Assembly: GCF_038632915.1 (NCBI RefSeq)
Contig: NZ_CP152050.1
Span: forward strand, 2,139,001 to 2,203,000
Source: Paenisporosarcina sp. FSL H8-0542
Lineage (GTDB): Bacteria; Bacillota; Bacilli; Bacillales_A; Planococcaceae
DNA length: 64,000 nucleotides
Direction of reading: 5' to 3'
Shown here: positions 1-64,000 of the stretch, in pieces
How positions within the stretch are numbered: the stretch's first letter is position 1
Layout: each line of letters begins with the position of its first letter
The notes under the pieces: model-generated
What the model saw: the letters and a program-made list of their open reading frames with translations, nothing else
The model's database searches: none
What the model was told of the DNA's origin: nothing
Translations under genes and position numbers: made by a program

Positions 1-577
1 TCAGCGGAACTCGGAATTTTGTATCTCTAAGTCTGTTAATAGTTAAGGAAAATAAATGATCTATTTTGAAGTATTGATCCAAGCTTAAACTATAAATCTG
101 TCTTTCTCTTAGTAACAAGCAAAATGCGCTTGTATAAAGGGTAAGGCTCATTACATTGATATTACCTGAGAGAAGAAAATTTATATGCATAAAGAGACAA
201 GTCAGAATCGATGGAAGTATCATAAATCCTGCGATGAGGAACAAACCAAGCATCATTTGAACGATGGGAATGGAATAATTTAAACCCATCACGTGCTTTA
301 AAGCTACCTCTTCAATAAGAAATTTATAAAAATCTGGTACATTAGGTTTATCTAATGCTGTCACCAGATAATCACTAAGAAATACTCCGGGTTGAGCAAA
401 CCACGAATGCCCTGTGGAACCTCCTTTTCCCAAAATCTTCGTAACTCCCGCTAAAAGCCAACCTAACCCAAATAGAATACGCATTAAAACGACTAAAGAT
501 TGAAACACTTTTTTTCCAAGTTTGTTTTGATCTGTAGTATGGAATATATCTTTAGAAACTACTTCATTTTGCATCAT
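1..577 (-). CDS. DoxX/DoxD-like membrane protein (C-terminus cut by window edge)
   Basis: An open frame of 192 codons runs off the left edge with no stop. The start is ATG at 577 (a second ATG follows at once), behind an AGGAGGAC ribosome binding site at 581-588. The protein begins MMQNEVVSKDIF. Early on it has a membrane segment containing RILFGLGWLLAGVTK, which resembles the first helix of DoxX/thiosulfate:quinone oxidoreductase-type proteins, then GHSWFAQPGVFLSDYL and further hydrophobic segments with ML-GLFLIAGFM. Family members are small quinone- or redox-linked membrane proteins, but no substrate can be inferred here. The assignment rests on the first-helix pattern and topology only. 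Confidence 0.55.
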   Translation of the reverse strand, partial: MMQNEVVSKDIFHTTDQNKLGKKVFQSLVVLMRILFGLGWLLAGVTKILGKGGSTGHSWFAQPGVFLSDYLVTALDKPNVPDFYKFLIEEVALKHVMGLNYSIPIVQMMLGLFLIAGFMILPSILTCLFMHINFLLSGNINVMSLTLYTSAFCLLLRERQIYSLSLDQYFKIDHLFSLTINRLRDTKFRVPL

Positions 578-1036
578 AAAGTCCTCCTGAATATTTTTAG
601 AACGAAGTAGAATCAGTACTGATAATCATAAGAAAAGTTCATCGACAATCCAAAACTATTTTTTGTAAAACAACCGATTAACAAACCTATACCTACCAAT
701 AGTTTCCCCAAGTTTCTAAAAAGTTAAATGTGTGATAACGAATAGCTAAATTTTTCAGAAATATCACCCGCGAGCCATGAAACACGTTTATTCGAGTTAC
801 ACATGTAACACAGCTTCGATACCATGTTTTCCTCCTATTTTTCAAAGTAAAAAGCACAAAAGATATCATAACACAATTGATAATGATTTTCATTGTCAAT
901 TACATCCATGCAGTATCATAGCTTCGCTTGTCGAGATCTACTTCCCAACCAGCCTCAAACATGCTTCTTCACGGATCATCGTCCCACGCACCCGTAGGTC
1001 CTATCCTTGGCTACTGATATCTTAAATCCAATAAAA
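578..1036. other. Non-coding stretch with no supported gene
   Basis: Apart from the Fur-box-like site at 879-897, no gene is supported here. Short open frames on both strands have no ribosome binding site and no recognisable protein pattern. The stretch at 900-1020 is more G+C-rich than its surroundings and may be a remnant, but I could not identify it. Confidence 0.4.
879..897. promoter_or_regulatory. Fur-box-like palindrome
   Basis: GATAATGATTTTCATTGTC matches the 19-bp Fur consensus (GATAATGAT, T, ATCATTATC) at 17 of 19 positions. It lies about 300 bp upstream of the minus-strand DoxX-like gene. No convincing ORF begins next to it on either strand, so its regulated gene may be the DoxX-like gene or may be lost. 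Confidence 0.6.
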
Positions 1037-1070
1037 ATAAGGTCAACCAGTAAAAACTGGTTGACCTTAT
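1037..1070 (-). terminator. Strong hairpin terminator
   Basis: A perfect 14-bp stem (ATAAGGTCAACCAG and its complement) encloses a 6-nt A-rich loop. On the minus strand the stem is followed by TTTTTATTGG. It is placed to end transcription from the hydrolase gene at 1207-2130. Confidence 0.6.
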
Positions 1071-1206
1071 AATACGAAAGCATTCGTTAGTTTAAGTGCA
1101 ATCTATCACAATCTTATATTCTGACCATTTGATGACAAAAATCCTGCCTAAATGACGCTCTAGTCTTTAACTCAAGCACTCTTAATTTGCAGTTGATAGA
1201 CCTCAC

Positions 1207-2130
1207 TTAGTTATTAATGATCTCAATTATTTTTTGTTGAGCATCTTTAGCTTCAGGGATTGGCATTACAACAAACGCATGGTTCATTTTTGGATAAACA
1301 AATGTAATGTTCTCAATTCCTTGCTCAGTTAGTTTTTCATCAAGTTTTATAGCATCTGGATATAAACCTTCGTGTGTTCCAATAAAGTGAGTGATTTTCC
1401 CAAGTCCTTTAAAGTTACCGTAGATTGGACTAATTAATGGGTCATCTATGTTCTTATCAGCTGCCCAAATCTTTGTAATCACTTCCATTCCTCCAATAGC
1501 CAACATTGGGTCCTTTTTTTCATATTCAGGTATAAGAGGGTTATCAAGTCCCATATCAACACATGCAGATAGCAAAATGATATCTTTTGGTTGAGGTATA
1601 TTATTCGTCTTTAAAAGATGTGCCAAACCAAGTGATATATTTCCGCCTGCCGAATCCCCCATGATGGTCAATTGTTTAGGACTTTCAACGGTTCCAAGGA
1701 TTTCTTTATATAGGTTTAAGAGTTTTGGGTAGGTGTGCTGATAATTAAAATTAGGTACTTTAGGATAAATAGGAGCAATAATTTTTGCATTTAATGATTG
1801 AGCCATTTTATCCATGAACCTCCAGTGAAAAATTAAAGGTTGATTAGTCCAGGCCCCTCCATGTATATAAAGAATTACTTTTTGTTCCATAGATTTTTGG
1901 TCATTTAATGTGAAAACCTTTATGTCCTCAATTACTTGCTCCTTAATATCACTGGAAAATTTAGCATTCCCTATAACATATGGCTTAATATTTTCAGTTC
2001 CCCTTTGTTTTACGAACTGCGAGGTGTTTTCAATAGTGGAAAAACCCTTTTTTGTATTTCGCAAAGTTAGATATTTTTCAAAAAGATAACTTTGTATAGA
2101 ACGTTTTTTGCTGTAAATTTGTAAACTCAT
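1207..2130 (-). CDS. Alpha/beta hydrolase (hormone-sensitive lipase type)
   Basis: This 307-residue protein is probably a carboxylesterase or lipase. It has the HGGAW oxyanion-hole motif near residue 95, the nucleophile elbow GDSAGGN near residue 160, an aspartate region and a late HAFVV histidine, as in the alpha/beta-hydrolase fold-3 family. An open frame extends to a GTG at 2148, but the codons there form the ribosome binding site AAAGGGG, so ATG at 2130 is preferred. There is no signal peptide, so it is likely cytoplasmic. The natural ester substrate cannot be told. Confidence 0.85.
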   Translation of the reverse strand: MSLQIYSKKRSIQSYLFEKYLTLRNTKKGFSTIENTSQFVKQRGTENIKPYVIGNAKFSSDIKEQVIEDIKVFTLNDQKSMEQKVILYIHGGAWTNQPLIFHWRFMDKMAQSLNAKIIAPIYPKVPNFNYQHTYPKLLNLYKEILGTVESPKQLTIMGDSAGGNISLGLAHLLKTNNIPQPKDIILLSACVDMGLDNPLIPEYEKKDPMLAIGGMEVITKIWAADKNIDDPLISPIYGNFKGLGKITHFIGTHEGLYPDAIKLDEKLTEQGIENITFVYPKMNHAFVVMPIPEAKDAQQKIIEIINN

Positions 2131-2444
2131 TTTTATATCCCCTTTCACAAACCCCTTTTTTATTTATCATTCTGTTCAGTTTATGAAATAACGTTAATAG
2201 TTATTTTTCTCTTCATCAGAAGTTTTCAAGAATTTGAAAGCATGTTTTGAATAGAACGTAGGATTCTAATCTTCTTTTCAAGTTGTTATTCACAACACCC
2301 TGTTAAACACCAATTCTATTTTTAATTTACATATATTAACTTATTCAATACCATTTCAAAATACTCCTTCTTGAAGTAAACCCGTTACTTGAACACGAGA
2401 AAAACTAACCCTCATTGCTAATGGATAATAAATTCCCCAGATAT
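2131..2444. other. Intergenic region with a solo H2 hairpin
   Basis: About 310 bp of A+T-rich DNA between the hydrolase and a small membrane protein. The only structure seen is the solo H2-type hairpin at 2369-2394. Confidence 0.4.
2369..2394. repeat. Solo H2-type hairpin of the dispersed module
   Basis: TCTTGAAGTAA, then ACCCG, then TTACTTGAA: a variant of the H2 palindrome (consensus arms TTCAACTAA and TTAGTTGAA around AGCACCCG). H1 and the central stem are absent. Confidence 0.55.
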
Positions 2445-2726
2445 TTAAATAACAATTAAGACAATTATCCAACTGAATACGGTAATACCTAATAAAAGAT
2501 TTCTGATTTTACTTCGTGTTTCTTTAGTACAACTATTTAAGTATCGACGAGTTCCTAATCCAATCGACCAAGCAACTATAAGGATTAAAGACAAAATAAT
2601 TATAAATTTTGCATTAGGGAATGTATCGTTTAATACAGCTACAACTAAACCATTCAAACCAAAATATAAAAGTAAAATAATTGCTAAACCATAACCACAT
2701 AAAAACCACGTACTATTTTTATTCAT
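2445..2726 (-). CDS. Small three-helix membrane protein
   Basis: 93 residues with ATG start behind the ribosome binding site ATAGGAGGGAAAAG. Three hydrophobic segments are visible, at about residues 8-28, 40-58 and 74-93, with a short basic stretch (TRRYLNSCTKETRSKIR) between the second and third. I do not recognise the family. It lies upstream of no obvious partner; the RDD protein gene is about 150 bp upstream on the same strand, separated by a terminator module. Confidence 0.6.
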   Translation of the reverse strand: MNKNSTWFLCGYGLAIILLLYFGLNGLVVAVLNDTFPNAKFIIILSLILIVAWSIGLGTRRYLNSCTKETRSKIRNLLLGITVFSWIIVLIVI

Positions 2727-2767
2727 CTTTTCCCTCCTATTAACTACAATAAAACTCCATTTCTTTG

Positions 2768-2833
2768 TTCAACTATACTGCCCCTTTAGTTGAATAAGAA
2801 AAAAGAGCTGACTAGGCAGCTCTCTGATCTTTA
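2768..2833 (-). repeat. Dispersed module: H1 hairpin plus terminator stem
   Basis: H1 at 2768-2794 (TTCAACTA, TACTGCCCC, TTTAGTTGAA) is followed by AAGAAAAAA and the stem AGAGCTG/CAGCTCT at 2804-2823. Read on the minus strand this is a stem with a T-run, placed after the RDD gene. H2 is lost. Confidence 0.7.
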
Positions 2834-2874
2834 CCACATGCACACGTTAAATAAAAGTAAATAGCTATTAGCAA

Positions 2875-3315
2875 TTAATACTTATACTCTGTCGTGCTAA
2901 AATTATAACTAACATAGGTTCCGCCAATAAAATCGTGAATTGACCTTTTGTCTTCTCTAAAAATAATCATAAAGATACTCACCACCGCTGATAATCCAAA
3001 ATTGACAAAACCCATTAGACCACGTCCAATTACTTCTCTTATAACCATATTTGAAAGTTTGACATTATCACCATCTAATCGTTTTACTTTAATTTTGCAC
3101 ATTCGCTTACCCAAAGAATAACCAATCCATAAGACTGGTAAGATAGTTAAATACAATGTATAAAACAATTGAAAAGATAAACCAGACGTCCAATTAACAT
3201 TGTAATCACCTTTTAGGATCATCAAAACAACACCTCCAAGAATGACAATAATGCTAAATTCCACTATAAAGGCAAATGCTCTCACTATTAGACCAGCAGG
3301 GTTTTTCGTCTCCAC
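2875..3315 (-). CDS. RDD family membrane protein
   Basis: 146 residues. The N-terminal GLIVRAFAFIVEFSIIVIL resembles the first helix of RDD proteins (Arg in the helix, then an acidic residue, here Glu instead of Asp). The later segment with LWIGYSLGKRMCKIKVKRLDG and the RSIHDFIGGTYV ending are typical of the family. Three membrane segments are likely. The RDD family function is poorly defined; some members are linked to ion exchange. It is the gene just downstream of the sigma/anti-sigma pair, on the same strand with a 57-bp gap, so it may belong to that operon. Confidence 0.8.
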   Translation of the reverse strand: METKNPAGLIVRAFAFIVEFSIIVILGGVVLMILKGDYNVNWTSGLSFQLFYTLYLTILPVLWIGYSLGKRMCKIKVKRLDGDNVKLSNMVIREVIGRGLMGFVNFGLSAVVSIFMIIFREDKRSIHDFIGGTYVSYNFSTTEYKY

Positions 3316-3372
3316 TCTATTTCCTCCAATCCAATGAAATGTGATTCAATATTTCAATCTCATCTCCTAGCA

Positions 3373-4656
3373 CTATCGTGGAACCTTGACTGTGATTTGA
3401 GCTTGTTGATTCAACGTCATATGTGGCAGTACAAATGTTTTCAAAATAATGTCACCATTACCTTTTGTATCATTAAAGTATAATTTATATTTATTCTTAC
3501 CAATCGCTTTAGGATAACCTCCATCTGCTATTAAATCATTCCCGTCTGTGTCTTCCACACTTAATTGATTCATTTCAAAATTCGATCCAAATGGGAATGA
3601 ACTTATTGATTCAAAGTAAAGTGCATACTTACCATTTTCTTCTTCGACTTTTGTCACCACAATGTCGCCCATTTCACCTTGTGAAATTGTTAAAGGTAAT
3701 TGATTTTCTTCTAAAGTAGCTGTAATCTCCTTCCTTTCTATAACTAACGGCATAAAGAATGGACTAATTGTAAGACCAGTTACTTCCTCACTAAGTGGTT
3801 CGAATACATATTCGTAAAGCATACTCTCATCATCTCCCGAACCAGACGCATTAATCATCGGTATAAGTGTTCCTTCTTGGTCTAATAAGTGTAGCTGAAG
3901 TACCTGATGTTCATTCATGATTTCTTCAACTGTCCCTTTATATAAAATGTGCAGACTTACAGCTGAATTTGTACTCTCAAATTTTTTCACTTCATAGGAA
4001 ATGCCATCTAATTCAGCCGTTTGACCTGTGGTTAAATTAATACTATTATTATTTGTTTTTATTACATGTGTTTCAAAATGCCAATCACCTTCTGTCTTAC
4101 CAATTTGATGTATGGCAACGGATAAGTCAAACTCATTCGGTAAAGGCTTTGTTGGATGAACTTGAATGAGTCCGGAATATTGCCCGTTTGGTAGATACTC
4201 CCCCGTCATATTTTCCGAAAAGTTAATTACTTCCCCGTTTACTTCAATATGAAGTGGATAAATTTCTTCTGCCTTATCTTGAACGAATGAAAATGCAAGG
4301 CGTGAACCATCATATAAAACATCCTGAATCGTTAATGAAACCCCATTACTCGTTAATGTTTCATTTAGTGACATTGCATTTTCATCATTGATTGCAACTT
4401 GCAAACCTTTATCACCAACTGATGTAAAAATTGAATCGAGTATTGGTACTTTTGCAAGGACACTTGCCATCGTTGGTGAAATAAATCCTGAGCCAATGAT
4501 TAAACCAAATGCGGCAGCACTTGAAAGCAGTAGCATCATTACTTTTTTAGGCGCAACTTTTTTTTGGCTAGCTCTTAGCCCTTCTTCAATCGCTGCATCT
4601 AACTTTTGAAAAGGTACTTGAATTGAATCAATTGATTTTTTAATATCCTTGTTCAT
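3373..4656 (-). CDS. DUF4179-type anti-sigma factor
   Basis: 427 residues: a short cytoplasmic N-terminus (about 1-38), one membrane helix near 39-60 (MMLLLSSAAAFGLIIGSGF), and a large extracytoplasmic region with LNETLTSNGVSLTIQDVLYDG, the signature of DUF4179 proteins, followed by beta-rich DUF5643-like repeats. Its start overlaps the end of the ECF sigma gene by 17 bp, so the two are translationally coupled. Family knowledge suggests it holds the partner sigma factor at the membrane. The envelope signal it senses is unknown. Confidence 0.85.
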   Translation of the reverse strand: MNKDIKKSIDSIQVPFQKLDAAIEEGLRASQKKVAPKKVMMLLLSSAAAFGLIIGSGFISPTMASVLAKVPILDSIFTSVGDKGLQVAINDENAMSLNETLTSNGVSLTIQDVLYDGSRLAFSFVQDKAEEIYPLHIEVNGEVINFSENMTGEYLPNGQYSGLIQVHPTKPLPNEFDLSVAIHQIGKTEGDWHFETHVIKTNNNSINLTTGQTAELDGISYEVKKFESTNSAVSLHILYKGTVEEIMNEHQVLQLHLLDQEGTLIPMINASGSGDDESMLYEYVFEPLSEEVTGLTISPFFMPLVIERKEITATLEENQLPLTISQGEMGDIVVTKVEEENGKYALYFESISSFPFGSNFEMNQLSVEDTDGNDLIADGGYPKAIGKNKYKLYFNDTKGNGDIILKTFVLPHMTLNQQAQITVKVPR

Positions 4657-5170
4657 TCACTTGTCCCCCTTGATAAAACTGTTTTAACTTTTGAATTGCT
4701 CTGTGTAAATTCGACTTCACTGTGCCTTCTGGACAGTTTAAGTAATCTGCTATTTGTTGAACTGGTAAATCCCTATAATATCGAAGAATAATGACCGTTT
4801 TATATTTTTCTTCTAGCTGTTCGATTGCTTGTAATAAATCCATTTTTTCTTCAATCCGCATATCGGGAGACTGTTTTTCCACCATTTCCTCTTTGAGTAG
4901 GATGATTTTCGATTTTTTTCGCAAAACATCGAGTGCTGTATTGATAAGAATCTTCGTAAGCCATGTATTGAAATACTTTTCTTCTTTTACAGTACTCATA
5001 TTTACAAAGGCTTTCGTGATTGTTTCTTGAACAATATCTAAAGCATCATTTTCGTTCTTTACATATAAATAAGCCATCTTGTAAAGCTTTTCTTTATCGA
5101 TTTCAATTAAATGAAGAAATGCTTTTTTGTCGCCTTGCTGAGCCTTTTTAAATAGACTTTGATTAAACAC
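4640..5170 (-). CDS. ECF RNA polymerase sigma factor
   Basis: 176 residues with the two ECF domains: region 2 around YVKNENDALDIVQET (residues 38-52) and region 4 around YRDLPVQQIADYLNCPEGTVKSN (130-152), a helix-turn-helix for -35 recognition. Region 1 is absent, as expected. The start is GTG at 5170 behind GGAGGG. Its gene overlaps the downstream anti-sigma gene. A TGAAAC element upstream on the minus strand (near 5223-5228), about 17 nt before CATC, could be a self-directed ECF promoter, but the -10 part is weak. Confidence 0.9.
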   Translation of the reverse strand: MFNQSLFKKAQQGDKKAFLHLIEIDKEKLYKMAYLYVKNENDALDIVQETITKAFVNMSTVKEEKYFNTWLTKILINTALDVLRKKSKIILLKEEMVEKQSPDMRIEEKMDLLQAIEQLEEKYKTVIILRYYRDLPVQQIADYLNCPEGTVKSNLHRAIQKLKQFYQGGQVNEQGY

Positions 5171-5315
5171 AAAGTACCCTCCATTTCCTTTACAATTGTT
5201 AGATGAATGAAACTCCCCTTTCGTTTCAAATTTTCAACGTTTTTTTGTAGCCATACAGAAAACGCTTCTACTGCTCGCAGAAACGTGGATAGAATTATGA
5301 TTAATTTAACGCCTA

Positions 5316-5396
5316 TTCAGCTAACCTGCCCCGTTAGTTCAATAAGAAAAAAAGCTTCACTCCTTAATGGAGTAAAGCACCCGTTGGTTCAACAAC
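5316..5396 (-). repeat. Dispersed module: complete H1-stem-H2
   Basis: H1 (TTCAGCTAAC, CTGCCCC, GTTAGTTCAA), then AAGAAAAAAAGC, a small stem ACTCC/GGAGT, then H2 (TAAAGCACCCGTTGGTTCAA). It lies just downstream of the minus-strand gene ending at 5417. The A-run reads as the T-run of a minus-strand terminator. Confidence 0.75.
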
Positions 5397-5416
5397 TTAT
5401 CGTTTGTAACTCTATT

Positions 5417-5614
5417 CTAAGCACCAGTTCTCGACGCTTTATTTTTTTTTATTCTCCAAAAAAGTGAAAAAATAAGGAGAAGAAATCCTACAACAACTCC
5501 TATAATTTGGTCTAATAAAAGTTCTTCAGTTCTAAAGTAACGAAGAATAAAAGTTCCACCAAATATTAAAAGAATCATACAAGCCAATTGAATAAGATAT
5601 GTGTTAATTTTCAT
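5417..5614 (-). CDS. Small two-helix membrane protein
   Basis: 65 residues with two hydrophobic segments (about 5-24 and 34-53) and a basic tail WRIKKNKASRTGA. Ribosome binding site AGGAGGTAGCTG precedes the ATG. I do not recognise it. It is bounded by H1/H2-type modules on both sides, like several other small genes here. Confidence 0.55.
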   Translation of the reverse strand: MKINTYLIQLACMILLIFGGTFILRYFRTEELLLDQIIGVVVGFLLLIFSLFWRIKKNKASRTGA

Positions 5615-5654
5615 CAGCTACCTCCTAACCCTCAATAAGTTAACATAAAACCAG

Positions 5655-5709
5655 AAACAGTAGCCTCAAAGGATGGCTGCTGTTTTTCAACATAAGCACC
5701 CGTTACTTC
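5655..5709. repeat. Degenerate dispersed module: central stem plus H2 remnant
   Basis: The stem AAACAGTAGCC/GGCTGCTGTTT (5655-5685) is followed by TTCAACATAAGCACCCGTTAC, a decayed H2. H1 is not recognisable. It lies downstream of the gene ending at 5748. Confidence 0.55.
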
Positions 5710-5747
5710 GTATATTACTTTGAACGAAAGAATCCGGATCAAATGGG

Positions 5748-5954
5748 TTAAACTTTTTGTTTTTTTCTTTTATCCAATAAATAGAAGGCTATCGCTGCTA
5801 TGAATAAACCCGTACTTAGCCATAAAGCTATTCCATTCCAATTTCCATTAAAAAGGGTGATATTGGTAAGCGTGATGAGATGCATTAAAACAATTAGAAT
5901 TAATAAACCAGTTGACGTTTTCAGATTACCACTCCATTCTGTGTACTTATTCAT
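5748..5954 (-). CDS. Small two-helix membrane protein
   Basis: 68 residues with two membrane segments (about 13-34 and 41-60) and a basic C-terminal DKRKKQKV. The ribosome binding site (AAGTAAG) is weak. I do not recognise it; it may be a cassette-like accessory gene between dispersed modules. Confidence 0.5.
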   Translation of the reverse strand: MNKYTEWSGNLKTSTGLLILIVLMHLITLTNITLFNGNWNGIALWLSTGLFIAAIAFYLLDKRKKQKV

Positions 5955-6145
5955 TTCTTACTTAGACTTTTAATTCCAACATCGAGATAAAAAAAGTAAA
6001 AACTCATTTTTTAAGCTACAAAGTAATGGTTTTTATTAGTTGATTTAAATTACTTCAGTTAAAAAGTTCAGCAAATTTATATACTCAAAACATAGCATAA
6101 GCATAACATTAAAAATCCCTTAGTTGGATATATTTAGAATATTTT

Positions 6146-6172
6146 TTGAACTAACCTGGTCCGTTAGTTCGG
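6146..6172. repeat. H1 hairpin fused to a recombinase remnant
   Basis: TTGAACTAAC, CTGGTCC, GTTAGTTCGG: an H1 copy with one loop change. It abuts directly, on its right, the broken tyrosine recombinase sequence that starts at 6171. Confidence 0.65.
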
Positions 6173-6534
6173 TTGTCGAATCGGAGAAATCATTTCGTTA
6201 GAAAGGAACCATATTAATTGGTCCAATCGATCTGCTTAAACGCTATATGGAGAGTCGCACAGAAAATGCCCCGGCCATCTTCGTCACAGTAAGACATCCC
6301 CATAAAATGAATGTCGCCCAAATGAGATACATCATCAAGAAGATTACATATCGTCCTGGAAAAGAGATCCATCCCCATCTACTTAGAAACAGCTATGCTA
6401 CTCATTTGTTGAATATTGGAACACCCATTGAAGTCGTTCAAAGTCTTCTGGGACACGAGAAGAGCGCCCCCCTCTGATTTACGCTCAACTAAGCGAAAGA
6501 CTAAGGAAAGAGTATTTTCAGAAGTACTTTTAAA
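6171..6534 (+). pseudogene. Tyrosine recombinase (XerC/D-like), C-terminal remnant
   Basis: Three frames are needed to read it. GCRIGEIISLERNHINW starts at 6171, in the region that carries the first catalytic Arg. A shifted frame gives GPIDLLKRYMESRTEN and then HPHLLRNSYATHLL (HxxR), and LLGHEK (6450-6464). A second shift near 6470 leads to LIYAQLSERLRKEYFQKYF and a stop at 6534. The N-terminal core-binding domain is missing. The gene is dead, and is enclosed between an H1 hairpin on the left and a stem plus H2 on the right. Confidence 0.8.
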
Positions 6535-6542
6535 TGTAAAAA

Positions 6543-6597
6543 GGGCAACGTCATAATTGACATTGCCCAAATTGACTAAAGCGCGCTTTAGTTGAAG
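6543..6597 (-). repeat. Module stem and H2 after the recombinase remnant
   Basis: Stem GGGCAACGTC/GACATTGCCC (6543-6568, one G-T pair), preceded on the plus strand by AAAAAGGG, then H2 variant TTGACTAAAGCGCGCTTTAG. Read on the minus strand the stem is followed by a T-run. Confidence 0.6.
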
Positions 6598-6725
6598 AAG
6601 GAATATTAGCATGCTCTAGTTACATAGGTTAATTTTAGCAATAGTAATAAAAAATTGAACGATTTAACTTCTTAAAACAGCTTTAATCGAATATTTAAAT
6701 ATCGAATTACATTGGGGAGTGAAAC

Positions 6726-8171
6726 ATGGGGGCTATTAATGGAAAAGATTATATTTACCGATTAAACCAGCTTAACAATGAGATTTGGTACGACGGTGAA
6801 AAAATTGAGGGGTTGCTCTCGGAACACCCTGCATTCAAAGGACTTATTCAGTCAAAAGCGGCTCTTTATGATTTGCAACATGACCCAAAAATAAAAGATG
6901 AGATGACTTTTATTTCCCCAGTCTCAGGTGAACGTATTGGACTTTCCTTTTTGCAACCAAAAACGAAAGAGGACTTAATAAGAAGAAGAAAGATGATTGA
7001 ACATTGGGCTAGGTATTCAGGTGGTGTCATGGGAAGAAGCCCAGATTATTTGAACACAGTTTTAATGAGCTTTGCCTCTTCGGTATCCTTTTTAAAAAAT
7101 AAAGACAAATGTTTTCCGAATAATCTGCAAGCGTTTTATGAATTGGCTAGAGAAAATGACCTGTCGTTTACACATACCTTTGTTTCACCACAAGTGAATC
7201 GTTCTGAAATCTACTTTGAAGATACCGATGAGCCACCAATCGCCGCAAAAGTTATTGATACAAATGAAGAAGGAATCATCATTAAAGGAGCCCGTCTTCT
7301 TGCTACGCAAGGTGGTTTAACTGATGAGTTATTAGTATTTAGCGTTGGTAAATTTCTATTTAATGAAGATGAAGCTTTTGCTTTTTCGATCCCTTCTAAC
7401 ACGAAAGGAATAAAGTTTATTTGTAGGGATTCATTCATCGGAGGACAATCTTCTTTTAATTATCCATTAAGCTCGCGATTCGAAGAAATGGATTCTATCG
7501 TTGTCTTTGACAATGTATTGGTACCTTGGAATAGGGTATTTTATTACAACAATGCGGAAGTAGCCGAAGAATTCCCAATTCAAAGCTCTTTCAATCCCTT
7601 TACTAAGCACCAAGTTTTGAATAGACAAATTGTAAAAATAGAGTTCGTCTTAGGTATTGCTGAGCTTCTTATCGAAACGATTAATATTAACGGGTATCAA
7701 CATATTCAAGAAAAGATGTCAGAAATCATCATTGGTCTAGAAACGATGAAAGCCTTGTTAGAAAAATCGGAGAATAACGCAAAATTAGATGAATGGGGAT
7801 ATATGCGTCCAGATATTTTCCCGCTTCAAGTTGCTGGTAACATTTTCCCGAAAATTTATCCTCGTTTCACTGAAATTATCCAGTTAATCGGAGCTAGTGG
7901 AATGATTACATTGCCAACTGAAAAAGCATTTCATTCTATTATTAGAAATGACTTAGATATTTATCTTCAAGGAGCAAATAAGACCGCAGAGGAACGTGTA
8001 AAAATATTTCGTTTAGCTTGGGATCTAACAATGAGTTCATTCGGAACTAGACAAACCCAATATGAGCGATACTTTTTTGGTGACCCAATTCGATTATCAA
8101 GCGATTTATATAAGAAATATCCAAAAAATGAATATGTAGAGGTAATTAATAATTTCTTAAATCTAAAATAA
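6726..8171 (+). CDS. hpaB: HpaB-family 4-hydroxyphenylacetate 3-monooxygenase (oxygenase component)
   Basis: 481 residues, the normal length of the family. It matches flavin-dependent phenol hydroxylases of the HpaB/YoaI group: GKDYIYRLN start, MIEHWARYSGGVMGRSPDYLN (about 98-118), KGARLLATQGGLTDE (about 187-201) and the C-terminal YERYFFGDPIRL. Such enzymes use FADH2 supplied by a separate reductase to ortho-hydroxylate phenolics such as 4-hydroxyphenylacetate. No reductase or degradation genes are nearby, so the substrate is uncertain. GGGGAG precedes the ATG. An ATATTTAAATAT palindrome 6691-6702 just upstream could be an operator. It is a lone plus-strand gene. Confidence 0.85.
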   Translation: MGAINGKDYIYRLNQLNNEIWYDGEKIEGLLSEHPAFKGLIQSKAALYDLQHDPKIKDEMTFISPVSGERIGLSFLQPKTKEDLIRRRKMIEHWARYSGGVMGRSPDYLNTVLMSFASSVSFLKNKDKCFPNNLQAFYELARENDLSFTHTFVSPQVNRSEIYFEDTDEPPIAAKVIDTNEEGIIIKGARLLATQGGLTDELLVFSVGKFLFNEDEAFAFSIPSNTKGIKFICRDSFIGGQSSFNYPLSSRFEEMDSIVVFDNVLVPWNRVFYYNNAEVAEEFPIQSSFNPFTKHQVLNRQIVKIEFVLGIAELLIETININGYQHIQEKMSEIIIGLETMKALLEKSENNAKLDEWGYMRPDIFPLQVAGNIFPKIYPRFTEIIQLIGASGMITLPTEKAFHSIIRNDLDIYLQGANKTAEERVKIFRLAWDLTMSSFGTRQTQYERYFFGDPIRLSSDLYKKYPKNEYVEVINNFLNLK

Positions 8172-8238
8172 GAAGAATAACAGAAGTTCAATTATTGTCT
8201 TAAATAAAGGTTTGAATATTCCTTTTAGGATCAAAATA

Positions 8239-8280
8239 GAACGCTCAATCTTTTTATACATTGAGCGTTCTTTTATTTTT
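8239..8280 (+). terminator. Rho-independent terminator after hpaB
   Basis: Perfect 11-bp stem GAACGCTCAAT/ATTGAGCGTTC with a T-rich tail TTTTATTTTT, 68 bp downstream of the hpaB stop. Confidence 0.85.
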
Positions 8281-8396
8281 ACTAGGATTCCATGCACTTT
8301 TAACAATATTTCATCAAAAAAGAACAAATTTAAGGAGACCCAGTAAAACACTTTATTAAAATTTAATTTTCATCGGAGTTTAATAAGAAAATATTT

Positions 8397-8792
8397 TTAA
8401 CTTTCATCAAAGAGTTTTTCTGTTCGCTCCATTATTTGGTTGTTTGTTTTATAGTAAAAATCATTAATTTTAGATGTGGTAAAAAAGATCTTCACATCAT
8501 TTTCTTCAAAAAGTTTTACTGAATATTTATAACCAACTCTGCCTTCTTGGTTTTCTTCAGGTTCAAAAGTAATTTCCTTGATACTATCTAACCAATCATC
8601 AATAATTTCTACATCTGTAATTGTTTTTAGTTTTCCACCACCGTGTCTAATTTCAATTTTTGTCACATGAGAAAGATTAGCAGGATAAATTTCTTGAAAT
8701 GTCATTGGCTTAAGTTGGACTTCTGATTGACAACCAACTATAAAAAATAAGCAAAGAAATAAAGCAATAGATCTAAATTTGTTTAAATTCAT
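8397..8792 (-). CDS. Putative lipoprotein of unknown function
   Basis: 131 residues with a type II signal peptide: MNLNKFRSIALFLCLFF and lipobox IVGC, giving a lipidated Cys near residue 21. The mature part is mostly beta-type with IEIRHGGGKLKTITD and a long acidic stretch. The pattern HGGGKLKTITDVEIIDDWL recalls small Bacillus lipoproteins with a helix-strand repeat, but I cannot name a family. Confidence 0.7.
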   Translation of the reverse strand: MNLNKFRSIALFLCLFFIVGCQSEVQLKPMTFQEIYPANLSHVTKIEIRHGGGKLKTITDVEIIDDWLDSIKEITFEPEENQEGRVGYKYSVKLFEENDVKIFFTTSKINDFYYKTNNQIMERTEKLFDES

Positions 8793-8844
8793 ATATTTCC
8801 CCCCTCATTAAATCCCGCATTTTCAACATAATTTGTACTCATTG

Positions 8845-8931
8845 TTCAGCTAACCTGCCCCGTTAGTTCAATAAGAAAAAAAGCTGCCTAAGCAGCCCGA
8901 TGTTTTTTACTAAAGCACCCGTTTGTTTAAG
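8845..8931 (-). repeat. Dispersed module: complete H1-stem-H2
   Basis: H1 (TTCAGCTAAC, CTGCCCC, GTTAGTTCAA), then ATAAGAAAAAAA, stem GCTGC/GCAGC (8883-8896), then H2 remnant TAAAGCACCCGTTTGTTTAA. It lies immediately downstream of the GNAT gene ending at 8945; on the minus strand it reads GCTGC-TTAG-GCAGC-TTTTTTT, a classic intrinsic terminator. Confidence 0.8.
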
Positions 8932-8944
8932 TAGAATGCTTCTT

Positions 8945-9427
8945 TTAGTTATCCAAATTCTTTTTCATCAGTGTAAAAACTACTGGATGTCCAAAAAATT
9001 CGCCTTTATTTTCTTTTATTACCTGGAATCCTTCATTTTCATAAAAAGAAATATTGGAGTTCCCTTTATACACTGTTAACGATAAAGAAGTTGGTTCCTT
9101 GTATTTTGCAATTCCACTTAGCAATAGTTGTTTTCCAATCCGTTTTCCTTGGTGATTAGGGTGTACATACAAGGACTCTAAGAACACGTCTTTTTCAGAT
9201 AAATTTCCTGAGAAAAAAGCATATCCCATAATCTCTTCATTATTTTCAGCTACCAAGTTTAGAGAGGATTTAAACCGATTATTCATCTCCACATTAGAGT
9301 AAGCATCCTGTAAAACTTTATCTTGTATTTCATATGGAATAAACCTACTATATGTATCCCTCCAAGTTGCAACTGCAATAGCCCTGACTCGTTCAATATC
9401 TGATATGTTCATTTCTCTTATTATCAT
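8945..9427 (-). CDS. GNAT family N-acetyltransferase
   Basis: 160 residues with the GNAT fold: N-terminal MIIREMNISDIERVRAIAV, the acetyl-CoA loop motif HPNHQGKRIGKQLL (about 92-105; Q/RxxGxG/A type), and FYENEGFQVIKE near the end. The protein should transfer acetyl from acetyl-CoA to an amine, but the substrate cannot be read from sequence. Confidence 0.9.
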   Translation of the reverse strand: MIIREMNISDIERVRAIAVATWRDTYSRFIPYEIQDKVLQDAYSNVEMNNRFKSSLNLVAENNEEIMGYAFFSGNLSEKDVFLESLYVHPNHQGKRIGKQLLLSGIAKYKEPTSLSLTVYKGNSNISFYENEGFQVIKENKGEFFGHPVVFTLMKKNLDN

Positions 9428-9501
9428 ATTGCATCCCCTAATTTAGTTTTATTGAATCCACCTAAATTATGTAATTCTTCGTTCTTTAGTAAAAACCCTT
9501 C

Positions 9502-9573
9502 TCCAACTAAACTGACCCGTTAGTTAAACAAGAAATGCATTACTCATATTGAAGTAAAGCACCATTAGTTCCA
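9502..9573. repeat. Dispersed module: H1 and H2, weak centre
   Basis: H1 variant CCAACTAA, ACTGACCC, GTTAGTTAAA, then AAGAAATGCATTACTC, then H2 variant TGAAGTAAAGCACCATTAG. It lies between divergently transcribed genes, so here it does not follow a gene end. Confidence 0.65.
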
Positions 9574-9661
9574 CAAAATGATTTTAAGGTAAAATAAGGT
9601 AAAATATAATGGGAAGCATGTTTATCGTTTAAAAAACCTAGTGAGTAAGGAGTGTTTTGTT

Positions 9662-10033
9662 ATGAAAGAAAAGATTATATTCATTTTCGTCTTTCTATTT
9701 TCCATAATGTTATTGGGAGGATGTAACGAAGATGAAACTTCAATGTCACCTTTACCATTAACAGAAATTATCGCTGAAGAACCTTTAATTATCGGCTATA
9801 TCGTCGAGGTTAATGAAGAAAAACAAGTAATTGCGATTGTCGAAAACATAACAAAACAAGTAGCCATAGACTGGAAAGACAGTCAAAGCCTTGATGTATA
9901 CTGGTTATTTTCAAACGGAACAAAGTTTGATGGAAAATTGGTAAAAGGTAACAAGATAGCTGTATGGAAGACTGGAGATGGACCAGAGAAAACTGGAGAA
10001 ATTGCTGAACGTATCATACTCTTAGAAAAATAA
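9662..10033 (+). CDS. DUF3221 lipoprotein
   Basis: 123 residues. A TAAGGAGTG site at 9646-9654 selects ATG 9662 rather than the upstream in-frame GTG 9641. A signal peptide and lipobox LGGC (Cys about residue 22) are present. The mature part carries the DUF3221 beta-barrel-like pattern with IIGYIVEVNEEKQVIAI and a conserved VWKTGDGP segment, as in YobA-like Bacillus proteins. Function unknown, outer face of the membrane. Confidence 0.75.
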   Translation: MKEKIIFIFVFLFSIMLLGGCNEDETSMSPLPLTEIIAEEPLIIGYIVEVNEEKQVIAIVENITKQVAIDWKDSQSLDVYWLFSNGTKFDGKLVKGNKIAVWKTGDGPEKTGEIAERIILLEK

Positions 10034-10093
10034 GAAATGTAAAAAAATAGACATTAGACAATAAAACCATCCATTCCATTTTCAAACTGGGTT

Positions 10094-10140
10094 GTGTGTG
10101 GCATACACAACCTGTTGACATAACCCCCGGATTAGGAAGT
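10094..10140. repeat. Degenerate direct repeat, copy A
   Basis: The segment with GGCATACACAA, TTGACATAACCCCCGG and AGGAAGT resembles copy B at 10956-11004 (GGCATGCACAG, TTTACATAACACCCCG, CGGAAGT). The two copies bracket the DinB gene. Confidence 0.45.
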
Positions 10141-10148
10141 CTTCGACT

Positions 10149-10215
10149 TTATTACTCAATAAGAAAAAGCTGCCATGTAAAAGGCAGTATCAGTAAATTT
10201 CATTTAAGTAACTCA
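10149..10215 (-). repeat. Degenerate dispersed module: central stem
   Basis: CAATAAGAAAAAG precedes the stem CTGCC/GGCAG at 10170-10187, as in the full modules. H1 is unrecognisable and H2 is reduced to CATTTAAGTAACTCACCC. Confidence 0.45.
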
Positions 10216-10334
10216 CCCAAAATTATCGCCACTCCATTTTCATCATTGGTCTCTGTTATTTAAAAAATTGAAATAATTGGAATTAATCGATATAATCGTT
10301 TAATTGAATAAAATTGACACAAAGGGTGATAAAA

Positions 10335-10877
10335 ATGAAGACATTAGAAAATAAGAGATTTATTGTTGAAAATAAATTAGGCTATACTCCAATGATTGGA
10401 AGATTATTATCCATGATGGATTATACACGTTCGACCACATTAAATGCAGTAGATGGTTTATCAGTAGAAGAACTGGATTATCGTATAAATGGCAAGGGAA
10501 ATTCAATTGGTTGTCTTTTGTATCATATGGCATGTGTTGAAGAAGTCTATCAAATTTCGACATTTGAAGACCGTGATCCTACTAAAGAAGAACTTCAAAG
10601 GCTTAATGTAGGATTAAAACTTGGTGAAAAGGCACATAAAGAAATCAAGGATAAAGAAATTGAATTCTATCTTGAACAGTTAAGTAAAGTAAGAGAACGC
10701 ACGCTAGATTTATTTAAGCAAATAGAGGACATCTGGTTGGATGAAGTTTCACCATTTGGTCCTGATCATGTAGCTAACAACTATTTCCGATGGTTTCATG
10801 TATTTGAAGATGAGCTAAATCATCGAGGTCAAATCCGTCTAATTCGCAACCATATGAATAGAGAACAGGAGAACTAA
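10335..10877 (+). CDS. DinB/YfiT-like four-helix protein
   Basis: 180 residues. ATG 10335 follows AAAGGGTGAT; an in-frame TTG 10314 has no such site. It matches the DinB superfamily: an early His in a helix (GCLLYHMACVEEVYQ, about 63-77), and a late helix with HVFEDELNHRGQIRLIRNHM carrying two further His residues, the usual metal-binding triad. Members act in thiol-dependent detoxification or have unknown roles. It is flanked by degenerate direct repeats. Confidence 0.8.
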   Translation: MKTLENKRFIVENKLGYTPMIGRLLSMMDYTRSTTLNAVDGLSVEELDYRINGKGNSIGCLLYHMACVEEVYQISTFEDRDPTKEELQRLNVGLKLGEKAHKEIKDKEIEFYLEQLSKVRERTLDLFKQIEDIWLDEVSPFGPDHVANNYFRWFHVFEDELNHRGQIRLIRNHMNREQEN

Positions 10878-10955
10878 TATTTAATATGAGTTTTCGACTG
10901 TATGCTAGTGTAATAATCTTATCGATGTATCCAGCCACTCCCTCGCTACACGTGA

Positions 10956-11004
10956 GTGTACACGGCATGCACAGTAGGTTTACATAACACCCCGACTCGG
11001 AAGT
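10956..11004. repeat. Degenerate direct repeat, copy B
   Basis: Partner of the copy at 10094-10140, same orientation, about 70% alike by eye over roughly 45 bp. Confidence 0.45.
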
Positions 11005-11163
11005 TAGCCCCTACGAACCAATCCCTCCCCCCTCACTTCTTCTCCTTTCCACCCATCCATTTTTGATTCACCCAATTTACAGCGTTGAGTTGATGGGCTT
11101 TTGGTTGATTCACTTTTCCCCTCTAATGAATAAATATCCAATCTGTCTTGGGATTTAGGCAAT

Positions 11164-11222
11164 AAAAAAAGACCGTCTCTGACGATCTCCTGTTCCTCAA
11201 CTAAAGCAACCGTTAGTTGAAG
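11164..11222 (-). repeat. Dispersed module: stem plus H2
   Basis: AAAAAAAG, then the stem CGTC/GACG, then H2 (CTCAACTAA, AGCAACCG, TTAGTTGAAG). It lies 10 bp beyond the stop of the methyltransferase gene. H1 is absent. Confidence 0.65.
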
Positions 11223-11232
11223 ATGATACTCT

Positions 11233-12030
11233 TTACATGTTTTTTAAAGCAAGTTTGACCGATGTATTTATTTGTTCTTTGAACACACCAGTTTTATCAA
11301 TAGCTAGTAGTTCCTCTTTTAAATGTTTTTCAAAAAAATCAACGTTATCTCCAAGAAATCGTTTAGCACCAAAAGAAGTTGAATAGTGATTTCCGATTAT
11401 AGAGTCAAGTGTCCATACCTGCTCATAAGAAGGCATTTGATGAATTTCTAAGTCAAACTTTGAACTTGATATAATATCCTGATGGCTAACTGTAGGATGA
11501 CTGTATGTAATATTCCCTGCTCTCCTTTCATTGCCATACCAATGTTTTACCACCTCTTGGACTTTCTCTTGCCAAGGTAGAAGCACATCCTTAGGAGAGT
11601 AATTATCTATAATAGCTATTCCACCACCAATAGCAATCATTTCGTACAAACTATCAAGAACTTTTGGTCGATTCATCCAGTGAAATGCCTTTGCAATCGT
11701 TACAAATCTAAAGGTTGTATTGTTTGTACTGTTATATTTTTCAATATCACCAATAAACCACTCTGTATGTTCAACCCTAAATTCCTTACTAAGTCTTTCA
11801 GCCTCCTGAATCATCTCACGTTCCGTATCTATCCCAACAATTTTTTCGAACCAATCAGAGAACCTTAATGATAATCGGCCATCACCGCATCCCAAATCTA
11901 GCATGTGGCCATTTCCATCTAAAGAAAACTTACTTCTTAAAAATCTAATTAAAGAAGCAGAATATAATGGTCTATTTCGTGAATAATACCAAGCTGTACC
12001 TTTAAACAAATCTTCTCCGTAATCTTTCAT
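11233..12030 (-). CDS. Class I SAM-dependent methyltransferase
   Basis: 265 residues. Motif I is MLDLGCGDGRLSLRF (about 43-57), the acidic post-I residue is in IVGIDTER, and AKAFHWM near 114-120 with IGGGIAIID complete the Rossmann methyltransferase pattern. Members methylate small molecules or lipids; FHWM is common in UbiE-like/trans-aconitate-type enzymes. The substrate is not evident. Confidence 0.85.
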   Translation of the reverse strand: MKDYGEDLFKGTAWYYSRNRPLYSASLIRFLRSKFSLDGNGHMLDLGCGDGRLSLRFSDWFEKIVGIDTEREMIQEAERLSKEFRVEHTEWFIGDIEKYNSTNNTTFRFVTIAKAFHWMNRPKVLDSLYEMIAIGGGIAIIDNYSPKDVLLPWQEKVQEVVKHWYGNERRAGNITYSHPTVSHQDIISSSKFDLEIHQMPSYEQVWTLDSIIGNHYSTSFGAKRFLGDNVDFFEKHLKEELLAIDKTGVFKEQINTSVKLALKNM

Positions 12031-12108
12031 TTTATAATCCTCCTTATTTAAGCACCCAAAGGCATAAAAATCTTCTACATGTCTGGCTTAGTAAATCAAC
12101 AGAATAAT

Positions 12109-12197
12109 GCGTTAATCCTTCTTGGATCAACGCATCATTTAGTCTTATTGTAATTTGGTTTGCCTTCTTCAACTAACCTGCCCCGTTAGTTGAAGAA
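12109..12197 (-). repeat. Dispersed module: variant stem and long H1
   Basis: A variant central stem GCGTTAATCC/GGATCAACGC (12109-12133) precedes a 13-bp perfect H1 (TTCTTCAACTAAC, loop CTGCCCC) at 12165-12197. H1 abuts the stop codon of the gene ending at 12198. The same variant stem recurs at about 17496-17520. Confidence 0.75.
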
Positions 12198-12623
12198 TTA
12201 CTTTTTTAATGTGAGTAGAGTTTTCTCGGCTATTTCAATGTCATCCATATCAAACATACTAATATTGATTGTTTGGTCTAATTTCTTGTTTCTTTCCTCT
12301 GATTCCTCACCAACCCAACAAGTATATAGTTCACAATAGTCTCCTCGCTCAAGATGACTATCTAGAATCTCAAGTAAAGCTTTCAAATATTGTTGTTGTT
12401 TTTGGTAATTGTGAGGTGAATTTTTTTTATCCTTTTTGTATAAAGAAAGACCTACGCTTTCTGCAGTAGCTACTTCATAAATATATTTAGTTGTAATGTG
12501 TTTACGAACATCTTCTCTATCATATTTACTCGAAAAGTTATTACCTACAATAATTAAGTCATCGCTCTCTTCATAGTTAATTGGAAGCGTGAAATTACAA
12601 CCTAAATAATTTGTCAAACTCAT
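12198..12623 (-). CDS. Hypothetical cytoplasmic protein
   Basis: 141 residues, no signal or membrane segment, rich in charged residues; contains YCELYTCWVGEESEERNKKL and a helical C-terminus. I do not recognise a family. Its stop codon touches the long H1 hairpin, which suggests that gene and hairpin have moved or been maintained together. Confidence 0.6.
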   Translation of the reverse strand: MSLTNYLGCNFTLPINYEESDDLIIVGNNFSSKYDREDVRKHITTKYIYEVATAESVGLSLYKKDKKNSPHNYQKQQQYLKALLEILDSHLERGDYCELYTCWVGEESEERNKKLDQTINISMFDMDDIEIAEKTLLTLKK

Positions 12624-12652
12624 TTGAATTCATTCTCCTTTTGGTTTACCTT

Positions 12653-12736
12653 GTTCAACTAACCTTTAGTTCAATAAGAAAACGAGTTGTAAAGCAGCCC
12701 GGTGATCTTTAACTAAAGCACTCGTTAGTTGAATAA
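12653..12736 (-). repeat. Dispersed module with shortened H1
   Basis: GTTCAACTAACCTTTAG is an H1 lacking its CCCCG loop. Then CAATAAGAAAACGAGTTGTAA, AGCAGCCCGGTGATC and H2 (TTAACTAA, AGCACTCG, TTAGTTGAA). Downstream of the gene ending at 12809. Confidence 0.65.
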
Positions 12737-12808
12737 GAATTTTCATTGATGCTCATTTAAACTGAAAAAATGTAATTTGTTTTTAAGTAGTTGAATAATG
12801 CAACTTCA

Positions 12809-13234
12809 TTATTTGATAACCACTTTAATTCCCCTAAATGGTGTCCGAATACTAACATCATAAAACGGAGTGCTTTCCCAGTTATTCAGCTCAACAACTT
12901 TATCAATACCTTGCTTTAGCTTATCGAGTATTACTTCTTTTTTCTCTTGGTCATCTAATTTTAAAAATTCGCATACATCAAAAAGAATTTCTACATCGCA
13001 AAAGCCATCTACAACATTAGAATTCGCCTCTGGAAATTCTTTTACACAGAAAATATTAATTTGGCTAATATCGGTTGTATTAAACTTTGAGAAACTACTT
13101 TCGTAAAGAGAGGTTATACATCTTGATTGAAACGACAGTTTTTTATGTACCTCTTTAATTCCCACGTCCTCATTTACATACAAAAAAAATTCCTTAAAAT
13201 CATTAGTCATCACCCATTCATAATTTCTATTCAA
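12809..13234 (-). CDS. Hypothetical cytoplasmic protein
   Basis: 141 residues; no membrane segment. Contains CDVEILFDVCEFLKLDDQEKK and ends SIRTPFRGIKVVIK. Family not recognised. It has the same length as the neighbour at 12198-12623, but I see no clear similarity between the two. Confidence 0.55.
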   Translation of the reverse strand: MNRNYEWVMTNDFKEFFLYVNEDVGIKEVHKKLSFQSRCITSLYESSFSKFNTTDISQINIFCVKEFPEANSNVVDGFCDVEILFDVCEFLKLDDQEKKEVILDKLKQGIDKVVELNNWESTPFYDVSIRTPFRGIKVVIK

Positions 13235-13247
13235 AGTTCCCTCACTC

Positions 13248-13280
13248 TTCTTCGACTAAACTGCCCCGTTAGTTAAGAAG
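13248..13280. repeat. Solo H1 hairpin
   Basis: CTTCTTCGACTAA, ACTGCCCC, GTTAGTTAAGAAG, downstream of the membrane-protein gene ending at 13299. Confidence 0.65.
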
Positions 13281-13298
13281 GTTTCAATAATGTAATCT

Positions 13299-13901
13299 TT
13301 ACGTAACCCCATTCGGTTCTTTCTTTATCTTCACAATTACTATGTAAAAAACAATGCTTACTACTATTAAACAAAAGGTAACATTTTGCGAAAAACCAAC
13401 AATATCTCCCCAGCTACTTGTACCGTATAAAAACAACTGAAAGATTAAACCTACAAGTAAAATTAGTAGTGCATATGGCGTTTTTTTTAATAAAAACCCT
13501 GTAATTCCACCAAGAATACCACCGATAGCTGAAGCACCGCCCCAAATTGCATAAACAAGTGCCTGTTCTTTAAATGATGATGATACTGTTGTTTCTATAT
13601 AATTGTGTCCAATCGCGAAGTAAAAAGTAATTGCACAAATTGTATAAATGGATCCAAGAAATGCAGCTTTACTAATGTTATTCGCAAATAGATAGCCAAC
13701 AAGCATTGCAAGAATAAACCACATTGGTAAAGAATTAATCGTTATCGCTAAATAGAAAATGACGAATTCAAGAACTGTAACACCATCAGCTATAATTGGT
13801 AAATGGTCGGAAATAACTGAGAAAATACCGACAATTAAACCAACAACAAGTGTAAAAATAATAAAACTTCTCCAATTCCCTTTATATTCTTGATTCTCCA
13901 T
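13299..13901 (-). CDS. Polytopic membrane protein (DUF6518-like)
   Basis: 200 residues with about six membrane segments; glycine-rich GGASAIGGILGGITGFLL (about 123-141) lies in the middle. ATG 13901 has GGAGGGAG at the right distance; a TTG six bases upstream is too close. It resembles small hypothetical integral membrane proteins of bacilli. Function not inferable. Confidence 0.65.
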   Translation of the reverse strand: MENQEYKGNWRSFIIFTLVVGLIVGIFSVISDHLPIIADGVTVLEFVIFYLAITINSLPMWFILAMLVGYLFANNISKAAFLGSIYTICAITFYFAIGHNYIETTVSSSFKEQALVYAIWGGASAIGGILGGITGFLLKKTPYALLILLVGLIFQLFLYGTSSWGDIVGFSQNVTFCLIVVSIVFYIVIVKIKKEPNGVT

Positions 13902-13922
13902 TAACAAAACTCCCTCCTCGAC

Positions 13923-14469
13923 TTAATTTGTCTGTTCTTGAACCACTGTAAATCCAAATATTTTTTCAATTTTAGTCACTTTAAGTATTAGGAGACCTAT
14001 CATAGTACCTAAAGTATTTAATATAATATCATCAATATCGAACGACCTGTTGGGAAGTAATAGTTGAATAATCTCTATAAACGTTGAACTTAATACACCG
14101 ACTAAAACAACACTCATCATATTGTTTAGTCTCTTGAATTTTAAAATTAGAATGAATCCTAAAGGCGTAAATAAGATGATATTTCCTAAAATATTTCTTA
14201 AGGGAACCATATAATAAAAGTGATTTAATAATTCATTAATACTTGCAAACGGCACAAAATTATTAGGTAAATCCTATTCAGGACCAAAAGCTATTTCAAG
14301 TGGAAAAATTGTTAGTCCTATGATTCCCATCACACTTATGAAGTAAAGAAGATTTACCACTTCTCGTTTAAAATCAAATTTCTTATTAATAATGGTAAGG
14401 TTAAAAGCCTTAAAAATTATCCATATAATCGTAATTGCTATTGCGGGGTAGAGAAATTGGATTCTAATA
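13923..14469 (-). pseudogene. VanZ-like membrane protein with in-frame stop
   Basis: The VanZ pattern is clear: LGNIILFTPLGFILIL (near codons 23-38 of the open 3' part), then IEIIQLLLPNRSFDIDDIILNT. The open 110-codon part begins at GTG 14255, but the same frame continues upstream through a TAG at 14274-14276 into YPAIAITIIWIIFKAF and LLYFISVMGIIGLTIFP, the missing N-terminal helices. Even that part starts with ATT at 14469. The gene therefore looks inactivated, unless the amber codon is suppressed or the short form is made. Confidence 0.7.
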
Positions 14470-14775
14470 AATCACACATCCTTTTTTATATATAAAATTA
14501 CATAAGGAACAAATTATACCATTAACTAGTCAGATAACGTGTTAGGTCAAGATATATGTTAATTACCATTTCTTATTGAACTAACCTGCCCCGTTAATTT
14601 AATAAGAAAAAATGCAAAAAATGCTTTACTCTTTCTTGAAGTAAAGCACCCGTTAGTTGATGAAGCCACCTGCATATTCTATACCAAAAACAGATTCAAA
14701 TAGTGCACGTTCATTGCAAAATATAGCCCCTGTATATGTTAGACAACAGCCGAATTTCTACGGGGGCGTTTGCTA
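14470..14775. other. Intergenic region with a complete module
   Basis: Holds the H1-centre-H2 module at 14575-14664; otherwise A+T-rich and without a supported gene. Confidence 0.4.
14575..14664 (-). repeat. Dispersed module: complete H1-centre-H2
   Basis: H1 (TTGAACTAAC, CTGCCCC, GTTAATTTAA), AAGAAAAAATGCAAAAAATG, then H2 (TTGAAGTAA, AGCACCCG, TTAGTTGATGAA). It lies about 110 bp downstream of the anti-sigma gene ending at 14776. Confidence 0.7.
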
Positions 14776-15804
14776 TTATTTTTTTAAGTCAACGATAATC
14801 GGATCAAGCTCAATTTCGATATGACCTTTTCCGGACATAAGACTCGCAATTTCAACAGGCTGAATGATGAGCTGGCTAGCACCTTCTTGGATAGCGCCAA
14901 GTGCGGCTGTTCCGTTAAATGTTTTCCCATTATCGGGTGACATGCCTGAACCACCCGACCCATTCAAGTACACATGACCGAGATCATCGGTTACATAGAA
15001 AACAGGTGACACACTTGGCCACTCTTTTAACAGTTCATCAGTTACCACTTGTTCATATAAAATAACGGTTGAAACGTCTGTAAATTCAACAGATTGAAGC
15101 GTGAAGCTCATGTCTTTATGCAGGACAGTTTCATTGACGAGCTGTATATCTCCCTCTAAACGCTTTAATGAAAAGGCGAACGACCAATCTCCCTCAACCT
15201 CTAAATCATTCGACATACTATAAAAGGCATGTGGAGTCCAAGTGACTTCCACCGTTTCTGGAGATACATCATCTTTGAAGCGTGGCGTAAATGTTGATAA
15301 GCCAACATAACGTGTATCACTAATCTTTGTAATTTGACTACCGCCACCACTACTACCGCTTGCACCGACGGCATCAAACCAATTTGGCGCACTCATATGC
15401 ATCTCTTTTCCAAATTCATGATTAGTTTCAATCGCAAACGACACAGTGACGTTAGTGCCGTCATATACCGCATTGTCAATCATGACTGTAACACCATTAC
15501 TCGTCTGCGCAAGATCAATATTAGTAGAGAAGGTCTCAAAATTTTTGTAGTGCTGCTCTTCGTTATTAAAATAACTAATGACATTATCCATAAACGGAAT
15601 TTGTGATGCAAAAGACGGGAATGCAAAACCGGTTGCTGTAGTGGCACCAACAATCATAACTGCAGCGACTGCAATATGACGCCAGATTGGTGATTTTTTA
15701 CGCTTATTAAGTACATTTTGTTTAACTTGTGCTTTTTCAATATCTGTCACCTCTAGAAGCTCAAGTTTATCGATATCTAAATCAATCCATTCTTTCATAC
15801 TCAT
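14776..15804 (-). CDS. DUF4179-type anti-sigma factor (second copy)
   Basis: 342 residues. Cytoplasmic N-terminus (1-38), one membrane helix (about 40-62), then NGVTVMIDNAVYDGTNVTVSFAIE, the DUF4179 core. The extracytoplasmic part is shorter than in the paralogue at 3373-4656. It shares the ATGA overlap with the upstream ECF sigma gene, so the two are co-translated. By family it should sequester that sigma factor. Confidence 0.85.
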   Translation of the reverse strand: MSMKEWIDLDIDKLELLEVTDIEKAQVKQNVLNKRKKSPIWRHIAVAAVMIVGATTATGFAFPSFASQIPFMDNVISYFNNEEQHYKNFETFSTNIDLAQTSNGVTVMIDNAVYDGTNVTVSFAIETNHEFGKEMHMSAPNWFDAVGASGSSGGGSQITKISDTRYVGLSTFTPRFKDDVSPETVEVTWTPHAFYSMSNDLEVEGDWSFAFSLKRLEGDIQLVNETVLHKDMSFTLQSVEFTDVSTVILYEQVVTDELLKEWPSVSPVFYVTDDLGHVYLNGSGGSGMSPDNGKTFNGTAALGAIQEGASQLIIQPVEIASLMSGKGHIEIELDPIIVDLKK

Positions 15805-16364
15805 ATGAATCGCTCCTTTAGCCTCATGTTTGTAGCTAGTATCTTCTTACCTCGATATAGGCGGTTATCAACAGCAGCTTTCGTTAGCCGGAGTGCATCG
15901 GCAATTTCACTGTTTGGTAGCTCCATATAATATTTCATCATAAAAATATCGCGGTCAATTTCCTCTAGTTGACTGATTGCCAGTAATAATTCATTTTTTT
16001 CTTCTCGTTGCAAGACGGATAAATCTGTTTGTAGGGAGCTTGCTTTTTGTTCGAGTGGTGCATCCGATTGTTCATGTGCGATTTGTTTTTCAGCGTGCCG
16101 ATATCGATCGATTGCTTTGTATTTCGTAATCATGCCAATCCATTTTTTAAAGTCTGGTGTATCACCTTGAAACTGATGAGCATTTTGCCAAACCGTTAGA
16201 AAAACATCATTGATACATTCATCAATATCTGGTCGCTTCATATTGTGTAAAATTTTTGTAGCAATTGTTTTCACGAGTGGCATATAGGCATCAATGATAT
16301 ACTCGAGTGCATCTACTTTTTGTTTTTTTAATCTAGTGATAAAGTTGGTCGATGAACTTTTCAT
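15801..16364 (-). CDS. ECF RNA polymerase sigma factor (second copy)
   Basis: 187 residues. Region 2 is around PDIDECINDVFLTVWQNAHQF (about 51-71) and WIGMITKYKAIDRYR; region 4 around YYMELPNSEIADALRLTKAA (about 145-164). AAGGAGCGAAG precedes the ATG. It belongs to a different ECF lineage from the copy at 4640-5170, although both pair with DUF4179 anti-sigmas. Confidence 0.9.
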   Translation of the reverse strand: MKSSSTNFITRLKKQKVDALEYIIDAYMPLVKTIATKILHNMKRPDIDECINDVFLTVWQNAHQFQGDTPDFKKWIGMITKYKAIDRYRHAEKQIAHEQSDAPLEQKASSLQTDLSVLQREEKNELLLAISQLEEIDRDIFMMKYYMELPNSEIADALRLTKAAVDNRLYRGKKILATNMRLKERFI

Positions 16365-16536
16365 TTACTTCGCTCCTTATGTGATTGAAAAAGCATTTTC
16401 ATAAAGTACAACGAACAGTCTTACAGTTTATTCTCAAAAAATTTCTAGAATTTTTTGTTTTTTCACTCATTAGTGTAACTTTCAAATAAAGAATAAGCGA
16501 AAGTTCGAACAGAACTTCAATATTAAAAATAATAAA

Positions 16537-16580
16537 AAGAATCCATTTTGAAAAAAGATTTAACAAAATGGATTCTTTCT
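16537..16580. terminator. Perfect 14-bp hairpin, possible terminator
   Basis: AAGAATCCATTTTG and its exact complement, loop of 13 nt, followed on the plus strand by TCTTG. The loop and left arm (CCATTTTGAAAAAAGATT) recur at 29030-29047. Confidence 0.5.
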
Positions 16581-16630
16581 TGTAATTATTATATAAAGTT
16601 TTTATAAAAAAATTTGATTATTTTCTTGGT

Positions 16631-16665
16631 TCTTATTCAACTAAAGCACCCGTTAGTTGAACAAG
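16631..16665. repeat. Solo H2 hairpin
   Basis: TCTTATTCAACTAA, AGCACCCG, TTAGTTGAACAAGA: 14-bp arms with few mismatches. It lies 45 bp downstream of the gene ending at 16710. Confidence 0.7.
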
Positions 16666-16709
16666 ACATTTTTATTGTTTCTATTTTTTACAATACCTTT
16701 AAATTCGGA

Positions 16710-17219
16710 TTATATCGAAGGAAGAAAAAAGACGATTACAAAGAGGAGAAACACTGTCCATACAAATGATAGTTCAATTTTTTTCTCATTTGAAGTACTC
16801 CTTTTTATTGTCTTATGGACTATTGATAGAACTAAAATATTAATTAAAAATAGAAAGTAGTAAATGATTATGTATAATATCCAACGACTATTTTGTATTA
16901 CTTCGTCTAAAGGAAATAAAAGAAAAGAACTAATGAAAACAATTACTGATATAACCATAATAAAGGAAATAATTATATGCATTTTTTTCCATATAGGGTG
17001 CAATAAAAACGTTTTGCTTTTTTTAGTTTGAAAAATCATTAATAAACTGAACAAGCTTATAACGATAGTAATAAATACTAATGTTAATACCATTGTTATT
17101 ACAGGACTCGATGACATCTGTGTTGATATTTCTTCTTTGAAAAAATCCATTAAAATCGAGAAAATTACTAAAGAGAGAACTACAACCCCTTGAAAAAAAG
17201 TCCAGCGTGAAAACAACAT
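16710..17219 (-). CDS. Four- or five-helix membrane protein
   Basis: 169 residues when started at ATG 17219, which has GGAGAGGGG just upstream; the open frame extends 24 codons further. Hydrophobic segments are visible near 7-24, 42-63, 80-103, 113-135 and 150-168. Family not recognised. Confidence 0.6.
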   Translation of the reverse strand: MLFSRWTFFQGVVVLSLVIFSILMDFFKEEISTQMSSSPVITMVLTLVFITIVISLFSLLMIFQTKKSKTFLLHPIWKKMHIIISFIMVISVIVFISSFLLFPLDEVIQNSRWILYIIIYYFLFLINILVLSIVHKTIKRSTSNEKKIELSFVWTVFLLFVIVFFLPSI

Positions 17220-17377
17220 AAACAAACCCCTCTCCGTGTTTTCATTTACCCCCAAATTGTAATATTCCCCTACGTATTTTTGTGAAACCATTATAAGTAT
17301 CTCATTTTGAATAACTACTATTTAATTATATTTACGTTTCGACATACTATAGGTTTCATTTATTTCCTAAGATTCTT

Positions 17378-17407
17378 TATTCAACTAAACTGCCCCGCTA
17401 GATTAAA
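17378..17407. repeat. Solo H1 hairpin
   Basis: TTATTCAACTAA, ACTGCCCC, GCTAGATTAA. Confidence 0.6.
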
Positions 17408-17447
17408 ATTGATATTCATTCTTTGTCCCCCAGTTTCATGTTTTATT

Positions 17448-17522
17448 TCTTGAACTAACCTGCCCCATAGTTTAATAAATTCAATAAAAAATAGAACGTT
17501 AATCCTTCTTAGATCAACGCAC
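17448..17522 (-). repeat. Dispersed module: H1 with variant stem
   Basis: TCTTGAACTAAC, CTGCCCC, ATAGTTTAATAAA, then CAATAAAAAATAG and the stem AACGTTAATCC/AGATCAACGC, the same stem family as at 12109-12133. Confidence 0.65.
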
Positions 17523-17614
17523 CAATTTGTTTATTCCTCATATAACCACTCAAAATCATCATGTATGATATATTCTTATGCTTAATTCAATAATGTATCG
17601 GTAAAACCTAAGGT

Positions 17615-17793
17615 AGCTGTTTGTTTATCCGAATTGTGGTTTTGTAGCCTTTTATAGTGATGAATATAAAGAATCTAGTGATTAGTATGAATGTCCATAT
17701 TTGGTATGTAAATTACCTGCTGAAATAATAGTAGGAGATTTGCGGCTTGAATGGAATGATTCCATAGTTTTTGTTTTAATTAAGACCTTTTGA
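17615..17793 (+). pseudogene. Zinc-ribbon-like protein remnant
   Basis: One frame reads PNCGFVAFYSDEYKESSD, a TAG at 17683-17685, then YECPYLVCKLPAEIIVGDLR and a stop at 17791-17793. Cys residues occur as NCG, ECP and VCK, suggesting a small zinc-ribbon protein. There is no start or ribosome binding site. The family is not identified. Confidence 0.4.
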
Positions 17794-17891
17794 AAAATCC
17801 GTGTTTCTTGATTTATCAGATTAGATTTAATGAATTCGATTATCCCATTCAGAGCTTGACCTAATATGCCAAAAATATCAGAGTGGATTCA

Positions 17892-17915
17892 GAAGGTATA
17901 AATTACCTTCTTTTT
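17892..17915 (+). terminator. Terminator-like hairpin upstream of the CAP gene
   Basis: Stem GAAGGTA/TACCTTC with 5-nt loop and TTTTTC tail. It could end transcription from the left or act as a leader attenuator for the CAP gene. Confidence 0.5.
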
Positions 17916-18010
17916 CTTTGCATAATCCATGTTATGATTCGTTAGGTACTTTACATTTTCAAATATTAAGATATTAAAATACTGATAGAAAACCTAGGAG
18001 GAAAACATAC

Positions 18011-18670
18011 ATGAAGAAACTAATATCGTTAGTTCTGCTGATGTCTTTATTCAGTGGTGTATCATCAGTTAGTGCAATCACAACATTTAAGGAACCACCT
18101 TTCCAAGCATATAAAGTAACCCAAGGAGATTCATTTTGGTTTATTGCTAATAGATACGGATTAGATTACAAAAAATTAATGGAGCTAAACCCAACAGTTG
18201 ATCCTATGCAAATGAAAGTTGGATCAGTGATTCAACTAAAACCAGCTTCACAATCAACTCCAACTCCAACTCCACCAACCACAGCTTCATCAGCTCTTTC
18301 AGCATATGAACAACAAGTGGTTACATTGGTAAATCAAGAACGTGCAAAAGTTTCTCTTCCTGCTTTGAAAGTTGATGCGAAATTATCTGAAGTCGCAGGC
18401 ATCAAATCACAAGATATGAAAAACCTTAATACTATGTCTCATGACGGAACTTATGGATCACCTTTCGATATGATGAAACATTTTGGAGTTACTTATAAAT
18501 CAGCTGGCGAAAATATTGCTCAAGGTCAAACAACCCCTGCAGAAGTCATGAAAGCTTGGATGAATTCTCCTGGTCATAAAGCTAACATCTTGAGTAAAAA
18601 CTTTACTCATATCGGAGTTGGCCATGTAGCCAGTGGAAACTATTGGACTCAACAATTTATAGGAAAATAA
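18011..18670 (+). CDS. Secreted LysM-CAP domain protein (YkwD-like)
   Basis: 219 residues: signal peptide 1-23 (ending SSVSA), one LysM domain about 34-77 (YKVTQGDSFWFIANRYGLDY, ending GSVIQLKP), a TPTPTPP linker, and a CAP/SCP domain about 97-217 with HDGTYGSPFDMM, SAGENIAQGQ, and MNSPGHKANILSKNFTHIG. The CAP His and Glu residues are present. LysM should hold it on peptidoglycan. This architecture is shared with YkwD and SafA-N-like proteins of spore formers; the enzymatic role is unsettled. AGGAGG lies before the ATG. Confidence 0.9.
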   Translation: MKKLISLVLLMSLFSGVSSVSAITTFKEPPFQAYKVTQGDSFWFIANRYGLDYKKLMELNPTVDPMQMKVGSVIQLKPASQSTPTPTPPTTASSALSAYEQQVVTLVNQERAKVSLPALKVDAKLSEVAGIKSQDMKNLNTMSHDGTYGSPFDMMKHFGVTYKSAGENIAQGQTTPAEVMKAWMNSPGHKANILSKNFTHIGVGHVASGNYWTQQFIGK

Positions 18671-18710
18671 GAGAAAGAAGTGTGGTTAATTCCATGCTTC
18701 TTTTTTTATT
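18671..18710 (+). terminator. Terminator after the CAP gene
   Basis: Stem GAAGTGTGG/CCATGCTTC (two G-T pairs) with a T7 tail. Confidence 0.7.
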
Positions 18711-19012
18711 TGTCTTAATATATTGTCAAAACATTTTAAATAACCTTATCCTTTGAGGGTAGCTTTTTCTTATTGCTTTTAAGAGTTCGTAAAAGTGACC
18801 CTTTAGTTGAATAAGAAAAAAAGCTATCTAAACAGCTAAATGATCTTCAAGTAAAGCACCCGTTCTTATTCACCATAAAATATAATTTATGAAGCTTTTA
18901 AAAAACGTTGTTACCGCCAAATAAACCCCCATTCTTACTTCCTTGTTTTTAAAACTTAATTCAAATCGTTCACTCATATACTCCACCCCATTTATATCTT
19001 TATTCAACTAAT
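18711..19012. other. Intergenic region before the insertion sequence
   Basis: Contains the terminator-bearing module at 18796-18868 and then 130 bp without supported features, up to the H1 half at the IS left edge. Confidence 0.4.
18796..18868 (-). repeat. Dispersed module: half H1, stem, H2
   Basis: GTGACCC, TTTAGTTGAATAAG, AAAAAAAGCTATCTAAACAGC, TTCAAGTAA, AGCACCCG, TTCTTATT. Here the module lies downstream of a plus-strand gene but keeps the same orientation as all others. Confidence 0.65.
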
Positions 19013-19184
19013 CTCCCTCTATAAACATTGATGTATCAACGGTTTACATCACTTCGTGATGTGAGGAAAAATATTTTTGACGGTTTCAATAAACATAGAT
19101 TTGAATATATAGTTTTTATTACCAACTTAAGAGTACGCTTCGCTAAAACTAATGGAAATCATTAGCTTTTCTTTGCCATTATGT

Positions 19185-19350
19185 GATGCACAATGGATCT
19201 CTGCGAAACTTATGATGACGGACCCTCCCATGTCTCTTAGCGTCAGTGCGCTTACATTCCTTCGTTTGGTCTATTCATAAGGCAGAGGCCTGCTAAGCTG
19301 CCCCGGGGACTCATGGTCTTAGTTTAGTTATGTTGCTGGCTTCTCCGTGT
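19185..19350 (-). ncRNA. Predicted bridge RNA (seekRNA) of the IS110 element
   Basis: Read on the minus strand, the 5' loop holds AACTAAACT (19321-19329) and CGGGGCAG (19298-19305), enclosed by the stem GCCAGC/GCAGGC. The first equals the left half of the H1 target with its CT core (flank is AACTAATCT); the second is the exact complement of the right half CTGCCCCG. Further 3', AGGAATG (19255-19261) equals the element's right end before CT, and GAGGG (19223-19227) pairs with CCCTC at its left end. The order target loop then donor loop matches known bridge RNAs. RNA ends are estimates. Confidence 0.6.
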
Positions 19351-19384
19351 CATCCTTCTTGTCATAAATCGATCATCGAAATGT

Positions 19385-20662
19385 TTACGCTGCCTCTGAG
19401 AGGCAGTAAAGATCCTTCATCATATACTGCTCATTAAAATGGACTTTCTTTTTACATATGCCATGTAATACTTTCAGTAATTTACCGCACAAGACCACCA
19501 TTGATTGCTTACCCCGTAAGGGATTTTGTTTGCGTGTTGTGTAGTATTCATGAAGCTGTTTAAACGCCGCGTTATGACGTATGAGTGGAACTATTACTTT
19601 GAAGAGGATATATCTGAGTTTCTTTCGCCCTCTTTTCGAGATATGTTTTTGTCCCTTATGTTGACCAGACGAGTTTTCACGTAGTGTTAATCCCGCTAGT
19701 TTGATAAGTTGGCGTGGATTTTCATAAAGTGAAAAGCTCCCTACTTCAGAAAGTAAATCAACAATCGTCGCATCTCCTAAACCAGGAACGGAACTGAGTA
19801 ACTCATATTCCATTGTTGTTTGTGCCATTTCGGCTAATTGATTATTTACAGAGGCAATTTCGGTTTCTAATAAGCGATACTGACGTAGGAGCGTGGCGAT
19901 TTCATGTCGGGCCATCTTTTCTCCTTCTTTCAGGCCGATTGAGTTAGTCGAAGCTTCAATGAGAAGCTTTGCTTTCGGCAACTGTGGCGTTCTCATACCC
20001 TCTACCTCACGGTATAGAAAAACCAACTCCTCAGCTGTTTTCCCTTCAATATCCTGTGGAAATGGAGTCATTTCCAATGCCGCCAACGCCATCTTTCCAA
20101 AAGACGGAAAGACTTGAGTAAACTCTGGAAAATAGCGATCAAGCCAACGGACGATTCGATTTTTAATACTCGCTAAATCTTCCGTTAACTTTGAACGGAG
20201 AGTAGATCCGATACGAAGTTCAGCTTCTACCTCTTTTAACAAACGTGGATAACTAAAACGGCCATCCTTCAATAAGCGTGCGATGACCAACGCATCTTTT
20301 TTGTCGTTCTTTGTTTGTAAATTATCGTCCAGTTCCTTCGAACGTTTGACGTGCATTGGATTTACCATGACGAGTGGAATGCCATAGTTACCTAAGAAAT
20401 AAGCCAAGTTCATCCAATAGTGGCCTGTAGGCTCAATTCCAACGATAACGTCTGTTTTCTTAGCTTCCTTCATGGTTTGACGAATCTTTTCATACAAACT
20501 TTCAAAGCCTTCTTTTGATTGATTTACTGCAAAGGATTTTTCAATCACACGCCCTCGTTCATCGACAAAGCACGCATAATGAACACGCTTGGCAATATCC
20601 ATACCGACAACGAGTGTATTTTCAGTCACTTGATTAATTTTTTCATTGCATTTAAACTGCAT
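19385..20662 (-). CDS. IS110-family transposase (DEDD recombinase)
   Basis: 425 residues. The RuvC-like DEDD domain is at the N-terminus: GMDIAKRVHYACF (first Asp about residue 21), VIVGIEPTGHYWM (Glu about 77) and TKNDKKDALVIARL (two Asp about 118 and 121). The C-terminal Tnp20 domain is LSSVPGLGDATIVDLLSEVG with AGLTLRENSSGQHKGQK, holding the conserved serine. IS110 recombinases form a composite active site from these two domains and use a bridge RNA to choose target and donor. The frame is intact, so the element may be active. Confidence 0.95.
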   Translation of the reverse strand: MQFKCNEKINQVTENTLVVGMDIAKRVHYACFVDERGRVIEKSFAVNQSKEGFESLYEKIRQTMKEAKKTDVIVGIEPTGHYWMNLAYFLGNYGIPLVMVNPMHVKRSKELDDNLQTKNDKKDALVIARLLKDGRFSYPRLLKEVEAELRIGSTLRSKLTEDLASIKNRIVRWLDRYFPEFTQVFPSFGKMALAALEMTPFPQDIEGKTAEELVFLYREVEGMRTPQLPKAKLLIEASTNSIGLKEGEKMARHEIATLLRQYRLLETEIASVNNQLAEMAQTTMEYELLSSVPGLGDATIVDLLSEVGSFSLYENPRQLIKLAGLTLRENSSGQHKGQKHISKRGRKKLRYILFKVIVPLIRHNAAFKQLHEYYTTRKQNPLRGKQSMVVLCGKLLKVLHGICKKKVHFNEQYMMKDLYCLSEAA

Positions 20663-20752
20663 AGAGAAGTCCTCCTAGTTAGCTGATGGGTCAATGGTCG
20701 TTGACACTCACATCATACTAGAGGGCTTTTTTTCTTTCAAGATGGCACAAAT

Positions 20753-20788
20753 CCTTCAAACAGGAATGCTGCCCCGTCAGTTGAATAT
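20753..20788. repeat. Right half of the interrupted H1 hairpin
   Basis: CTGCCCCGTCAG and TTGAATA from 20769 complete the left half at 19001-19014. The bases before 20769 belong to the IS end in this reading. Confidence 0.6.
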
Positions 20789-21003
20789 GAAATCCTTTTC
20801 TACTTTTGAAAAGTCACTCCATAAATCTATAACATTAACTTCATATTTCTCTTTTTTAACCTATTAACCATAAGTTCCAACTCGGTTTTCAAATTATTAA
20901 TAAGATATTTCTTAATTTCTATGGTATTTGCAGTCTCCCATCTGTCACGTGGCATTCCTAAGTGGGCAATGTTTTATCACTTAATAGCACCTATTCTATT
21001 CGG

Positions 21004-21141
21004 GGTTGGTTAAAATCATCAGTCATCAACAACGTATTCTTCGATTCTGTTCAAAAGATCCGTAAAGCCGTTCAAGGTTTTATTTGTCATATCAATGAAA
21101 CACCAGAAGCTACTATGAATCGGCTATGCATTCAATTCTAA
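21004..21141 (+). pseudogene. IS630-family transposase, C-terminal remnant
   Basis: The frame reads GWLKSSVINNVFFDSVQKIR, KAVQGFICHINETPEATMN and RLCIQF before a TAA at 21139. This resembles the C-terminal helix region of IS630-type DDE transposases (xVQKIRKxVxxFIxxIN). Upstream parts are frameshifted or absent. Confidence 0.6.
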
Positions 21142-21192
21142 AAGTTTTCCACCGGATATATATCCAAACTATTCTATTAAAACTGAATTTTC

Positions 21193-21221
21193 TTGAAATA
21201 TATTTTATCTTATCCTATACT
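21193..21221 (+). promoter_or_regulatory. SigA-type promoter of the SLH protease gene
   Basis: TTGAAA at 21193-21198, 17-bp spacer, TATACT at 21216-21221. The start codon is 130 bp downstream, leaving a long untranslated leader. Confidence 0.65.
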
Positions 21222-21350
21222 AGTAACGATTGAGATTGAGAGTTGAGGAGATGAAAAATACTGATGGATTTTTGAACGATTGATGTCACAAACAGAGACG
21301 GCAGCTTCAAATGACAAGTATCAATTTATATTCGGAGGGATGGGAACGAA

Positions 21351-24300
21351 TTGAAGAAAAGGAAACACTGTTACAAGCGAATATTTAGTATTGTAGCAAC
21401 ATTACTTATGGTATTTTCATTACTATCACCAGGATTCGCGGATGCTGAATCAATAAAGCCATCAAACCGTTATGTAAATGATCACCAAACTGCTGCAAAG
21501 GTAAAGGTAAGCAATCGTTTACTGGAAACGTTTAAAAAAGATGATAAAGTAACTTTTTTAATCAAATTTAATGAAAAAGCAGATACAGCAAATGCTATAA
21601 AGCGGGCGAAAGCGATTGCGAAGCAAGAAAAATTAACGGCGAATAAAGAAGAGTTTATCCAACGCTCTGCAGTAGTATCTGAGTTAAAAGCTACTGCACA
21701 CGTAGAGCAGCAAAACGTTTTAAAATATCTTAAACAAGAAGAACTTAAAGGGAATGTCGAATCTTTTAATTCCTATTTTATCGTCAATGGTATGGCTGTT
21801 ACAGCAACGAAAGAGGTTGCAGAAAAGATAGCAACCTTTTCCGAAGTTGAAAAAGTACTGCCAAACGAAACAAGACAATTATTTGCTTCAACAACTAAAG
21901 AGGAAAGCCTTAATTCAAATCTAGCGAATGTAGAGTGGAACGCTGAGAGAGTTGGAGCTCCGGCTTTATGGGAAAAGGGAATCGACGGTTCAGGTGTTGT
22001 TGTAGCGAGTATTGATACCGGTGTTCAATTGGATCACCCCGCATTAAAGGAAAAGTATCGCGGCTATAATGCAGCAACCGGAGAAGTTGATCACGACTTT
22101 AATTGGTTTGATGCCACAGCCGGACAATCGAGTCCATATGATGATTTAGGACATGGAACACATGTGACTGGGACAATGGTCGGCAGTGAACCAGATGGAT
22201 CTAACAAAATAGGTGTAGCACCTGGCGCAAAATGGATTGCTGTTAAGGCATTCTCGGAGACTAGCGGAAGTGATGCCAATCTATTGGCTGCAGCAGAGTG
22301 GATTTTAGCACCAACAGATGCAAATGGGAATACCCGCGTTGACATGGCACCTGATATTGTTAACAACTCATGGGGTGGCGGACCAGGTCTTGATGAATGG
22401 TATCGGGATGTAGTAAGAGAATGGAGAAATGCCGGGATATTTCCTACTTTCGCAGTTGGAAACACAGGCATGACTAATGATGGCGGACCTGGATCAGTCG
22501 CCAATCCAGCAAACTATCCCGAATCATTTGCAGTGGGAGCAACGGATAGTAATGATATCGTTGGAGACTTTTCATTACGCGGCCCTTCACCATATGGTGA
22601 AATAAAGCCTGATATTTCAGCGCCTGGAGCGAATATTCGTTCATCGATACCTCGCAGTGATTACGAAGGCGGTTGGAATGGATCATCGATGGCGGCCCCC
22701 GCTGTATCGGCAGTTGTAGCATTATTATATGAAGTAAATGCAAGTTTATCGGTTGATGAAATAGAAAAAATTTTAATAGAAACAGCAAAGCCTTTAACGG
22801 ATAAGGAATATCCAGAATCACCAAATAACGGGTACGGCTATGGATTAGTCAATGCATACAATGCGGTATCTTCTATTAGTGATGGTCTAGGGACTTTGGA
22901 AGGAAAAGTGGTCCAAACGAATTTTGATTTGCCGATAAGCGGTAAAGTAAGCGTGCTTGAAAGTAGACAGTACATCAACACAAATCCTGAAAATGGCTCT
23001 TATAAACTCCCGCATGCTGCTGGTAAATTTACAGTTCAAGCCGAAGCATATGGATATCAATCTAAACAGCAATCAGTAACGTTTGAAAAAGATAAAGCTA
23101 TACACGCAGATTTCACATTGAATGAAATCCCAAAAGGAACTATAAGTGGTGTGATTACCGATAAAATCTCGGGGGAAGTTGTTGAAGGTGTGACATTACT
23201 CCTTATGGAAGATGCCAATATTACACCTGTGGCTACGGATAGGGACGGTAAATATGAACTTACTGCTATTGAAGGAACTTATACGTTGAGAGCCATGAGA
23301 AGCGGCTATCACAGTCAAGATGTTGATATTACAATAAAAGGAAATGAACATGCGGTTGATATTGTTCTTGATCCTTTTTACACGTATCCTGGCGGCGAAA
23401 TTGGCTACGATAATGGAAAAGTTGATAGTGGCAGTATGTATTTTGGCGGTGGAGCTGGCTGGGCAGTAAAAATGTCATTGCCAGAGAATAAGAAATCAGC
23501 GATTGTCACAGATGGTGTGTTTCACTTAAAGGATAAAAAATACTCAGAAACACATGGGACGGAATTTAATGTGGAAGTATGGGATGCCTCTGGGCGCGAT
23601 GGGTTACCGGGTAAGAAACTTGCTGGCCCGATAGCCGCTGAAGCTGTATTGGATGACTGGACAGTAGTTGATTTAACCGATTACAATATCAAGGTTGATG
23701 GAGACTTTTATATGGTGTATGTCCAAACACTGAATTATCCGGAGGCACTTGGTTTAGCAACCGACAACGGTAATCCATATATGGAGAGAAGCTATCAATA
23801 TCTTGATGGCGAATTTTATCCAGCATTTGTTGAAGACGGTAATTATATGATCCGTGCACGTGTTAGTTATGAAGTAGACAAGCCATCAATTACTTCGCCA
23901 AAACAGGATGAAGTATTCAAAGACGAAAACATCACGGTAGAAGGAACTGCCTCACCTTCAACAACGATTAAGCTGATGAATAATAATGAAGAAGTAGGTA
24001 CTGCAAAAGTTGGCGATGAAGGCAAATTTTCAATCCCAATGAAAATTAAAGATGGTAAAAATAGTTTAACAGCAGTCTCCATGTTGAATGGGAAAATGAC
24101 GGGAAAATCGAATCCTGTTATTGTTTCACTACTATCCAAGGATGTTGGTCCTGGCCCTGGACCTGGTCCGGTTGATCCTAAACCAGAAATACCACCAGCA
24201 TTCACAGATATTACAAATACTTTCGCAAAAGATGAAATTAATAAGCTCGCAGCGAAGGGAATTATCCAAGGGAAAACGGGAACTACCTTTGCACCAAACG

Positions 24301-24752
24301 CACAAATTACGCGTGCAGAATTCACCGTATTACTTGCTCGCGCGCTAAACCTTCCGTTGAAGACGTACGAGGGCAAGTTTGAGGATGTGAACACAAGTAA
24401 AAAGTGGGCATTTGCAGGGATTGAAGCAGCCGCCAATGCAGGCATTGTGAACGGAATGAAGGATGGTAAATTTAATCCAGACGCTCCGATTAAACGTGAA
24501 GAAATCGCGGCAATGGTTGTAAGAGCAGTTGAGATTAAAGATAAAATAAAACTAGACAACCTAGAAAAACCAGCTAATTTTAAAGACCATCAATTAATTG
24601 GTGCATATGCAATTGATTCTGTCTATAAAGCAACTGCACTAGGTGTTATTAAAGGTAACGAAGGTCAGTTCAATCCTAAAAACAACGCAACACGTGCTGA
24701 AGCAGCAGTTATGCTCTATCGTACATTGGACACACTTAAACTACTAGACTGA
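21351..24752 (+). CDS. Cell-surface subtilisin-like protease with SLH anchor
   Basis: 1133 residues from TTG 21351 (CGGAGGGA at 21332-21339). Signal peptide 1-32 (ending FADA); I9-type propeptide about 50-180; S8 protease about 200-505 with catalytic Asp222 (SIDTGVQLDH), His268 (GHGTHVTG) and Ser446 (NGSSMAAP), as in bacillopeptidase F-type enzymes. Two carboxypeptidase-regulatory-like beta domains follow (about 513-690), then a beta region (690-845), a bacterial Ig-like domain (about 850-925), a PGPGPGPVDPKPEIPP linker and three SLH repeats (about 940-1130). SLH repeats bind pyruvylated cell-wall polymer, so the enzyme is displayed on the surface. The catalytic triad is intact. Confidence 0.95.
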   Translation: MKKRKHCYKRIFSIVATLLMVFSLLSPGFADAESIKPSNRYVNDHQTAAKVKVSNRLLETFKKDDKVTFLIKFNEKADTANAIKRAKAIAKQEKLTANKEEFIQRSAVVSELKATAHVEQQNVLKYLKQEELKGNVESFNSYFIVNGMAVTATKEVAEKIATFSEVEKVLPNETRQLFASTTKEESLNSNLANVEWNAERVGAPALWEKGIDGSGVVVASIDTGVQLDHPALKEKYRGYNAATGEVDHDFNWFDATAGQSSPYDDLGHGTHVTGTMVGSEPDGSNKIGVAPGAKWIAVKAFSETSGSDANLLAAAEWILAPTDANGNTRVDMAPDIVNNSWGGGPGLDEWYRDVVREWRNAGIFPTFAVGNTGMTNDGGPGSVANPANYPESFAVGATDSNDIVGDFSLRGPSPYGEIKPDISAPGANIRSSIPRSDYEGGWNGSSMAAPAVSAVVALLYEVNASLSVDEIEKILIETAKPLTDKEYPESPNNGYGYGLVNAYNAVSSISDGLGTLEGKVVQTNFDLPISGKVSVLESRQYINTNPENGSYKLPHAAGKFTVQAEAYGYQSKQQSVTFEKDKAIHADFTLNEIPKGTISGVITDKISGEVVEGVTLLLMEDANITPVATDRDGKYELTAIEGTYTLRAMRSGYHSQDVDITIKGNEHAVDIVLDPFYTYPGGEIGYDNGKVDSGSMYFGGGAGWAVKMSLPENKKSAIVTDGVFHLKDKKYSETHGTEFNVEVWDASGRDGLPGKKLAGPIAAEAVLDDWTVVDLTDYNIKVDGDFYMVYVQTLNYPEALGLATDNGNPYMERSYQYLDGEFYPAFVEDGNYMIRARVSYEVDKPSITSPKQDEVFKDENITVEGTASPSTTIKLMNNNEEVGTAKVGDEGKFSIPMKIKDGKNSLTAVSMLNGKMTGKSNPVIVSLLSKDVGPGPGPGPVDPKPEIPPAFTDITNTFAKDEINKLAAKGIIQGKTGTTFAPNAQITRAEFTVLLARALNLPLKTYEGKFEDVNTSKKWAFAGIEAAANAGIVNGMKDGKFNPDAPIKREEIAAMVVRAVEIKDKIKLDNLEKPANFKDHQLIGAYAIDSVYKATALGVIKGNEGQFNPKNNATRAEAAVMLYRTLDTLKLLD

Positions 24753-24764
24753 TTTGAAAAAGAA

Positions 24765-24792
24765 GAGCCGAGTAATTTCGGCTCATTTTTTA
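24765..24792 (+). terminator. Terminator after the SLH protease gene
   Basis: Stem GAGCCGA/TCGGCTC, tail ATTTTTTAATG. Confidence 0.75.
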
Positions 24793-24916
24793 ATGCACTC
24801 TAAAAAAGTACCGATATAATTAAAATCTAATACAATTAGAAATATTGATAATCACTGTATGCCATTAATATAGAAGAAACGTATGGCCAGTACAAATTCA
24901 TGGTTTCCCCCTTATC

Positions 24917-24949
24917 AAACCGCACGTGCCCTATTTAGGCATACGGCTT
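24917..24949 (-). ncRNA. Possible group II intron domain V remnant
   Basis: On the minus strand: AAGCCGTATGCC, TAAAT, AGGGCACGTGCGGTTT, followed by GATAAGGGGGAAACC. It has the length, the AGC near the 5' end and the CACGT-CGGTT 3' arm of bacterial domain V. No intact intron-encoded reverse transcriptase is present, so this would be a fragment. Confidence 0.4.
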
Positions 24950-24986
24950 ACCAATATGTTACAACGAGGTTCTAGTGTGATGCATT

Positions 24987-25166
24987 TCAGGTATTTTGCA
25001 TCTTGTGAATGCGGAGAGGCGAAAAATACTCTTCACTTTTCATTTTGAAGCGAAACTTGTCTTGATCATATTTTTGTTTTGCCTTGATTTTCTTCTCTTT
25101 TGCGAAATCATCGAGTGTTGTACCGTATGATTTGTTGAGGTACAACCATAGACAATGAAGCCTCAT
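24987..25166 (-). CDS. Small hypothetical basic protein
   Basis: 59 residues from ATG 25166, with GGAGGGTGA at a good distance. The sequence begins MRLHCLWLYLNKSYG and is Lys-rich (AKEKKIKAKQKYDQDKFRFK). Family not recognised. It lies among remnants (UvrX start upstream, possible intron domain V downstream), so it may itself be a fragment. Confidence 0.35.
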   Translation of the reverse strand: MRLHCLWLYLNKSYGTTLDDFAKEKKIKAKQKYDQDKFRFKMKSEEYFSPLRIHKMQNT

Positions 25167-25248
25167 TTTATTCACCCTCCACAGTAATTCGACGAGTAGT
25201 AGTTATAGAAGTTTCAATACACCAAAGCATGATTTGAGTGCTTAACTT

Positions 25249-25302
25249 GTAAAAAACTCGCATATCCAGACACGTAATGGCGCGATTCGGTAATGGTTTC
25301 AC
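25249..25302 (-). pseudogene. uvrX: UvrX-type Y-family DNA polymerase, N-terminal stub
   Basis: From GTG 25302 the frame reads VKPLPNRAITCLDMRVFY, the first strand of UvrX/DinB-like polymerases including the catalytic Asp-containing CLDMR. After about 18 codons the similarity ends and the frame runs to an unrelated stop. Ribosome binding site GAGGGGGA is present, and a LexA-type box lies 20 nt upstream, as expected for uvrX. Only the gene start survives. Confidence 0.6.
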
Positions 25303-25306
25303 AAAT

Positions 25307-25352
25307 AATCCCCCTCGAAATAAGAACATTCGTTCTTACAGTGAGGGGGATT
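25307..25352 (-). promoter_or_regulatory. LexA-type SOS box inside an inverted repeat
   Basis: AAGAACATTCGTTCTT at 25322-25337 contains GAAC-N4-GTTC, the LexA core of Bacillus. It sits in the loop of a 10-bp inverted repeat (AATCCCCCTC at 25307-25316, GAGGGGGATT at 25343-25352), one arm of which is the ribosome binding site of the uvrX stub. Confidence 0.55.
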
Positions 25353-25383
25353 CTAATATTTGTCTAGTGAGTATGTCTTGCTT

Positions 25384-25559
25384 TTATCGGTAAATCATGG
25401 ATATAGGTTTCAATTTCTTTTTGATCGAGCCGCCACCAATCACACCAATTTTGAGGGTTTTCATGATTTCATCAATGGTTGCCCCGGCATTTAAGCAGCC
25501 TTCCTGTGATAGCAAATGCATTCATCGCAGCGACTGATTATTGATATGGCTAATCCCAT
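25384..25559 (-). pseudogene. Carboxymuconolactone decarboxylase (AhpD-like) remnant
   Basis: The frame from 25559 reads GLAISIISRCDECICYHRKA, which has the CxxC...H motif of AhpD-like peroxidases, then a TAA. A one-base shift restores NAGATIDEIMKTLKIGVIGG, the following conserved helix, ending at 25384. The N-terminal part is missing and the frame is broken. Confidence 0.65.
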
Positions 25560-25569
25560 AATGGTGTAC

Positions 25570-26319
25570 TTACCCTAACTGGCGTTTAAATACTTTAATG
25601 GCGAAGAAGTAAGCGATGACCATGATGCCGACGCACCAGGCAAGCGCAATCCAGATATCGTTGCCAACAGACCCTTCATACAAAAGGGCACGAATCGCAT
25701 TCACGATTGAAGTCACGGGCTGGTTCTCAGCGAACGCACGGACAATTTTAGGCATGGTTTCGGTGGGGACAAAGGCCGAACTGATAAACGGTAGGAAAAT
25801 CAGCGGGTACGAGTAGGCTGTCGCCCCTTCCATAGACCCCGCTGTCAATCCGGGAATGACCGCCAGCCATGTCAGCGCCAGTGTAAACAGCCCGAGTATC
25901 CCAGCTACCGCGAGCCAATCCAGGATATCCGCGCTGGAACGGAAGCCCATCAAGAGCGCGACGAGGATAACCACCACGATAGTTAGCGCATTGGAAACAA
26001 GCGAGGTCAACACGTGAGCCCACAATACCGACGAGCGCTTGATGGGCATGGTAATGAAACGCGACATCAGCCCGCTCTTTACATCCGTAAACAGCCGTAC
26101 AGAAGTGTAAGCGACGCCGGATGCGATAGCCATCAGCAAGATTCCCGGCAATAAATAATTGACGTAGTTGTCCGTGCCTGTCTCTATCGCGCCGCCAAAT
26201 ACGTAGACAAACAGCAGCAGCATCATAATCGGCGTAATCGCCACCGTGATAATCGTATCCGGGCTGCGCATGATGTTGCGCATTAAACGTCCTAGTAATA
26301 CCCCTGTTTTGCTTTTCAT
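25570..26319 (-). CDS. ABC-2 type efflux permease (DrrB-like)
   Basis: 249 residues with six membrane segments and the ABC-2 signature near the end (LIFLPFISSAFVPTETMPK, about 172-190, then NQPVTSIVNAIRALLY). It resembles DrrB-like permeases of daunorubicin/doxorubicin-resistance type exporters. Its ATG directly follows the stop of the ATPase gene (adjacent, no gap), so the two form one exporter. Codon use is G+C-rich relative to surrounding genes. Confidence 0.9.
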   Translation of the reverse strand: MKSKTGVLLGRLMRNIMRSPDTIITVAITPIMMLLLFVYVFGGAIETGTDNYVNYLLPGILLMAIASGVAYTSVRLFTDVKSGLMSRFITMPIKRSSVLWAHVLTSLVSNALTIVVVILVALLMGFRSSADILDWLAVAGILGLFTLALTWLAVIPGLTAGSMEGATAYSYPLIFLPFISSAFVPTETMPKIVRAFAENQPVTSIVNAIRALLYEGSVGNDIWIALAWCVGIMVIAYFFAIKVFKRQLG

Positions 26320-27081
26320 TTACATCTCCTCCTTTTTGCCGATGATCGCGAGGAAAATTTCCTCTAATGTCGGCTGCTTCTCGATGTACTCCACTTTCGC
26401 TGGCGGGAACATCTCCTTGAGTTCGGTAAGGGTACCGGTCGTGATGATTTTTCCGCCATGCAGGATGGCGATACGGTCCGCCAGTTGTTCGGCTTCCTCC
26501 AGGTACTGGGTCGTCAGCAAGATGGTCGTGCCGCCGCCGGCAAGCTCCTTGACGGTATCCCAGACTTCAATCCGCGCTTCGGGGTCAAGCCCTGTCGTAG
26601 GTTCGTCGAGAAAAATGACTGCTGGCGTCCCGATCAGGCTCATGGCGATGTCAAGCCGGCGCTTCATCCCGCCTGAATATTTGTCTGCCCGGCGGTTGGC
26701 CGCATCGGTCAGGCTGAATCTTGCAAGCAAATTGTCGGCGACTTGAGCGGGATTGGAAACTCCCCGCAACTTGGCGATCATCATCAGGTTTTCCCGCCCG
26801 GTGAGCATCCCGTCTAAAGCTGCGAACTGCCCTGTCAGGCTGATACTCTGGCGAACATGATCCGGTTGACGCTGGATGTCAAAGCCGCAAATACCTACTT
26901 CGCCGCCATCGGCCTTCATCAGCGTCGAGAGGATGTTGACTATCGTCGTCTTGCCCGCTCCATTTGAGCCCAGCAGTGCGAAAATTTCGCCACGCTGTAC
27001 CTCAAAATCTACTCCCTTTAAGACTTCCTTGTCTTTAAAGGATTTTTTTAACCCTTTTACAGAAATCGCTGCATTGCTCAT
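26320..27081 (-). CDS. ABC efflux ATP-binding protein (DrrA-like)
   Basis: 253 residues from ATG 27081, preceded by AAGGAGGAAAAAAGT; the frame is open upstream but without support. Walker A GSNGAGKTT (about 39-47), signature KYSGGMKRRLDIAMSL (about 136-151), Walker B VIFLDEPTTGLDP (about 158-170), switch His replaced by Gln (LLTTQYLEEAEQLADRI, common in this subfamily). It powers export by the permease of 25570-26319. The G+C content around 26581-26640 is 35 of 60, well above its flanks. Confidence 0.92.
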   Translation of the reverse strand: MSNAAISVKGLKKSFKDKEVLKGVDFEVQRGEIFALLGSNGAGKTTIVNILSTLMKADGGEVGICGFDIQRQPDHVRQSISLTGQFAALDGMLTGRENLMMIAKLRGVSNPAQVADNLLARFSLTDAANRRADKYSGGMKRRLDIAMSLIGTPAVIFLDEPTTGLDPEARIEVWDTVKELAGGGTTILLTTQYLEEAEQLADRIAILHGGKIITTGTLTELKEMFPPAKVEYIEKQPTLEEIFLAIIGKKEEM

Positions 27082-27159
27082 ACTTTTTTCCTCCTTATAA
27101 AATACTCTTCTATTTAGTCTGACTGATAATCTGTATAACTTATTACTAGGTGAAAATAT

Positions 27160-27206
27160 AACTGAATGGCGAATGTGGCAATTCACATTTGTAATCAGCT
27201 ATTCAG
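27160..27206. promoter_or_regulatory. PadR-operator-like inverted repeat (copy near ABC gene)
   Basis: ACTGAATGGC ... AGCTATTCAGT, an inverted repeat also seen at 27834-27880 and 28697-28731. It lies upstream of the ABC ATPase gene. Confidence 0.5.
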
Positions 27207-27212
27207 TCGGTA

Positions 27213-27566
27213 TTATCTATTGAATTTATTTTTTCCCAATCGCTTCATGATACTCTGATTCAAATCTTCACGATACTTGGCGACATAGGTTTTAGCGTTT
27301 GCCACTAGTTCGTCGGCAAAGGACGCCACGTCGTCCCCGGTGATTTCCAGCACTTGTCTGCCTTCCGCCGCACCGGCTTCGAACAACTCGATTAATTCGT
27401 ACTGCATGTGCAGCATATCCATCCCGTTGCCCGCTGAGAAATTCCACATGTAGTTTTGAATTTTCTTAAATATAAACTGGTAGTCCTCTGGCAGGGCTTC
27501 AACCCGTGCCATCATCATCTTGTATTCTTTTTTATCACCAATCATTTTTTTGAACATTTCCATCAT
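27213..27566 (-). CDS. DUF1048 protein, copy 2
   Basis: 117 residues, nearly identical to the copy at 27887-28240 (differences near residues 24, 31, 38, 47 and 73). Starts MMEMFKKMIGDKKEYKMM, helical throughout. DUF1048 proteins occur next to PadR regulators in Firmicutes; their function is unknown. AGGAGGAAAAAT precedes the ATG. It lies directly upstream of the ABC exporter genes. Confidence 0.85.
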   Translation of the reverse strand: MMEMFKKMIGDKKEYKMMMARVEALPEDYQFIFKKIQNYMWNFSAGNGMDMLHMQYELIELFEAGAAEGRQVLEITGDDVASFADELVANAKTYVAKYREDLNQSIMKRLGKNKFNR

Positions 27567-27638
27567 GTTATTTTTCCTCCTTTTTTATTAAGCTGAAAAC
27601 AAGACACTCCAAAATATTGTACGGAATATCTTATGAAG

Positions 27639-27764
27639 CTAGATTGACTTTAAGACGTTGATTTTTGATGATACAAAATCCCATTTTCTCCAAAATAATT
27701 CAAGTTCCTGTCGGCCAGACTCATTAAGTGAGTAGAACTTGTGGGGCGGCCCCATATCTGACGG
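27639..27764 (-). pseudogene. PadR regulator, C-terminal duplicate fragment
   Basis: About 42 codons matching the end of the padR gene at 28311-28631 (MGPP...KFYSLNESGRQELE and on), produced by the tandem duplication. It has no start and ends in the same TAG. Confidence 0.8.
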
Positions 27765-27833
27765 CTAGATTGCCTATACTCTTCTATTTAGTCTGACTGA
27801 TAATCTGTATAACTTATTACCGGGTGAAAATAT

Positions 27834-27880
27834 AACTGAATAGCGAAGGTGGTAATTCATATTTGTAACCAGCTATTCAG
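27834..27880. promoter_or_regulatory. PadR-operator-like inverted repeat (middle copy)
   Basis: ACTGAATAGC ... GCTATTCAGT, perfect arms; duplicated with the block. Confidence 0.5.
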
Positions 27881-27886
27881 TCGGTA

Positions 27887-28240
27887 TTATCTATTGAATT
27901 TATTTTTTCCCAATCGCTTCATGATACTCTGATTCAAATCTTCACGATACTTGGCGACATAGGTTTTAGCGTTTGCCACTAGTTCGTCGGCAAAGGACGC
28001 CACGTCGTCCCCAGTGATTTCCAGCACTTGTCTGCCATCCGCCGCGCCGGCTTCGAACAACTCGATTAATTCATACTGCATGTGCAGCATATCCATCCCG
28101 CTGCCCGCTGAGAAATTCCACATGTAGCTTTGAATTTTCTTAAATACAAACTGGTAGTCCTCTGGCAGGACTTCAACCCGTGCCATCATCATCTTGTATT
28201 CTTTTTTATCACCAATCATTTTTTTGAACATTTCCATCAT
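27887..28240 (-). CDS. DUF1048 protein, copy 1
   Basis: 117 residues, helical, starts MMEMFKKMIGDKKEYK, with a conserved WNFSAGSGMDMLHMQYEL segment (about 41-58). It lies 70 bp downstream of padR on the same strand, an arrangement common for PadR-DUF1048 pairs. It may be an effector or partner of PadR; function unknown. Confidence 0.85.
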   Translation of the reverse strand: MMEMFKKMIGDKKEYKMMMARVEVLPEDYQFVFKKIQSYMWNFSAGSGMDMLHMQYELIELFEAGAADGRQVLEITGDDVASFADELVANAKTYVAKYREDLNQSIMKRLGKNKFNR

Positions 28241-28310
28241 GTTATTTTTCCTCCTTTTTTATAAAGCTGAACAAGACACTCCAAAATATCGTACGGATAA
28301 TCTTATGAAG

Positions 28311-28631
28311 CTAGATTGACTTTAAGACGTTGATTTTTGATGATACAAAATCCCATTTTTTCCAAAACAATTCAAGTTCCTGGCGACCAGACTCATTTAG
28401 TGAGTAAAACTTTCGGGGCGGCCCCATATCTGACGGTTTCTTTTCTATGCTCACCAGTTTTTTCTTTTCTAATCGCACAAGGATGGTGTAGACCGTCCCT
28501 TCCACGACTTCAGTAAACCCAAGATCGTTCAGGCGGCGGGTAATCTCGTAGCCATAGGTTTCATGGCGGCTGATGATTTCCAGCACGCAGCCTTCCAGCG
28601 AACCCTTCAGCATTTCAGTTAAATTTTCCAT
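28311..28631 (-). CDS. PadR family transcriptional regulator
   Basis: 106 residues from ATG 28631 behind GAGGAGGAACTGAAC. It has the PadR winged helix: LKGSLEGCVLEIISRHETYG (about 8-27), YEITRRLNDLGF, and the wing with EGTVYTILVRLEKKKLV and GPPRKFYSLNESG. PadR proteins are repressors released by small ligands such as phenolics or drugs. It heads the cassette with two DUF1048 genes and the ABC exporter, which it probably controls through the repeated ACTGAATAGC sites. Confidence 0.92.
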   Translation of the reverse strand: MENLTEMLKGSLEGCVLEIISRHETYGYEITRRLNDLGFTEVVEGTVYTILVRLEKKKLVSIEKKPSDMGPPRKFYSLNESGRQELELFWKKWDFVSSKINVLKSI

Positions 28632-28696
28632 GTTCAGTTCCTCCTCTATTTCGTCTGACTTATATTCAGTATAACTTAGTACTAAGGGGAGATTTT

Positions 28697-28731
28697 TACT
28701 GAATAGCTTTTGCGAAATCACGCTATTCAGT
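28697..28731. promoter_or_regulatory. PadR-operator-like inverted repeat (padR promoter)
   Basis: ACTGAATAGC at about 28697-28706 and GCTATTCAGT at 28722-28731, between the padR start and its promoters; consistent with autoregulation. Confidence 0.55.
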
Positions 28732-28749
28732 ATTGCTTATTACATGTAT

Positions 28750-28778
28750 ATCGTAACACCGAGTAGCGGAGGTGTCAA
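28750..28778 (-). promoter_or_regulatory. padR promoter P1
   Basis: On the minus strand TTGACA (28773-28778), 17-bp spacer, TACGAT (28750-28755). Confidence 0.6.
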
Positions 28779-28853
28779 CTATTTTCCTTAATAATATTTT
28801 TGCAACCTCACTATTCAGTGATGTCGGTATCCAGTGTGACCTACTACAGGTAT

Positions 28854-28882
28854 ATCGTAACACGTAGTAGATGGACTGTCAA
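28854..28882 (-). promoter_or_regulatory. padR promoter P2
   Basis: TTGACA (28877-28882), 17-bp spacer, TACGAT (28854-28859). It is a diverged copy of P1 104 bp away, both with the same GTATATCGTAACAC core. CTACTAC/GTAGTAG arms flank the -10 element. Confidence 0.6.
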
Positions 28883-28884
28883 CT

Positions 28885-29156
28885 GGGTTTTCTAAATATT
28901 TATAAAACCAGCAATCCCCATGAGATACAGCCGATTTTCTTTATGGAGCTTTTACTTCCTCCTATGCTTCTTTCAAAAAAAGTTTGATCAAAAACAGTTC
29001 GCAAACCCATATTTCACGATAGAAAGAAGCCATTTTGAAAAAAGATTGATCATGGCATTTTAATTTGTTATTAGTTATTTCGTTTTTTAAAAAAAGTTTG
29101 AGCATTTTTTAGTAGTCCTTATTCAACTAATGTATCCTTTTGTTAAAAAGTATTTA
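28885..29156. other. Intergenic region with hairpin relatives
   Basis: Contains CCATTTTGAAAAAAGATT (29030-29047), shared with the hairpin at 16537-16577, and a weak H-type remnant at 29119-29146. No gene supported. Confidence 0.4.
29119..29146. repeat. Decayed H-type hairpin
   Basis: TTATTCAACTAA, TGTATCC, TTTTGTTAA: left arm as in H1/H2, right arm decayed. Confidence 0.4.
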
Positions 29157-29327
29157 TTAGGATTTATTGTTAAAACAATCTTCACAAATGAACCTACCTT
29201 CGTTGCTTAAATATGCTTTTATTTCAGTAAAACCTTTTCGCTTAGGATAACGCATTTTCACAAAAACAACGTCGTCTTCCTTAATCTCTTTATCACAAAT
29301 AGTACATTTGGGTTTTTCCCACAACAA
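29157..29327 (-). CDS. Small zinc-ribbon-like protein
   Basis: 56 residues. It begins at TTG 29327 or 29324, immediately after the stop of the lipoprotein gene, with AGAGGTGA upstream, so translation is probably coupled. It has CTIC near the N-terminus and FICEDCF near the C-terminus, a two-CxxC zinc site. Similar short proteins are common in bacilli, but no function is established. Confidence 0.6.
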   Translation of the reverse strand: MLWEKPKCTICDKEIKEDDVVFVKMRYPKRKGFTEIKAYLSNEGRFICEDCFNNKS

Positions 29328-29756
29328 TTAAATCACCTCTAAACTCAAATTACTTTCCAATTTATACTTCACATCGTTATATATTTCTATTGCTTGTTCA
29401 TAAATATCATCATTTGGGTCGATTTGATAATTTTCAGCACTATCACTTAGATGAAAAATCCCCTTATCATCTATCACTAAAGTACCTGAAATTTGGTCAT
29501 TATAGATAAATGTTATCGTTATCGCCTTTTCATAATTAATTTGTTGGTTTGTTTGTCCACTATAATCTATTTGATTGTAAGCCTTCACAAGTGACTGAAC
29601 AGTTTCTTTATCTACTTTGTTATATCCCTGGTACAAACTCTGTCCAAAGCCAATATCAAAGTAATCTGCTCTAATTTGTTTTACAGAGTTATTATTACAT
29701 CCGCTTACAATTAAAAATACAATTATTATAATAGACATAAATAATAATCTCCTCAC
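29328..29756 (-). CDS. Putative lipoprotein
   Basis: 142 residues from GTG 29756 (GGAGGGAGTG upstream). Signal peptide with lipobox IVSGC (Cys about residue 20). The mature part has a YQGYNKVDKETVQSLVKAYN segment and an acidic end; no recognised family. It shares an operon with the 56-residue zinc-ribbon-like protein. Confidence 0.7.
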   Translation of the reverse strand: MRRLLFMSIIIIVFLIVSGCNNNSVKQIRADYFDIGFGQSLYQGYNKVDKETVQSLVKAYNQIDYSGQTNQQINYEKAITITFIYNDQISGTLVIDDKGIFHLSDSAENYQIDPNDDIYEQAIEIYNDVKYKLESNLSLEVI

Positions 29757-29888
29757 AATTTCACTCCCTCCAAGCTACGCTGATGAAAATCTTCTAAAAC
29801 TTACCTGCTTTTTCTTTAATACGTTTGAAATGAATAGAGGTTCCAATTTTAAATAAATTTTCCATTTGAAAAAAAATCCATTTTTTCT

Positions 29889-29974
29889 AATTGAACTAAC
29901 CTGCCTCGTTAGTTGAATAAGAATGAAGAGCTTTCATTACAGCCCAACTATCTTTAACTAAAGCATCCGTTTGA
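29889..29974 (-). repeat. Dispersed module: complete H1-centre-H2
   Basis: H1 (ATTGAACTAAC, CTGCCTC, GTTAGTTGAAT), AAGAATGAAGAGC, then TTTAACTAA, AGCATCCG, TTTGATT. This is the last copy before the core region. Confidence 0.7.
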
Positions 29975-30004
29975 TTCCACATAATAATTATTTATTCGGT
30001 ATAA

Positions 30005-30090
30005 TTTTTTACACTTTTCCAAAAGGACTCTGATTTATCCATTTTTTCCAAACTTGTCCTTTGTGAAATGTTTTTTAAAAGTGTAAAAAA
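30005..30090. repeat. Long inverted repeat
   Basis: TTTTTTACACTTTT (30005-30018) is the exact inverse of AAAAGTGTAAAAAA (30077-30090); inside, AAAGGAC and GTCCTTT also pair. It could form a large hairpin or a cruciform upstream of the gene at 30182. Confidence 0.6.
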
Positions 30091-30181
30091 CAGCGGAAAA
30101 TAATTTTTAGAATTCGTTTACATGAATATGACTTCGAAAGACAAACTAATACGAAACTAAATTAAGAAAGGAAGATGGAAT

Positions 30182-30460
30182 GTGGGCAGAGATGATAATA
30201 AAGCTACAAGTAATAACAAAAACAGTTTACCTCAAACGCCAAAAAGCTTAAAAATCCCACAAAGTCTTATCAAAGAAGAAACAGCTAGTGAATTTGCAGA
30301 AATAGGTTCCAAAGCGTTGAAAGTTTTAAACACATCCACTCATCAAAAAATTGCACCAGATCGTATTAGAGCAGAACTCGCTAGTGAATTTGCAGAAATA
30401 GGTACCCGAGCGTTAAGAGGTAAAAACACATCCATCCTATACACAACAAAGAAAGAGTAG
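30182..30460 (+). CDS. Small repeat protein, possibly gamma-type SASP-like
   Basis: 92 residues from GTG 30182 (AAAGGAAGATGG upstream). Asn/Lys-rich N-terminus, then two direct repeats ETASEFAEIGSKALK (34-48) and ELASEFAEIGTRALR (65-79). The paired SEFAE blocks in a small, Cys-free and Trp-free protein recall gamma-type small acid-soluble spore proteins, whose repeats carry the GPR cleavage site TEFA. TGAATA at 30123-30128, about 18 bp before TAATACG, fits a SigG -35 element loosely. Identity is tentative. Confidence 0.45.
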   Translation: MGRDDNKATSNNKNSLPQTPKSLKIPQSLIKEETASEFAEIGSKALKVLNTSTHQKIAPDRIRAELASEFAEIGTRALRGKNTSILYTTKKE

Positions 30461-30567
30461 CATTGAGAAAACGCAGTAGTAATAAATGAGCTCCAAGAAT
30501 TTGTCGTGGTGTAAACCTGTTATTAATTCACGATAGATAAATCTTTTCTTTTAATATTCTCATTTAA

Positions 30568-30599
30568 AAAGCGACCGAATATGTAAATTCGGTCGCTTT
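30568..30599. terminator. Bidirectional terminator between the 30182 gene and mutL
   Basis: Perfect 13-bp stem AAAGCGACCGAAT/ATTCGGTCGCTTT between convergent genes. Confidence 0.85.
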
Positions 30600-30665
30600 C
30601 TGATTCTTCTATGTCATTATTTAGTGTTTCTTTAAACAACATCATTTGTAAATCAATCTATATCA

Positions 30666-32468
30666 CTACATAACGCGTTTGAACATTTTTTCAATTTCGT
30701 ATGTGGAGAAATGAACAATTACAGGGCGGCCGTGCGGACATGTAAATGGATGCTCGGCATGTTTAAGATCTTCCATCAGTTTGACCATATCTTCTCTCGT
30801 CAAATAGTGATTGGCTTTAATGGAACGTTTGCAACTCATCATAATCGCTGCATTTTCGCGTAATTTCTTGATGTCTGTTTTACGGCTTGTCAGTACTTGT
30901 TCAACGAGTTCTTTTACAATCTCTTCTTCGAACCCTTTCGGAAACCATACGGGGTACTCCCGCACAATAAACGTTGTCGGGCCGAACTCTTCGAGAAAAA
31001 TCCCCACTTCTTCAAGTTCATTTGCCGATTCTTTTAATCGAAGTGCTTCGTCAGCAGAATAATGCATGGACAGAGGGATGAGCAGAGATTGTCTTTCATT
31101 CGACTGCACATCGCCTACCTTCTCACGGAAAAATTCATATTTAATCCGTTCCTGTGCCGCATGTTGATCGATTAAGTAAAAACCATCAGCACTTTGGGCT
31201 ACGATATACGTTCCGTGGATTTGTCCGACGATATCCAACTCCGGAAAAGGTTCCTTGGACGATACTGGTACCAGATGGTCGATTGATGGCTCAGGTGAAG
31301 ATTGGACCGGTTCCATCTGCTCTTTCACCATTAACGATTCTGGACTTTTATTGAAAGTCTGCATCGGCTGGAATGGAGCAGATGTTGTTGGTGTTGTTGG
31401 TGTTGGTCTTGATTTCCACAAATCCATTTGTTCGCTTGGCGCAACCATCTTTTTCGGTTTTTCTGCAATTTCAGGTGCCCGCATAACGGATCTCAAACTC
31501 TTCCGAATCGTTTCCTCGACCAACTGTTGCAACTCTTTTTCTTTGCTCAAACGAATTTGTTGTTTCGAAGGATGAACGTTAACATCTGTTAAATATGGAT
31601 CGCCTTCTATATGAAGGATAACCAGTGGAAAGCGTTCAATCGGCAAAAACGTGTGGTAAGCATTGACGATTGATTGCTGGACACTATAATGTTTTACCCA
31701 ACGTCCATTGACAAATAGAGTCAGGTAATTTTTCGAAGCGCGTGTGATTTCCGGTAATGACGCATAGCCATGGATTCGGTAATCTGCTGATTCCCCTTCA
31801 AAAGGAATCATTTTTTTTGCGATGGCCATGCCATAAATAGCTGCAACGACTTGTTGCAAATCACCCCGACCATTTGTATGAAGAAGCACTTGTTCTCCAT
31901 GTGTCAGTTTAAAAGCGATAGACGGATAGCATAGTGCAAGTCGATTAAGTAAATCAATGATATGCCCAAGTTCCGTCTGGATCGTTTTCATATATTTCAA
32001 ACGGGCCGGAGTATTAAAAAACAACTGCGACACTTTGATATCTGTACCTTTACGAAGTGCGCCTGCCTGTTGTTTTTTTAAGTGACCCCCTTCTATCTCG
32101 ATGCTTGTCCCTGTGGAAACACCGTCTGAAGTCCATAAAGAAACTTTGGATACCGATGAAATACTGGCCAGTGCTTCTCCACGGAATCCGAGTGTTCGAA
32201 TTCGGAACAGATCATGTTCATTTGAGATTTTGCTCGTCGCATGTCGTGAGAATGAAAGAATTGCATCCTCTCCATCCATCCCGCTTCCGTTATCCGTTAT
32301 TTGAATGGTCTGCAGTCCCGCTTCTTCCAAATACACATCAATGGAAGTGCTGCCAGCATCAATTGCGTTCTCAACGAGTTCTTTCACGACGGAAGCAGGT
32401 CGTTCCACCACTTCTCCCGCAGCGATTTTATTTGATAAAGGTTCGTCCATTAATCGTATTTGTCCCAT
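30666..32468 (-). CDS. mutL: DNA mismatch repair protein MutL
   Basis: 600 residues. N-terminal GHKL ATPase: IAAGEVVERPASVVKELVEN, DNGSGM and TLGFRGEALASI; C-terminal endonuclease domain with the metal-site motif DQHAAQERIKYE and CPHGRPVIVHFS. Endonucleolytic MutL nicks the newly made strand after MutS binds a mismatch. It lies 24 bp after mutS in the same operon; AAAGGAGCGG precedes the ATG. Confidence 0.98.
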   Translation of the reverse strand: MGQIRLMDEPLSNKIAAGEVVERPASVVKELVENAIDAGSTSIDVYLEEAGLQTIQITDNGSGMDGEDAILSFSRHATSKISNEHDLFRIRTLGFRGEALASISSVSKVSLWTSDGVSTGTSIEIEGGHLKKQQAGALRKGTDIKVSQLFFNTPARLKYMKTIQTELGHIIDLLNRLALCYPSIAFKLTHGEQVLLHTNGRGDLQQVVAAIYGMAIAKKMIPFEGESADYRIHGYASLPEITRASKNYLTLFVNGRWVKHYSVQQSIVNAYHTFLPIERFPLVILHIEGDPYLTDVNVHPSKQQIRLSKEKELQQLVEETIRKSLRSVMRAPEIAEKPKKMVAPSEQMDLWKSRPTPTTPTTSAPFQPMQTFNKSPESLMVKEQMEPVQSSPEPSIDHLVPVSSKEPFPELDIVGQIHGTYIVAQSADGFYLIDQHAAQERIKYEFFREKVGDVQSNERQSLLIPLSMHYSADEALRLKESANELEEVGIFLEEFGPTTFIVREYPVWFPKGFEEEIVKELVEQVLTSRKTDIKKLRENAAIMMSCKRSIKANHYLTREDMVKLMEDLKHAEHPFTCPHGRPVIVHFSTYEIEKMFKRVM

Positions 32469-32492
32469 AGGGTCCGCTCCTTTCTGAATCGT

Positions 32493-35069
32493 TTATTTAC
32501 CGATTTTTTGTTGCAATTCATATAAGAACTGAAGTGCCTTCATCGGTGTTGTTCCGGAAATATCCAAATCTCTTATGGTTGTCAGGACATCCTCTTGCTG
32601 AGGTTCTTTTGAAATATTCTCAGCATCTTTCTTCGTTTCTTGGAAGAATGTTAATTGTTCATTTACAGAAGACTGTGTATCTTTAAGATTATGTTCCTTA
32701 CCAGTTTCAAGCTCTTGAAGAATGTCTCTTGCCCTAGCAAGAATCGGTTCAGGTAACTGAGCCAGTTCCGCCACATGGATCCCGTAACTCTTATCAGCTG
32801 GACCATTTTTCACTTTGTGTAAAAAGACCACTTTGCCACTCTGCTCGACCGCAGCTACATGAACATTGCGTAATTTATCCAGCTGTTTTTCGAGCTGCGT
32901 TAATTCATGGTAGTGTGTTGAAAATAAGGTATTTGCACGAATTTCATGATGAATGTATTCCATCATTGCTTGAGCGAGAGCCATCCCATCGTAAGTGGAC
33001 GTACCCCTACCAATTTCATCGAACAGCAAGAGGCTGCGTTCAGTCGCATGCGTTATTGCGTATGTGGATTCCAGCATTTCGACCATGAAGGTACTTTGAC
33101 CAGCTGCTAAATCATCCGCTGCACCAATACGTGTAAAAATTTGATCGGTCACAGGCAGCAATGCTTGTTCTGCCGGCACGTAGCAACCCATTTGCCCCAT
33201 AATGACCGTAATAGCCACTTGTCGCATGAATGTACTTTTACCCGACATATTGGGTCCTGTAATGAGCAACATATTCTCTTCGGATGTCAGGGCACAATCA
33301 TTCGGTACATAATGCTGTTTGTTCATCATTTTTTCAACTACAGGATGACGTCCGTTAACGATATTCAGTTCCAAACCGTCATGAAACTTTGGTTTAGTCA
33401 GTCGATATTGGTCAGACACTTCAGCAAAACTCGTAAATACATCCAGTTCACTTACCTTGGCTGCCAGTTGCTGAACTTGTGGAATGTATTGTTTCACTTG
33501 TTCACGTATGTCGACGAAAAGAGAATACTCCAATGCTAAACTTTCTTCTTCTGCTGTTAAAATCAAAGACTCTTTTTCTTTCAGTTCATCCGTAATATAT
33601 CGTTCCGCATTAGCTAACGTTTGTTTTCTTTCGTAGCGTGCCATATCAGCCAAGTGAATATTTGATTTTGTGATTTCAATGAAATACCCAAAGATACGGT
33701 TATAGCCTATTTTAAGCCCTTTGATGCCAGTCCGTTCCCGTTCCTTCAACTCGAGAGCAGCAATCCAGTCTTTGCCGTTCTTCTTCGCATAGCGGAGCTC
33801 GTCCAAGCGTTCGTGAAAACCGTCACGGATGATATCCCCTTCTTTAACTGAAAGAGGTGGATGATCGGCGATTGCTTCTTGCAGCAAACTCAAAAGCTCT
33901 TCACACTCATCTAACTGGTCAGCCGCTTTTTTAAGCGCAGGTTTACCACTTTCAATCAATTGGGTTTTAATCAATGGAATTTGAAGAATCGATTGTCTTA
34001 ATTGACTTAAGTCCCGGCCACTAGCAGTGCCAAAAGAAATGCGACCAATCAAACGTTCCAAATCATATACTTCTTTTAAGCTTTCTCGAATATCCGCTCG
34101 GGAGAAATAGGCTTCCAGCATTTCAGTGACGATTTCCAAGCGCTCTTCAATTTTCATACGATTTGCTAAAGGTTGATGCAACCACTGCTTTAATTTGCGT
34201 CCACCCATAGCGGTCATTGTTTCATCGAGCAACCAGTATAGTGAACCTTTTTGATCACCACCACGAATGGATTGAACCAGCTCTAAATTGCGTTTGGAAT
34301 GAAAATCTATCGTCAAAAGCTCCTCGCGTTCCTGGAATTGGAATGCTTGAATATGCTCAAGTGAACGTTTTTGTGTGCGGTGTAAATAGTTCACCAATCG
34401 TCGACAAGCTCCACGCACCTCGACTGGATTATGTTCCGTAAAGGATTCATCAGCTTGTGCTTCGAGTTGGGTCTCTTCGATGGATAGTAAAATGGAATGC
34501 ACGTCAGCCAAATCTGACAGTAGCACAAACAGTTGCTCAGGTACAACGAGTTCCCGGATGGATAACGTTTGCAATTCTTGAATTAAATTCTTTTCAGTGC
34601 CTGTTAGTATCGCGCTAGTACCTTCGCCTGTCGATAAATCCAAATAAGCATAAGCAAAGCGATTTTCATCCAGTTCTTCTGCCGAAGCGATAAAATGATT
34701 GCTTTTGCCATCCATATTTTTACCTTCAATAATCGTACCAGGTGTAATTAAACGAACAACTTCACGCTTAACGACTCCTTTTGCTTGTTTAGGATCTTCC
34801 GTTTGCTCACAAATTGCCACGCGGTGACCTTTTTGAATGAGTGTTTCTATATAATTTTGCGCTGCGTGATGTGGCACACCACACATAGGAATGCGGTCTT
34901 TACTTCCTCCATCACGACTCGTCAGTGTGATTTCAAGTATTTGTGATGCATTGATGGCATCATCGAAAAATAATTCATAAAAATCGCCCAATCGGAAAAA
35001 CAAAAAGGCGTCTGTATATTCGGATTTAACTTGTAAGTATTGTTGAATCATAGGTGTATAGGTGTTCAT
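32493..35069 (-). CDS. mutS: DNA mismatch repair protein MutS
   Basis: 858 residues from ATG 35069 (AGAGGTTTTGAC upstream); an ATG twelve codons earlier lacks a site. The mismatch-reading DFYELFF motif is at about 26-32, Walker A GPNMSGKST about 603-611, and DEIGRGTSTYDG about 681-692. It recognises mismatches as a dimer and recruits MutL, encoded next. Confidence 0.98.
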   Translation of the reverse strand: MNTYTPMIQQYLQVKSEYTDAFLFFRLGDFYELFFDDAINASQILEITLTSRDGGSKDRIPMCGVPHHAAQNYIETLIQKGHRVAICEQTEDPKQAKGVVKREVVRLITPGTIIEGKNMDGKSNHFIASAEELDENRFAYAYLDLSTGEGTSAILTGTEKNLIQELQTLSIRELVVPEQLFVLLSDLADVHSILLSIEETQLEAQADESFTEHNPVEVRGACRRLVNYLHRTQKRSLEHIQAFQFQEREELLTIDFHSKRNLELVQSIRGGDQKGSLYWLLDETMTAMGGRKLKQWLHQPLANRMKIEERLEIVTEMLEAYFSRADIRESLKEVYDLERLIGRISFGTASGRDLSQLRQSILQIPLIKTQLIESGKPALKKAADQLDECEELLSLLQEAIADHPPLSVKEGDIIRDGFHERLDELRYAKKNGKDWIAALELKERERTGIKGLKIGYNRIFGYFIEITKSNIHLADMARYERKQTLANAERYITDELKEKESLILTAEEESLALEYSLFVDIREQVKQYIPQVQQLAAKVSELDVFTSFAEVSDQYRLTKPKFHDGLELNIVNGRHPVVEKMMNKQHYVPNDCALTSEENMLLITGPNMSGKSTFMRQVAITVIMGQMGCYVPAEQALLPVTDQIFTRIGAADDLAAGQSTFMVEMLESTYAITHATERSLLLFDEIGRGTSTYDGMALAQAMMEYIHHEIRANTLFSTHYHELTQLEKQLDKLRNVHVAAVEQSGKVVFLHKVKNGPADKSYGIHVAELAQLPEPILARARDILQELETGKEHNLKDTQSSVNEQLTFFQETKKDAENISKEPQQEDVLTTIRDLDISGTTPMKALQFLYELQQKIGK

Positions 35070-35231
35070 GTCAAAACCTCTTTCAAATACTAGCGATTCT
35101 TTCATTATAACTTAACTTTCACAGTGGTTAAACAACCATGATCTTACAAAGGAACGTGCATATGTATAAAGTGAAGAAAAAATTATCGGCAATCTCTAAA
35201 AACTGCAACCAAGTTGTGAATTTAAAATTAA

Positions 35232-35258
35232 TAGCGAAGTGACTGCGTCACCTCGCTA
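35232..35258 (-). terminator. Hairpin between cotE and mutS
   Basis: TAGCGAAGTGAC/GTCACCTCGCTA with one mismatch. It lies between cotE and mutS but has no long T-run on the minus strand. Confidence 0.4.
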
Positions 35259-35312
35259 ATGTTTTTATTTCTTATGTTCATCGGAAAGTAGATGAAGTCC
35301 AATGGTCATAAA

Positions 35313-35339
35313 AAAAAGCCGGATTTCGTGCCCCGGCTT
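35313..35339 (-). terminator. cotE terminator overlapping the stop codon
   Basis: On the minus strand AAGCCGG, 10-nt loop, CCGGCTTTTTTTT; the stem begins inside the TAA of cotE. This separates cotE from mutS transcription. Confidence 0.8.
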
Positions 35340-35886
35340 AAGAGAATGATGAGGACTCTTTAGCATCACTAAATGTTGAAGTTGACGATGAAGATGAACT
35401 TTCGTCTTTATATGACCATTCTTCCTCGTAATCACCTGGTTGAACTTGAATAACAACTGTTGTTTCACCAACAACTTCTGCATGCAATTCTCTTTCTACT
35501 GTTACTTTAAATTGCTCGCCATCCGGTGTAATGATGGCTTCCGTGCAATTCGGTTGTTGTATGACACGTACATGTATGTCCTCAACACCTTGTGAATCAT
35601 CTTCACGATAATGAAGTTTAATACGCTCTCTGTATGGTACTGTTTCTGAAAATACAGAGGTTTTAGAATGGTCGTGATGTGCATACCACACATTGATGTC
35701 GTACTTTCCAGACACTTCCACAAATTTACCATGTTTCTTCGCTTGGTGAGTGTGATTAATAACCCAACACCCTAAAATGCTAGAAGGGTTATTTGGTGGA
35801 CGTAACGTTTCACTAGCTTCTGCTCTCTTTTTACCTTTCGCCACGACTGCTTTCGTCACGATTTGACGGGTATATTTCAAAGCCAT
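35338..35886 (-). CDS. cotE: Outer spore coat morphogenetic protein CotE
   Basis: 182 residues, very close to CotE: ALKYTRQIVTKAVVAKGKK, SILGCWVINHTH, YDINVWYAHHDHSKT and a Ser/Glu-rich C-terminus. CotE assembles around the forespore and builds the outer coat. Presence marks an endospore former. By analogy it is made in the mother cell. Confidence 0.95.
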   Translation of the reverse strand: MALKYTRQIVTKAVVAKGKKRAEASETLRPPNNPSSILGCWVINHTHQAKKHGKFVEVSGKYDINVWYAHHDHSKTSVFSETVPYRERIKLHYREDDSQGVEDIHVRVIQQPNCTEAIITPDGEQFKVTVERELHAEVVGETTVVIQVQPGDYEEEWSYKDESSSSSSTSTFSDAKESSSFS

Positions 35887-36076
35887 CCTCCTTCGTTCGA
35901 TTCCTTTTCATCATATGCAGGCTGTGCCCATTAGGTGATAGGAATTGTGGAAAGCGCCAATTTTCTCGACACCGCTTGTTTCCGCTTGAGGGCTTGAAGC
36001 TTATGAGCGTGCTGGCGCTTGGAACTAGACATTATGAAAGGATGATTTAATAATGATTGAAACCATCGAAGGAAAA

Positions 36077-36116
36077 GAAAAACTGCTCCCTCTTATATAG
36101 AAGGAACAGTTTTATT
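36077..36116 (-). terminator. Terminator after ymcA
   Basis: On the minus strand AAACTG/CAGTTT arms with inner TCC/GGA pairing and a T-run TTTTTCTTTT. Confidence 0.65.
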
Positions 36117-36122
36117 TGCGTT

Positions 36123-36557
36123 TTATGAGCAACTGCCTGGTTTAGTATTTTGTACTCTTGAACCTGTTTCTCCGCGAAGTAAATCGCCTTCCGTTGATTC
36201 GATGATTTGGTTTGTTACATTGTTGGCAATAGTATTTGCTACTAATTGAAGTAAATCATTTACATCCCCTTGTGATTGCTTGAATTCTTGAACAATCGGG
36301 ATTTCATCAATTTCTTCTTCGATTTTCTCGATTTTACCTTCAATTAATGTTAATGCTTTTTCTTTACCGTAATGTTGGAAATTAACTGCTTGTTTTTGAA
36401 GACTCTTCAAACTCGCAATTTTTTCACGGATTTTTTGATTTTCATTAATTTGCGCTTCCGCACGTTTAAAGAAATCCACTTCTTCTGTTTGTGCAATCAT
36501 ATCTGCGATTTCTTTAGCTTTTGCAATAATATCATCTTTTGTATATTTCGTTGTCAT
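36123..36557 (-). CDS. ymcA: RicA/YmcA (regulator of biofilm, competence, mRNA processing)
   Basis: 144 residues from ATG 36557, which overlaps the miaB stop as ATGA; a longer upstream frame has no support. It is a helical YlbF/YmcA-family protein with [17 protein letters not shown] and [18 protein letters not shown], and a C-terminal SCS Cys. In B. subtilis RicA joins RicF and RicT to bind [4Fe-4S] clusters and assist RNase Y; rny itself is encoded about 6 kb upstream. Confidence 0.9.
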
Positions 36558-38092
36558 AAGACACCCACTTCTTGGCCTGATAGAACTTCGATTAATTCGC
36601 CTTCTAGAGACCATGTTTTTGTATTTGTAATCTTCACGTGAACCAATTTACCGATAATATCATTCGGACCTTCAAAATTCACTAGCTTGCTTGTTCTTGT
36701 ATAACCCGCAAGTACCGCTGAATTTTTCTTACTTTCACCTTCAACCAATACTTCAACAATTTGGCCATCATAAGCCTGCATTGTCTCTGCTGATAATTTG
36801 TTGACAAGATTGTTTAACCTTTGCAAACGTTGTTTCTTCACATCCATCGGAACATTATCTTCCATTTTGGCAGCCGGTGTCCCTTCACGAGGTGAATAGA
36901 TATACGTATAGGCATGTTCAAACCCAACTTCTTCATATAAAGACATGGTTTCCTCAAACTGCTCGTCCGTTTCGTTCGGGAATCCGACAATAATATCCGT
37001 AGTCAATGCCGCATCAGGAATCGCAACTTTAATTTTGCTGACCAATTCCAAATATTGTTCACGGTTATATTTACGGGCCATTAGTTTTAGCATACTGGAG
37101 GAACCTGATTGGACAGGTAAATGAATATGTTCCACTAGATTTCCACGCTTCGCGAGCACTTCAATCAAGTGATCGTCAAAATCTCGTGGATGGCTTGTTG
37201 TAAAACGAATGCGTGGCATATCGATTTGACGAAGATCATTCATCAAATCACCCAGTCGATATGTAAGATCGTCGAAATCTTTCCCATATGCATTCACATT
37301 TTGCCCAAGTAAAGTGACTTCTTTATATCCTTGTGCCGCTAGCTGTCTGATTTCCTGTATGATATCTTCAGGTCTGCGGCTCCGTTCTTTTCCTCTTGTA
37401 TATGGAACAATACAGTACGTACAGAATTTGTCGCATCCATACATAATATTGACCCACGCTTTGATTTCGCCACGTCGGACTTTAGGCAAACTTTCGATGA
37501 CGTCTCCTTCTTTTGACCACACCTCAATGACCATTTCTTTTGACAGATAGGCTTCATTTAAAATGTGAGGCAAACGATGAATATTGTGAGTACCGAAAAT
37601 CATGTCGACTTGATTATAAGTTTTTAATATTTTATTGACAACTGATTCCTCTTGAGACATGCAACCACAAACACCGATCAACACATCTGGATTATCACGT
37701 TTAATCTTTTTGTAGTGGCCAAGTTCACCAAACACCTTATTCTCGGCATTCTCACGGATGGCACATGTGTTCAGCAAGATGACATTTGCTTCTTGTACAC
37801 TCTGAGTTGGCGTATAGCCCAGTTGCAGGAATATACCTGCCATTACTTCTGTATCGTGTTCATTCATTTGACATCCGAATGTCCGAATGAAAAACTTACG
37901 ACCTTGTCCCATTCCCAAAAATTCAGGTTGAATCGCAAAATCTTTATGGTAAGCTACTTCTTCTTTACCACGTTTCTTTGCTTCTTTCAAAGATGGTGCC
38001 ACATAAACTGATTGGAAATACTTACTGTAGTCTTTTTCCGTTTTATTCGTTTCTTTTACTTGTGAATTATGTAAGCGTTGCTCTTCGTTCAT
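36554..38092 (-). CDS. miaB: tRNA-2-methylthio-N6-dimethylallyladenosine synthase MiaB
   Basis: 512 residues from ATG 38092 (AAAGGAGCAATTTT upstream). The N-terminal UPF0004 domain has [21 protein letters not shown] and GCMSQEE, whose Cys residues hold one cluster; the radical-SAM motif is [15 protein letters not shown] (about 219-233); a TRAM domain follows at the end. It adds methylthio groups to i6A37 of tRNA. Coupled to ymcA. Confidence 0.97.
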
Positions 38093-38239
38093 AAAATTGC
38101 TCCTTTCATCCTGTACACCCATCAGACGAAAACTTCATTCCTCTATTATACTGATACGGCATGTGTTCCTACAAGATGTCAGCTGCAATTGTCGGTGTTT
38201 CGACAAAAAAACTGCCGATTTTCACCGGCAGTTCAATTC

Positions 38240-39106
38240 TTACAAAAATTCTTTTACAAGTTCATCGAAATCTCTTTGGCTCATCATTAAATCTTCTGTT
38301 GATAATGGCGTTTCAGCGTAGCCTGACACCATTTCCTGATAAGAAGGTTGTTCGTTGTTTTGATAGATGATGCCTGTTACAAGGCTTTCATGTTCCATTA
38401 ACGTTGCCATTGCTTGTGGACGGTTGGATGAATCGTATCCTTCGACAGTTGAAAGTTTTGTGATGCGTTCCTTGAACCAATCATATGTGTTTATTTTGTT
38501 GTAAGTAACACATGGACTGAATACGTTGATGAACGAAAATCCTTTATGGTTAATTCCAGCTTCAATGATACTTGTCAATTCTTTTAAATCGGAAGAGAAT
38601 CCTTGTGCTACAAATGTTGCACCAGACGTTAAAGCCATTTCCAGTGGAGCAAGAGAAGGTTCAATCGCACCTCCAGGCGTAGATTTCGTTTTGAAACCTG
38701 CTGCTGAACGAGGCGATGTTTGCCCTTTTGTCAGACCGTAAATCTGATTATCCATGACGATATATGTGATATCGATATTTCGGCGAATCGCGTGGATTGT
38801 ATGTCCCATCCCGATCGCAAAACCATCTCCATCTCCACCTGAAGCAATTACGTTCAAATCACGATTAGCCATTTTCAAACCTTGAGCAATCGGAAGTGCA
38901 CGACCGTGAATCCCGTGGAATCCGTATGAATGTATATATCCAGAAATTCGACCTGAGCAACCAATTCCGGAAATAACCGCTAAATCTGTTGGTTCGATCC
39001 CTACATTAGCTGCTGCACGTTGAATAGCTGCCTGTACGGAAAAGTCGCCACAGCCTGGACACCAGTTGGGTTTTACATTATTGCGAAAATCTTTAAATGT
39101 TACCAT
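38240..39106 (-). CDS. korB: 2-oxoacid:ferredoxin oxidoreductase, beta subunit
   Basis: 288 residues. Begins with NVKPNWCPGCGDF and has the thiamine diphosphate motif GDGDGFAIGMGHTIHAIRRN (about 93-112) with VMDNQIYGLTKGQ. It converts 2-oxoglutarate or a related oxoacid to the acyl-CoA with ferredoxin as acceptor. Its start overlaps the end of the alpha subunit gene by 14 bp. Confidence 0.93.
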   Translation of the reverse strand: MVTFKDFRNNVKPNWCPGCGDFSVQAAIQRAAANVGIEPTDLAVISGIGCSGRISGYIHSYGFHGIHGRALPIAQGLKMANRDLNVIASGGDGDGFAIGMGHTIHAIRRNIDITYIVMDNQIYGLTKGQTSPRSAAGFKTKSTPGGAIEPSLAPLEMALTSGATFVAQGFSSDLKELTSIIEAGINHKGFSFINVFSPCVTYNKINTYDWFKERITKLSTVEGYDSSNRPQAMATLMEHESLVTGIIYQNNEQPSYQEMVSGYAETPLSTEDLMMSQRDFDELVKEFL

Positions 39107-40847
39107 CTGAGAGCAACTCCTTTACGCGATTCGTTAATTCTCTTGGCAAGAAAGGTGTTCCATCATATTTTAATACGTTCACGATTTTGTCATGAGCGCC
39201 AACATTCATTTTAATAATATTTGCCAGTTGACCAGTTGCATTATTTTCAACGACCAGTACTTTTTTCGCAGCCACAATAAGTGGTGAAACATGTGCAGTC
39301 GGGAAAGGCTGGATTAAACGGATATGTGCATGATTAGCACGAATACCTTGTGCATTTAAATTCGCCTGAACTTCTTCTAGTACCCCTCGAGTCGAATTGA
39401 AGCCCACTAACAGGACATCCGCTTCTTCATGAGGTGCATATACATGAACAGGGTTCGGGAAATTGACATGCTCCATTTTTCTCATACGCTTGTCCATTTG
39501 CAGTTGACGATTTGCAGCCGATTCAGAAGGCTTGCCAGTTTCGTCGTGTTCAACACCAGTAACGTGGTGAATTCCATTTTTCATTCCAGGAATGACACGA
39601 GGAGACACACCATCTTCCGTCACTTCGTAGCGTTTAAAGTATGATTTATCTTCGGCAGCTACTAATTCTTCTTCCACTTTTAGACGGCCTCTGCGAAGTG
39701 CCACTTTGCTGTAATCAAATGGTTCCACCGTTTGTTTACCTAACGATAGCTGTAAATCGGATAAAATAATAACAGGCAGTTGTAATTCTTCCGCAATATT
39801 AAACGCTTCAATTGTATCGAAAAATGCTTCTTTGCCCGTACTTGGAGCGATGACCACTTTTGGGATCTCCCCGTGTGTACCATAAATCATCTGCATTAAA
39901 TCGGATTGTTCTTGTTTCGTCGGCAAACCTGTTGATGGGCCACCACGTTGTGTATCAACAATGACGAGCGGTTGCTCGGTCATACCTGACAAACCGATTG
40001 CTTCCATCATTAAAGATAAACCAGGACCCGCAGAAGCAGTAAATGAACGAACCCCACCGTAGTTTGCGCCAATCGCCATGGTTGCAGCGGCAATTTCATC
40101 CTCAGTTTGAATTACAGCCCCACCAAATTTCGGCAATTTCTTAATCAAGTATTCCATTATTTCAGATGCAGGAGTAATAGGATAGGCTGCCATAAATCTA
40201 ACACCAGCTGCAAGTGCACCTAAAGCGATAGCATCGTTTCCAATCATAAACAAACGATGTTTCCCATCTGCAGGCTCAAGTTCCCACTCACCAATCCGAT
40301 CGCCCAAATGTTGCGCCATCACTTCATAACCTTGTTGGATCGCTTGCATGTTTTTTTCAACAATTGTCTCGCCTTTGCGGCCGAAAATTTCATCGACTAC
40401 GCTTTGGAAAACAGTTTTATCCAAATTTAACAAAGCGGATGTAGCACCAATTGCCACCATGTTTTTCATTAAAGACGTGCCGAGTTCAGATGCAATTTCC
40501 GTAAACGGAACGCTGTACATGGTCGCAACACAATCTTCTGGGTGTTCGGGATTAAATTTCGTATCAGCCAAAATGACGCTTGAAGCTGTCAGTTCTTTAT
40601 AGTTTACATCAATTGTTTCTTGGTCAAATGCAACTAAAATATCTAAATCATCTGGTATTGTGCGAACTTCTGTCGTTCGTACACAGATTTTATTATTCGT
40701 GTGTCCACCTTTAATACGTGAAGAAAAGTGACGATAGCCGTACAAGAAATACCCTAAGCGATTCATCGCCATTGAGAAAATTTCTCCGGTACTTTCGATT
40801 CCTTCCCCTTGTTGCCCACCGACTTTCCATGAAAGCTGATGTAACAT
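39093..40847 (-). CDS. korA: 2-oxoacid:ferredoxin oxidoreductase, alpha subunit (gamma-alpha fusion)
   Basis: 584 residues from ATG 40847 with AAGGAGTTG upstream (an in-frame TTG two codons earlier is less likely). The N-terminus is the gamma domain (GGQQGEGIESTGEIFS, SRIKGGHTN), the rest the alpha domain (AAYPITPASEIMEYL, GPGLSLMMEAIGLSGM). Partner of KorB in one complex. The neighbourhood with spoVS and miaB is conserved in Bacillaceae. Confidence 0.93.
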   Translation of the reverse strand: MLHQLSWKVGGQQGEGIESTGEIFSMAMNRLGYFLYGYRHFSSRIKGGHTNNKICVRTTEVRTIPDDLDILVAFDQETIDVNYKELTASSVILADTKFNPEHPEDCVATMYSVPFTEIASELGTSLMKNMVAIGATSALLNLDKTVFQSVVDEIFGRKGETIVEKNMQAIQQGYEVMAQHLGDRIGEWELEPADGKHRLFMIGNDAIALGALAAGVRFMAAYPITPASEIMEYLIKKLPKFGGAVIQTEDEIAAATMAIGANYGGVRSFTASAGPGLSLMMEAIGLSGMTEQPLVIVDTQRGGPSTGLPTKQEQSDLMQMIYGTHGEIPKVVIAPSTGKEAFFDTIEAFNIAEELQLPVIILSDLQLSLGKQTVEPFDYSKVALRRGRLKVEEELVAAEDKSYFKRYEVTEDGVSPRVIPGMKNGIHHVTGVEHDETGKPSESAANRQLQMDKRMRKMEHVNFPNPVHVYAPHEEADVLLVGFNSTRGVLEEVQANLNAQGIRANHAHIRLIQPFPTAHVSPLIVAAKKVLVVENNATGQLANIIKMNVGAHDKIVNVLKYDGTPFLPRELTNRVKELLSDGNI

Positions 40848-41002
40848 ATGCAAACAACTCCTTAACAGATCAGGTAATAACCTCTATTTTCCTACATAAG
40901 TTTATCACTTAATTGCTTCATTCACTATAAAATAGCGGTAGTTTTTTGAAATTCAGACCTTTGGAGGAAGCCAAATTAGTAATTTGTGCTGAAAATACGT
41001 AA

Positions 41003-41029
41003 AAACCCAACCTCTTTTGAGATTGGGTT
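41003..41029 (-). terminator. Terminator after spoVS
   Basis: On the minus strand AACCCAATCTC/GAGGTTGGGTT with TTTTT tail. Confidence 0.65.
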
Positions 41030-41067
41030 AGTTTACAATTAAGTAAGAATAGCGCTTTACGCTTTTC

Positions 41068-41340
41068 TTATTGTGCTCTTGTACGTTTTTCAACTAAAAG
41101 CTTAATAGCTGTCCGGTCTTCCCCAGAGATCACAATATCTGTAAATGCCGGAGAACAAATTAAATCGGTGCCACTCGGCGCGACAAAGCCACGTGCAATT
41201 GCAACTGCTTTTACCGCTTGATTAAGTGCTCCTGCTCCAACTGCTTGCATTTCTGCATACCCTTTTTCACGGATGACTGCAACTAATGCACCTGCAACTG
41301 AGTTTGGATTAGATCTTGAAGATACTTTTAATGATTCCAC
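41068..41340 (-). CDS. spoVS: Stage V sporulation protein S
   Basis: 90 residues, near the usual 86. Begins MESLKVSSRSNPNSVAGAL and contains GAGALNQAVKAVAIARGFVA, PSGTDLICSPAFTDI: the Alba-like SpoVS fold. Needed for spore coat assembly and septation control in B. subtilis. AGGAGGAATCGTAGTG precedes the ATG. Confidence 0.97.
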   Translation of the reverse strand: MESLKVSSRSNPNSVAGALVAVIREKGYAEMQAVGAGALNQAVKAVAIARGFVAPSGTDLICSPAFTDIVISGEDRTAIKLLVEKRTRAQ

Positions 41341-41427
41341 TACGATTCCTCCTTGTCCTTGCTGACCGTTGGACGATTAAGATGTCCTTAAGTCACTGTA
41401 TGCAAGATAAGAGAAAGATAGAAGAAA

Positions 41428-42225
41428 TTATCCTCTGAAAGGATAATCTTCGTTGATATAAATACGTTCAAACGAAGTGGCTTTTCCTGTTTGGTTATCC
41501 AACTCTACGAAAAATGCGCTGAGTACAGATCTTCCTGACTTTGGTACCTCAAAACGAGCGGGCATATTCGTCTGGAAACGATACAGTACATCTTCTTTCT
41601 TCATCCCAAGTACGCCGTCGTAAGGACCTGTCATCCCGACGTCCGTGATGTACGCTGTTCCATTTGGATAAATGCGGGCATCTGCTGTCTGGACATGTGT
41701 ATGCGTACCAACAACGGCGGATACTTCCCCATCTAAATGCCAACCCATCGCTATTTTTTCACTCGTTGCTTCTGCATGAAAATCAACAAAAATCAGTGGA
41801 GATATTTGCTTTGCTTCATTTACAAGCTCAGTCGCTTTTTTGAATGGATCATCATGTGGCGGTAAAAATGTACGGCCATGCAAATTAATCACGGATAACG
41901 TATGACCGTTTTTTGTAATAGTCGTCATGCCCTTACCCGGTGCTTCATCTGAAAAGTTTGCCGGACGAATTAAATAATCAGTATCATCAATGAAATCAAA
42001 AATTTCTTTTTGATCCCATGTATGGTTCCCCATCGTCACAACGTCGACTCCCATATAAAGCAAATCTTGAAATATCTTTTGAGTTATGCCTCGACCTGCT
42101 GCAGCATTTTCGCCATTTGCAATGACCACGTCTGGTTGATATTTTCTTTTCAATCTTGGTAAATAATCTTCTACTGCATCGCGACCAATCGATCCAACGA
42201 TGTCTCCAATAAATAATACTTTCAT
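41428..42225 (-). CDS. ymdB: 2',3'-cyclic nucleotide 2'-phosphodiesterase YmdB
   Basis: 265 residues. Start at ATG 42225, giving MKVLFIGDIVGSIGRD as in relatives; longer starts have no support. Metal-binding motifs: FIGDIVGS (Asp8), NGENAA, GNHTWDQKE, DFHAEATSEK, GTHTHVQTAD. It is a calcineurin-type dimetal phosphoesterase acting on cyclic nucleotides and affecting biofilm and motility genes. Lies between spoVS and rny. Confidence 0.95.
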   Translation of the reverse strand: MKVLFIGDIVGSIGRDAVEDYLPRLKRKYQPDVVIANGENAAAGRGITQKIFQDLLYMGVDVVTMGNHTWDQKEIFDFIDDTDYLIRPANFSDEAPGKGMTTITKNGHTLSVINLHGRTFLPPHDDPFKKATELVNEAKQISPLIFVDFHAEATSEKIAMGWHLDGEVSAVVGTHTHVQTADARIYPNGTAYITDVGMTGPYDGVLGMKKEDVLYRFQTNMPARFEVPKSGRSVLSAFFVELDNQTGKATSFERIYINEDYPFRG

Positions 42226-42356
42226 TTTCATTCCTTCTTTCATTTCCGTTGGCTCTGCTGTTGGTTGTTGATATTCCGCAAAACGGCTATCACCTTATTG
42301 GTGAATATTTCTTTAATGTAAGAATATCCTAAAAAACTTTTACTATCATAAAAAGT

Positions 42357-42392
42357 AAAAAAAGGCCTCAGATCGAAGCCCTTTTTACTTAT
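42357..42392 (-). terminator. Terminator after rny
   Basis: On the minus strand AAAAAGGGCTTC, GATCTGA, GGCCTTTTTTTAC; it starts near the stop codon. Confidence 0.65.
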
Positions 42393-43948
42393 TTAGCGTA
42401 TTCAACGGCGCGAGTTTCTCGAATGACCGTTACTTTAATATGACCAGGGTAATCCAGTTCTTCTTCAATTCGTTTACGGATATCACGTGCCAAACGATGT
42501 GCTGTAATATCATCAATTTGTTCCGGACGAACCATAATGCGAATTTCGCGACCTGCTTGAATGGCAAATGATTTCTCAACACCATCATATGACTCTGAAA
42601 TTTCTTCCAGCTTCTCAAGACGACGAATGTAATTTTCTAACGTTTCACTACGTGCACCAGGACGTGCTGCTGACAATGCATCGGCTGCGGCTACTAACAC
42701 TGCAATAACAGATGTTGCTTCTGTATCCCCATGATGGGAAGCGATACTGTTAATGACGACTGGATGCTCTTTATACTTCGTAGCAAGTTCCACACCAATT
42801 TCAACGTGGCTACCTTCCACTTCGTGGTCGATTGCTTTCCCGATATCGTGTAGAAGTCCTGCACGACGTGCAAGTGTTACATCCTCGCCAAGTTCAGCTG
42901 CAAGCAATCCAGCTAAAAATGCCACTTCTTTTGAGTGCTTCAGGACGTTTTGACCATAACTCGTGCGGTAACGCATCCGACCCATGATTTTAATTAAATC
43001 TGGATGTAAATTATGAATGCCAATATCAAATGTCGTTTGTTCACCGATTTCACGAATTTGTTCATCAACTTCTCGTCTTGATTTTTCGACCATTTCTTCA
43101 ATACGTGCCGGGTGAATACGTCCATCTTGCACTAATTTTTCAAGTGCGAGACGTGCTGTTTCACGACGAATCGGATCAAAACCAGAAAGAATAACTGCTT
43201 CAGGTGTGTCATCGATTATTAAATCGATACCTGTCAATGTTTCGAGAGTTCGAATATTTCGACCTTCTCGTCCAATGATGCGGCCTTTCATTTCATCATT
43301 TGGCAAGTTTACTACTGATACAGTCGTTTCTGCTACATGGTCTGCCGCGAAGCGTTGTAGAGCTATTGACAAGATTTCACGTGCTTTCTTGTCTGACTCT
43401 TCTTTCGCACGCGTTTCGGATTCTTTCGTCATAACTGCGATGTCCGTTGCTAATTCATTTTCTACTTGCTGTAGAATGATGCCTTTCGCTTCTTCACGTG
43501 TTAATGCAGAAATGCGTTCAAGTTCTGTTTGTTGTTTGGCAACTAATTCTGCCACTCTGCTTTCCATCTGCTCGATATGCTGTTGTCTCTCAGTCAGAGC
43601 GTCATCTTTACGCTCTAGACCCGCTTCTCTTTTGTTAAGAGCATCATCCTTACGGTCAAGGTTTTCTTCTCTTTGCAAGTACCGATTTTCCTGTTTTTGC
43701 AGTTCAGATCGGCGTTCACGGATGTCAGATTCTGCTTCAGATCTCAATTTGTGAGTTTCATCTTTTGCTTCTAGTAATGCTTCTTTTTTAAGAGCTTCCG
43801 CTTCTCGCTTCGCTTCGTCTACGATAAGCACCGCAGACTGCTTCGCACCAGTCACTTTTGAATCGTTCACATTTTTAATTAAAATATAGCTAACAACGGC
43901 ACCGACGATAAGACCAAGCAAAGCGGAGATGAGTACTGTTTCAATCAT
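42389..43948 (-). CDS. rny: Ribonuclease Y
   Basis: 519 residues from ATG 43948 (GAGGAGGTGTTCAA upstream). N-terminal membrane anchor 5-27 ([19 protein letters not shown]), a long coiled coil (about 30-200), a KH domain ([20 protein letters not shown], about 216-235) and an HD domain with [12 protein letters not shown] (about 360-371). It is the main membrane-bound endonuclease that starts mRNA decay. Confidence 0.97.
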
Positions 43949-44147
43949 TTGAACACCTCCTCTTGCTATTTCATTTTCATGTTCAGTCGGCTCATATATG
44001 GAGTCATCCACAATACTGCCAAATGGTTTCATTTAAGAGATTATACAAGTTTAATTGTATAGATGTAAAAATACTCTGTCAAGGATTCACGAGTGTCCTT
44101 AAAGGAAAATAGCCTGCCGATTTTTACGGCAGGCTACTACTTAAATC

Positions 44148-45206
44148 TTATTTTTCATCTAGTAATAACTCAAACTCTTCATCTTCTTCTTCCTCATGAG
44201 CTGCAATTGTGTAAGCTGTGGCCATCATGCCATAAGCTGCACGGATTTTTTGAGCAATCTCATTACGTGTTGAAGGATTATCTTTAAGGAATTGTTTTGC
44301 ATTTTCGCGTCCTTGGCCTAAACGATCATCGTTATATGCATACCAAGAACCGCTCTTGTTCACGATGTCCATTTCGACTCCTAAATCAACGATTTCACCT
44401 TCACGTGAAATCCCTTGTCCATACATAACATCGACTTCCGCAGTACGGAATGGAGGTGCTACTTTGTTTTTAACGACTTTAATTTTCGTTTTGTTCCCCA
44501 TGAAATCGTTACCCGACTTGATGGCTTCTGCACGACGGACTTCTAGACGCACTGAACTATAGAATTTAAGTGCGCGCCCACCAGGTGTTACCTCCGGGTT
44601 ACCGAACATAACGCCGACTTTTTCACGAATTTGGTTGATGAAGATTGCCGTAGTTTTTGACTTGCTGATTGCACCAGACAATTTACGTAAAGCTTGTGAC
44701 ATCAAGCGCGCTTGAAGACCTACGTGAGAGTCACCCATATCGCCTTCAATTTCAGCTTTAGGTACAAGTGCAGCAACTGAGTCAATAACAACGATATCAA
44801 CTGCACCACTACGTACAAGTGCTTCACAAATTTCTAATGCCTGTTCACCTGTATCTGGTTGTGATAATAATAATTCATCTATGTTTACGCCTAAATTTTG
44901 TGCATAAATTGGATCAAGCGCATGTTCAGCATCGATGAAAGCTGCTTGTCCACCAGCTGCTTGTGCTTCTGCAATCGCATGAAGTGCCACAGTTGTTTTA
45001 CCTGAGCTTTCAGGTCCATAAATTTCAATAATACGTCCTCTTGGATATCCGCCCACACCAAGTGCCACGTCAAGTGCAAGAGATCCGCTGGAAGTAGTCA
45101 ATACTTCACGATCAGTTTTTTCGCCAAGTTTCATAATAGAACCTTTACCGAATTGTTTCTCAATTTGTTTTAACGCCATGTCTAACGCTGCTTTACGATC
45201 GCTCAA
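44148..45206 (-). CDS. recA: Recombinase RecA
   Basis: 352 residues when started at TTG 45206, which has AAAGGAGG eight bases upstream; the frame is open further up without support. The sequence [20 protein letters not shown], Walker [10 protein letters not shown], and the C-terminal acidic tail ([13 protein letters not shown]) are typical. RecA performs strand exchange and drives LexA self-cleavage. A LexA box lies upstream of its promoter. Confidence 0.98.
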
Positions 45207-45252
45207 GAATGGTTCCTCCTTTGATTTAAACACTAATTTAACTTCTGTCTCT

Positions 45253-45281
45253 ACTATACTTGGTTTATGAGAAATATACAA
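45253..45281 (-). promoter_or_regulatory. recA SigA promoter
   Basis: On the minus strand TTGTAT (45276-45281), 17-bp spacer, TATAGT (45253-45258). Confidence 0.7.
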
Positions 45282-45289
45282 GAAAAAAG

Positions 45290-45303
45290 CGAACGTTTAT
45301 TCG
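45290..45303 (-). promoter_or_regulatory. LexA (DinR) SOS box of recA
   Basis: CGAATAAACGTTCG on the minus strand, one base from the CGAAC-N4-GTTCG consensus, with the same T in place of C as in the B. subtilis recA box. It lies just upstream of the -35 element. Confidence 0.75.
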
Positions 45304-45423
45304 GTTTATTTTTTTATCATATTTAATGACAAGCTCATCATTATTCAAAAGGCTCTATAAAACTATTATTGTAGATTATTAAAAAATATAGAAGGAATCG
45401 GTTCCCTTTCCGTGTACGAGCAG

Positions 45424-45515
45424 ATTGGTTAGTTGCTCCCAAATCGCGAAAGTTGATTTCAAATTTGAAAAAGTTGCTCCAAAACCAGTGAGAGTTAATC
45501 CCCTTTTCGAAAAGT
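45424..45515. repeat. 21-bp phased repeat between recA and cinA
   Basis: GTTGCTCC or its variants occur at about 45432, 45452, 45473 and 45494, spaced 20-21 bp, each followed by a short A-rich stretch (for example GTTGCTCCAAAACCAGTGA). Four degenerate units; no supported gene. Confidence 0.5.
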
Positions 45516-45621
45516 AGAACAGTCCACAATGCCGCAATCGCATGAAGCTGGAGACCCACAAGTATGTGGTGTTCATTCTTGTTGGCTAGTGAGGAACATT
45601 CTTTTTACAGTGCCTATCAAA

Positions 45622-45655
45622 AAAGGAGCAATCTTTATGAGAATGATTGCTCCTT
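45622..45655 (-). terminator. Terminator after cinA
   Basis: Perfect 12-bp stem AAAGGAGCAATC/GATTGCTCCTTT with a T-run on the minus strand, 11 bp after the cinA stop. Confidence 0.85.
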
Positions 45656-45665
45656 TACAAATCTA

Positions 45666-46916
45666 TTATTGTGCTTGATTGTTTGATAGCAATTGAATCA
45701 AATAATGGAACGTCCTCATCACTGCTCTCAGACGATTGGTATTACGCATATCGCTTAAATGCAGTTCGTGAGTCACCACATCATCATTAGGAAGGCTGAT
45801 TGCGATCCACACAGTGCCTGCTGGCTTATTATCATGAGAGTTAGGACCAGCTGCACCTGTCAGTCCGACGCCTATATCCGTTTGGAACATTGCTTTCACC
45901 CTACTGGCCATGGCAGTCGCACATTCAGCACTCACAACTCCATATTGGTCGATGATGTCTTTTGAGACTCCGAGCTGATTCATTTTCGACTCCGCTGTGT
46001 ATGTAACCACACCACCAACCAATGTTTGACTTACACCAGGGATGGCAGCCAGTTCTGATTGGAATAATCCAGCAGTCAAACTTTCAGCTGCCGATATCGT
46101 CAATCCTTGCTCTATTAATAATTTGCTTGCACTTGATGCAAGCGAGTCATCGTTGTAACCGTATAAATAATCTCCTACGCGTGAAAGTAATACTTGTTCA
46201 GTTTCTTGAATCAATTTTAGGGCTTCTTCTTCTGTAGAAGTTTTGGCGGTAATCCGCAAAGTGACTTCCCCATCGGAAGCTAGTGGCGCAATAGTTGGAT
46301 TAGTTTGGGCATCCAGTAAATCCATAATCCGTGTTTCAAGCTCCGCTTCACCGATTCCATAAAAACGAAGGACGTGTGAAATAATCACTTCTCCTTGATT
46401 CAGCCATTTCGCCAAAACGGGCTTTGCTTCTAATTGAAACATTGGTTCCATTTCTTTAGGAGGTCCAGGCAGAAGGATATACACATGGTTTCCTTTTGAA
46501 TAGAACATCCCCGGAGCCATACCGTTATGATTAGCCAACACTTCACAGCCATCAAGTACAAGAGCCTGCTTCTTGTTATTTTCAGTCATCGGACGGTTTA
46601 TACGGTTAAAGAATGCTTCAATGGAAATCAGTGCGGTCTCGTCCATAACAAGGTCCGTTCCTACGTGCCTTGCAATAGTTTCTTTCGTCAAGTCGTCCTT
46701 GGTTGGACCAAGTCCACCAGAGAATACAATTAGATCCGCTCGTGTTTCAGCCAATTCAATCGCTTGTTTTAAACGCTCCGCGTTATCACCAACTACCGTA
46801 TGATAATAGACATTGACACCCAGTTCAGCCAGTTGACTCGAAATATAGCGTGCATTTGTATTTGTGATTTGTCCAAGCAACAGTTCAGATCCTACTGCAA
46901 TAATTTCAGCATTCAT
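45666..46916 (-). CDS. cinA: Competence/damage-inducible protein CinA (NMN deamidase family)
   Basis: 416 residues. N-terminal MoaB-like domain (NAEIIAVGSELLLGQITNTN, FSGGLGPTKDDLTKE) and C-terminal PncC-type domain (AAESLTAGLFQSELAAIPGV, LTGAAGPNSHDN). The family hydrolyses ADP-ribose and deamidates NMN in pyridine nucleotide salvage. Usually co-transcribed with recA in Gram-positives, but here a terminator separates them. It follows pgsA by 14 bp. Confidence 0.95.
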   Translation of the reverse strand: MNAEIIAVGSELLLGQITNTNARYISSQLAELGVNVYYHTVVGDNAERLKQAIELAETRADLIVFSGGLGPTKDDLTKETIARHVGTDLVMDETALISIEAFFNRINRPMTENNKKQALVLDGCEVLANHNGMAPGMFYSKGNHVYILLPGPPKEMEPMFQLEAKPVLAKWLNQGEVIISHVLRFYGIGEAELETRIMDLLDAQTNPTIAPLASDGEVTLRITAKTSTEEEALKLIQETEQVLLSRVGDYLYGYNDDSLASSASKLLIEQGLTISAAESLTAGLFQSELAAIPGVSQTLVGGVVTYTAESKMNQLGVSKDIIDQYGVVSAECATAMASRVKAMFQTDIGVGLTGAAGPNSHDNKPAGTVWIAISLPNDDVVTHELHLSDMRNTNRLRAVMRTFHYLIQLLSNNQAQ

Positions 46917-46930
46917 CTACATTCACGCCC

Positions 46931-47509
46931 CTATTTTGAGTCGAGTAACACACGGCGGTTTGCATAGAAGTAATCCCATCCAGACCAAACCGTAAAGAAC
47001 AATGACACATACAACATGATTGAAGCGAATGGAATAGAGAACATTTCAAAAATAATATTGTGAAGTAGCAATGCGGAAATCGCGACAATTTGAGTCCACA
47101 TCTTGATTTTCCCCAATTGTTTCGCTGCCACAACTTCACCTTCTTCTGCAAGAATTAAACGAAGTCCCGTAACAGCAAATTCGCGGCTGATTATTATGAT
47201 AACAATCCAAGCAGGTGCGAATCCAAGTTCTACAAGGATGATCAAGGCTGCTGAAACCAATAATTTATCAGCTAGTGGATCCAGAAACTTACCCATATTC
47301 GTTACCAGGTTATGTTTACGCGCATAATATCCATCAATAAAGTCCGTTACTGATGCAAAAATAAAAATGATTGCGCCAATTAAATGTTCAACTGGTATAG
47401 TTGATCCTAAAAATGTAACATCACCCCAGCCAAAATCAACTAACATGAAAACAACAAATATAGGGATCATGATGATTCTTGAAACCGTAATTTGATTTGG
47501 TATATTCAT
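46931..47509 (-). CDS. pgsA: CDP-diacylglycerol-glycerol-3-phosphate 3-phosphatidyltransferase
   Basis: 192 residues from ATG 47509 (GAGGAGACAAAA upstream). The CDP-alcohol phosphotransferase motif is in DFIDGYYARKHNLVTNMGKF followed by LDPLADKLL, with the conserved DG-AR-G-D-D residues. Several membrane segments. It makes phosphatidylglycerophosphate, first step to phosphatidylglycerol and cardiolipin. Confidence 0.95.
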   Translation of the reverse strand: MNIPNQITVSRIIMIPIFVVFMLVDFGWGDVTFLGSTIPVEHLIGAIIFIFASVTDFIDGYYARKHNLVTNMGKFLDPLADKLLVSAALIILVELGFAPAWIVIIIISREFAVTGLRLILAEEGEVVAAKQLGKIKMWTQIVAISALLLHNIIFEMFSIPFASIMLYVSLFFTVWSGWDYFYANRRVLLDSK

Positions 47510-47557
47510 TTTTGTCTCCTCTCGATTCAAAGAAAATAGCCATCTTGTTAGAGATGA

Positions 47558-48421
47558 CTATTGCTGTTTTGAAAATTGAATCATCATATTTTGAACAACT
47601 TTTTCTGCTGGTGAAATTCCATACTCCACTTTTTCGTCATTGACAAAGACATCTATTTGCGATGCTGATCCAACTCGAATACGCGCCGAAGGTAAATCAC
47701 TTAGATCTAGGTTAACCGTTTCTCCCACGGCTAATTCACGACCCAGCATTTCTACACCGGATGGATTTTTAACACCAACCCATGTTCTGCCTCGTGCAAC
47801 AATTTTCACTGAAAATGTTTCGGCTCCTGTAACCGTATAATTAGTTGTTTCACCATCTATTGCACCCATTTCAATTTTCTGAGTCGGTACTGGCTCCACA
47901 TCTTCTGGTACTTCCGGCTCTTCTTCAACCGGAGGTTCATCTTCGGTCGGAGTTTCATCTCCGGTCGGAGGTTCAATAGACACTTCGTCCTCGACAGCGT
48001 CCTCAGATGGGTCATCATTTTTCGCTAAATTTTGATAGGAAAACCAAAAAATCACGATACCAATAATAATGAATAGTGCCACTACGATCATCGGGATCAT
48101 CTCGTTCATACTATTCGATGATCTTCCAATCGGTCGGCGTCTAGAAGGCGCAGACGTCATCGTTTGACGCACTTCTTCACTCGTGGAAGAAGGTACTTCC
48201 TGCTTATACGACTCTAGCAATTCATCAGAATTCAATCCAACTGCATCAGCATATTGCTTAATAAATGCTCGAACATAAAACGGACCCGGCATCATGCTGT
48301 AGTTGCCTTCTTCGATACCGGCAAGATAACGTTTTTGTATTTTCGTCATTTCCTGCAAGTCATCCAAACTATATCCTTTTGCCGTTCTCGCCTCTTTAAG
48401 ACGAGTTCCTAATTCAGTCAA
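47558..48421 (-). CDS. ymfM: RodZ/YmfM-like membrane HTH protein
   Basis: 287 residues: N-terminal Xre-type HTH (LGTRLKEARTAKGYSLDDLQ, about 4-23, on to 70), basic stretch, one membrane helix about 109-130, an acidic Pro/Glu/Thr-rich linker (about 137-178), and a C-terminal DUF4115 beta domain (about 185-280). RodZ proteins link MreB to wall elongation; the HTH binds MreB rather than DNA in RodZ. It sits between ymfK and pgsA, as in B. subtilis. Confidence 0.9.
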   Translation of the reverse strand: MTELGTRLKEARTAKGYSLDDLQEMTKIQKRYLAGIEEGNYSMMPGPFYVRAFIKQYADAVGLNSDELLESYKQEVPSSTSEEVRQTMTSAPSRRRPIGRSSNSMNEMIPMIVVALFIIIGIVIFWFSYQNLAKNDDPSEDAVEDEVSIEPPTGDETPTEDEPPVEEEPEVPEDVEPVPTQKIEMGAIDGETTNYTVTGAETFSVKIVARGRTWVGVKNPSGVEMLGRELAVGETVNLDLSDLPSARIRVGSASQIDVFVNDEKVEYGISPAEKVVQNMMIQFSKQQ

Positions 48422-48437
48422 CTAAAACACCTGCCTG

Positions 48438-49235
48438 TTAAAAGTTAAAACCACCGAAGCCGTCCAAGTTACCTCTTTCAGACATCATCTGGTTTTTTTC
48501 CATCATTTCGTATGTTATTTCTTCATCTGGTTCGTGTCGCAATTCAATAATGTAATCAAAGTCTTCAATCGTGTAATCTGATTGTTGAACGAACATATCA
48601 GGATGTTCAACTACTTTAATTGACGGGAGGCGCATCATTTCACGCACCAACTGTAAATGACGTTCATCTGTAGATTGTCTCGTCACGATTCCGTCCAGGA
48701 TAAAAATATTGTTATCACTGAATTCGTCTCCTGCCAATTGGCTACGGACGGTTTGTTTAATCATGGTTGAAGATAAAAATACCCATTTTTTATTTGCACT
48801 GACGCTAGCAGCAACAACTGATTCGGTTTTTCCTACTCGAGGCATTCCACGAATCCCGATTAATTTATGTCCTTCTTGCTTAAACAATTCTGCCATAAAA
48901 TCGACGAGTAGACCTAATTCATCCCGAACAAAACGAAATGTTTTTCGATCATCCGCATCTCGTTGTATGTATCGACCGTGTCTGACTGCTAAAATGTCAC
49001 GTAGTTTCGGTTCCCGGAACTTTGTAACTTTTATCGTTTCCATCGTTGAAACAATCAATTCAAAACGTTCAATTTGCTCATCATTCTCTGCACGAAGCAA
49101 CAACCCTCGTCTGCCCTGGTCTACACCGTTAATTGTCACAATGTTAACACGAAGCATACCGAGTAAAGAGGCAATATCCCCGAGCAATCCTGGACGGTTT
49201 ATTTGTATTTCATATTCAAAATACCATTCGCGCAT
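48438..49235 (-). CDS. ymfK: YmfK-like protein (ACT-like + P-loop, DUF3388)
   Basis: 265 residues. N-terminal ACT-like domain (YEIQINRPGLLGDIASLLGM, NIVTINGVDQGRRGLL), then a P-loop segment IRGMPRVGKTESVVA (about 144-158, a Walker A GMPRVGKT) and a likely Walker B-like stretch FILDGIVT. DUF3388 occurs at this locus in bacilli without a known function. An amino-acid or ligand-sensing NTPase is possible. Confidence 0.8.
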   Translation of the reverse strand: MREWYFEYEIQINRPGLLGDIASLLGMLRVNIVTINGVDQGRRGLLLRAENDEQIERFELIVSTMETIKVTKFREPKLRDILAVRHGRYIQRDADDRKTFRFVRDELGLLVDFMAELFKQEGHKLIGIRGMPRVGKTESVVAASVSANKKWVFLSSTMIKQTVRSQLAGDEFSDNNIFILDGIVTRQSTDERHLQLVREMMRLPSIKVVEHPDMFVQQSDYTIEDFDYIIELRHEPDEEITYEMMEKNQMMSERGNLDGFGGFNF

Positions 49236-49394
49236 AATGTAACGACCTTTCCGCCTAACTTATTGAAGGAGCAAGTATTTTTTAACAAAAATCCTCCTAA
49301 TGCGACACCTTTCAAGTCTTTCTCAATAGATGACGTTTCCAAACTACTCTAGGTTCTATCATAGCTGATTTATGTACGTAAGAAAAGGAAAAAA

Positions 49395-49422
49395 GAAAAG
49401 AAGGAACAATGTCCTTCTTTTC
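49395..49422 (-). terminator. Terminator after ymfJ
   Basis: 11-bp stem GAAAAGAAGGA/TCCTTCTTTTC with T-rich minus-strand tail. Confidence 0.75.
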
Positions 49423-49424
49423 TT

Positions 49425-49682
49425 TTACTGTACAGTTTTTTGTTGAACTAATTTGACGACCATGTTCGCCAATGCATGTTGTTCATCTTCAGTAGCAACT
49501 GACCATAAATCCGACAAAACACGCTCTTGTTCGTTCTTAGGATCCACATTTTTGGCTAAGTAATCGCCGATTTCATAAGCTGTTGATTGGATGGCTTTTT
49601 TAGTCATCCCAGTTGATTCGGCGTTCATTACATTTACACCCAGAAAGTGTGTCCATTTTTGCCAGTTTTCAAGTAAGGCCAT
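49425..49682 (-). CDS. ymfJ: DUF3243 protein YmfJ
   Basis: 85 residues, the same length as B. subtilis YmfJ, from ATG 49682 with GGAGG seven bases upstream. Begins MALLENWQKWTHFLGVNVMN. Small helical protein of unknown function in the ymf cluster. Confidence 0.9.
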   Translation of the reverse strand: MALLENWQKWTHFLGVNVMNAESTGMTKKAIQSTAYEIGDYLAKNVDPKNEQERVLSDLWSVATEDEQHALANMVVKLVQQKTVQ

Positions 49683-49725
49683 GTCCATTCCTCCTTTTCA
49701 CAAACAGTATGTGCAAAAAAAGAAA

Positions 49726-50454
49726 TTATATGTACCAACCGCCATTTACCCGGAGCACTTGACCCGTTATATAATCCGCATTTCCACTGGTTAAAAAAGT
49801 TACAAGATTGGCTACGTCCTGCGGTTTACCGAAAGTTTGAAGAGGAATCTCATCTTCTAGCGCTATTCTTTCTCCCGCATCGAATGCTTCATTCATTTTC
49901 GTATCAATGATTCCTGGGGCAATGACATTGACTCGAACTCCAGACGACCCTGATTCCTTTGCATAAGCTTTTACGAAAGCATGCTGCGCACCTTTGACGG
50001 CTGAATAAACAGTTTCTCCAGCCGCTCCAGTTTCTCCCCATATCGATCCGATAAAGTTGATATAAGACCGGTCGTGCCGTCTTAATTTAGGAGCTAGCTG
50101 ACCGATGATTGTCATAGGTGCTTGCACATGCGTTCGCCACACCATTTCCATTTCTTGAGGTGTGGTCTCTTCAAGTAATTTATACAAAGCCTGACCAGAT
50201 GCAAAGACAATCGTTTGAACTTCAAAAAGTTGTGTACAAATTAAATGGATTACTTTATTGTCAGCAAGGTCTCCTTGAATGACATGAAATTCTTGGTTCG
50301 GATAAAGATCCTGTAAATGTGATATTAATTGATCAATGGACTGTTTGTTTTCATTGAAATGTAAATACAAACTCCAGCCATGTTTGGACATGTCATATGC
50401 AATGGCTTGCCCTATTTCACCCGATGCCCCAAAAATGCAGGCAAATTTCTTCAT
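49726..50454 (-). CDS. ymfI: SDR reductase YmfI (EF-P 5-aminopentanone reductase)
   Basis: 242 residues. Rossmann motif GASGEIGQAIA (about 9-19), catalytic Ser in NFIGSIWGE, Tyr and Lys in YSAVKGA (about 152-158). In B. subtilis YmfI reduces the 5-aminopentanone group on EF-P Lys32 to aminopentanol. The gene begins within the ymfH stop (ATGA). Confidence 0.9.
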   Translation of the reverse strand: MKKFACIFGASGEIGQAIAYDMSKHGWSLYLHFNENKQSIDQLISHLQDLYPNQEFHVIQGDLADNKVIHLICTQLFEVQTIVFASGQALYKLLEETTPQEMEMVWRTHVQAPMTIIGQLAPKLRRHDRSYINFIGSIWGETGAAGETVYSAVKGAQHAFVKAYAKESGSSGVRVNVIAPGIIDTKMNEAFDAGERIALEDEIPLQTFGKPQDVANLVTFLTSGNADYITGQVLRVNGGWYI

Positions 50455-51755
50455 GATGCCGATTGCTCTTTCTTCGGAAGAACAGAAAATACAGTCTGTT
50501 GTTCTTCACCTTGTATGGATTTGAAAGCTTGTTGCAAGTCCTCAACAGTCATCTTCTCAAGAGAAGGAACAGCATCAAATAAATCCATATCATTAAATGC
50601 GTAACGAGTAAATTGGTTCGCAATAAATTCCACTGAATTTAAGGCACGAAGGAAGTATCCAATTTTTTTCTTGCGGACACGGTCTAAATCGCTTTGTCCA
50701 AATGGCCATTTCTCTTCAACTTTTTTCAGTTCTTTTTTAATTGCTTCAATTAATTCTTTCGGCATTGAAGTGTCAGAACCAATCAAAGCAAAGCCATAGC
50801 CTTTTTCCAATGTGAAATCAAAAGCATACGATTCATCGATCCAGCCTTTTTCATAGGCTTCCACATAGAAGTCCGAAGATCGGCCAAAAATCAATTCCAA
50901 TGCAAGTTGAATTCCCAGCTCGTGTTTCATCATGGCATCGCCTTGCAGAGAAGTTTCTTTCGCTTTTAGTCCAATATATACTTTTGGTTTCTGAACATCC
51001 ATTAACAATTTATTTTCATGTTTTGCAACTTCCAATGGTTCTTCAGGAAAAGCGCGTTGGATCGGTTGTGGTTCGGCAAATTCTTTTTTAGACTGATTTT
51101 CTCGGATATAAGTCATCATTTTTTCCGGATCTACTGCGCCAACAACGAACAATAACATATTTGACGGATGGTAGAACGTTTCATAACAAGTATATAAATG
51201 CTCAGCAGTAATTTTATCAATCGAATCGATTGTTCCTGCAATATCGATTTTCACGGGATGATCTCTGTACATATTTTCAATAGTGCCAAAATACAATCGC
51301 CAGTCAGGTTGATCATCATACATCGTGATTTCTTGACCGATAATCCCTTTTTCTTTTTCAACAGTTGCTTGTGTGAAGTAAGGCTCCTGCACAAAATTCA
51401 AGAGCGTTTCCGTGTTTTCATACAAGTGATCCGTTGAGGAAAATAAATACGCTGTACGGGTAAAGGAAGTAAATGCATTGGCAGATGCCCCATATCCACT
51501 AAATTTCTGAAATACGTCGCCGTCTTCTTTTTCAAACATTTTATGTTCCAGGAAATGAGCAATTCCATCCGGGACAGTAATTTGCTCTGACTCACCTAAC
51601 GGCACGAAAGTACGATCAATTGCCCCATACTTTGTTGTAAAGGTCACAAATGTTTTCGAGAAGCCTTTTTTAGGCAAGATATATACTTCCAGACCATTAT
51701 TCATTTTTTCATGGTACATTTTTTCATCCAATTGTTTAAAGTGAAGCTCCTTCAT
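50451..51755 (-). CDS. ymfH: M16 family zinc metallopeptidase YmfH (active-site subunit)
   Basis: 434 residues from ATG 51755 (GGAGGAG seven bases upstream). The inverted zinc motif HFLEH is in IAHFLEHKMFEKEDGDVF, with the distal Glu in IGQEITMYDD. It is the catalytic partner of YmfF; the overlap of their genes by 20 bp suggests a dimer. Substrate unknown; YmfF-YmfH resemble AlbE/AlbF-type peptidase pairs. Confidence 0.92.
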   Translation of the reverse strand: MKELHFKQLDEKMYHEKMNNGLEVYILPKKGFSKTFVTFTTKYGAIDRTFVPLGESEQITVPDGIAHFLEHKMFEKEDGDVFQKFSGYGASANAFTSFTRTAYLFSSTDHLYENTETLLNFVQEPYFTQATVEKEKGIIGQEITMYDDQPDWRLYFGTIENMYRDHPVKIDIAGTIDSIDKITAEHLYTCYETFYHPSNMLLFVVGAVDPEKMMTYIRENQSKKEFAEPQPIQRAFPEEPLEVAKHENKLLMDVQKPKVYIGLKAKETSLQGDAMMKHELGIQLALELIFGRSSDFYVEAYEKGWIDESYAFDFTLEKGYGFALIGSDTSMPKELIEAIKKELKKVEEKWPFGQSDLDRVRKKKIGYFLRALNSVEFIANQFTRYAFNDMDLFDAVPSLEKMTVEDLQQAFKSIQGEEQQTVFSVLPKKEQSAS

Positions 51756-53028
51756 GCGACAGCTCCTCCTTTCCAGACAAGAAATAAACAAGTTCTTTAT
51801 TAATTGATTTTGCCATTTCCTGAATATCTTCTTTCGTGACTGATGTCCACTTTTCAACCCATGAATCAACTGAGAATTTTTCATCAAGGTCTTTGTATTG
51901 ATCATAAATCTCGATTTGTCCTCGAGCAGAATCAAGCGCTTCTTTTAATTGATTCTTCAACATGGCAACAGTTTGATCGATTTCATTTTTTGAAATCTCC
52001 CCATTTTTCATTGCCTCCAATTGTTCATCAATTAAACGCACTGCTTTTTCTTGTTTACTCGCATCAATTCCAGCAAGAACAAATACTAATCCATATGCTG
52101 AAGAGAATGAACTTGACACATAATAAGCCATGCTTTCTTTTTCACGAACGTTCAGGAACAACTTCGCATGAGGATATCCACCGAAAATGCCATTCGTAAT
52201 TTGCATTTTTGGAAAATCAGGATGCGTAAACGTAACGGGTGTATTGTACCCAATATGCAATTTCCCTTGCTTCATTTCTTGTTGTTCGTTAACTTTATTT
52301 TTCTCAGCGGTTTTATGCTCAATATTTTCATGAACATTTTTTTGCTTTTTCGATCGTGCTTTGAAAGGAAATGCTTGTTTCAGCTTGGCAGTCATTTCTT
52401 CTACATCCACGTCACCCACAACATAAATATCCAACTCATCTTCTTCTAGCATTTTCTTGTAGGCTTTAAATAAGGATTCCTTGGTAATCGCATTAACATC
52501 TTTGATGGTCCCGTTTGCACCAATAGAAGCTGGGTTATTTGGTCGCATTAATTCAACCAGTCGCTGTTGTGCATATCGGGTTTTATCATCGTATATTGAC
52601 TCAATACGTTGAATGACTGTATCTTTTTCACGTTTTACAATCGATTCTTTGAATGTTCCCTGCTCCAGATTTGGGCTGAAAAGAACCGTTTGCATAAGAT
52701 TAATTACTTGATCCAACACTCCACCAGTAGACAAATATTGATCATTGACAGACTCAGCAAGCAAAGTGACAGAATGATCACTCCCCTTTTTGCTTGAGTC
52801 TAAATACATAATCGTCCCGTAAAGCTCATCTAAATGGCTCCGGAAAGCTGAATTGGATGGGAAAAGCTCATTACTATGCAACAATACATTTGAAAGTACT
52901 GAACGTTCTGAAGCAGATTGATTAGTCAATAATTGTTTGAATTTAAATGAAAAGTTTACAGTTTTAAATTGATCTGTAGGCCTAATATGTAGATGGATGC
53001 CTGGTTGTAACTCGATTGTTTGAAACAT
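51736..53028 (-). CDS. ymfF: M16 family peptidase-like protein YmfF (inactive subunit)
   Basis: 430 residues from ATG 53028 (TAGGAGGG upstream; the open frame extends further without support). It has the M16 fold, but at the place of the zinc motif it reads LLHSNELFPS, lacking HxxEH. So it is probably the non-catalytic partner of YmfH. Confidence 0.9.
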   Translation of the reverse strand: MFQTIELQPGIHLHIRPTDQFKTVNFSFKFKQLLTNQSASERSVLSNVLLHSNELFPSNSAFRSHLDELYGTIMYLDSSKKGSDHSVTLLAESVNDQYLSTGGVLDQVINLMQTVLFSPNLEQGTFKESIVKREKDTVIQRIESIYDDKTRYAQQRLVELMRPNNPASIGANGTIKDVNAITKESLFKAYKKMLEEDELDIYVVGDVDVEEMTAKLKQAFPFKARSKKQKNVHENIEHKTAEKNKVNEQQEMKQGKLHIGYNTPVTFTHPDFPKMQITNGIFGGYPHAKLFLNVREKESMAYYVSSSFSSAYGLVFVLAGIDASKQEKAVRLIDEQLEAMKNGEISKNEIDQTVAMLKNQLKEALDSARGQIEIYDQYKDLDEKFSVDSWVEKWTSVTKEDIQEMAKSINKELVYFLSGKEELSHEGASL

Positions 53029-53288
53029 CGAAATCCCTCCTATTTCATTAATATGCCATACCATATCTTTCACTATACATTGTGCTGGTAAATGATTGCA
53101 AATAGCTCGTGAAAAAATATAAGTCTTACGTCCCATAAATACCTCTTGCTAGGGATCCAAATATCTGTTGTCAATTAATTCCTGAATCTTAATCACCGGT
53201 GAACAAAAGAATTGTTCATTGAAAAAAATGTAAATCCAGTGAAACTTTCCTATTAGCTATTCGTAGTTAAATTAGGAGGTGATATTTT

Positions 53289-53738
53289 TTGGAGTTTAGT
53301 TCAAAAATAGATAAATTTTTCGTTGGAATCATATCAATCACAGTATTTATTATCCTTGGCGTATTTTTGTTTCCTCTGCTTTTAGATTATGATAGAACGA
53401 GTATTGATACCATTACTGTACTTTCCTTATGTGTGTTATCAATTGGGGTACTATTGTGGTCTGCTTTTTCTATTAAATACGTCCTATATAATGACCACTT
53501 GTTTGTAAAAGGTGGGTTATTTAAAAGTCGAATCCCATATGAAGATATAACAAGGATTTCTCCCACAACTGAAATCTTTACTGGTTACCGCTTGTTATCA
53601 TCAAAACAAGGTATTGAATTATTTTATAAATCAGCAACTTTAGGAAGTGTGAAGATTTCACCTAAAGACATTGACCTTTTCATTTTCGAATTAGAGAAAC
53701 GTGCGCCAAATGTACAAATTGATAAAACAACTCAGTAA
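53289..53738 (+). CDS. PH-domain (DUF1200-like) membrane protein
   Basis: 149 residues from TTG 53289, with AGGAGGTGA at 53273-53281. Two membrane segments (about 10-30 and 42-62) followed by a bacterial PH-like domain (YNDHLFVKGGLFKSRIPYED, then ISPTTE and VKISPKDIDLFIFELEKR). Similar proteins in bacilli (YyaB-like) have no known role. It is the only plus-strand gene in the core half. Confidence 0.75.
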   Translation: MEFSSKIDKFFVGIISITVFIILGVFLFPLLLDYDRTSIDTITVLSLCVLSIGVLLWSAFSIKYVLYNDHLFVKGGLFKSRIPYEDITRISPTTEIFTGYRLLSSKQGIELFYKSATLGSVKISPKDIDLFIFELEKRAPNVQIDKTTQ

Positions 53739-53771
53739 ATTACCATTAACTAAATGTGTAAACAAAAAATG

Positions 53772-53800
53772 AAAGGACCAGGCAAAATGCCCGGTCCTTT
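53772..53800. terminator. Bidirectional terminator between the PH-domain gene and nupQ
   Basis: Stem AAAGGACC-A-GGC/GCC-C-GGTCCTTT; on the minus strand the odd pair is a G-U wobble, so it serves the nup operon best. Confidence 0.75.
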
Positions 53801-53811
53801 TAAGATCGATT

Positions 53812-54771
53812 TTATCGTTTCCCTTTTATATAAGGTGTTCCTATAGCCTTTGGTGCATTTGCTTTACCAATGAATCCTGCTAAGGCAAGGATTGTTAAGA
53901 CATAAGGTAAAATCAGTAAGAAAACACTTGGAATTTCGCTGATTATCGGCAATGATCCACCGACAATACTTAACGCTTGAGCAAACCCAAAGAACAAAGC
54001 TGCCCCCATCGCACCCAGGGGATGCCACTTACCAAAGATCATTGCAGCAAGTGCCATAAATCCTTGTCCATTGATTGTTGAATGACTGAAGTCCAATGAA
54101 ATCGACTGTGAATAAATCGCGCCACCGATACCGGCTAAACCACCTGAAATCATGACAGCAATATAACGCATACGTGTTACATTTATTCCCATTGTATCAG
54201 CGGCCATTGGATGTTCGCCTACAGCACGAAGACGCAGACCGAATGGAGTGTAATACAGGACAACCCATGCTAGAATAGCAATCCCAATTGCTAAAACAGA
54301 AGTCCAATAGACGTTCTGGAAAAACATCGGGCCTAAAATTGGAATATCTTTTAAGAACGGAATATCGTCACGCAAGAATCGTTCTTGAACAAAGTCTGTT
54401 TGTCCTTTTCCGTAAATCATTTTTACTAGGAACAAACAAAGCGCCACTGCCAATAAGTTAATTGCTACACCAGAAACGACTTGATCCGCACGGAATGATA
54501 CAGAAGCCACGGCATGCAGTAATGAAAATAATGAAGCGACAACCATAGCAGCAAGAAGAGCCATCCACTCTGTACCTTGTCCAAATATATGAACGAAAGA
54601 TAAGTTAAATAGAATACCAATGAAAGCACCCATGACCATGAGTCCTTCCAATCCAATGTTTACTACACCAGAACGCTCAGAGAAAACCCCACCGATAGCG
54701 GTTAAAATTAGAGGCGCTGCATAAGCAATGGCTGCAGGGATTAGAAAATATAATACTTCCAAGAAACTCAT
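53812..54771 (-). CDS. nupQ: Nucleoside ABC transporter permease NupQ
   Basis: 319 residues from ATG 54771 (AAGGAGGCGAAGTAAC upstream). BPD_transp_2-type permease with EGLMVMGAFIGILF and IYSQSISLDFS, about eight to ten helices. It pairs with NupP to form the channel. It follows the nupP stop by one base. Confidence 0.9.
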   Translation of the reverse strand: MSFLEVLYFLIPAAIAYAAPLILTAIGGVFSERSGVVNIGLEGLMVMGAFIGILFNLSFVHIFGQGTEWMALLAAMVVASLFSLLHAVASVSFRADQVVSGVAINLLAVALCLFLVKMIYGKGQTDFVQERFLRDDIPFLKDIPILGPMFFQNVYWTSVLAIGIAILAWVVLYYTPFGLRLRAVGEHPMAADTMGINVTRMRYIAVMISGGLAGIGGAIYSQSISLDFSHSTINGQGFMALAAMIFGKWHPLGAMGAALFFGFAQALSIVGGSLPIISEIPSVFLLILPYVLTILALAGFIGKANAPKAIGTPYIKGKR

Positions 54772-54772
54772 G

Positions 54773-55819
54773 TTACTTCGCCTCCTTTTTCTTGCTGAAG
54801 CGTTCAACAAATAATCGAATGACGTAGCCTGAAGCTACGAAGAAAATGATAATCGCAATGACAATAGATACGATTTCGGTAGGAATACCCGCTTCATTTG
54901 GCATATTTAAAGCTCCATATTTTAATGAACCAAATAATGCTGCCCCGAAAATAACACCAAGTGGCGTGTTAGCACCAAGTAGTGCAACCGCAATACCATC
55001 AAAACCAATACCTGTAAAGCCGCCTTTAACAGAAGCATATTCAAACGTACCCAATGCTTCCATCGCTCCACCTAGACCAGCAAAGGCACCAGAAATGACC
55101 ATTGCTAGAATGATATTTTTATTGACGTTCATTCCCGCATATTCTGAAGCATTTTGGTTTAAACCAACTGCTTTCAATTCAAATCCGCGAGTTGTTTTCT
55201 CTAAAATTAACCACATTACTAAAACCATGGCAAGTGCTATTAGAATTCCGTAATGAAGACGTGAGAAATCTGTCATGTTTTCAAGGAATTCTGAACGAAG
55301 TGACGCCGTTGGGTGAATTGCCCCCGTATTGTCTCCTCCATTAGAAAACGTTTTCACTAATGCGTTTGTTGTGTGAAGTGCTATATAGTTCATCATGATT
55401 GTGACAATTACTTCATGGACTTTAAAGCGAGCTTTAAGAAGTCCAGGAATGAAGCCCCATAACGCTCCCGCTCCAGCTGCCGCAATTAACGCAAGTGGCA
55501 AGTGAATGTATTTTGGAAAATCAAAGGCAACTCCTACATACGCCGCTGCAAACCAGCCAACGATTAATTGTCCTTCAACACCAATGTTAAATAGTCCTGT
55601 ACGGAATGCAAATGCAACCGCTAAACCAGCAAGAATGTATGGTGTAATTTGTCGGACGGTTTCACCCATCGTATAAACATCACCAAAAATTCCGTTCCAT
55701 AATGCTGCATAGCCAGCGACTGGATCGTATCCACTAACTAACATAACAATTGCCCCTACAAGTAATCCCAGAATAACGGAAATGACAGGAACAAGAATAT
55801 TAACTAAACGATTAGACAT
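54773..55819 (-). CDS. nupP: Nucleoside ABC transporter permease NupP
   Basis: 348 residues. Many membrane segments, with GLFNIGVEGQLIVGWFAAAY and EYAGMNVNKN typical of the BMP-linked branched-chain-type permeases. Its start overlaps the nupO end by 8 bp. Confidence 0.92.
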   Translation of the reverse strand: MSNRLVNILVPVISVILGLLVGAIVMLVSGYDPVAGYAALWNGIFGDVYTMGETVRQITPYILAGLAVAFAFRTGLFNIGVEGQLIVGWFAAAYVGVAFDFPKYIHLPLALIAAAGAGALWGFIPGLLKARFKVHEVIVTIMMNYIALHTTNALVKTFSNGGDNTGAIHPTASLRSEFLENMTDFSRLHYGILIALAMVLVMWLILEKTTRGFELKAVGLNQNASEYAGMNVNKNIILAMVISGAFAGLGGAMEALGTFEYASVKGGFTGIGFDGIAVALLGANTPLGVIFGAALFGSLKYGALNMPNEAGIPTEIVSIVIAIIIFFVASGYVIRLFVERFSKKKEAK

Positions 55820-57368
55820 GGGAGCTGCCCTCCTCTTTCACTTGATTTGTCATAGCGCCTTTTTTCGATTGACCCGCCATTAACAATCCAAGTTCTTGTT
55901 CGTTTGTTTGAAGAGGATCCAAAGTATCCACGATTTGCCCATCATATATGACCGCAATACGATCAGATACGTTCATGACTTCATCTAATTCAAATGAAAT
56001 TAACAAGACAGCTTTTCCTTTATCGCGTTGTTCGATTAAACGCTGATGAATAAATTCAATCGCACCGACGTCCAATCCGCGGGTAGGCAGAGCGGCAATC
56101 AGTAAATCCGGATCCCTATCAATTTCACGGCCGATAATGGCTTTTTGTTGATTACCACCTGATAATGCACGTGCAGGTTCATGATCTCCCTGAGTACGCA
56201 CATCGTATTTTTGAATGATTTCATTCGCTTTTTTCGAAATGGTCGAATAATTCATAAAGCCATTTTTTGAATTTGGGCTTGTATAATACGTTTGTAAAGC
56301 AATGTTATGACCTATTGGGAAATCAAGGACAAGACCATGTTTATGACGATCTTGAGGAATATGACCAACACCAGATTCCGTAATCTTGCGTGGTCGTTTA
56401 CCTGTAATATCTTGACCATTCATGAAAACTTGTCCGCTTTTCACTTTACGCAGACCAGTAATTGCTTCAATCAATTCCGATTGACCATTTCCGTCAATAC
56501 CGGCAATTCCGACAATTTCACCTTTACGAACATTTAGGTTAAGGCCTCTTACTTTTTCAATCCCCCGGTAATCAGTAACCACTAAATCTTTCACGTCCAG
56601 AACATCTGTCGTAGGGTTAGCAGGACCTTTGACTGTTTTAAATTCCACTTGACGTCCAACCATCAAGGAAGCAAGTTCATTGGGGTTTGTCTCAGCAGTC
56701 ACCACTGTACCGATGCCTTGCCCTTTTCGAATAACCGTCACACGGTCCGAAACATCCATAATCTCTTTTAATTTATGAGTAATTAAGATAATAGATTTTC
56801 CTTCTTCAATTAAGCGACGCATAATCTGAATTAATTCCGTAATTTCTTGTGGAGTCAGAGATGCAGTCGGTTCATCAAAAATTAATATTTCAGCGCCACG
56901 ATACAATGTTTTCAAAATCTCAACACGTTGTTGCATACCAACTGAAATGTCTTCAATTTTTGCATACGGGTCGACGTCTAATCCATAAAGTTCAGACAGC
57001 TCTTGTACTTTTTTAGCAGCAGTTTTCACAGAAATCATACCAAACTTAGTTGGCTCACTACCTAAAATGATGTTTTCTGTAACAGAAAAATCTTCAACTA
57101 ACATGAAATGTTGGTGAACCATCCCGATTCCGAGGTTATTCGCAACATTTGGATCCGTAATCTTAACTTCTTGACCACGAACACGGATTTCTCCGCCTTC
57201 TGGCTGGTAAAGGCCGAAGAGTACGTTCATCAACGTCGATTTCCCTGCACCATTCTCACCGAGAAGGGCATGAATTTCGCCTTGTTTAAGTTGAAGGGTA
57301 ATGTTGTCATTTGCAACGAAATTTCCGAACTCTTTTCGGATATTCAGCATTTCAATAACGTGTTCCAA
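55812..57368 (-). CDS. nupO: Nucleoside ABC transporter ATPase NupO
   Basis: 518 residues, double ATPase domain. Start TTG 57368 with AAGGGAGTG, giving MEHVIEMLNIRKEF as in relatives. First domain: GENGAGKST, ISVGMQQRVEI, LIFDEPTASLTP; second: GIDGNGQSE in place of a full Walker A, ALSGGNQQKAIIGRE, IAALPTRGLDVG. It is typical of simple-sugar/nucleoside ABC importers. Confidence 0.93.
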   Translation of the reverse strand: MEHVIEMLNIRKEFGNFVANDNITLQLKQGEIHALLGENGAGKSTLMNVLFGLYQPEGGEIRVRGQEVKITDPNVANNLGIGMVHQHFMLVEDFSVTENIILGSEPTKFGMISVKTAAKKVQELSELYGLDVDPYAKIEDISVGMQQRVEILKTLYRGAEILIFDEPTASLTPQEITELIQIMRRLIEEGKSIILITHKLKEIMDVSDRVTVIRKGQGIGTVVTAETNPNELASLMVGRQVEFKTVKGPANPTTDVLDVKDLVVTDYRGIEKVRGLNLNVRKGEIVGIAGIDGNGQSELIEAITGLRKVKSGQVFMNGQDITGKRPRKITESGVGHIPQDRHKHGLVLDFPIGHNIALQTYYTSPNSKNGFMNYSTISKKANEIIQKYDVRTQGDHEPARALSGGNQQKAIIGREIDRDPDLLIAALPTRGLDVGAIEFIHQRLIEQRDKGKAVLLISFELDEVMNVSDRIAVIYDGQIVDTLDPLQTNEQELGLLMAGQSKKGAMTNQVKEEGSSHV

Positions 57369-57472
57369 TATATTCACTCCCTTAGGCACTTTTTAAATGA
57401 AAATTAAATTAACACAGGAAAGGCTTTATCTATAAAACCTTTCATCTATTAATTTATTAAGGGCAATAAAAA

Positions 57473-57506
57473 CATCATAAAGACCGGAAATCCGGTCTTT
57501 ATGATG
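57473..57506 (-). terminator. Strong hairpin after nupN
   Basis: Perfect 16-bp stem (CATCATAAAGACCGGA and complement) with a 2-base centre, TTTTTATTG on the minus strand. It sits between nupN and nupOPQ, so it probably lets nupN be made in excess over the other subunits. Confidence 0.8.
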
Positions 57507-57524
57507 ACTTATTCAAGTGTTAAA

Positions 57525-58592
57525 TTACTCTACAGTTTCAGGAACTGTTACTTCGCCATCAGCGATTTTCTTAGCATACTCATCGATTTGAGCTAAAACA
57601 TCATCTGGAATTGCTCCACGAGAATCCGCTAAGCCAACGCCATCTTCAGCTAAACCGTAAACTGTTGTTTCGCCACCTGGGAATTTATCTTCTGCAGCCA
57701 ATTTAGAAATGTTTTGTACAGCTACGTCAACGCGTTTTAACATTGAAGTTAATGTTATGTTATCGTCGCCAACAGCACCTTCGTCATATTGGTCAGAGTC
57801 AACACCAATTACCCAAACGTAAGCATCTGGATCTTTAGTTTTCAATTCTTTAGCTTCCGCGAATACACCGTTACCAGTACCACCTGCAGCGTGGAAAATA
57901 ATATCTACGCCTGAAGAATACATGCGGTTAGCAGTTGTTTTACCAAGTTCAGCTTTGTCAAATGCACCTGTGTACTGAACATCAACTTCGATGCTTGGAT
58001 CGACAGCTTTTACGCCTTCAAGGAATCCAGCTTCAAAACGTTCGATTACAGGGATATCCATACCACCAACGAAACCGATTTTTTTCGATTTAGTCATTAA
58101 TGCTGCAGCAACACCTGCAAGGTAAGAACCTTCTTGCTCTTTGAATAATACTGAAGCAACATTTGGTTGATCTACTACTGCATCAATAATAGCAAGATGA
58201 TTATCAGGTTTTTGAGTTGCGATTTCATTTACTGATTTCTCCATTAAGAAACCAATTCCGAATACTAAATCAAAGTTACGACGTACTAAGAGATTTAAGT
58301 TTGTGTTGTAGTCAGCGTCCGATTGTGATTGTAAGTAATCAATTCCACCATCGCCTTTTTCAAGACCATTGTCTGCACCAAATGCTTCTAAACCTTCCCA
58401 AGCAGATTGGTTGAATGATTTATCGTCTACTCCACCAACGTCAGTTACCATTGCTACTGAGAAATCAATTGCTTCTTTTTCTCCAGCAGAACCGTTACCT
58501 TCATTCTTATCTTTGTCAGTACCACATGCTCCTAGAATTGTACTAGCAGCTAATACCATCGATAAAGCTAAACCAAATTTACGCTTTGTCAA
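57525..58592 (-). CDS. nupN: BMP-family nucleoside-binding lipoprotein NupN
   Basis: 355 residues from TTG 58592 (GGGGGG at seven bases). Signal peptide with lipobox LGAC (Cys about 23); BMP family domain [20 protein letters not shown] and IGVDSDQYD, ending in Asp/Glu-rich tail. It captures nucleosides (guanosine/inosine type in relatives) and hands them to NupPQ. Confidence 0.93.
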
Positions 58593-58643
58593 TTTGAGAC
58601 CCCCCAAAAAATGTTTTTTCTTATTAGCAGGAAGTTTGATGTT

Positions 58644-59372
58644 TTACACCCTTTTACGGACTACATGGAAACTGAATTTGTCAGCTCTAAAATAGTTTTT
58701 TGAATATAATACTACTTGATCTTTGTCATTATAATGTAATTGCTTCAGAACTAGTAACGCCGTTTCAGGTTCACACTCTAAAATCGGAGATGCCACTTCG
58801 TGGTAGCCTGTTGGGTCGATAAAAGTAACAGCATAAGTTACCCGGATTTCCCCGGATTCTTCAATTGCTGTGAAAATCGATCCTTCTTGCCTACTTAAAA
58901 AATCAGAAGGCAAATACTTTGCGGGAACTTTGTCCACACAATACACAACTGGTTCACCATTTGCTGTCCTTACACGTTCAATTGTAATGACTGATTCGTC
59001 AATTTCGCAATGAAAGCGTTTTATATCATCTTCAGACGGAAGCGCTTCCATAGAACTCAAATAAATAGTACCTGGTTCCATGCCCACTTTCCGTATCATA
59101 GAGGAGATACTTGTTAAATGTTCGATACCAGAAGTGAAAACTGGTTTCGAATTAACAAATGTACCTACACCATGACGTCTTACGATAACATTTTCTTCTT
59201 CCAACAGTCTAAGTGCTTCACGAAGTGTCGCACGACTGATTCCAAGTGATTTGGCCAGTTCAAATTCTGAAGGCAATTTTTCCTTCTCTTCGAATACACC
59301 GTTTGCAATATCGTCTTTAAGACGATCGATCACTTGAAGATACAAATGACGATGATCTGTTTTTATTGACAT
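58644..59372 (-). CDS. ymfC: GntR/HutC-family regulator YmfC
   Basis: 242 residues from ATG 59372 (GGTGGTGAT upstream). N-terminal winged helix ([40 protein letters not shown]) and a UTRA ligand-binding domain. It precedes nupN by 51 bp on the same strand and probably controls the nup operon, a role suggested by context only. Confidence 0.88.
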
Positions 59373-59395
59373 ACATATCACCACCAACAGCAGAG

Positions 59396-59442
59396 ATCAG
59401 ACATCTGATGTAAAACTTTCCTACTAATCAGACATACTATAC
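59396..59442. promoter_or_regulatory. GntR operator-like palindrome and half-site
   Basis: ATCAGACATCTGAT (59396-59409; perfect 6-2-6 palindrome) and ATCAGACATACTAT (59427-59440). The minus-strand -10 element TATAGT overlaps the second site, so binding would repress ymfC. Confidence 0.55.
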
Positions 59443-59539
59443 CACTTTTATTTGTGTAAATAAATAGATTTTTGGGTATTTACGAAAAGTTTCGTAAAAA
59501 ACTTAATTTTTTTGTAATGCTTTTGTCATATAAAAGATC

Positions 59540-61843
59540 TTATGTTATGTCATCTTGCTTGGATTGAAGAACTTGTCTTGGCTTGCTACCTTCATAAGGT
59601 CCAATCACTCCGCGCATTTCCATCTGATCGATAATTCGTGCCGCTCTTGAATAGCCGACTCGGAATCTTCGTTGCAATAAAGAAACCGATGCTGTTTGCA
59701 TATCCGTAACGAGTTGCACAGCTTCATCATATAAATCATCCGTCTGTTCATCCACTGATACTTCTTCAATTTCGGTTGGAATCATTTCTTCTTGATATTG
59801 TGCTTTTTGCTGAGCAATTGCAAAATCAACTACTTTTTCTACTTCCTGATCCGATAAGAAAGCTCCCTGTACGCGGACTGGTTTCGATGCACCGGCTGCT
59901 AAAAATAACATATCTCCACGGCCAAGTAGTTTCTCTGCTCCCCCCATATCCAAAATCGTACGGGAATCAATGGAAGAAGAAACAGCAAACGCAATTCGTG
60001 AAGGAATATTCGCTTTAATTACCCCTGTAATAACATCCACACTTGGACGTTGCGTCGCAATAATTAAATGTATCCCTGCCGCCCGAGCCATTTGTGCAAG
60101 TCTTGTAATTGAATCTTCCACGTCATTGGATGCGACCATCATCAAATCTGCCAATTCGTCGACAATGACAACAATATAAGGTAACTGGGGATGTTTTTCA
60201 TCGTTCTCTTCATTCCACTTACGAATGTGATCGTTATATCCTTCTATATTGCGTGTACCTGTATGAGAAAATAGATCATATCGACGTTCCATTTCTGACA
60301 CCACTTTTTTAAGTGCCTGAGATGCTTTTCGAGGATCTGTTACGACAGGTGCCAACAAATGAGGAATTCCGTTATAAACATTCAACTCGACCATTTTCGG
60401 ATCAATCATCATCATTTTCACTTCGTGAGGTTTCGCACGCATAATGATACTAACAATAATGCCGTTAATACATACACTTTTCCCGCTTCCGGTCGAACCG
60501 GCAACAAGTAGATGAGGCATTTTATTTAATTCCGCAAGAACAGCTTGTCCGGTAATATCACGACCAAGTCCGATCATCAATTTCGCATCTGGTTTATTGT
60601 TTTCTTTTGCTTCCAGCACTTCACGTAAACTTACGATGGCTACTTCCTGATTCGGTACTTCTATTCCGATTGCGGATTTCCCAGGAATCGGGGCCTCAAT
60701 TCGGATATCCCGAGCTGCAAGAGCTAATGCCAGGTCATCACTGAGACTGACAATCTTACTTACTTTCACACCAGTGTCAGGCAAAACTTCATATTTTGTA
60801 ACTGCAGGACCTAAATGCACTTGCGTCACACGAGCTTTGACACCAAAGCTGTTAAACGTCTTCTCCAGTTTTTTTGCATTGGCTTGAATGATTGAATATT
60901 CACCGCTTTGATCACTATGTGGTGGTGCATTTAAAAGAGAAGCAGCAGGAAGTTGGTAATCTTTATTTTCCATCACTGCTTCTGATACGGAATCGAATAC
61001 TTTTTCATTTAATTCTTCATTTTTCTCTATTTCTGGCTCCGGCTTTATTTCAACAACTTTCTCTGCACGTTCGGAAAAGGCAGATATAATTGGCGAAGTA
61101 TGAACGGGTTCAGGTTCTCTGAGGGTTGTAGCGACTTCTAGATCTTGTGCAACTGGAGGCGAACTCTCGGATTTTTTCCGTTTGTCACTTCTTCGTTGCA
61201 CTTTTGGAGCAGCAGCTTTTGTTTTTCTCTTTTGTGTCATCATGGCCGACCAATTCTTTTTCCAAATCGGTGCCTGGCTGGCTAAATAAGGAACGAGTGC
61301 TTTACCAGACAGCAGAATAAAGCCAATCATAACTAGCAGCCATGCGGCAATAGTCGCCCCGCCAGAATCAAACAGGACATGGAATGTGGCAAAAAGAAAT
61401 GCCCCCAATATCCCGCCCCCCAACGATTGGTCACGGTTAACAATTCCTTCGCTTTCAATCAATATTCGCCATGTTTCACGAAGAACAGAATCGCTTATAA
61501 GTGCGCCACCTTGAAACAATTGTTCAAATAATGCTAAGTGGCTGAAAAGTGTCAAGCTGCCTAAGATACTGAATAGTCCTAAAACAATTCGATTTCTCAT
61601 TCCTGGTACGGCTCGATTAATCATCATCATGAGTGCAATGACAATACATAATAATGGGACTGCAAAATGCCAATTTCCAAAGAGAAACCTGGCGATTGAC
61701 GAAAAAATGAAGCCAACAGCTCCTAATTCAAAAAAAGTAATGATGCCGAGTCCGATTATCAGTAAGCCAGCAATTTCATACATGAGTGGATGTATAGAAG
61801 TGGGCTTTTTCTTTTTAACAACCTTTTTCTTTCTTCTTGTCAC
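59540..61843 (-). CDS. spoIIIE: DNA translocase SpoIIIE/FtsK
   Basis: 767 residues. Start GTG 61843, with AAGGTGA at a good distance (a GTG three codons earlier is too close). Four membrane helices (about 20-165), Pro/Glu-rich linker, then the FtsK motor: [14 protein letters not shown] (about 450-463), [10 protein letters not shown], and the gamma winged helix at the end ([20 protein letters not shown]). It pumps chromosomal DNA into the forespore or through the division septum. In B. subtilis tepA lies between it and rnjB; it is missing here. Confidence 0.97.
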
Positions 61844-61965
61844 TTCGATCACCTTCTTTGGTTAGTTAATTAGTGAAAAGCATTTAAAGCGATATACATA
61901 TGAAGACTACTCCACTGTTCAAAGCTCGGTCGTCTTTAGTGCTTTCATCTTTATGTGAAAGAAAA

Positions 61966-62002
61966 AGGATTTCCTGCCGCTACAAATAGCGAGGAAATCC
62001 TT
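61966..62002 (-). terminator. Terminator after rnjB
   Basis: Long stem AAGGATTTCCT + CGCTA paired with TAGCG + AGGAAATCCTT, then T5 on the minus strand. Confidence 0.85.
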
Positions 62003-62015
62003 CCGTTTTTTCACC

Positions 62016-63683
62016 TTAATATTCCATAATAATCGGGATGATCATCGGACGTCTTTTCGTTTTTTGGTATAAGTACGAATTTAAGGTATCACGTATTTCT
62101 TGTTTTATGTTTGTCCATTCGAACGTTTCTTTGCTGACATATTTCTCAACGATTTTCTTCACTAACTCAGCTGATTCATCCATAAGCTGTTCAGACTCAC
62201 GCACGTAGACAAATCCACGGGATAAGATTTCTGGACCAGATGCAATTTTCTTTTGTGCGCGGTTTAAGGTAACGACTACGATAAAGATACCGTCTTGTGA
62301 CAGAAGTTTTCGGTCACGTAGAACAATGTTCCCAACGTCTCCTATACCAATACCATCGATTAACACGTTACCTGCCTGAACGCGGCCGCTCATACGCATT
62401 TTACCAGCTTTATATTCGACAATATCCCCTTTATCTGCAATAAAGATTTGTGACTTGGCCAAACCAGTAGCCTGGGCAAGTTTTGAGTGAGCCATCAACA
62501 TGCGGTATTCACCTTGAATCGGGATAAAGAATTTAGGTTTCATCAAGTTCAGCATCATTTTTAAATCTTCTTGGCTGCCATGTCCGGAAACATGCACTTT
62601 TTTACTGGCGGTTAAAACTTTTGCACCAGTTTTTGCTAAGTGATTCATTGTTTTAAACATCGCAACTTCCATACCTGGTGACGGAGTGAATGTAATTAAC
62701 ACTGTGTCTGTATCTTTGATTTTCACATCTTTATGATGTTTTCTAACCATTTTTTCAAGCGCTTCAAGGGGTTCCCCTTGGTTACCCGAAACGATAATAA
62801 CTACTTCATCATCTGCATAATTGCCGATTTCTTTGATTGAAATTAATGTTTCTTCATCAATTTTCAAGTATTCGAGACGTTTTCCAACATCAAAGACGTT
62901 TTCCAATGTTTTACCTACAACCGCTACTTTGCGTTTTGACTCAATTGCTGTGTCAAACACTTGTTGGATACGAATGAAGTTAGAAGAATACAAGGAAACT
63001 AGAATACGGCCTTTTGCACCGTGGAAAGTTTCCGAAAGTTGTTCTTCAATCACTGATTCAGGAGTTGTGTATCCAGGTCGCTCCGCTTCAGTAGAATCAG
63101 ACATTAAAATAAATACCCCTTCTTCACCAAGACCAGCCATTTTAGCGATGTCTGGACGGTAACTCCCTTTAGCAGATTGGTCGAATTTAAATTCTCCCGT
63201 ATGCACAATCGCGCCCTCAGATGTATGGAAGACAATCCCTAAAGAATCGGGAATACTATGTGTTGTATGGAAAAATGTAACATGAGTCGATTTGAAGTTC
63301 ATGCGGCTTTTGTTAGTCACTTCAAAGAATTTTACAGGCTGTGCAGCCGGCAATTCTTTCAGATGCTCTTTTGCTAAGGCAATCGTCAAACGAGAACCGT
63401 AGACTGGTGCATGGATCTTGTTTAACAAATACGAAATTGAGCCGATTGCATCTTCATGCCCGTGTGTTAAAAAGATTCCTTTTACGCGCGCTTTATTTTC
63501 TTCTAAGTATGTTACGTCCGGAATGACAATATCAATTCCAAGCATTTCGTCTTCAGGGAACATGAGTCCACTGTCTACGACAAAGATTTCTTCATCTATT
63601 TCTACTACGTACATTGCTTTTCCGATTTCCCCAACTCCACCGAGGGGGATAATACGGATGGTTTCATTTATTGTTTTAGTCAC
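62016..63683 (-). CDS. rnjB: Ribonuclease J2-type protein
   Basis: 555 residues from GTG 63683 (AGGAGGAAAGCAA). Metallo-beta-lactamase fold with IIPLGGVGEIGK, then THGHEDAIGS, where RNase J1 reads HGHEDHIGG: the second His of HxHxDH is Ala here, as the degenerate motif of J2 enzymes. Beta-CASP and C-terminal domains follow (VSGHGSQEDLKMML; RPMIIPIIMEY). Lies next to dapA, as in B. subtilis. It probably works in a complex with RNase J1. Confidence 0.92.
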   Translation of the reverse strand: MTKTINETIRIIPLGGVGEIGKAMYVVEIDEEIFVVDSGLMFPEDEMLGIDIVIPDVTYLEENKARVKGIFLTHGHEDAIGSISYLLNKIHAPVYGSRLTIALAKEHLKELPAAQPVKFFEVTNKSRMNFKSTHVTFFHTTHSIPDSLGIVFHTSEGAIVHTGEFKFDQSAKGSYRPDIAKMAGLGEEGVFILMSDSTEAERPGYTTPESVIEEQLSETFHGAKGRILVSLYSSNFIRIQQVFDTAIESKRKVAVVGKTLENVFDVGKRLEYLKIDEETLISIKEIGNYADDEVVIIVSGNQGEPLEALEKMVRKHHKDVKIKDTDTVLITFTPSPGMEVAMFKTMNHLAKTGAKVLTASKKVHVSGHGSQEDLKMMLNLMKPKFFIPIQGEYRMLMAHSKLAQATGLAKSQIFIADKGDIVEYKAGKMRMSGRVQAGNVLIDGIGIGDVGNIVLRDRKLLSQDGIFIVVVTLNRAQKKIASGPEILSRGFVYVRESEQLMDESAELVKKIVEKYVSKETFEWTNIKQEIRDTLNSYLYQKTKRRPMIIPIIMEY

Positions 63684-63763
63684 TTGCTTTCCTCCTAAAA
63701 ATTACCCGATCAACATCCACTAGTAATCATTATACGGGACGTATGACAACAGTACAAACAAAA

Positions 63764-63788
63764 AAAGGTCAGCTGAACACTGACCTTT
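63764..63788 (-). terminator. Terminator after dapA
   Basis: Stem AAAGGTCAG/CTGACCTTT with TTTTTTTGT on the minus strand. Confidence 0.85.
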
Positions 63789-63794
63789 CAAAAT

Positions 63795-64000
63795 TTATTT
63801 AAAACTTTTTCTTTTTGCCTCATATTTCGCCCAAGCTTGATCGAAATCTTGCTTCTCATCACTCGTCATATCAACAAGCGGAAGTCGAACTGATCCAACA
63901 TCTAAACCCAGTTTAGATAATGCATATTTCACTGGCACGGGATTCGGTTTTGCAAAGAGTGCACGAATGAGTGGTAACATCGCATGGTGTATTTCCGCTG
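63795..64000 (-). CDS. dapA: 4-hydroxy-tetrahydrodipicolinate synthase (3' part only)
   Basis: The last about 68 codons of dapA; the rest lies beyond the right edge. AEIHHAMLPLIRALF, NPVPVKYALSKLGLDVGSVR and LPLVDMT match the C-terminal helices of DapA. It makes 4-hydroxy-tetrahydrodipicolinate from pyruvate and aspartate semialdehyde, for lysine, wall and spore dipicolinate. Confidence 0.93.
   Translation of the reverse strand, partial: AEIHHAMLPLIRALFAKPNPVPVKYALSKLGLDVGSVRLPLVDMTSDEKQDFDQAWAKYEAKRKSFK

Follow-up and report, generated by a model that had tools for sequence, protein, structure and literature searches.

The bridge-RNA model of the IS110 family comes from IS621, in whose structure the recombinase has 328 residues (PDB code 8wt6). 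In the sections of PMC11208160 drawn on here, IS621 combines a DEDD and a Transposase_20 domain, uses a 2-bp core (CT on one strand), carries target and donor guides in its RNA and inserts into a dispersed repeat. For the IS1111 group, the corresponding sections of PMC11187229 give transposases of 330-350 residues, and describe the attC-targeting elements ISKpn4, ISPst6 and ISPa25 and the REP-targeting ISPa11 as having their non-coding region downstream of tnp, a seekRNA with a characteristic order of guides, and a repeated, foldable target (attC or REP) to which no bases are added; some IS110-type members also have a downstream non-coding region. The sub-terminal inverted repeats (sTIR) that serve as the criterion of the IS1111 group are usually 11-13 bp long.

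The attC sites of integrons are imperfect palindromes of the form R''-L''-L'-R', with the crossover in GTTRRRY. In the phylum to which the present host belongs, one complete integron and a few CALIN were found with IntegronFinder 2.0, according to the part of PMC9024848 used here, and among the matches listed in the open PMC literature there was no paper on a cassette system in this group. Two stem-loop families of Bacillus, Bant-1 and Bhal-1, measure 72 and 74 bp in the part of PMC2267715 used here.

The window analyzed here is a stretch of 64,000 nucleotides from Paenisporosarcina sp. FSL H8-0542 (G000:C1:2139001-2203000, G000 being the label of the host genome). The analysis is based on sequence, with one representative genome per species and one sister strain, G075. 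It is very probable that the window contains an RNA-guided insertion sequence of the IS110 family with guides for the loop of a repeated hairpin, H1. H1 and its sister hairpin H2 most likely represent cassette sites.

An IS110-family element in the loop of a repeated hairpin

The interval 19185..19350, singled out in the initial annotation, is the RNA region of the insertion sequence (IS), and the element as a whole extends well beyond it (Table 1). In a profile search, the transposase scored above the cut-offs for both family domains (PF01548, 126.6 bits; PF02371, 74 bits). Its solved relatives are IS621 (8wt6) and ISCro4 (9t56), the match to IS621 (E 5e-11) covering the C-terminal part. Non-coding stretches of 372 bp after the gene (19013-19384) and 106 bp before it (20663-20768) complete the element.

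Table 1. Features of the window and of related loci. Positions are those of the window unless a contig or locus is named.
Feature	Position	Strand	Basis or remark
IS110-family element, 1756 bp including one core AG (19013-19014)	19013..20768	-	seven identical copies, empty sites
Left end CATTCCT	20768-20762	-	boundary alignment of IS copies
Right end GAGGG-AG	19019-19013	-	boundary alignment of IS copies
tnp, 425 aa, DEDD_Tnp_IS110 and Transposase_20	19385..20662	-	domain matches
Predicted bridge/seek RNA core (target loop and donor loop)	19194..19355	-	alignment A1
5' target guide AACTAAACT, complement of right half-site AG-(G/T/A)TTAGTT (gene sense)	19321..19329	-	
3' target guide CGGGGCAG, equal to left half-site GGGGCAG (gene sense)	19298..19305	-	covaries with flank, 38 insertions
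Donor segment AGGAATG, complement of left end CATTCCT	19255..19261	-	invariant in 38 sequences
Donor segment GGGAGGG, contains right end GAGGG	19223..19229	-	invariant in 38 sequences
H1 loop CTGCCCC and arm GTCAGTT, left-end side of IS	20769..20782	+	
Other H1 arm AACTAAT, right-end side of IS	19006..19012	+	
H1 array between short genes, with H2 (CTAAAGCACCCGTTAG-like) sister hairpins interspersed	2768..17475	+	
CTAACCTGCCCCGTTAG-like H1 in array	starts 2773, 5321, 6151, 8850, 9507	+	
CTAACCTGCCCCGTTAG-like H1 in array, continued	starts 12173, 13256, 14581, 17385, ~17455	+	
Further H1 copy	29896..29912	+	
C-terminal fragment of Xer-like tyrosine recombinase, within H1 array	6247..6477	+	
Reciprocally exchanged H1/H2-bounded units	G000:C1 2521837-2523652, 2772325-2773452 (L135, L139)		comparison with G075
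Clade 2 loci, part 1	L081-L086, L088, L090-L092, L094-L096		
Clade 2 loci, part 2	L177, L180-L183, L185-L199		

The host genome, a single contig of 3.63 Mb, holds seven identical full-length copies, with protein identity of 100%. In gene sense their identity spans 1763 bp (19013-20775), outside which the flanks diverge, and the first seven bases of this block, GGGGCAG, are target. An eighth transposase match is the 67-residue remnant of a related transposase, 76% identical (G000:C1 2550857-2551057, L008), and a counterpart of equal length and identity is found in Paenisporosarcina sp. HGH0030 (L117).

All seven copies lie in the loop of an H1 hairpin, at an identical point and in identical orientation, at GGGGC-AG^GTTAGTT; the pattern common to them is [A/T]ACT[A/G]A[C/T]-GGGGC-AG^CATTCCT ... 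GAGGG-AG-[G/A]TTAGTT. In the sister strain G075, which belongs to the same species and contains no transposase match at E <= 1e-60, three of the seven orthologous sites carry an uninterrupted H1 hairpin (alignments of 600 bp at 98.7%, 529 bp at 95.7% and 600 bp at 100%). Apart from the IS, not a single base is gained or lost at these three sites, and target duplication is absent beyond the 2-bp core AG, which is common to the target and the IS ends. For the remaining four, the G075 stretches compared did not contain an orthologous empty site. Three of them (L001, L002, L006) retain one contiguous flank only, as expected if the adjoining gene unit has moved, and for the fourth (L003) the match is limited to a 140-bp stretch with another H1. 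The listing of the genome copies and the empty sites bear out the proposal of the initial annotation that the element is aimed at a repeat and not at a unique site.

The 7 bp GGGGCAG, being identical in all seven genome copies, could also be taken as part of the element, in which case the guide match discussed below would be the element matching itself. However, the uninterrupted H1 copies at the three G075 sites contain GGGGCAG with no change besides the IS, and the loop CTGCCCC is carried by dozens of uninterrupted H1 copies in the host genome, so that this reading has hardly any probability left. The element is best explained as an IS110-family transposon that appears to be active or recently active.

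With respect to classification, the element has the traits of the IS110 family in the broad sense, namely both domains, a 2-bp core without further target duplication and, judged by sequence, an RNA with target guides (by covariation) and donor guides (by match). It shares with IS1111 the non-coding region downstream of tnp and the order of the guides in the RNA, the complement of the top strand preceding the match to the bottom strand. Its transposase of 425 residues falls outside the IS1111 range. A search of the terminal 60 bp on either side of the window element gave no inverted match of at least 9 bp at 85%, and IS1111 membership by sTIR was rejected. As transposase size and the missing sTIR are of the IS110 type, while the position of the non-coding region and the guide order are those of IS1111, the element is filed in the IS110 family and not in the IS1111 group.

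Compared with IS621, which has the same domains, core and kinds of guides and likewise a dispersed target, the RNA lies on the other side of the gene, the guide order is reversed relative to the gene, and the transposase is ~100 residues longer. The likeness to attC-targeting IS1111 elements suggested in the initial annotation holds for the repeated target, the layout and the guide order, and fails for transposase size and sTIR; furthermore, set against the systems covered in the consulted part of PMC11187229, the target is a Bacillales hairpin instead of attC or REP, and the host belongs to another phylum. The IS, which belongs to a different branch of the IS110 family, may be interpreted as a Gram-positive counterpart of the IS1111-attC elements.

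Guides of the predicted bridge RNA and their covariation with the target

The four motifs reported in the initial annotation, AACTAAACT, CGGGGCAG, AGGAATG and GAGGG (inside GGGAGGG), are present on the minus strand where it placed them. It equated the first two with the halves of the H1 loop sequence, which is correct on the CGGGGCAG side and wrong on the AACTAAACT side at one base next to the core: AACTAAACT is perfect only to H1 variants with A before the core, and in the seven host copies (gene sense) the base adjoining the core is G in six and A in one, leaving one mismatch to the 5' guide. In general the match of the 5' guide is weaker than that of the 3' guide, and some relatives have an extra base. 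The donor segments match the IS ends as proposed, a correspondence that amounts to a match and not to covariation because both segments and ends are invariant.

Relatives of the transposase were examined at 99 loci. Ten were duplicates by flank and 17 were excluded as truncated or lacking an end or the RNA motif, and the other 72 yielded 73 insertions in which the RNA motif and the two ends are all present. After two insertions with N letters (L097) were dropped, 71 remained, 38 in clade 1 and 33 in clade 2; relatives at 57-60% identity were left out of this set. Clade 1, with transposases at ~79% identity or more, includes the seven host copies and insertions in Sporosarcina, Viridibacillus, Psychrobacillus, Solibacillus, Lysinibacillus, Domibacillus and further genomes.

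Within clade 1, the 3' guide, 7 nt long, agrees with the left flank at 263 of the 266 bases compared, and the pair is perfect in 35 of the 38 insertions. When guides were shuffled 20,000 times over the insertions, the mean was 242 and the maximum 254 bases, with at best 27 perfect pairs, although these shuffles overstate significance because copies in one genome and in related species are not independent. The covariation of guide and flank that the initial annotation offered as a check is thus found, and it exceeds every one of the shuffles. The perfect pairs comprise GGGGCAG (25), GGAGCAG (5), GGTGCAG (2), GAAGCAG (2) and GCGGCAG (1); none of the GGAG, GGTG and GAAG states is confined to a single lineage, and these loop variants are also found as uninterrupted H1 sites in the hosts. 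Two states can coexist in one genome: in G156, GGAG stands in guide and flank at four insertions and GGGG in both at two. The three imperfect cases are L107 (guide GCAGCAG, flank GGAGCAG) and L173 and L178, each one base off.

An H1-like hairpin, with at least 5 of 7 bases matching in both arms, surrounds 34 of the 38 clade 1 insertions. This is what would be seen if the transposase recognized the hairpin itself, by its fold or its DNA sequence, the guide-like segments being coincidental or relics. Against this, guide and flank vary together. Genome G203 gave no match to the uninterrupted H1 17-mer at <= 1 mismatch and has five copies of the element. Two of them occupy H1-like sites; the other three are outside H1 and nevertheless lie directly behind GGGGCAG (two) or GGAGCAG (one). 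Relatives that keep their guide in unrelated sites had been named in advance as an observation that should count against guided targeting; the G203 exceptions, still placed behind the guide sequence, speak against a required hairpin and not against a deciding guide, and H1 as a strictly required fold is disfavoured by them. Together with the sister clade described below, which has a different guide and a target other than H1, these data make recognition of the hairpin itself very unlikely, and support the reading that target choice follows the guide.

The structure of the RNA was considered on an alignment (A1) to which clades 1 and 2 together contribute 38 distinct RNAs; its scaffold is near invariant, and the two target-guide stretches vary. 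In the fold drawn on A1, the target guides have an invariant GAC/GTC hairpin between them. AGGAATG, a small hairpin and GGGAGGG lie inside a long stem formed by columns 86-98 with 160-177. In this fold 95.3% of the cells pair, as against 28.9-40.7% when it is slid, and the double-change cells and the covariation score exceed those of all 500 shuffles. Four pairs changed on both sides were reached by 55 of the 500 shuffles, and the nine further pair types by 499. RNAalifold returned 33 pairs on A1, with a covariation term of -0.3 and two pairs with double changes; in its solution the closing stem of the target loop is missing, the final bases of AGGAATG are paired with ACAT, and the final G of GGGAGGG is paired with a C upstream of it.

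The few covariation signals in the helices are due to a scaffold that hardly varies, and helix covariation was rejected as strong support for this reason. The window RNA folded singly is no better than its shuffles (z 0.71, 151 of 200 as good), and folding energy was likewise rejected as evidence for a bridge RNA. In an Rfam scan of the window, no family reached its gathering score. Support for the architecture comes from sequence conservation and from the guide matches and not from any strong covariation; the two loops expected from the initial annotation do hold the guides and the donor segments in the drawn fold, with few compensatory changes to accompany them.

In the proposed mechanism, an RNA transcribed from the 3' non-coding region of the IS would bind the recombinase, presenting the 5' and 3' target guides and the donor segments. 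Each strand of the H1 loop would base-pair with one of the target guides around the core AG (CT on the opposite strand), the donor segments would pair with the joined IS ends, and a circular form of the IS would then be inserted between GGGGCAG and GTTAGTT without target duplication. Recognition would follow the guide rather than the hairpin fold, and the abundance and mostly intergenic position of H1 may be the reason why it serves as target.

Clade 2 consists of 33 insertions with transposases at 67-70% identity, none of which is in H1 by the same test of both arms (at least 5 of 7). Its guide ends in AAAGGAG or close to it, as does the flank. Guide and flank agree at 214 of 231 bases, a figure reached by 1 of 20,000 shuffles (mean 203), and 17 of the 33 pairs are perfect (shuffled mean 11.3, maximum 20, P 0.0034). 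A start codon (ATG, GTG or TTG, opening a frame of at least 40 codons) follows 3-14 nt downstream in 23 of the 33 insertions, compared with 1 of 38 clade 1 insertions and 460 of 3600 random flank positions. Clade 2 thus appears to sit mostly in Shine-Dalgarno sites, and its right end GAGGGAG would restore a Shine-Dalgarno sequence. A single scaffold seems to be aimed at two unrelated and abundant targets, H1 and the Shine-Dalgarno sequence.

H1 and H2 hairpins as candidate cassette sites

The H1 17-mer CTAACCTGCCCCGTTAG matches the window 10 times at <= 3 mismatches, with 0.08 expected, and the 15-mer AACTAAACTGCCCCG 13 times with 1.1 expected, the latter including the IS's own guide region at 19291 and a match at 53993 that is probably due to chance. 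The initial annotation counted more than a dozen H1 sequences within 30 kb; the repeat is real, and the count, about eleven plus one split by the IS, was slightly overstated. Through the host genome the hairpin is scattered ~100 times, and among 261 genomes the 17-mer is present in 104, with up to 102 copies; the reversed pattern, used as a control, gave 3 matches in all.

A census of 326 kb of the host genome around H1 clusters, together with the first 32 kb of the window, gave 153 H1 (<= 4 mismatches) and 125 H2 (CTAAAGCACCCGTTAG, <= 3 mismatches). Nearly all of them (150 of 153 and 124 of 125) are on the minus strand below 1.9 Mb and on the plus strand above. H2 follows H1 within 140 bp, mostly at 40-70 bp, in 74 of 153 cases and never precedes it within that distance. 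In gene sense, the H1-H2 composite starts with AACTAAC, contains a terminator-like stem and a T run, and ends with GTTAGTT. In the array at 2461-2481 kb of the host genome, one to three short genes lie between composites. An attC-like asymmetry between the strands of the folded site is weak over 74 composite sites (mean -13.6 versus -12.5 kcal/mol), and was not retained as evidence.

Other replicons were also inspected. In G156, 50 of 51 H1 copies form two runs, minus to 1.77 Mb and plus from 2.07 Mb. In G132:C1 790-1282 kb, H1 is on one strand to 1.19 Mb with a switch by 1.24 Mb, and this switch at ~1.2 Mb is not obviously a replichore boundary. The staphylococcal plasmid pC194 (L244) has an H1-like sequence ~50 bp after its chloramphenicol-resistance gene, and pKKS825 (L245) has three H1-like places, the stretch examined carrying dfrK, tet(L) and aadD.

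Comparison of G075 with the host genome shows that the hairpins coincide with rearrangements. Among 112 breakpoints between blocks of at least 94% identity, 36 lie <= 30 bp from an H1 centre (random mean 2.9, maximum 10). Removal of the eight IS breakpoints leaves 104, of which 35 are this close to an H1 centre (random mean 2.6, maximum 11) and 69 are farther away; 44 lie at <= 60 bp. H1 does not account for the remainder. Between two loci 250 kb apart, a unit of 1.8 kb and one of 1.1 kb have been swapped, and at both loci the left crossover falls inside a ~33-bp common stretch, which is H2, and the right one inside a ~30-bp stretch, which is H1. Other gene units occur with 98-99.8% identity at unrelated loci. 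These relocations with crossovers in H1/H2, like the insertion site, the IS ends, the empty sites and the guide/flank covariation, are visible in the aligned genomes, and the enzyme moving the units is presumably a recombinase.

A candidate is the tyrosine recombinase of which a fragment lies in the H1 array of the window, and which has matches in 74 of 261 genomes at E <= 1e-12. H1 (<= 2 mismatches) was found within ~1.5 kb at 19 of the 30 recombinase loci listed and at 11 was not; all 34 of these nearby H1 are on the strand of the recombinase, and at eight of the 30 loci the start of an H1 falls at almost one place, 857-861 in locus coordinates, a short distance 5' of the recombinase frame. 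Several of the 30 loci hold fragments only, and some relatives are intact. By hand tally, at least 10 H1 are present in 25 of 42 genomes with the recombinase (best E up to ~2e-24) versus 3 of 219 others, and 3 of the 42 contain no H1; H1 abundance tracks the Xer-like recombinase. Three tandem tyrosine recombinase genes are located at G000:C1 2454841-2457419 (L202, L204, L206), ~3.5 kb from the H1 array at 2460.9-2480.8 kb.

The recombinase at L217 scored 89.7 bits against TIGR02249, below its cut-off of 265, and 220.3 against NF040815 (XerA/integron integrase), whose cut-off is 220; by the NCBIfam cut-off it is Xer/XerA-like and not an integron integrase (IntI). In other respects the H1/H2 arrays resemble integron cassette arrays and CALINs: arrays of short genes, many of them followed in gene sense by an imperfect palindrome AACTAAC...GTTAGTT, crossovers in the hairpins with the common GTTAGTT, one base off GTTRRRY, mobile units, and a tyrosine recombinase. 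Unlike integrons, this candidate system has many dispersed arrays and an enzyme that falls short of the IntI cut-off. The site itself also differs, being made of two separate hairpins with an internal terminator-like stem and having no Rfam match.

H1 might instead be only a REP-like or terminator-associated repeat, with the rearrangements produced by RecA-dependent recombination or by IS elements. The terminator-like hairpin and T run of the H1-H2 spacer would fit this, repeats are prone to rearrangement, the recombinase scores below the IntI cut-off and is represented in the host genome by a fragment only, and the loci where H1 is missing nearby point the same way. Against it stand the reciprocal exchange, with ~30 bp common at one joint per locus and crossovers confined to H1/H2, the uniform orientation of H1, the excess of H1-rich genomes among those with the recombinase, and the common strand of the nearby H1. 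On balance, this explanation is unlikely, though less so than the two alternatives considered for the IS.

According to the preferred reading, H1 and H2 most likely serve an integron-like gene-cassette system of Bacillales as its recombination sites. If they are cassette sites, the IS would play the part that IS1111-attC elements have in proteobacterial integrons. A fuller version, that H1/H2 are unrecognized Bacillales cassette sites served by a ~280-residue Xer-like recombinase and parasitized by a naturally reprogrammed, RNA-guided IS lineage whose guide follows the loop variants from host to host, is held to be reasonably probable. Two features go beyond what was expected at the outset: the resemblance of H1 to a cassette recombination site, and the fact that the IS is not a standard member of IS1111.

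Apparent reprogramming of the guide and movement of gene units

The change of guide and site together, between species and within the single genome G156, gives natural evidence for the reprogramming of bridge RNAs, which in the sister clade appears to have led to a wholly different target, the Shine-Dalgarno sequence. The H1/H2 arrays represent an apparent cassette-shuffling system in a phylum with one complete integron and a few CALIN in the consulted part of PMC9024848. H1-like sites on plasmids, including staphylococcal ones near resistance genes, make it testable whether such genes move as units.
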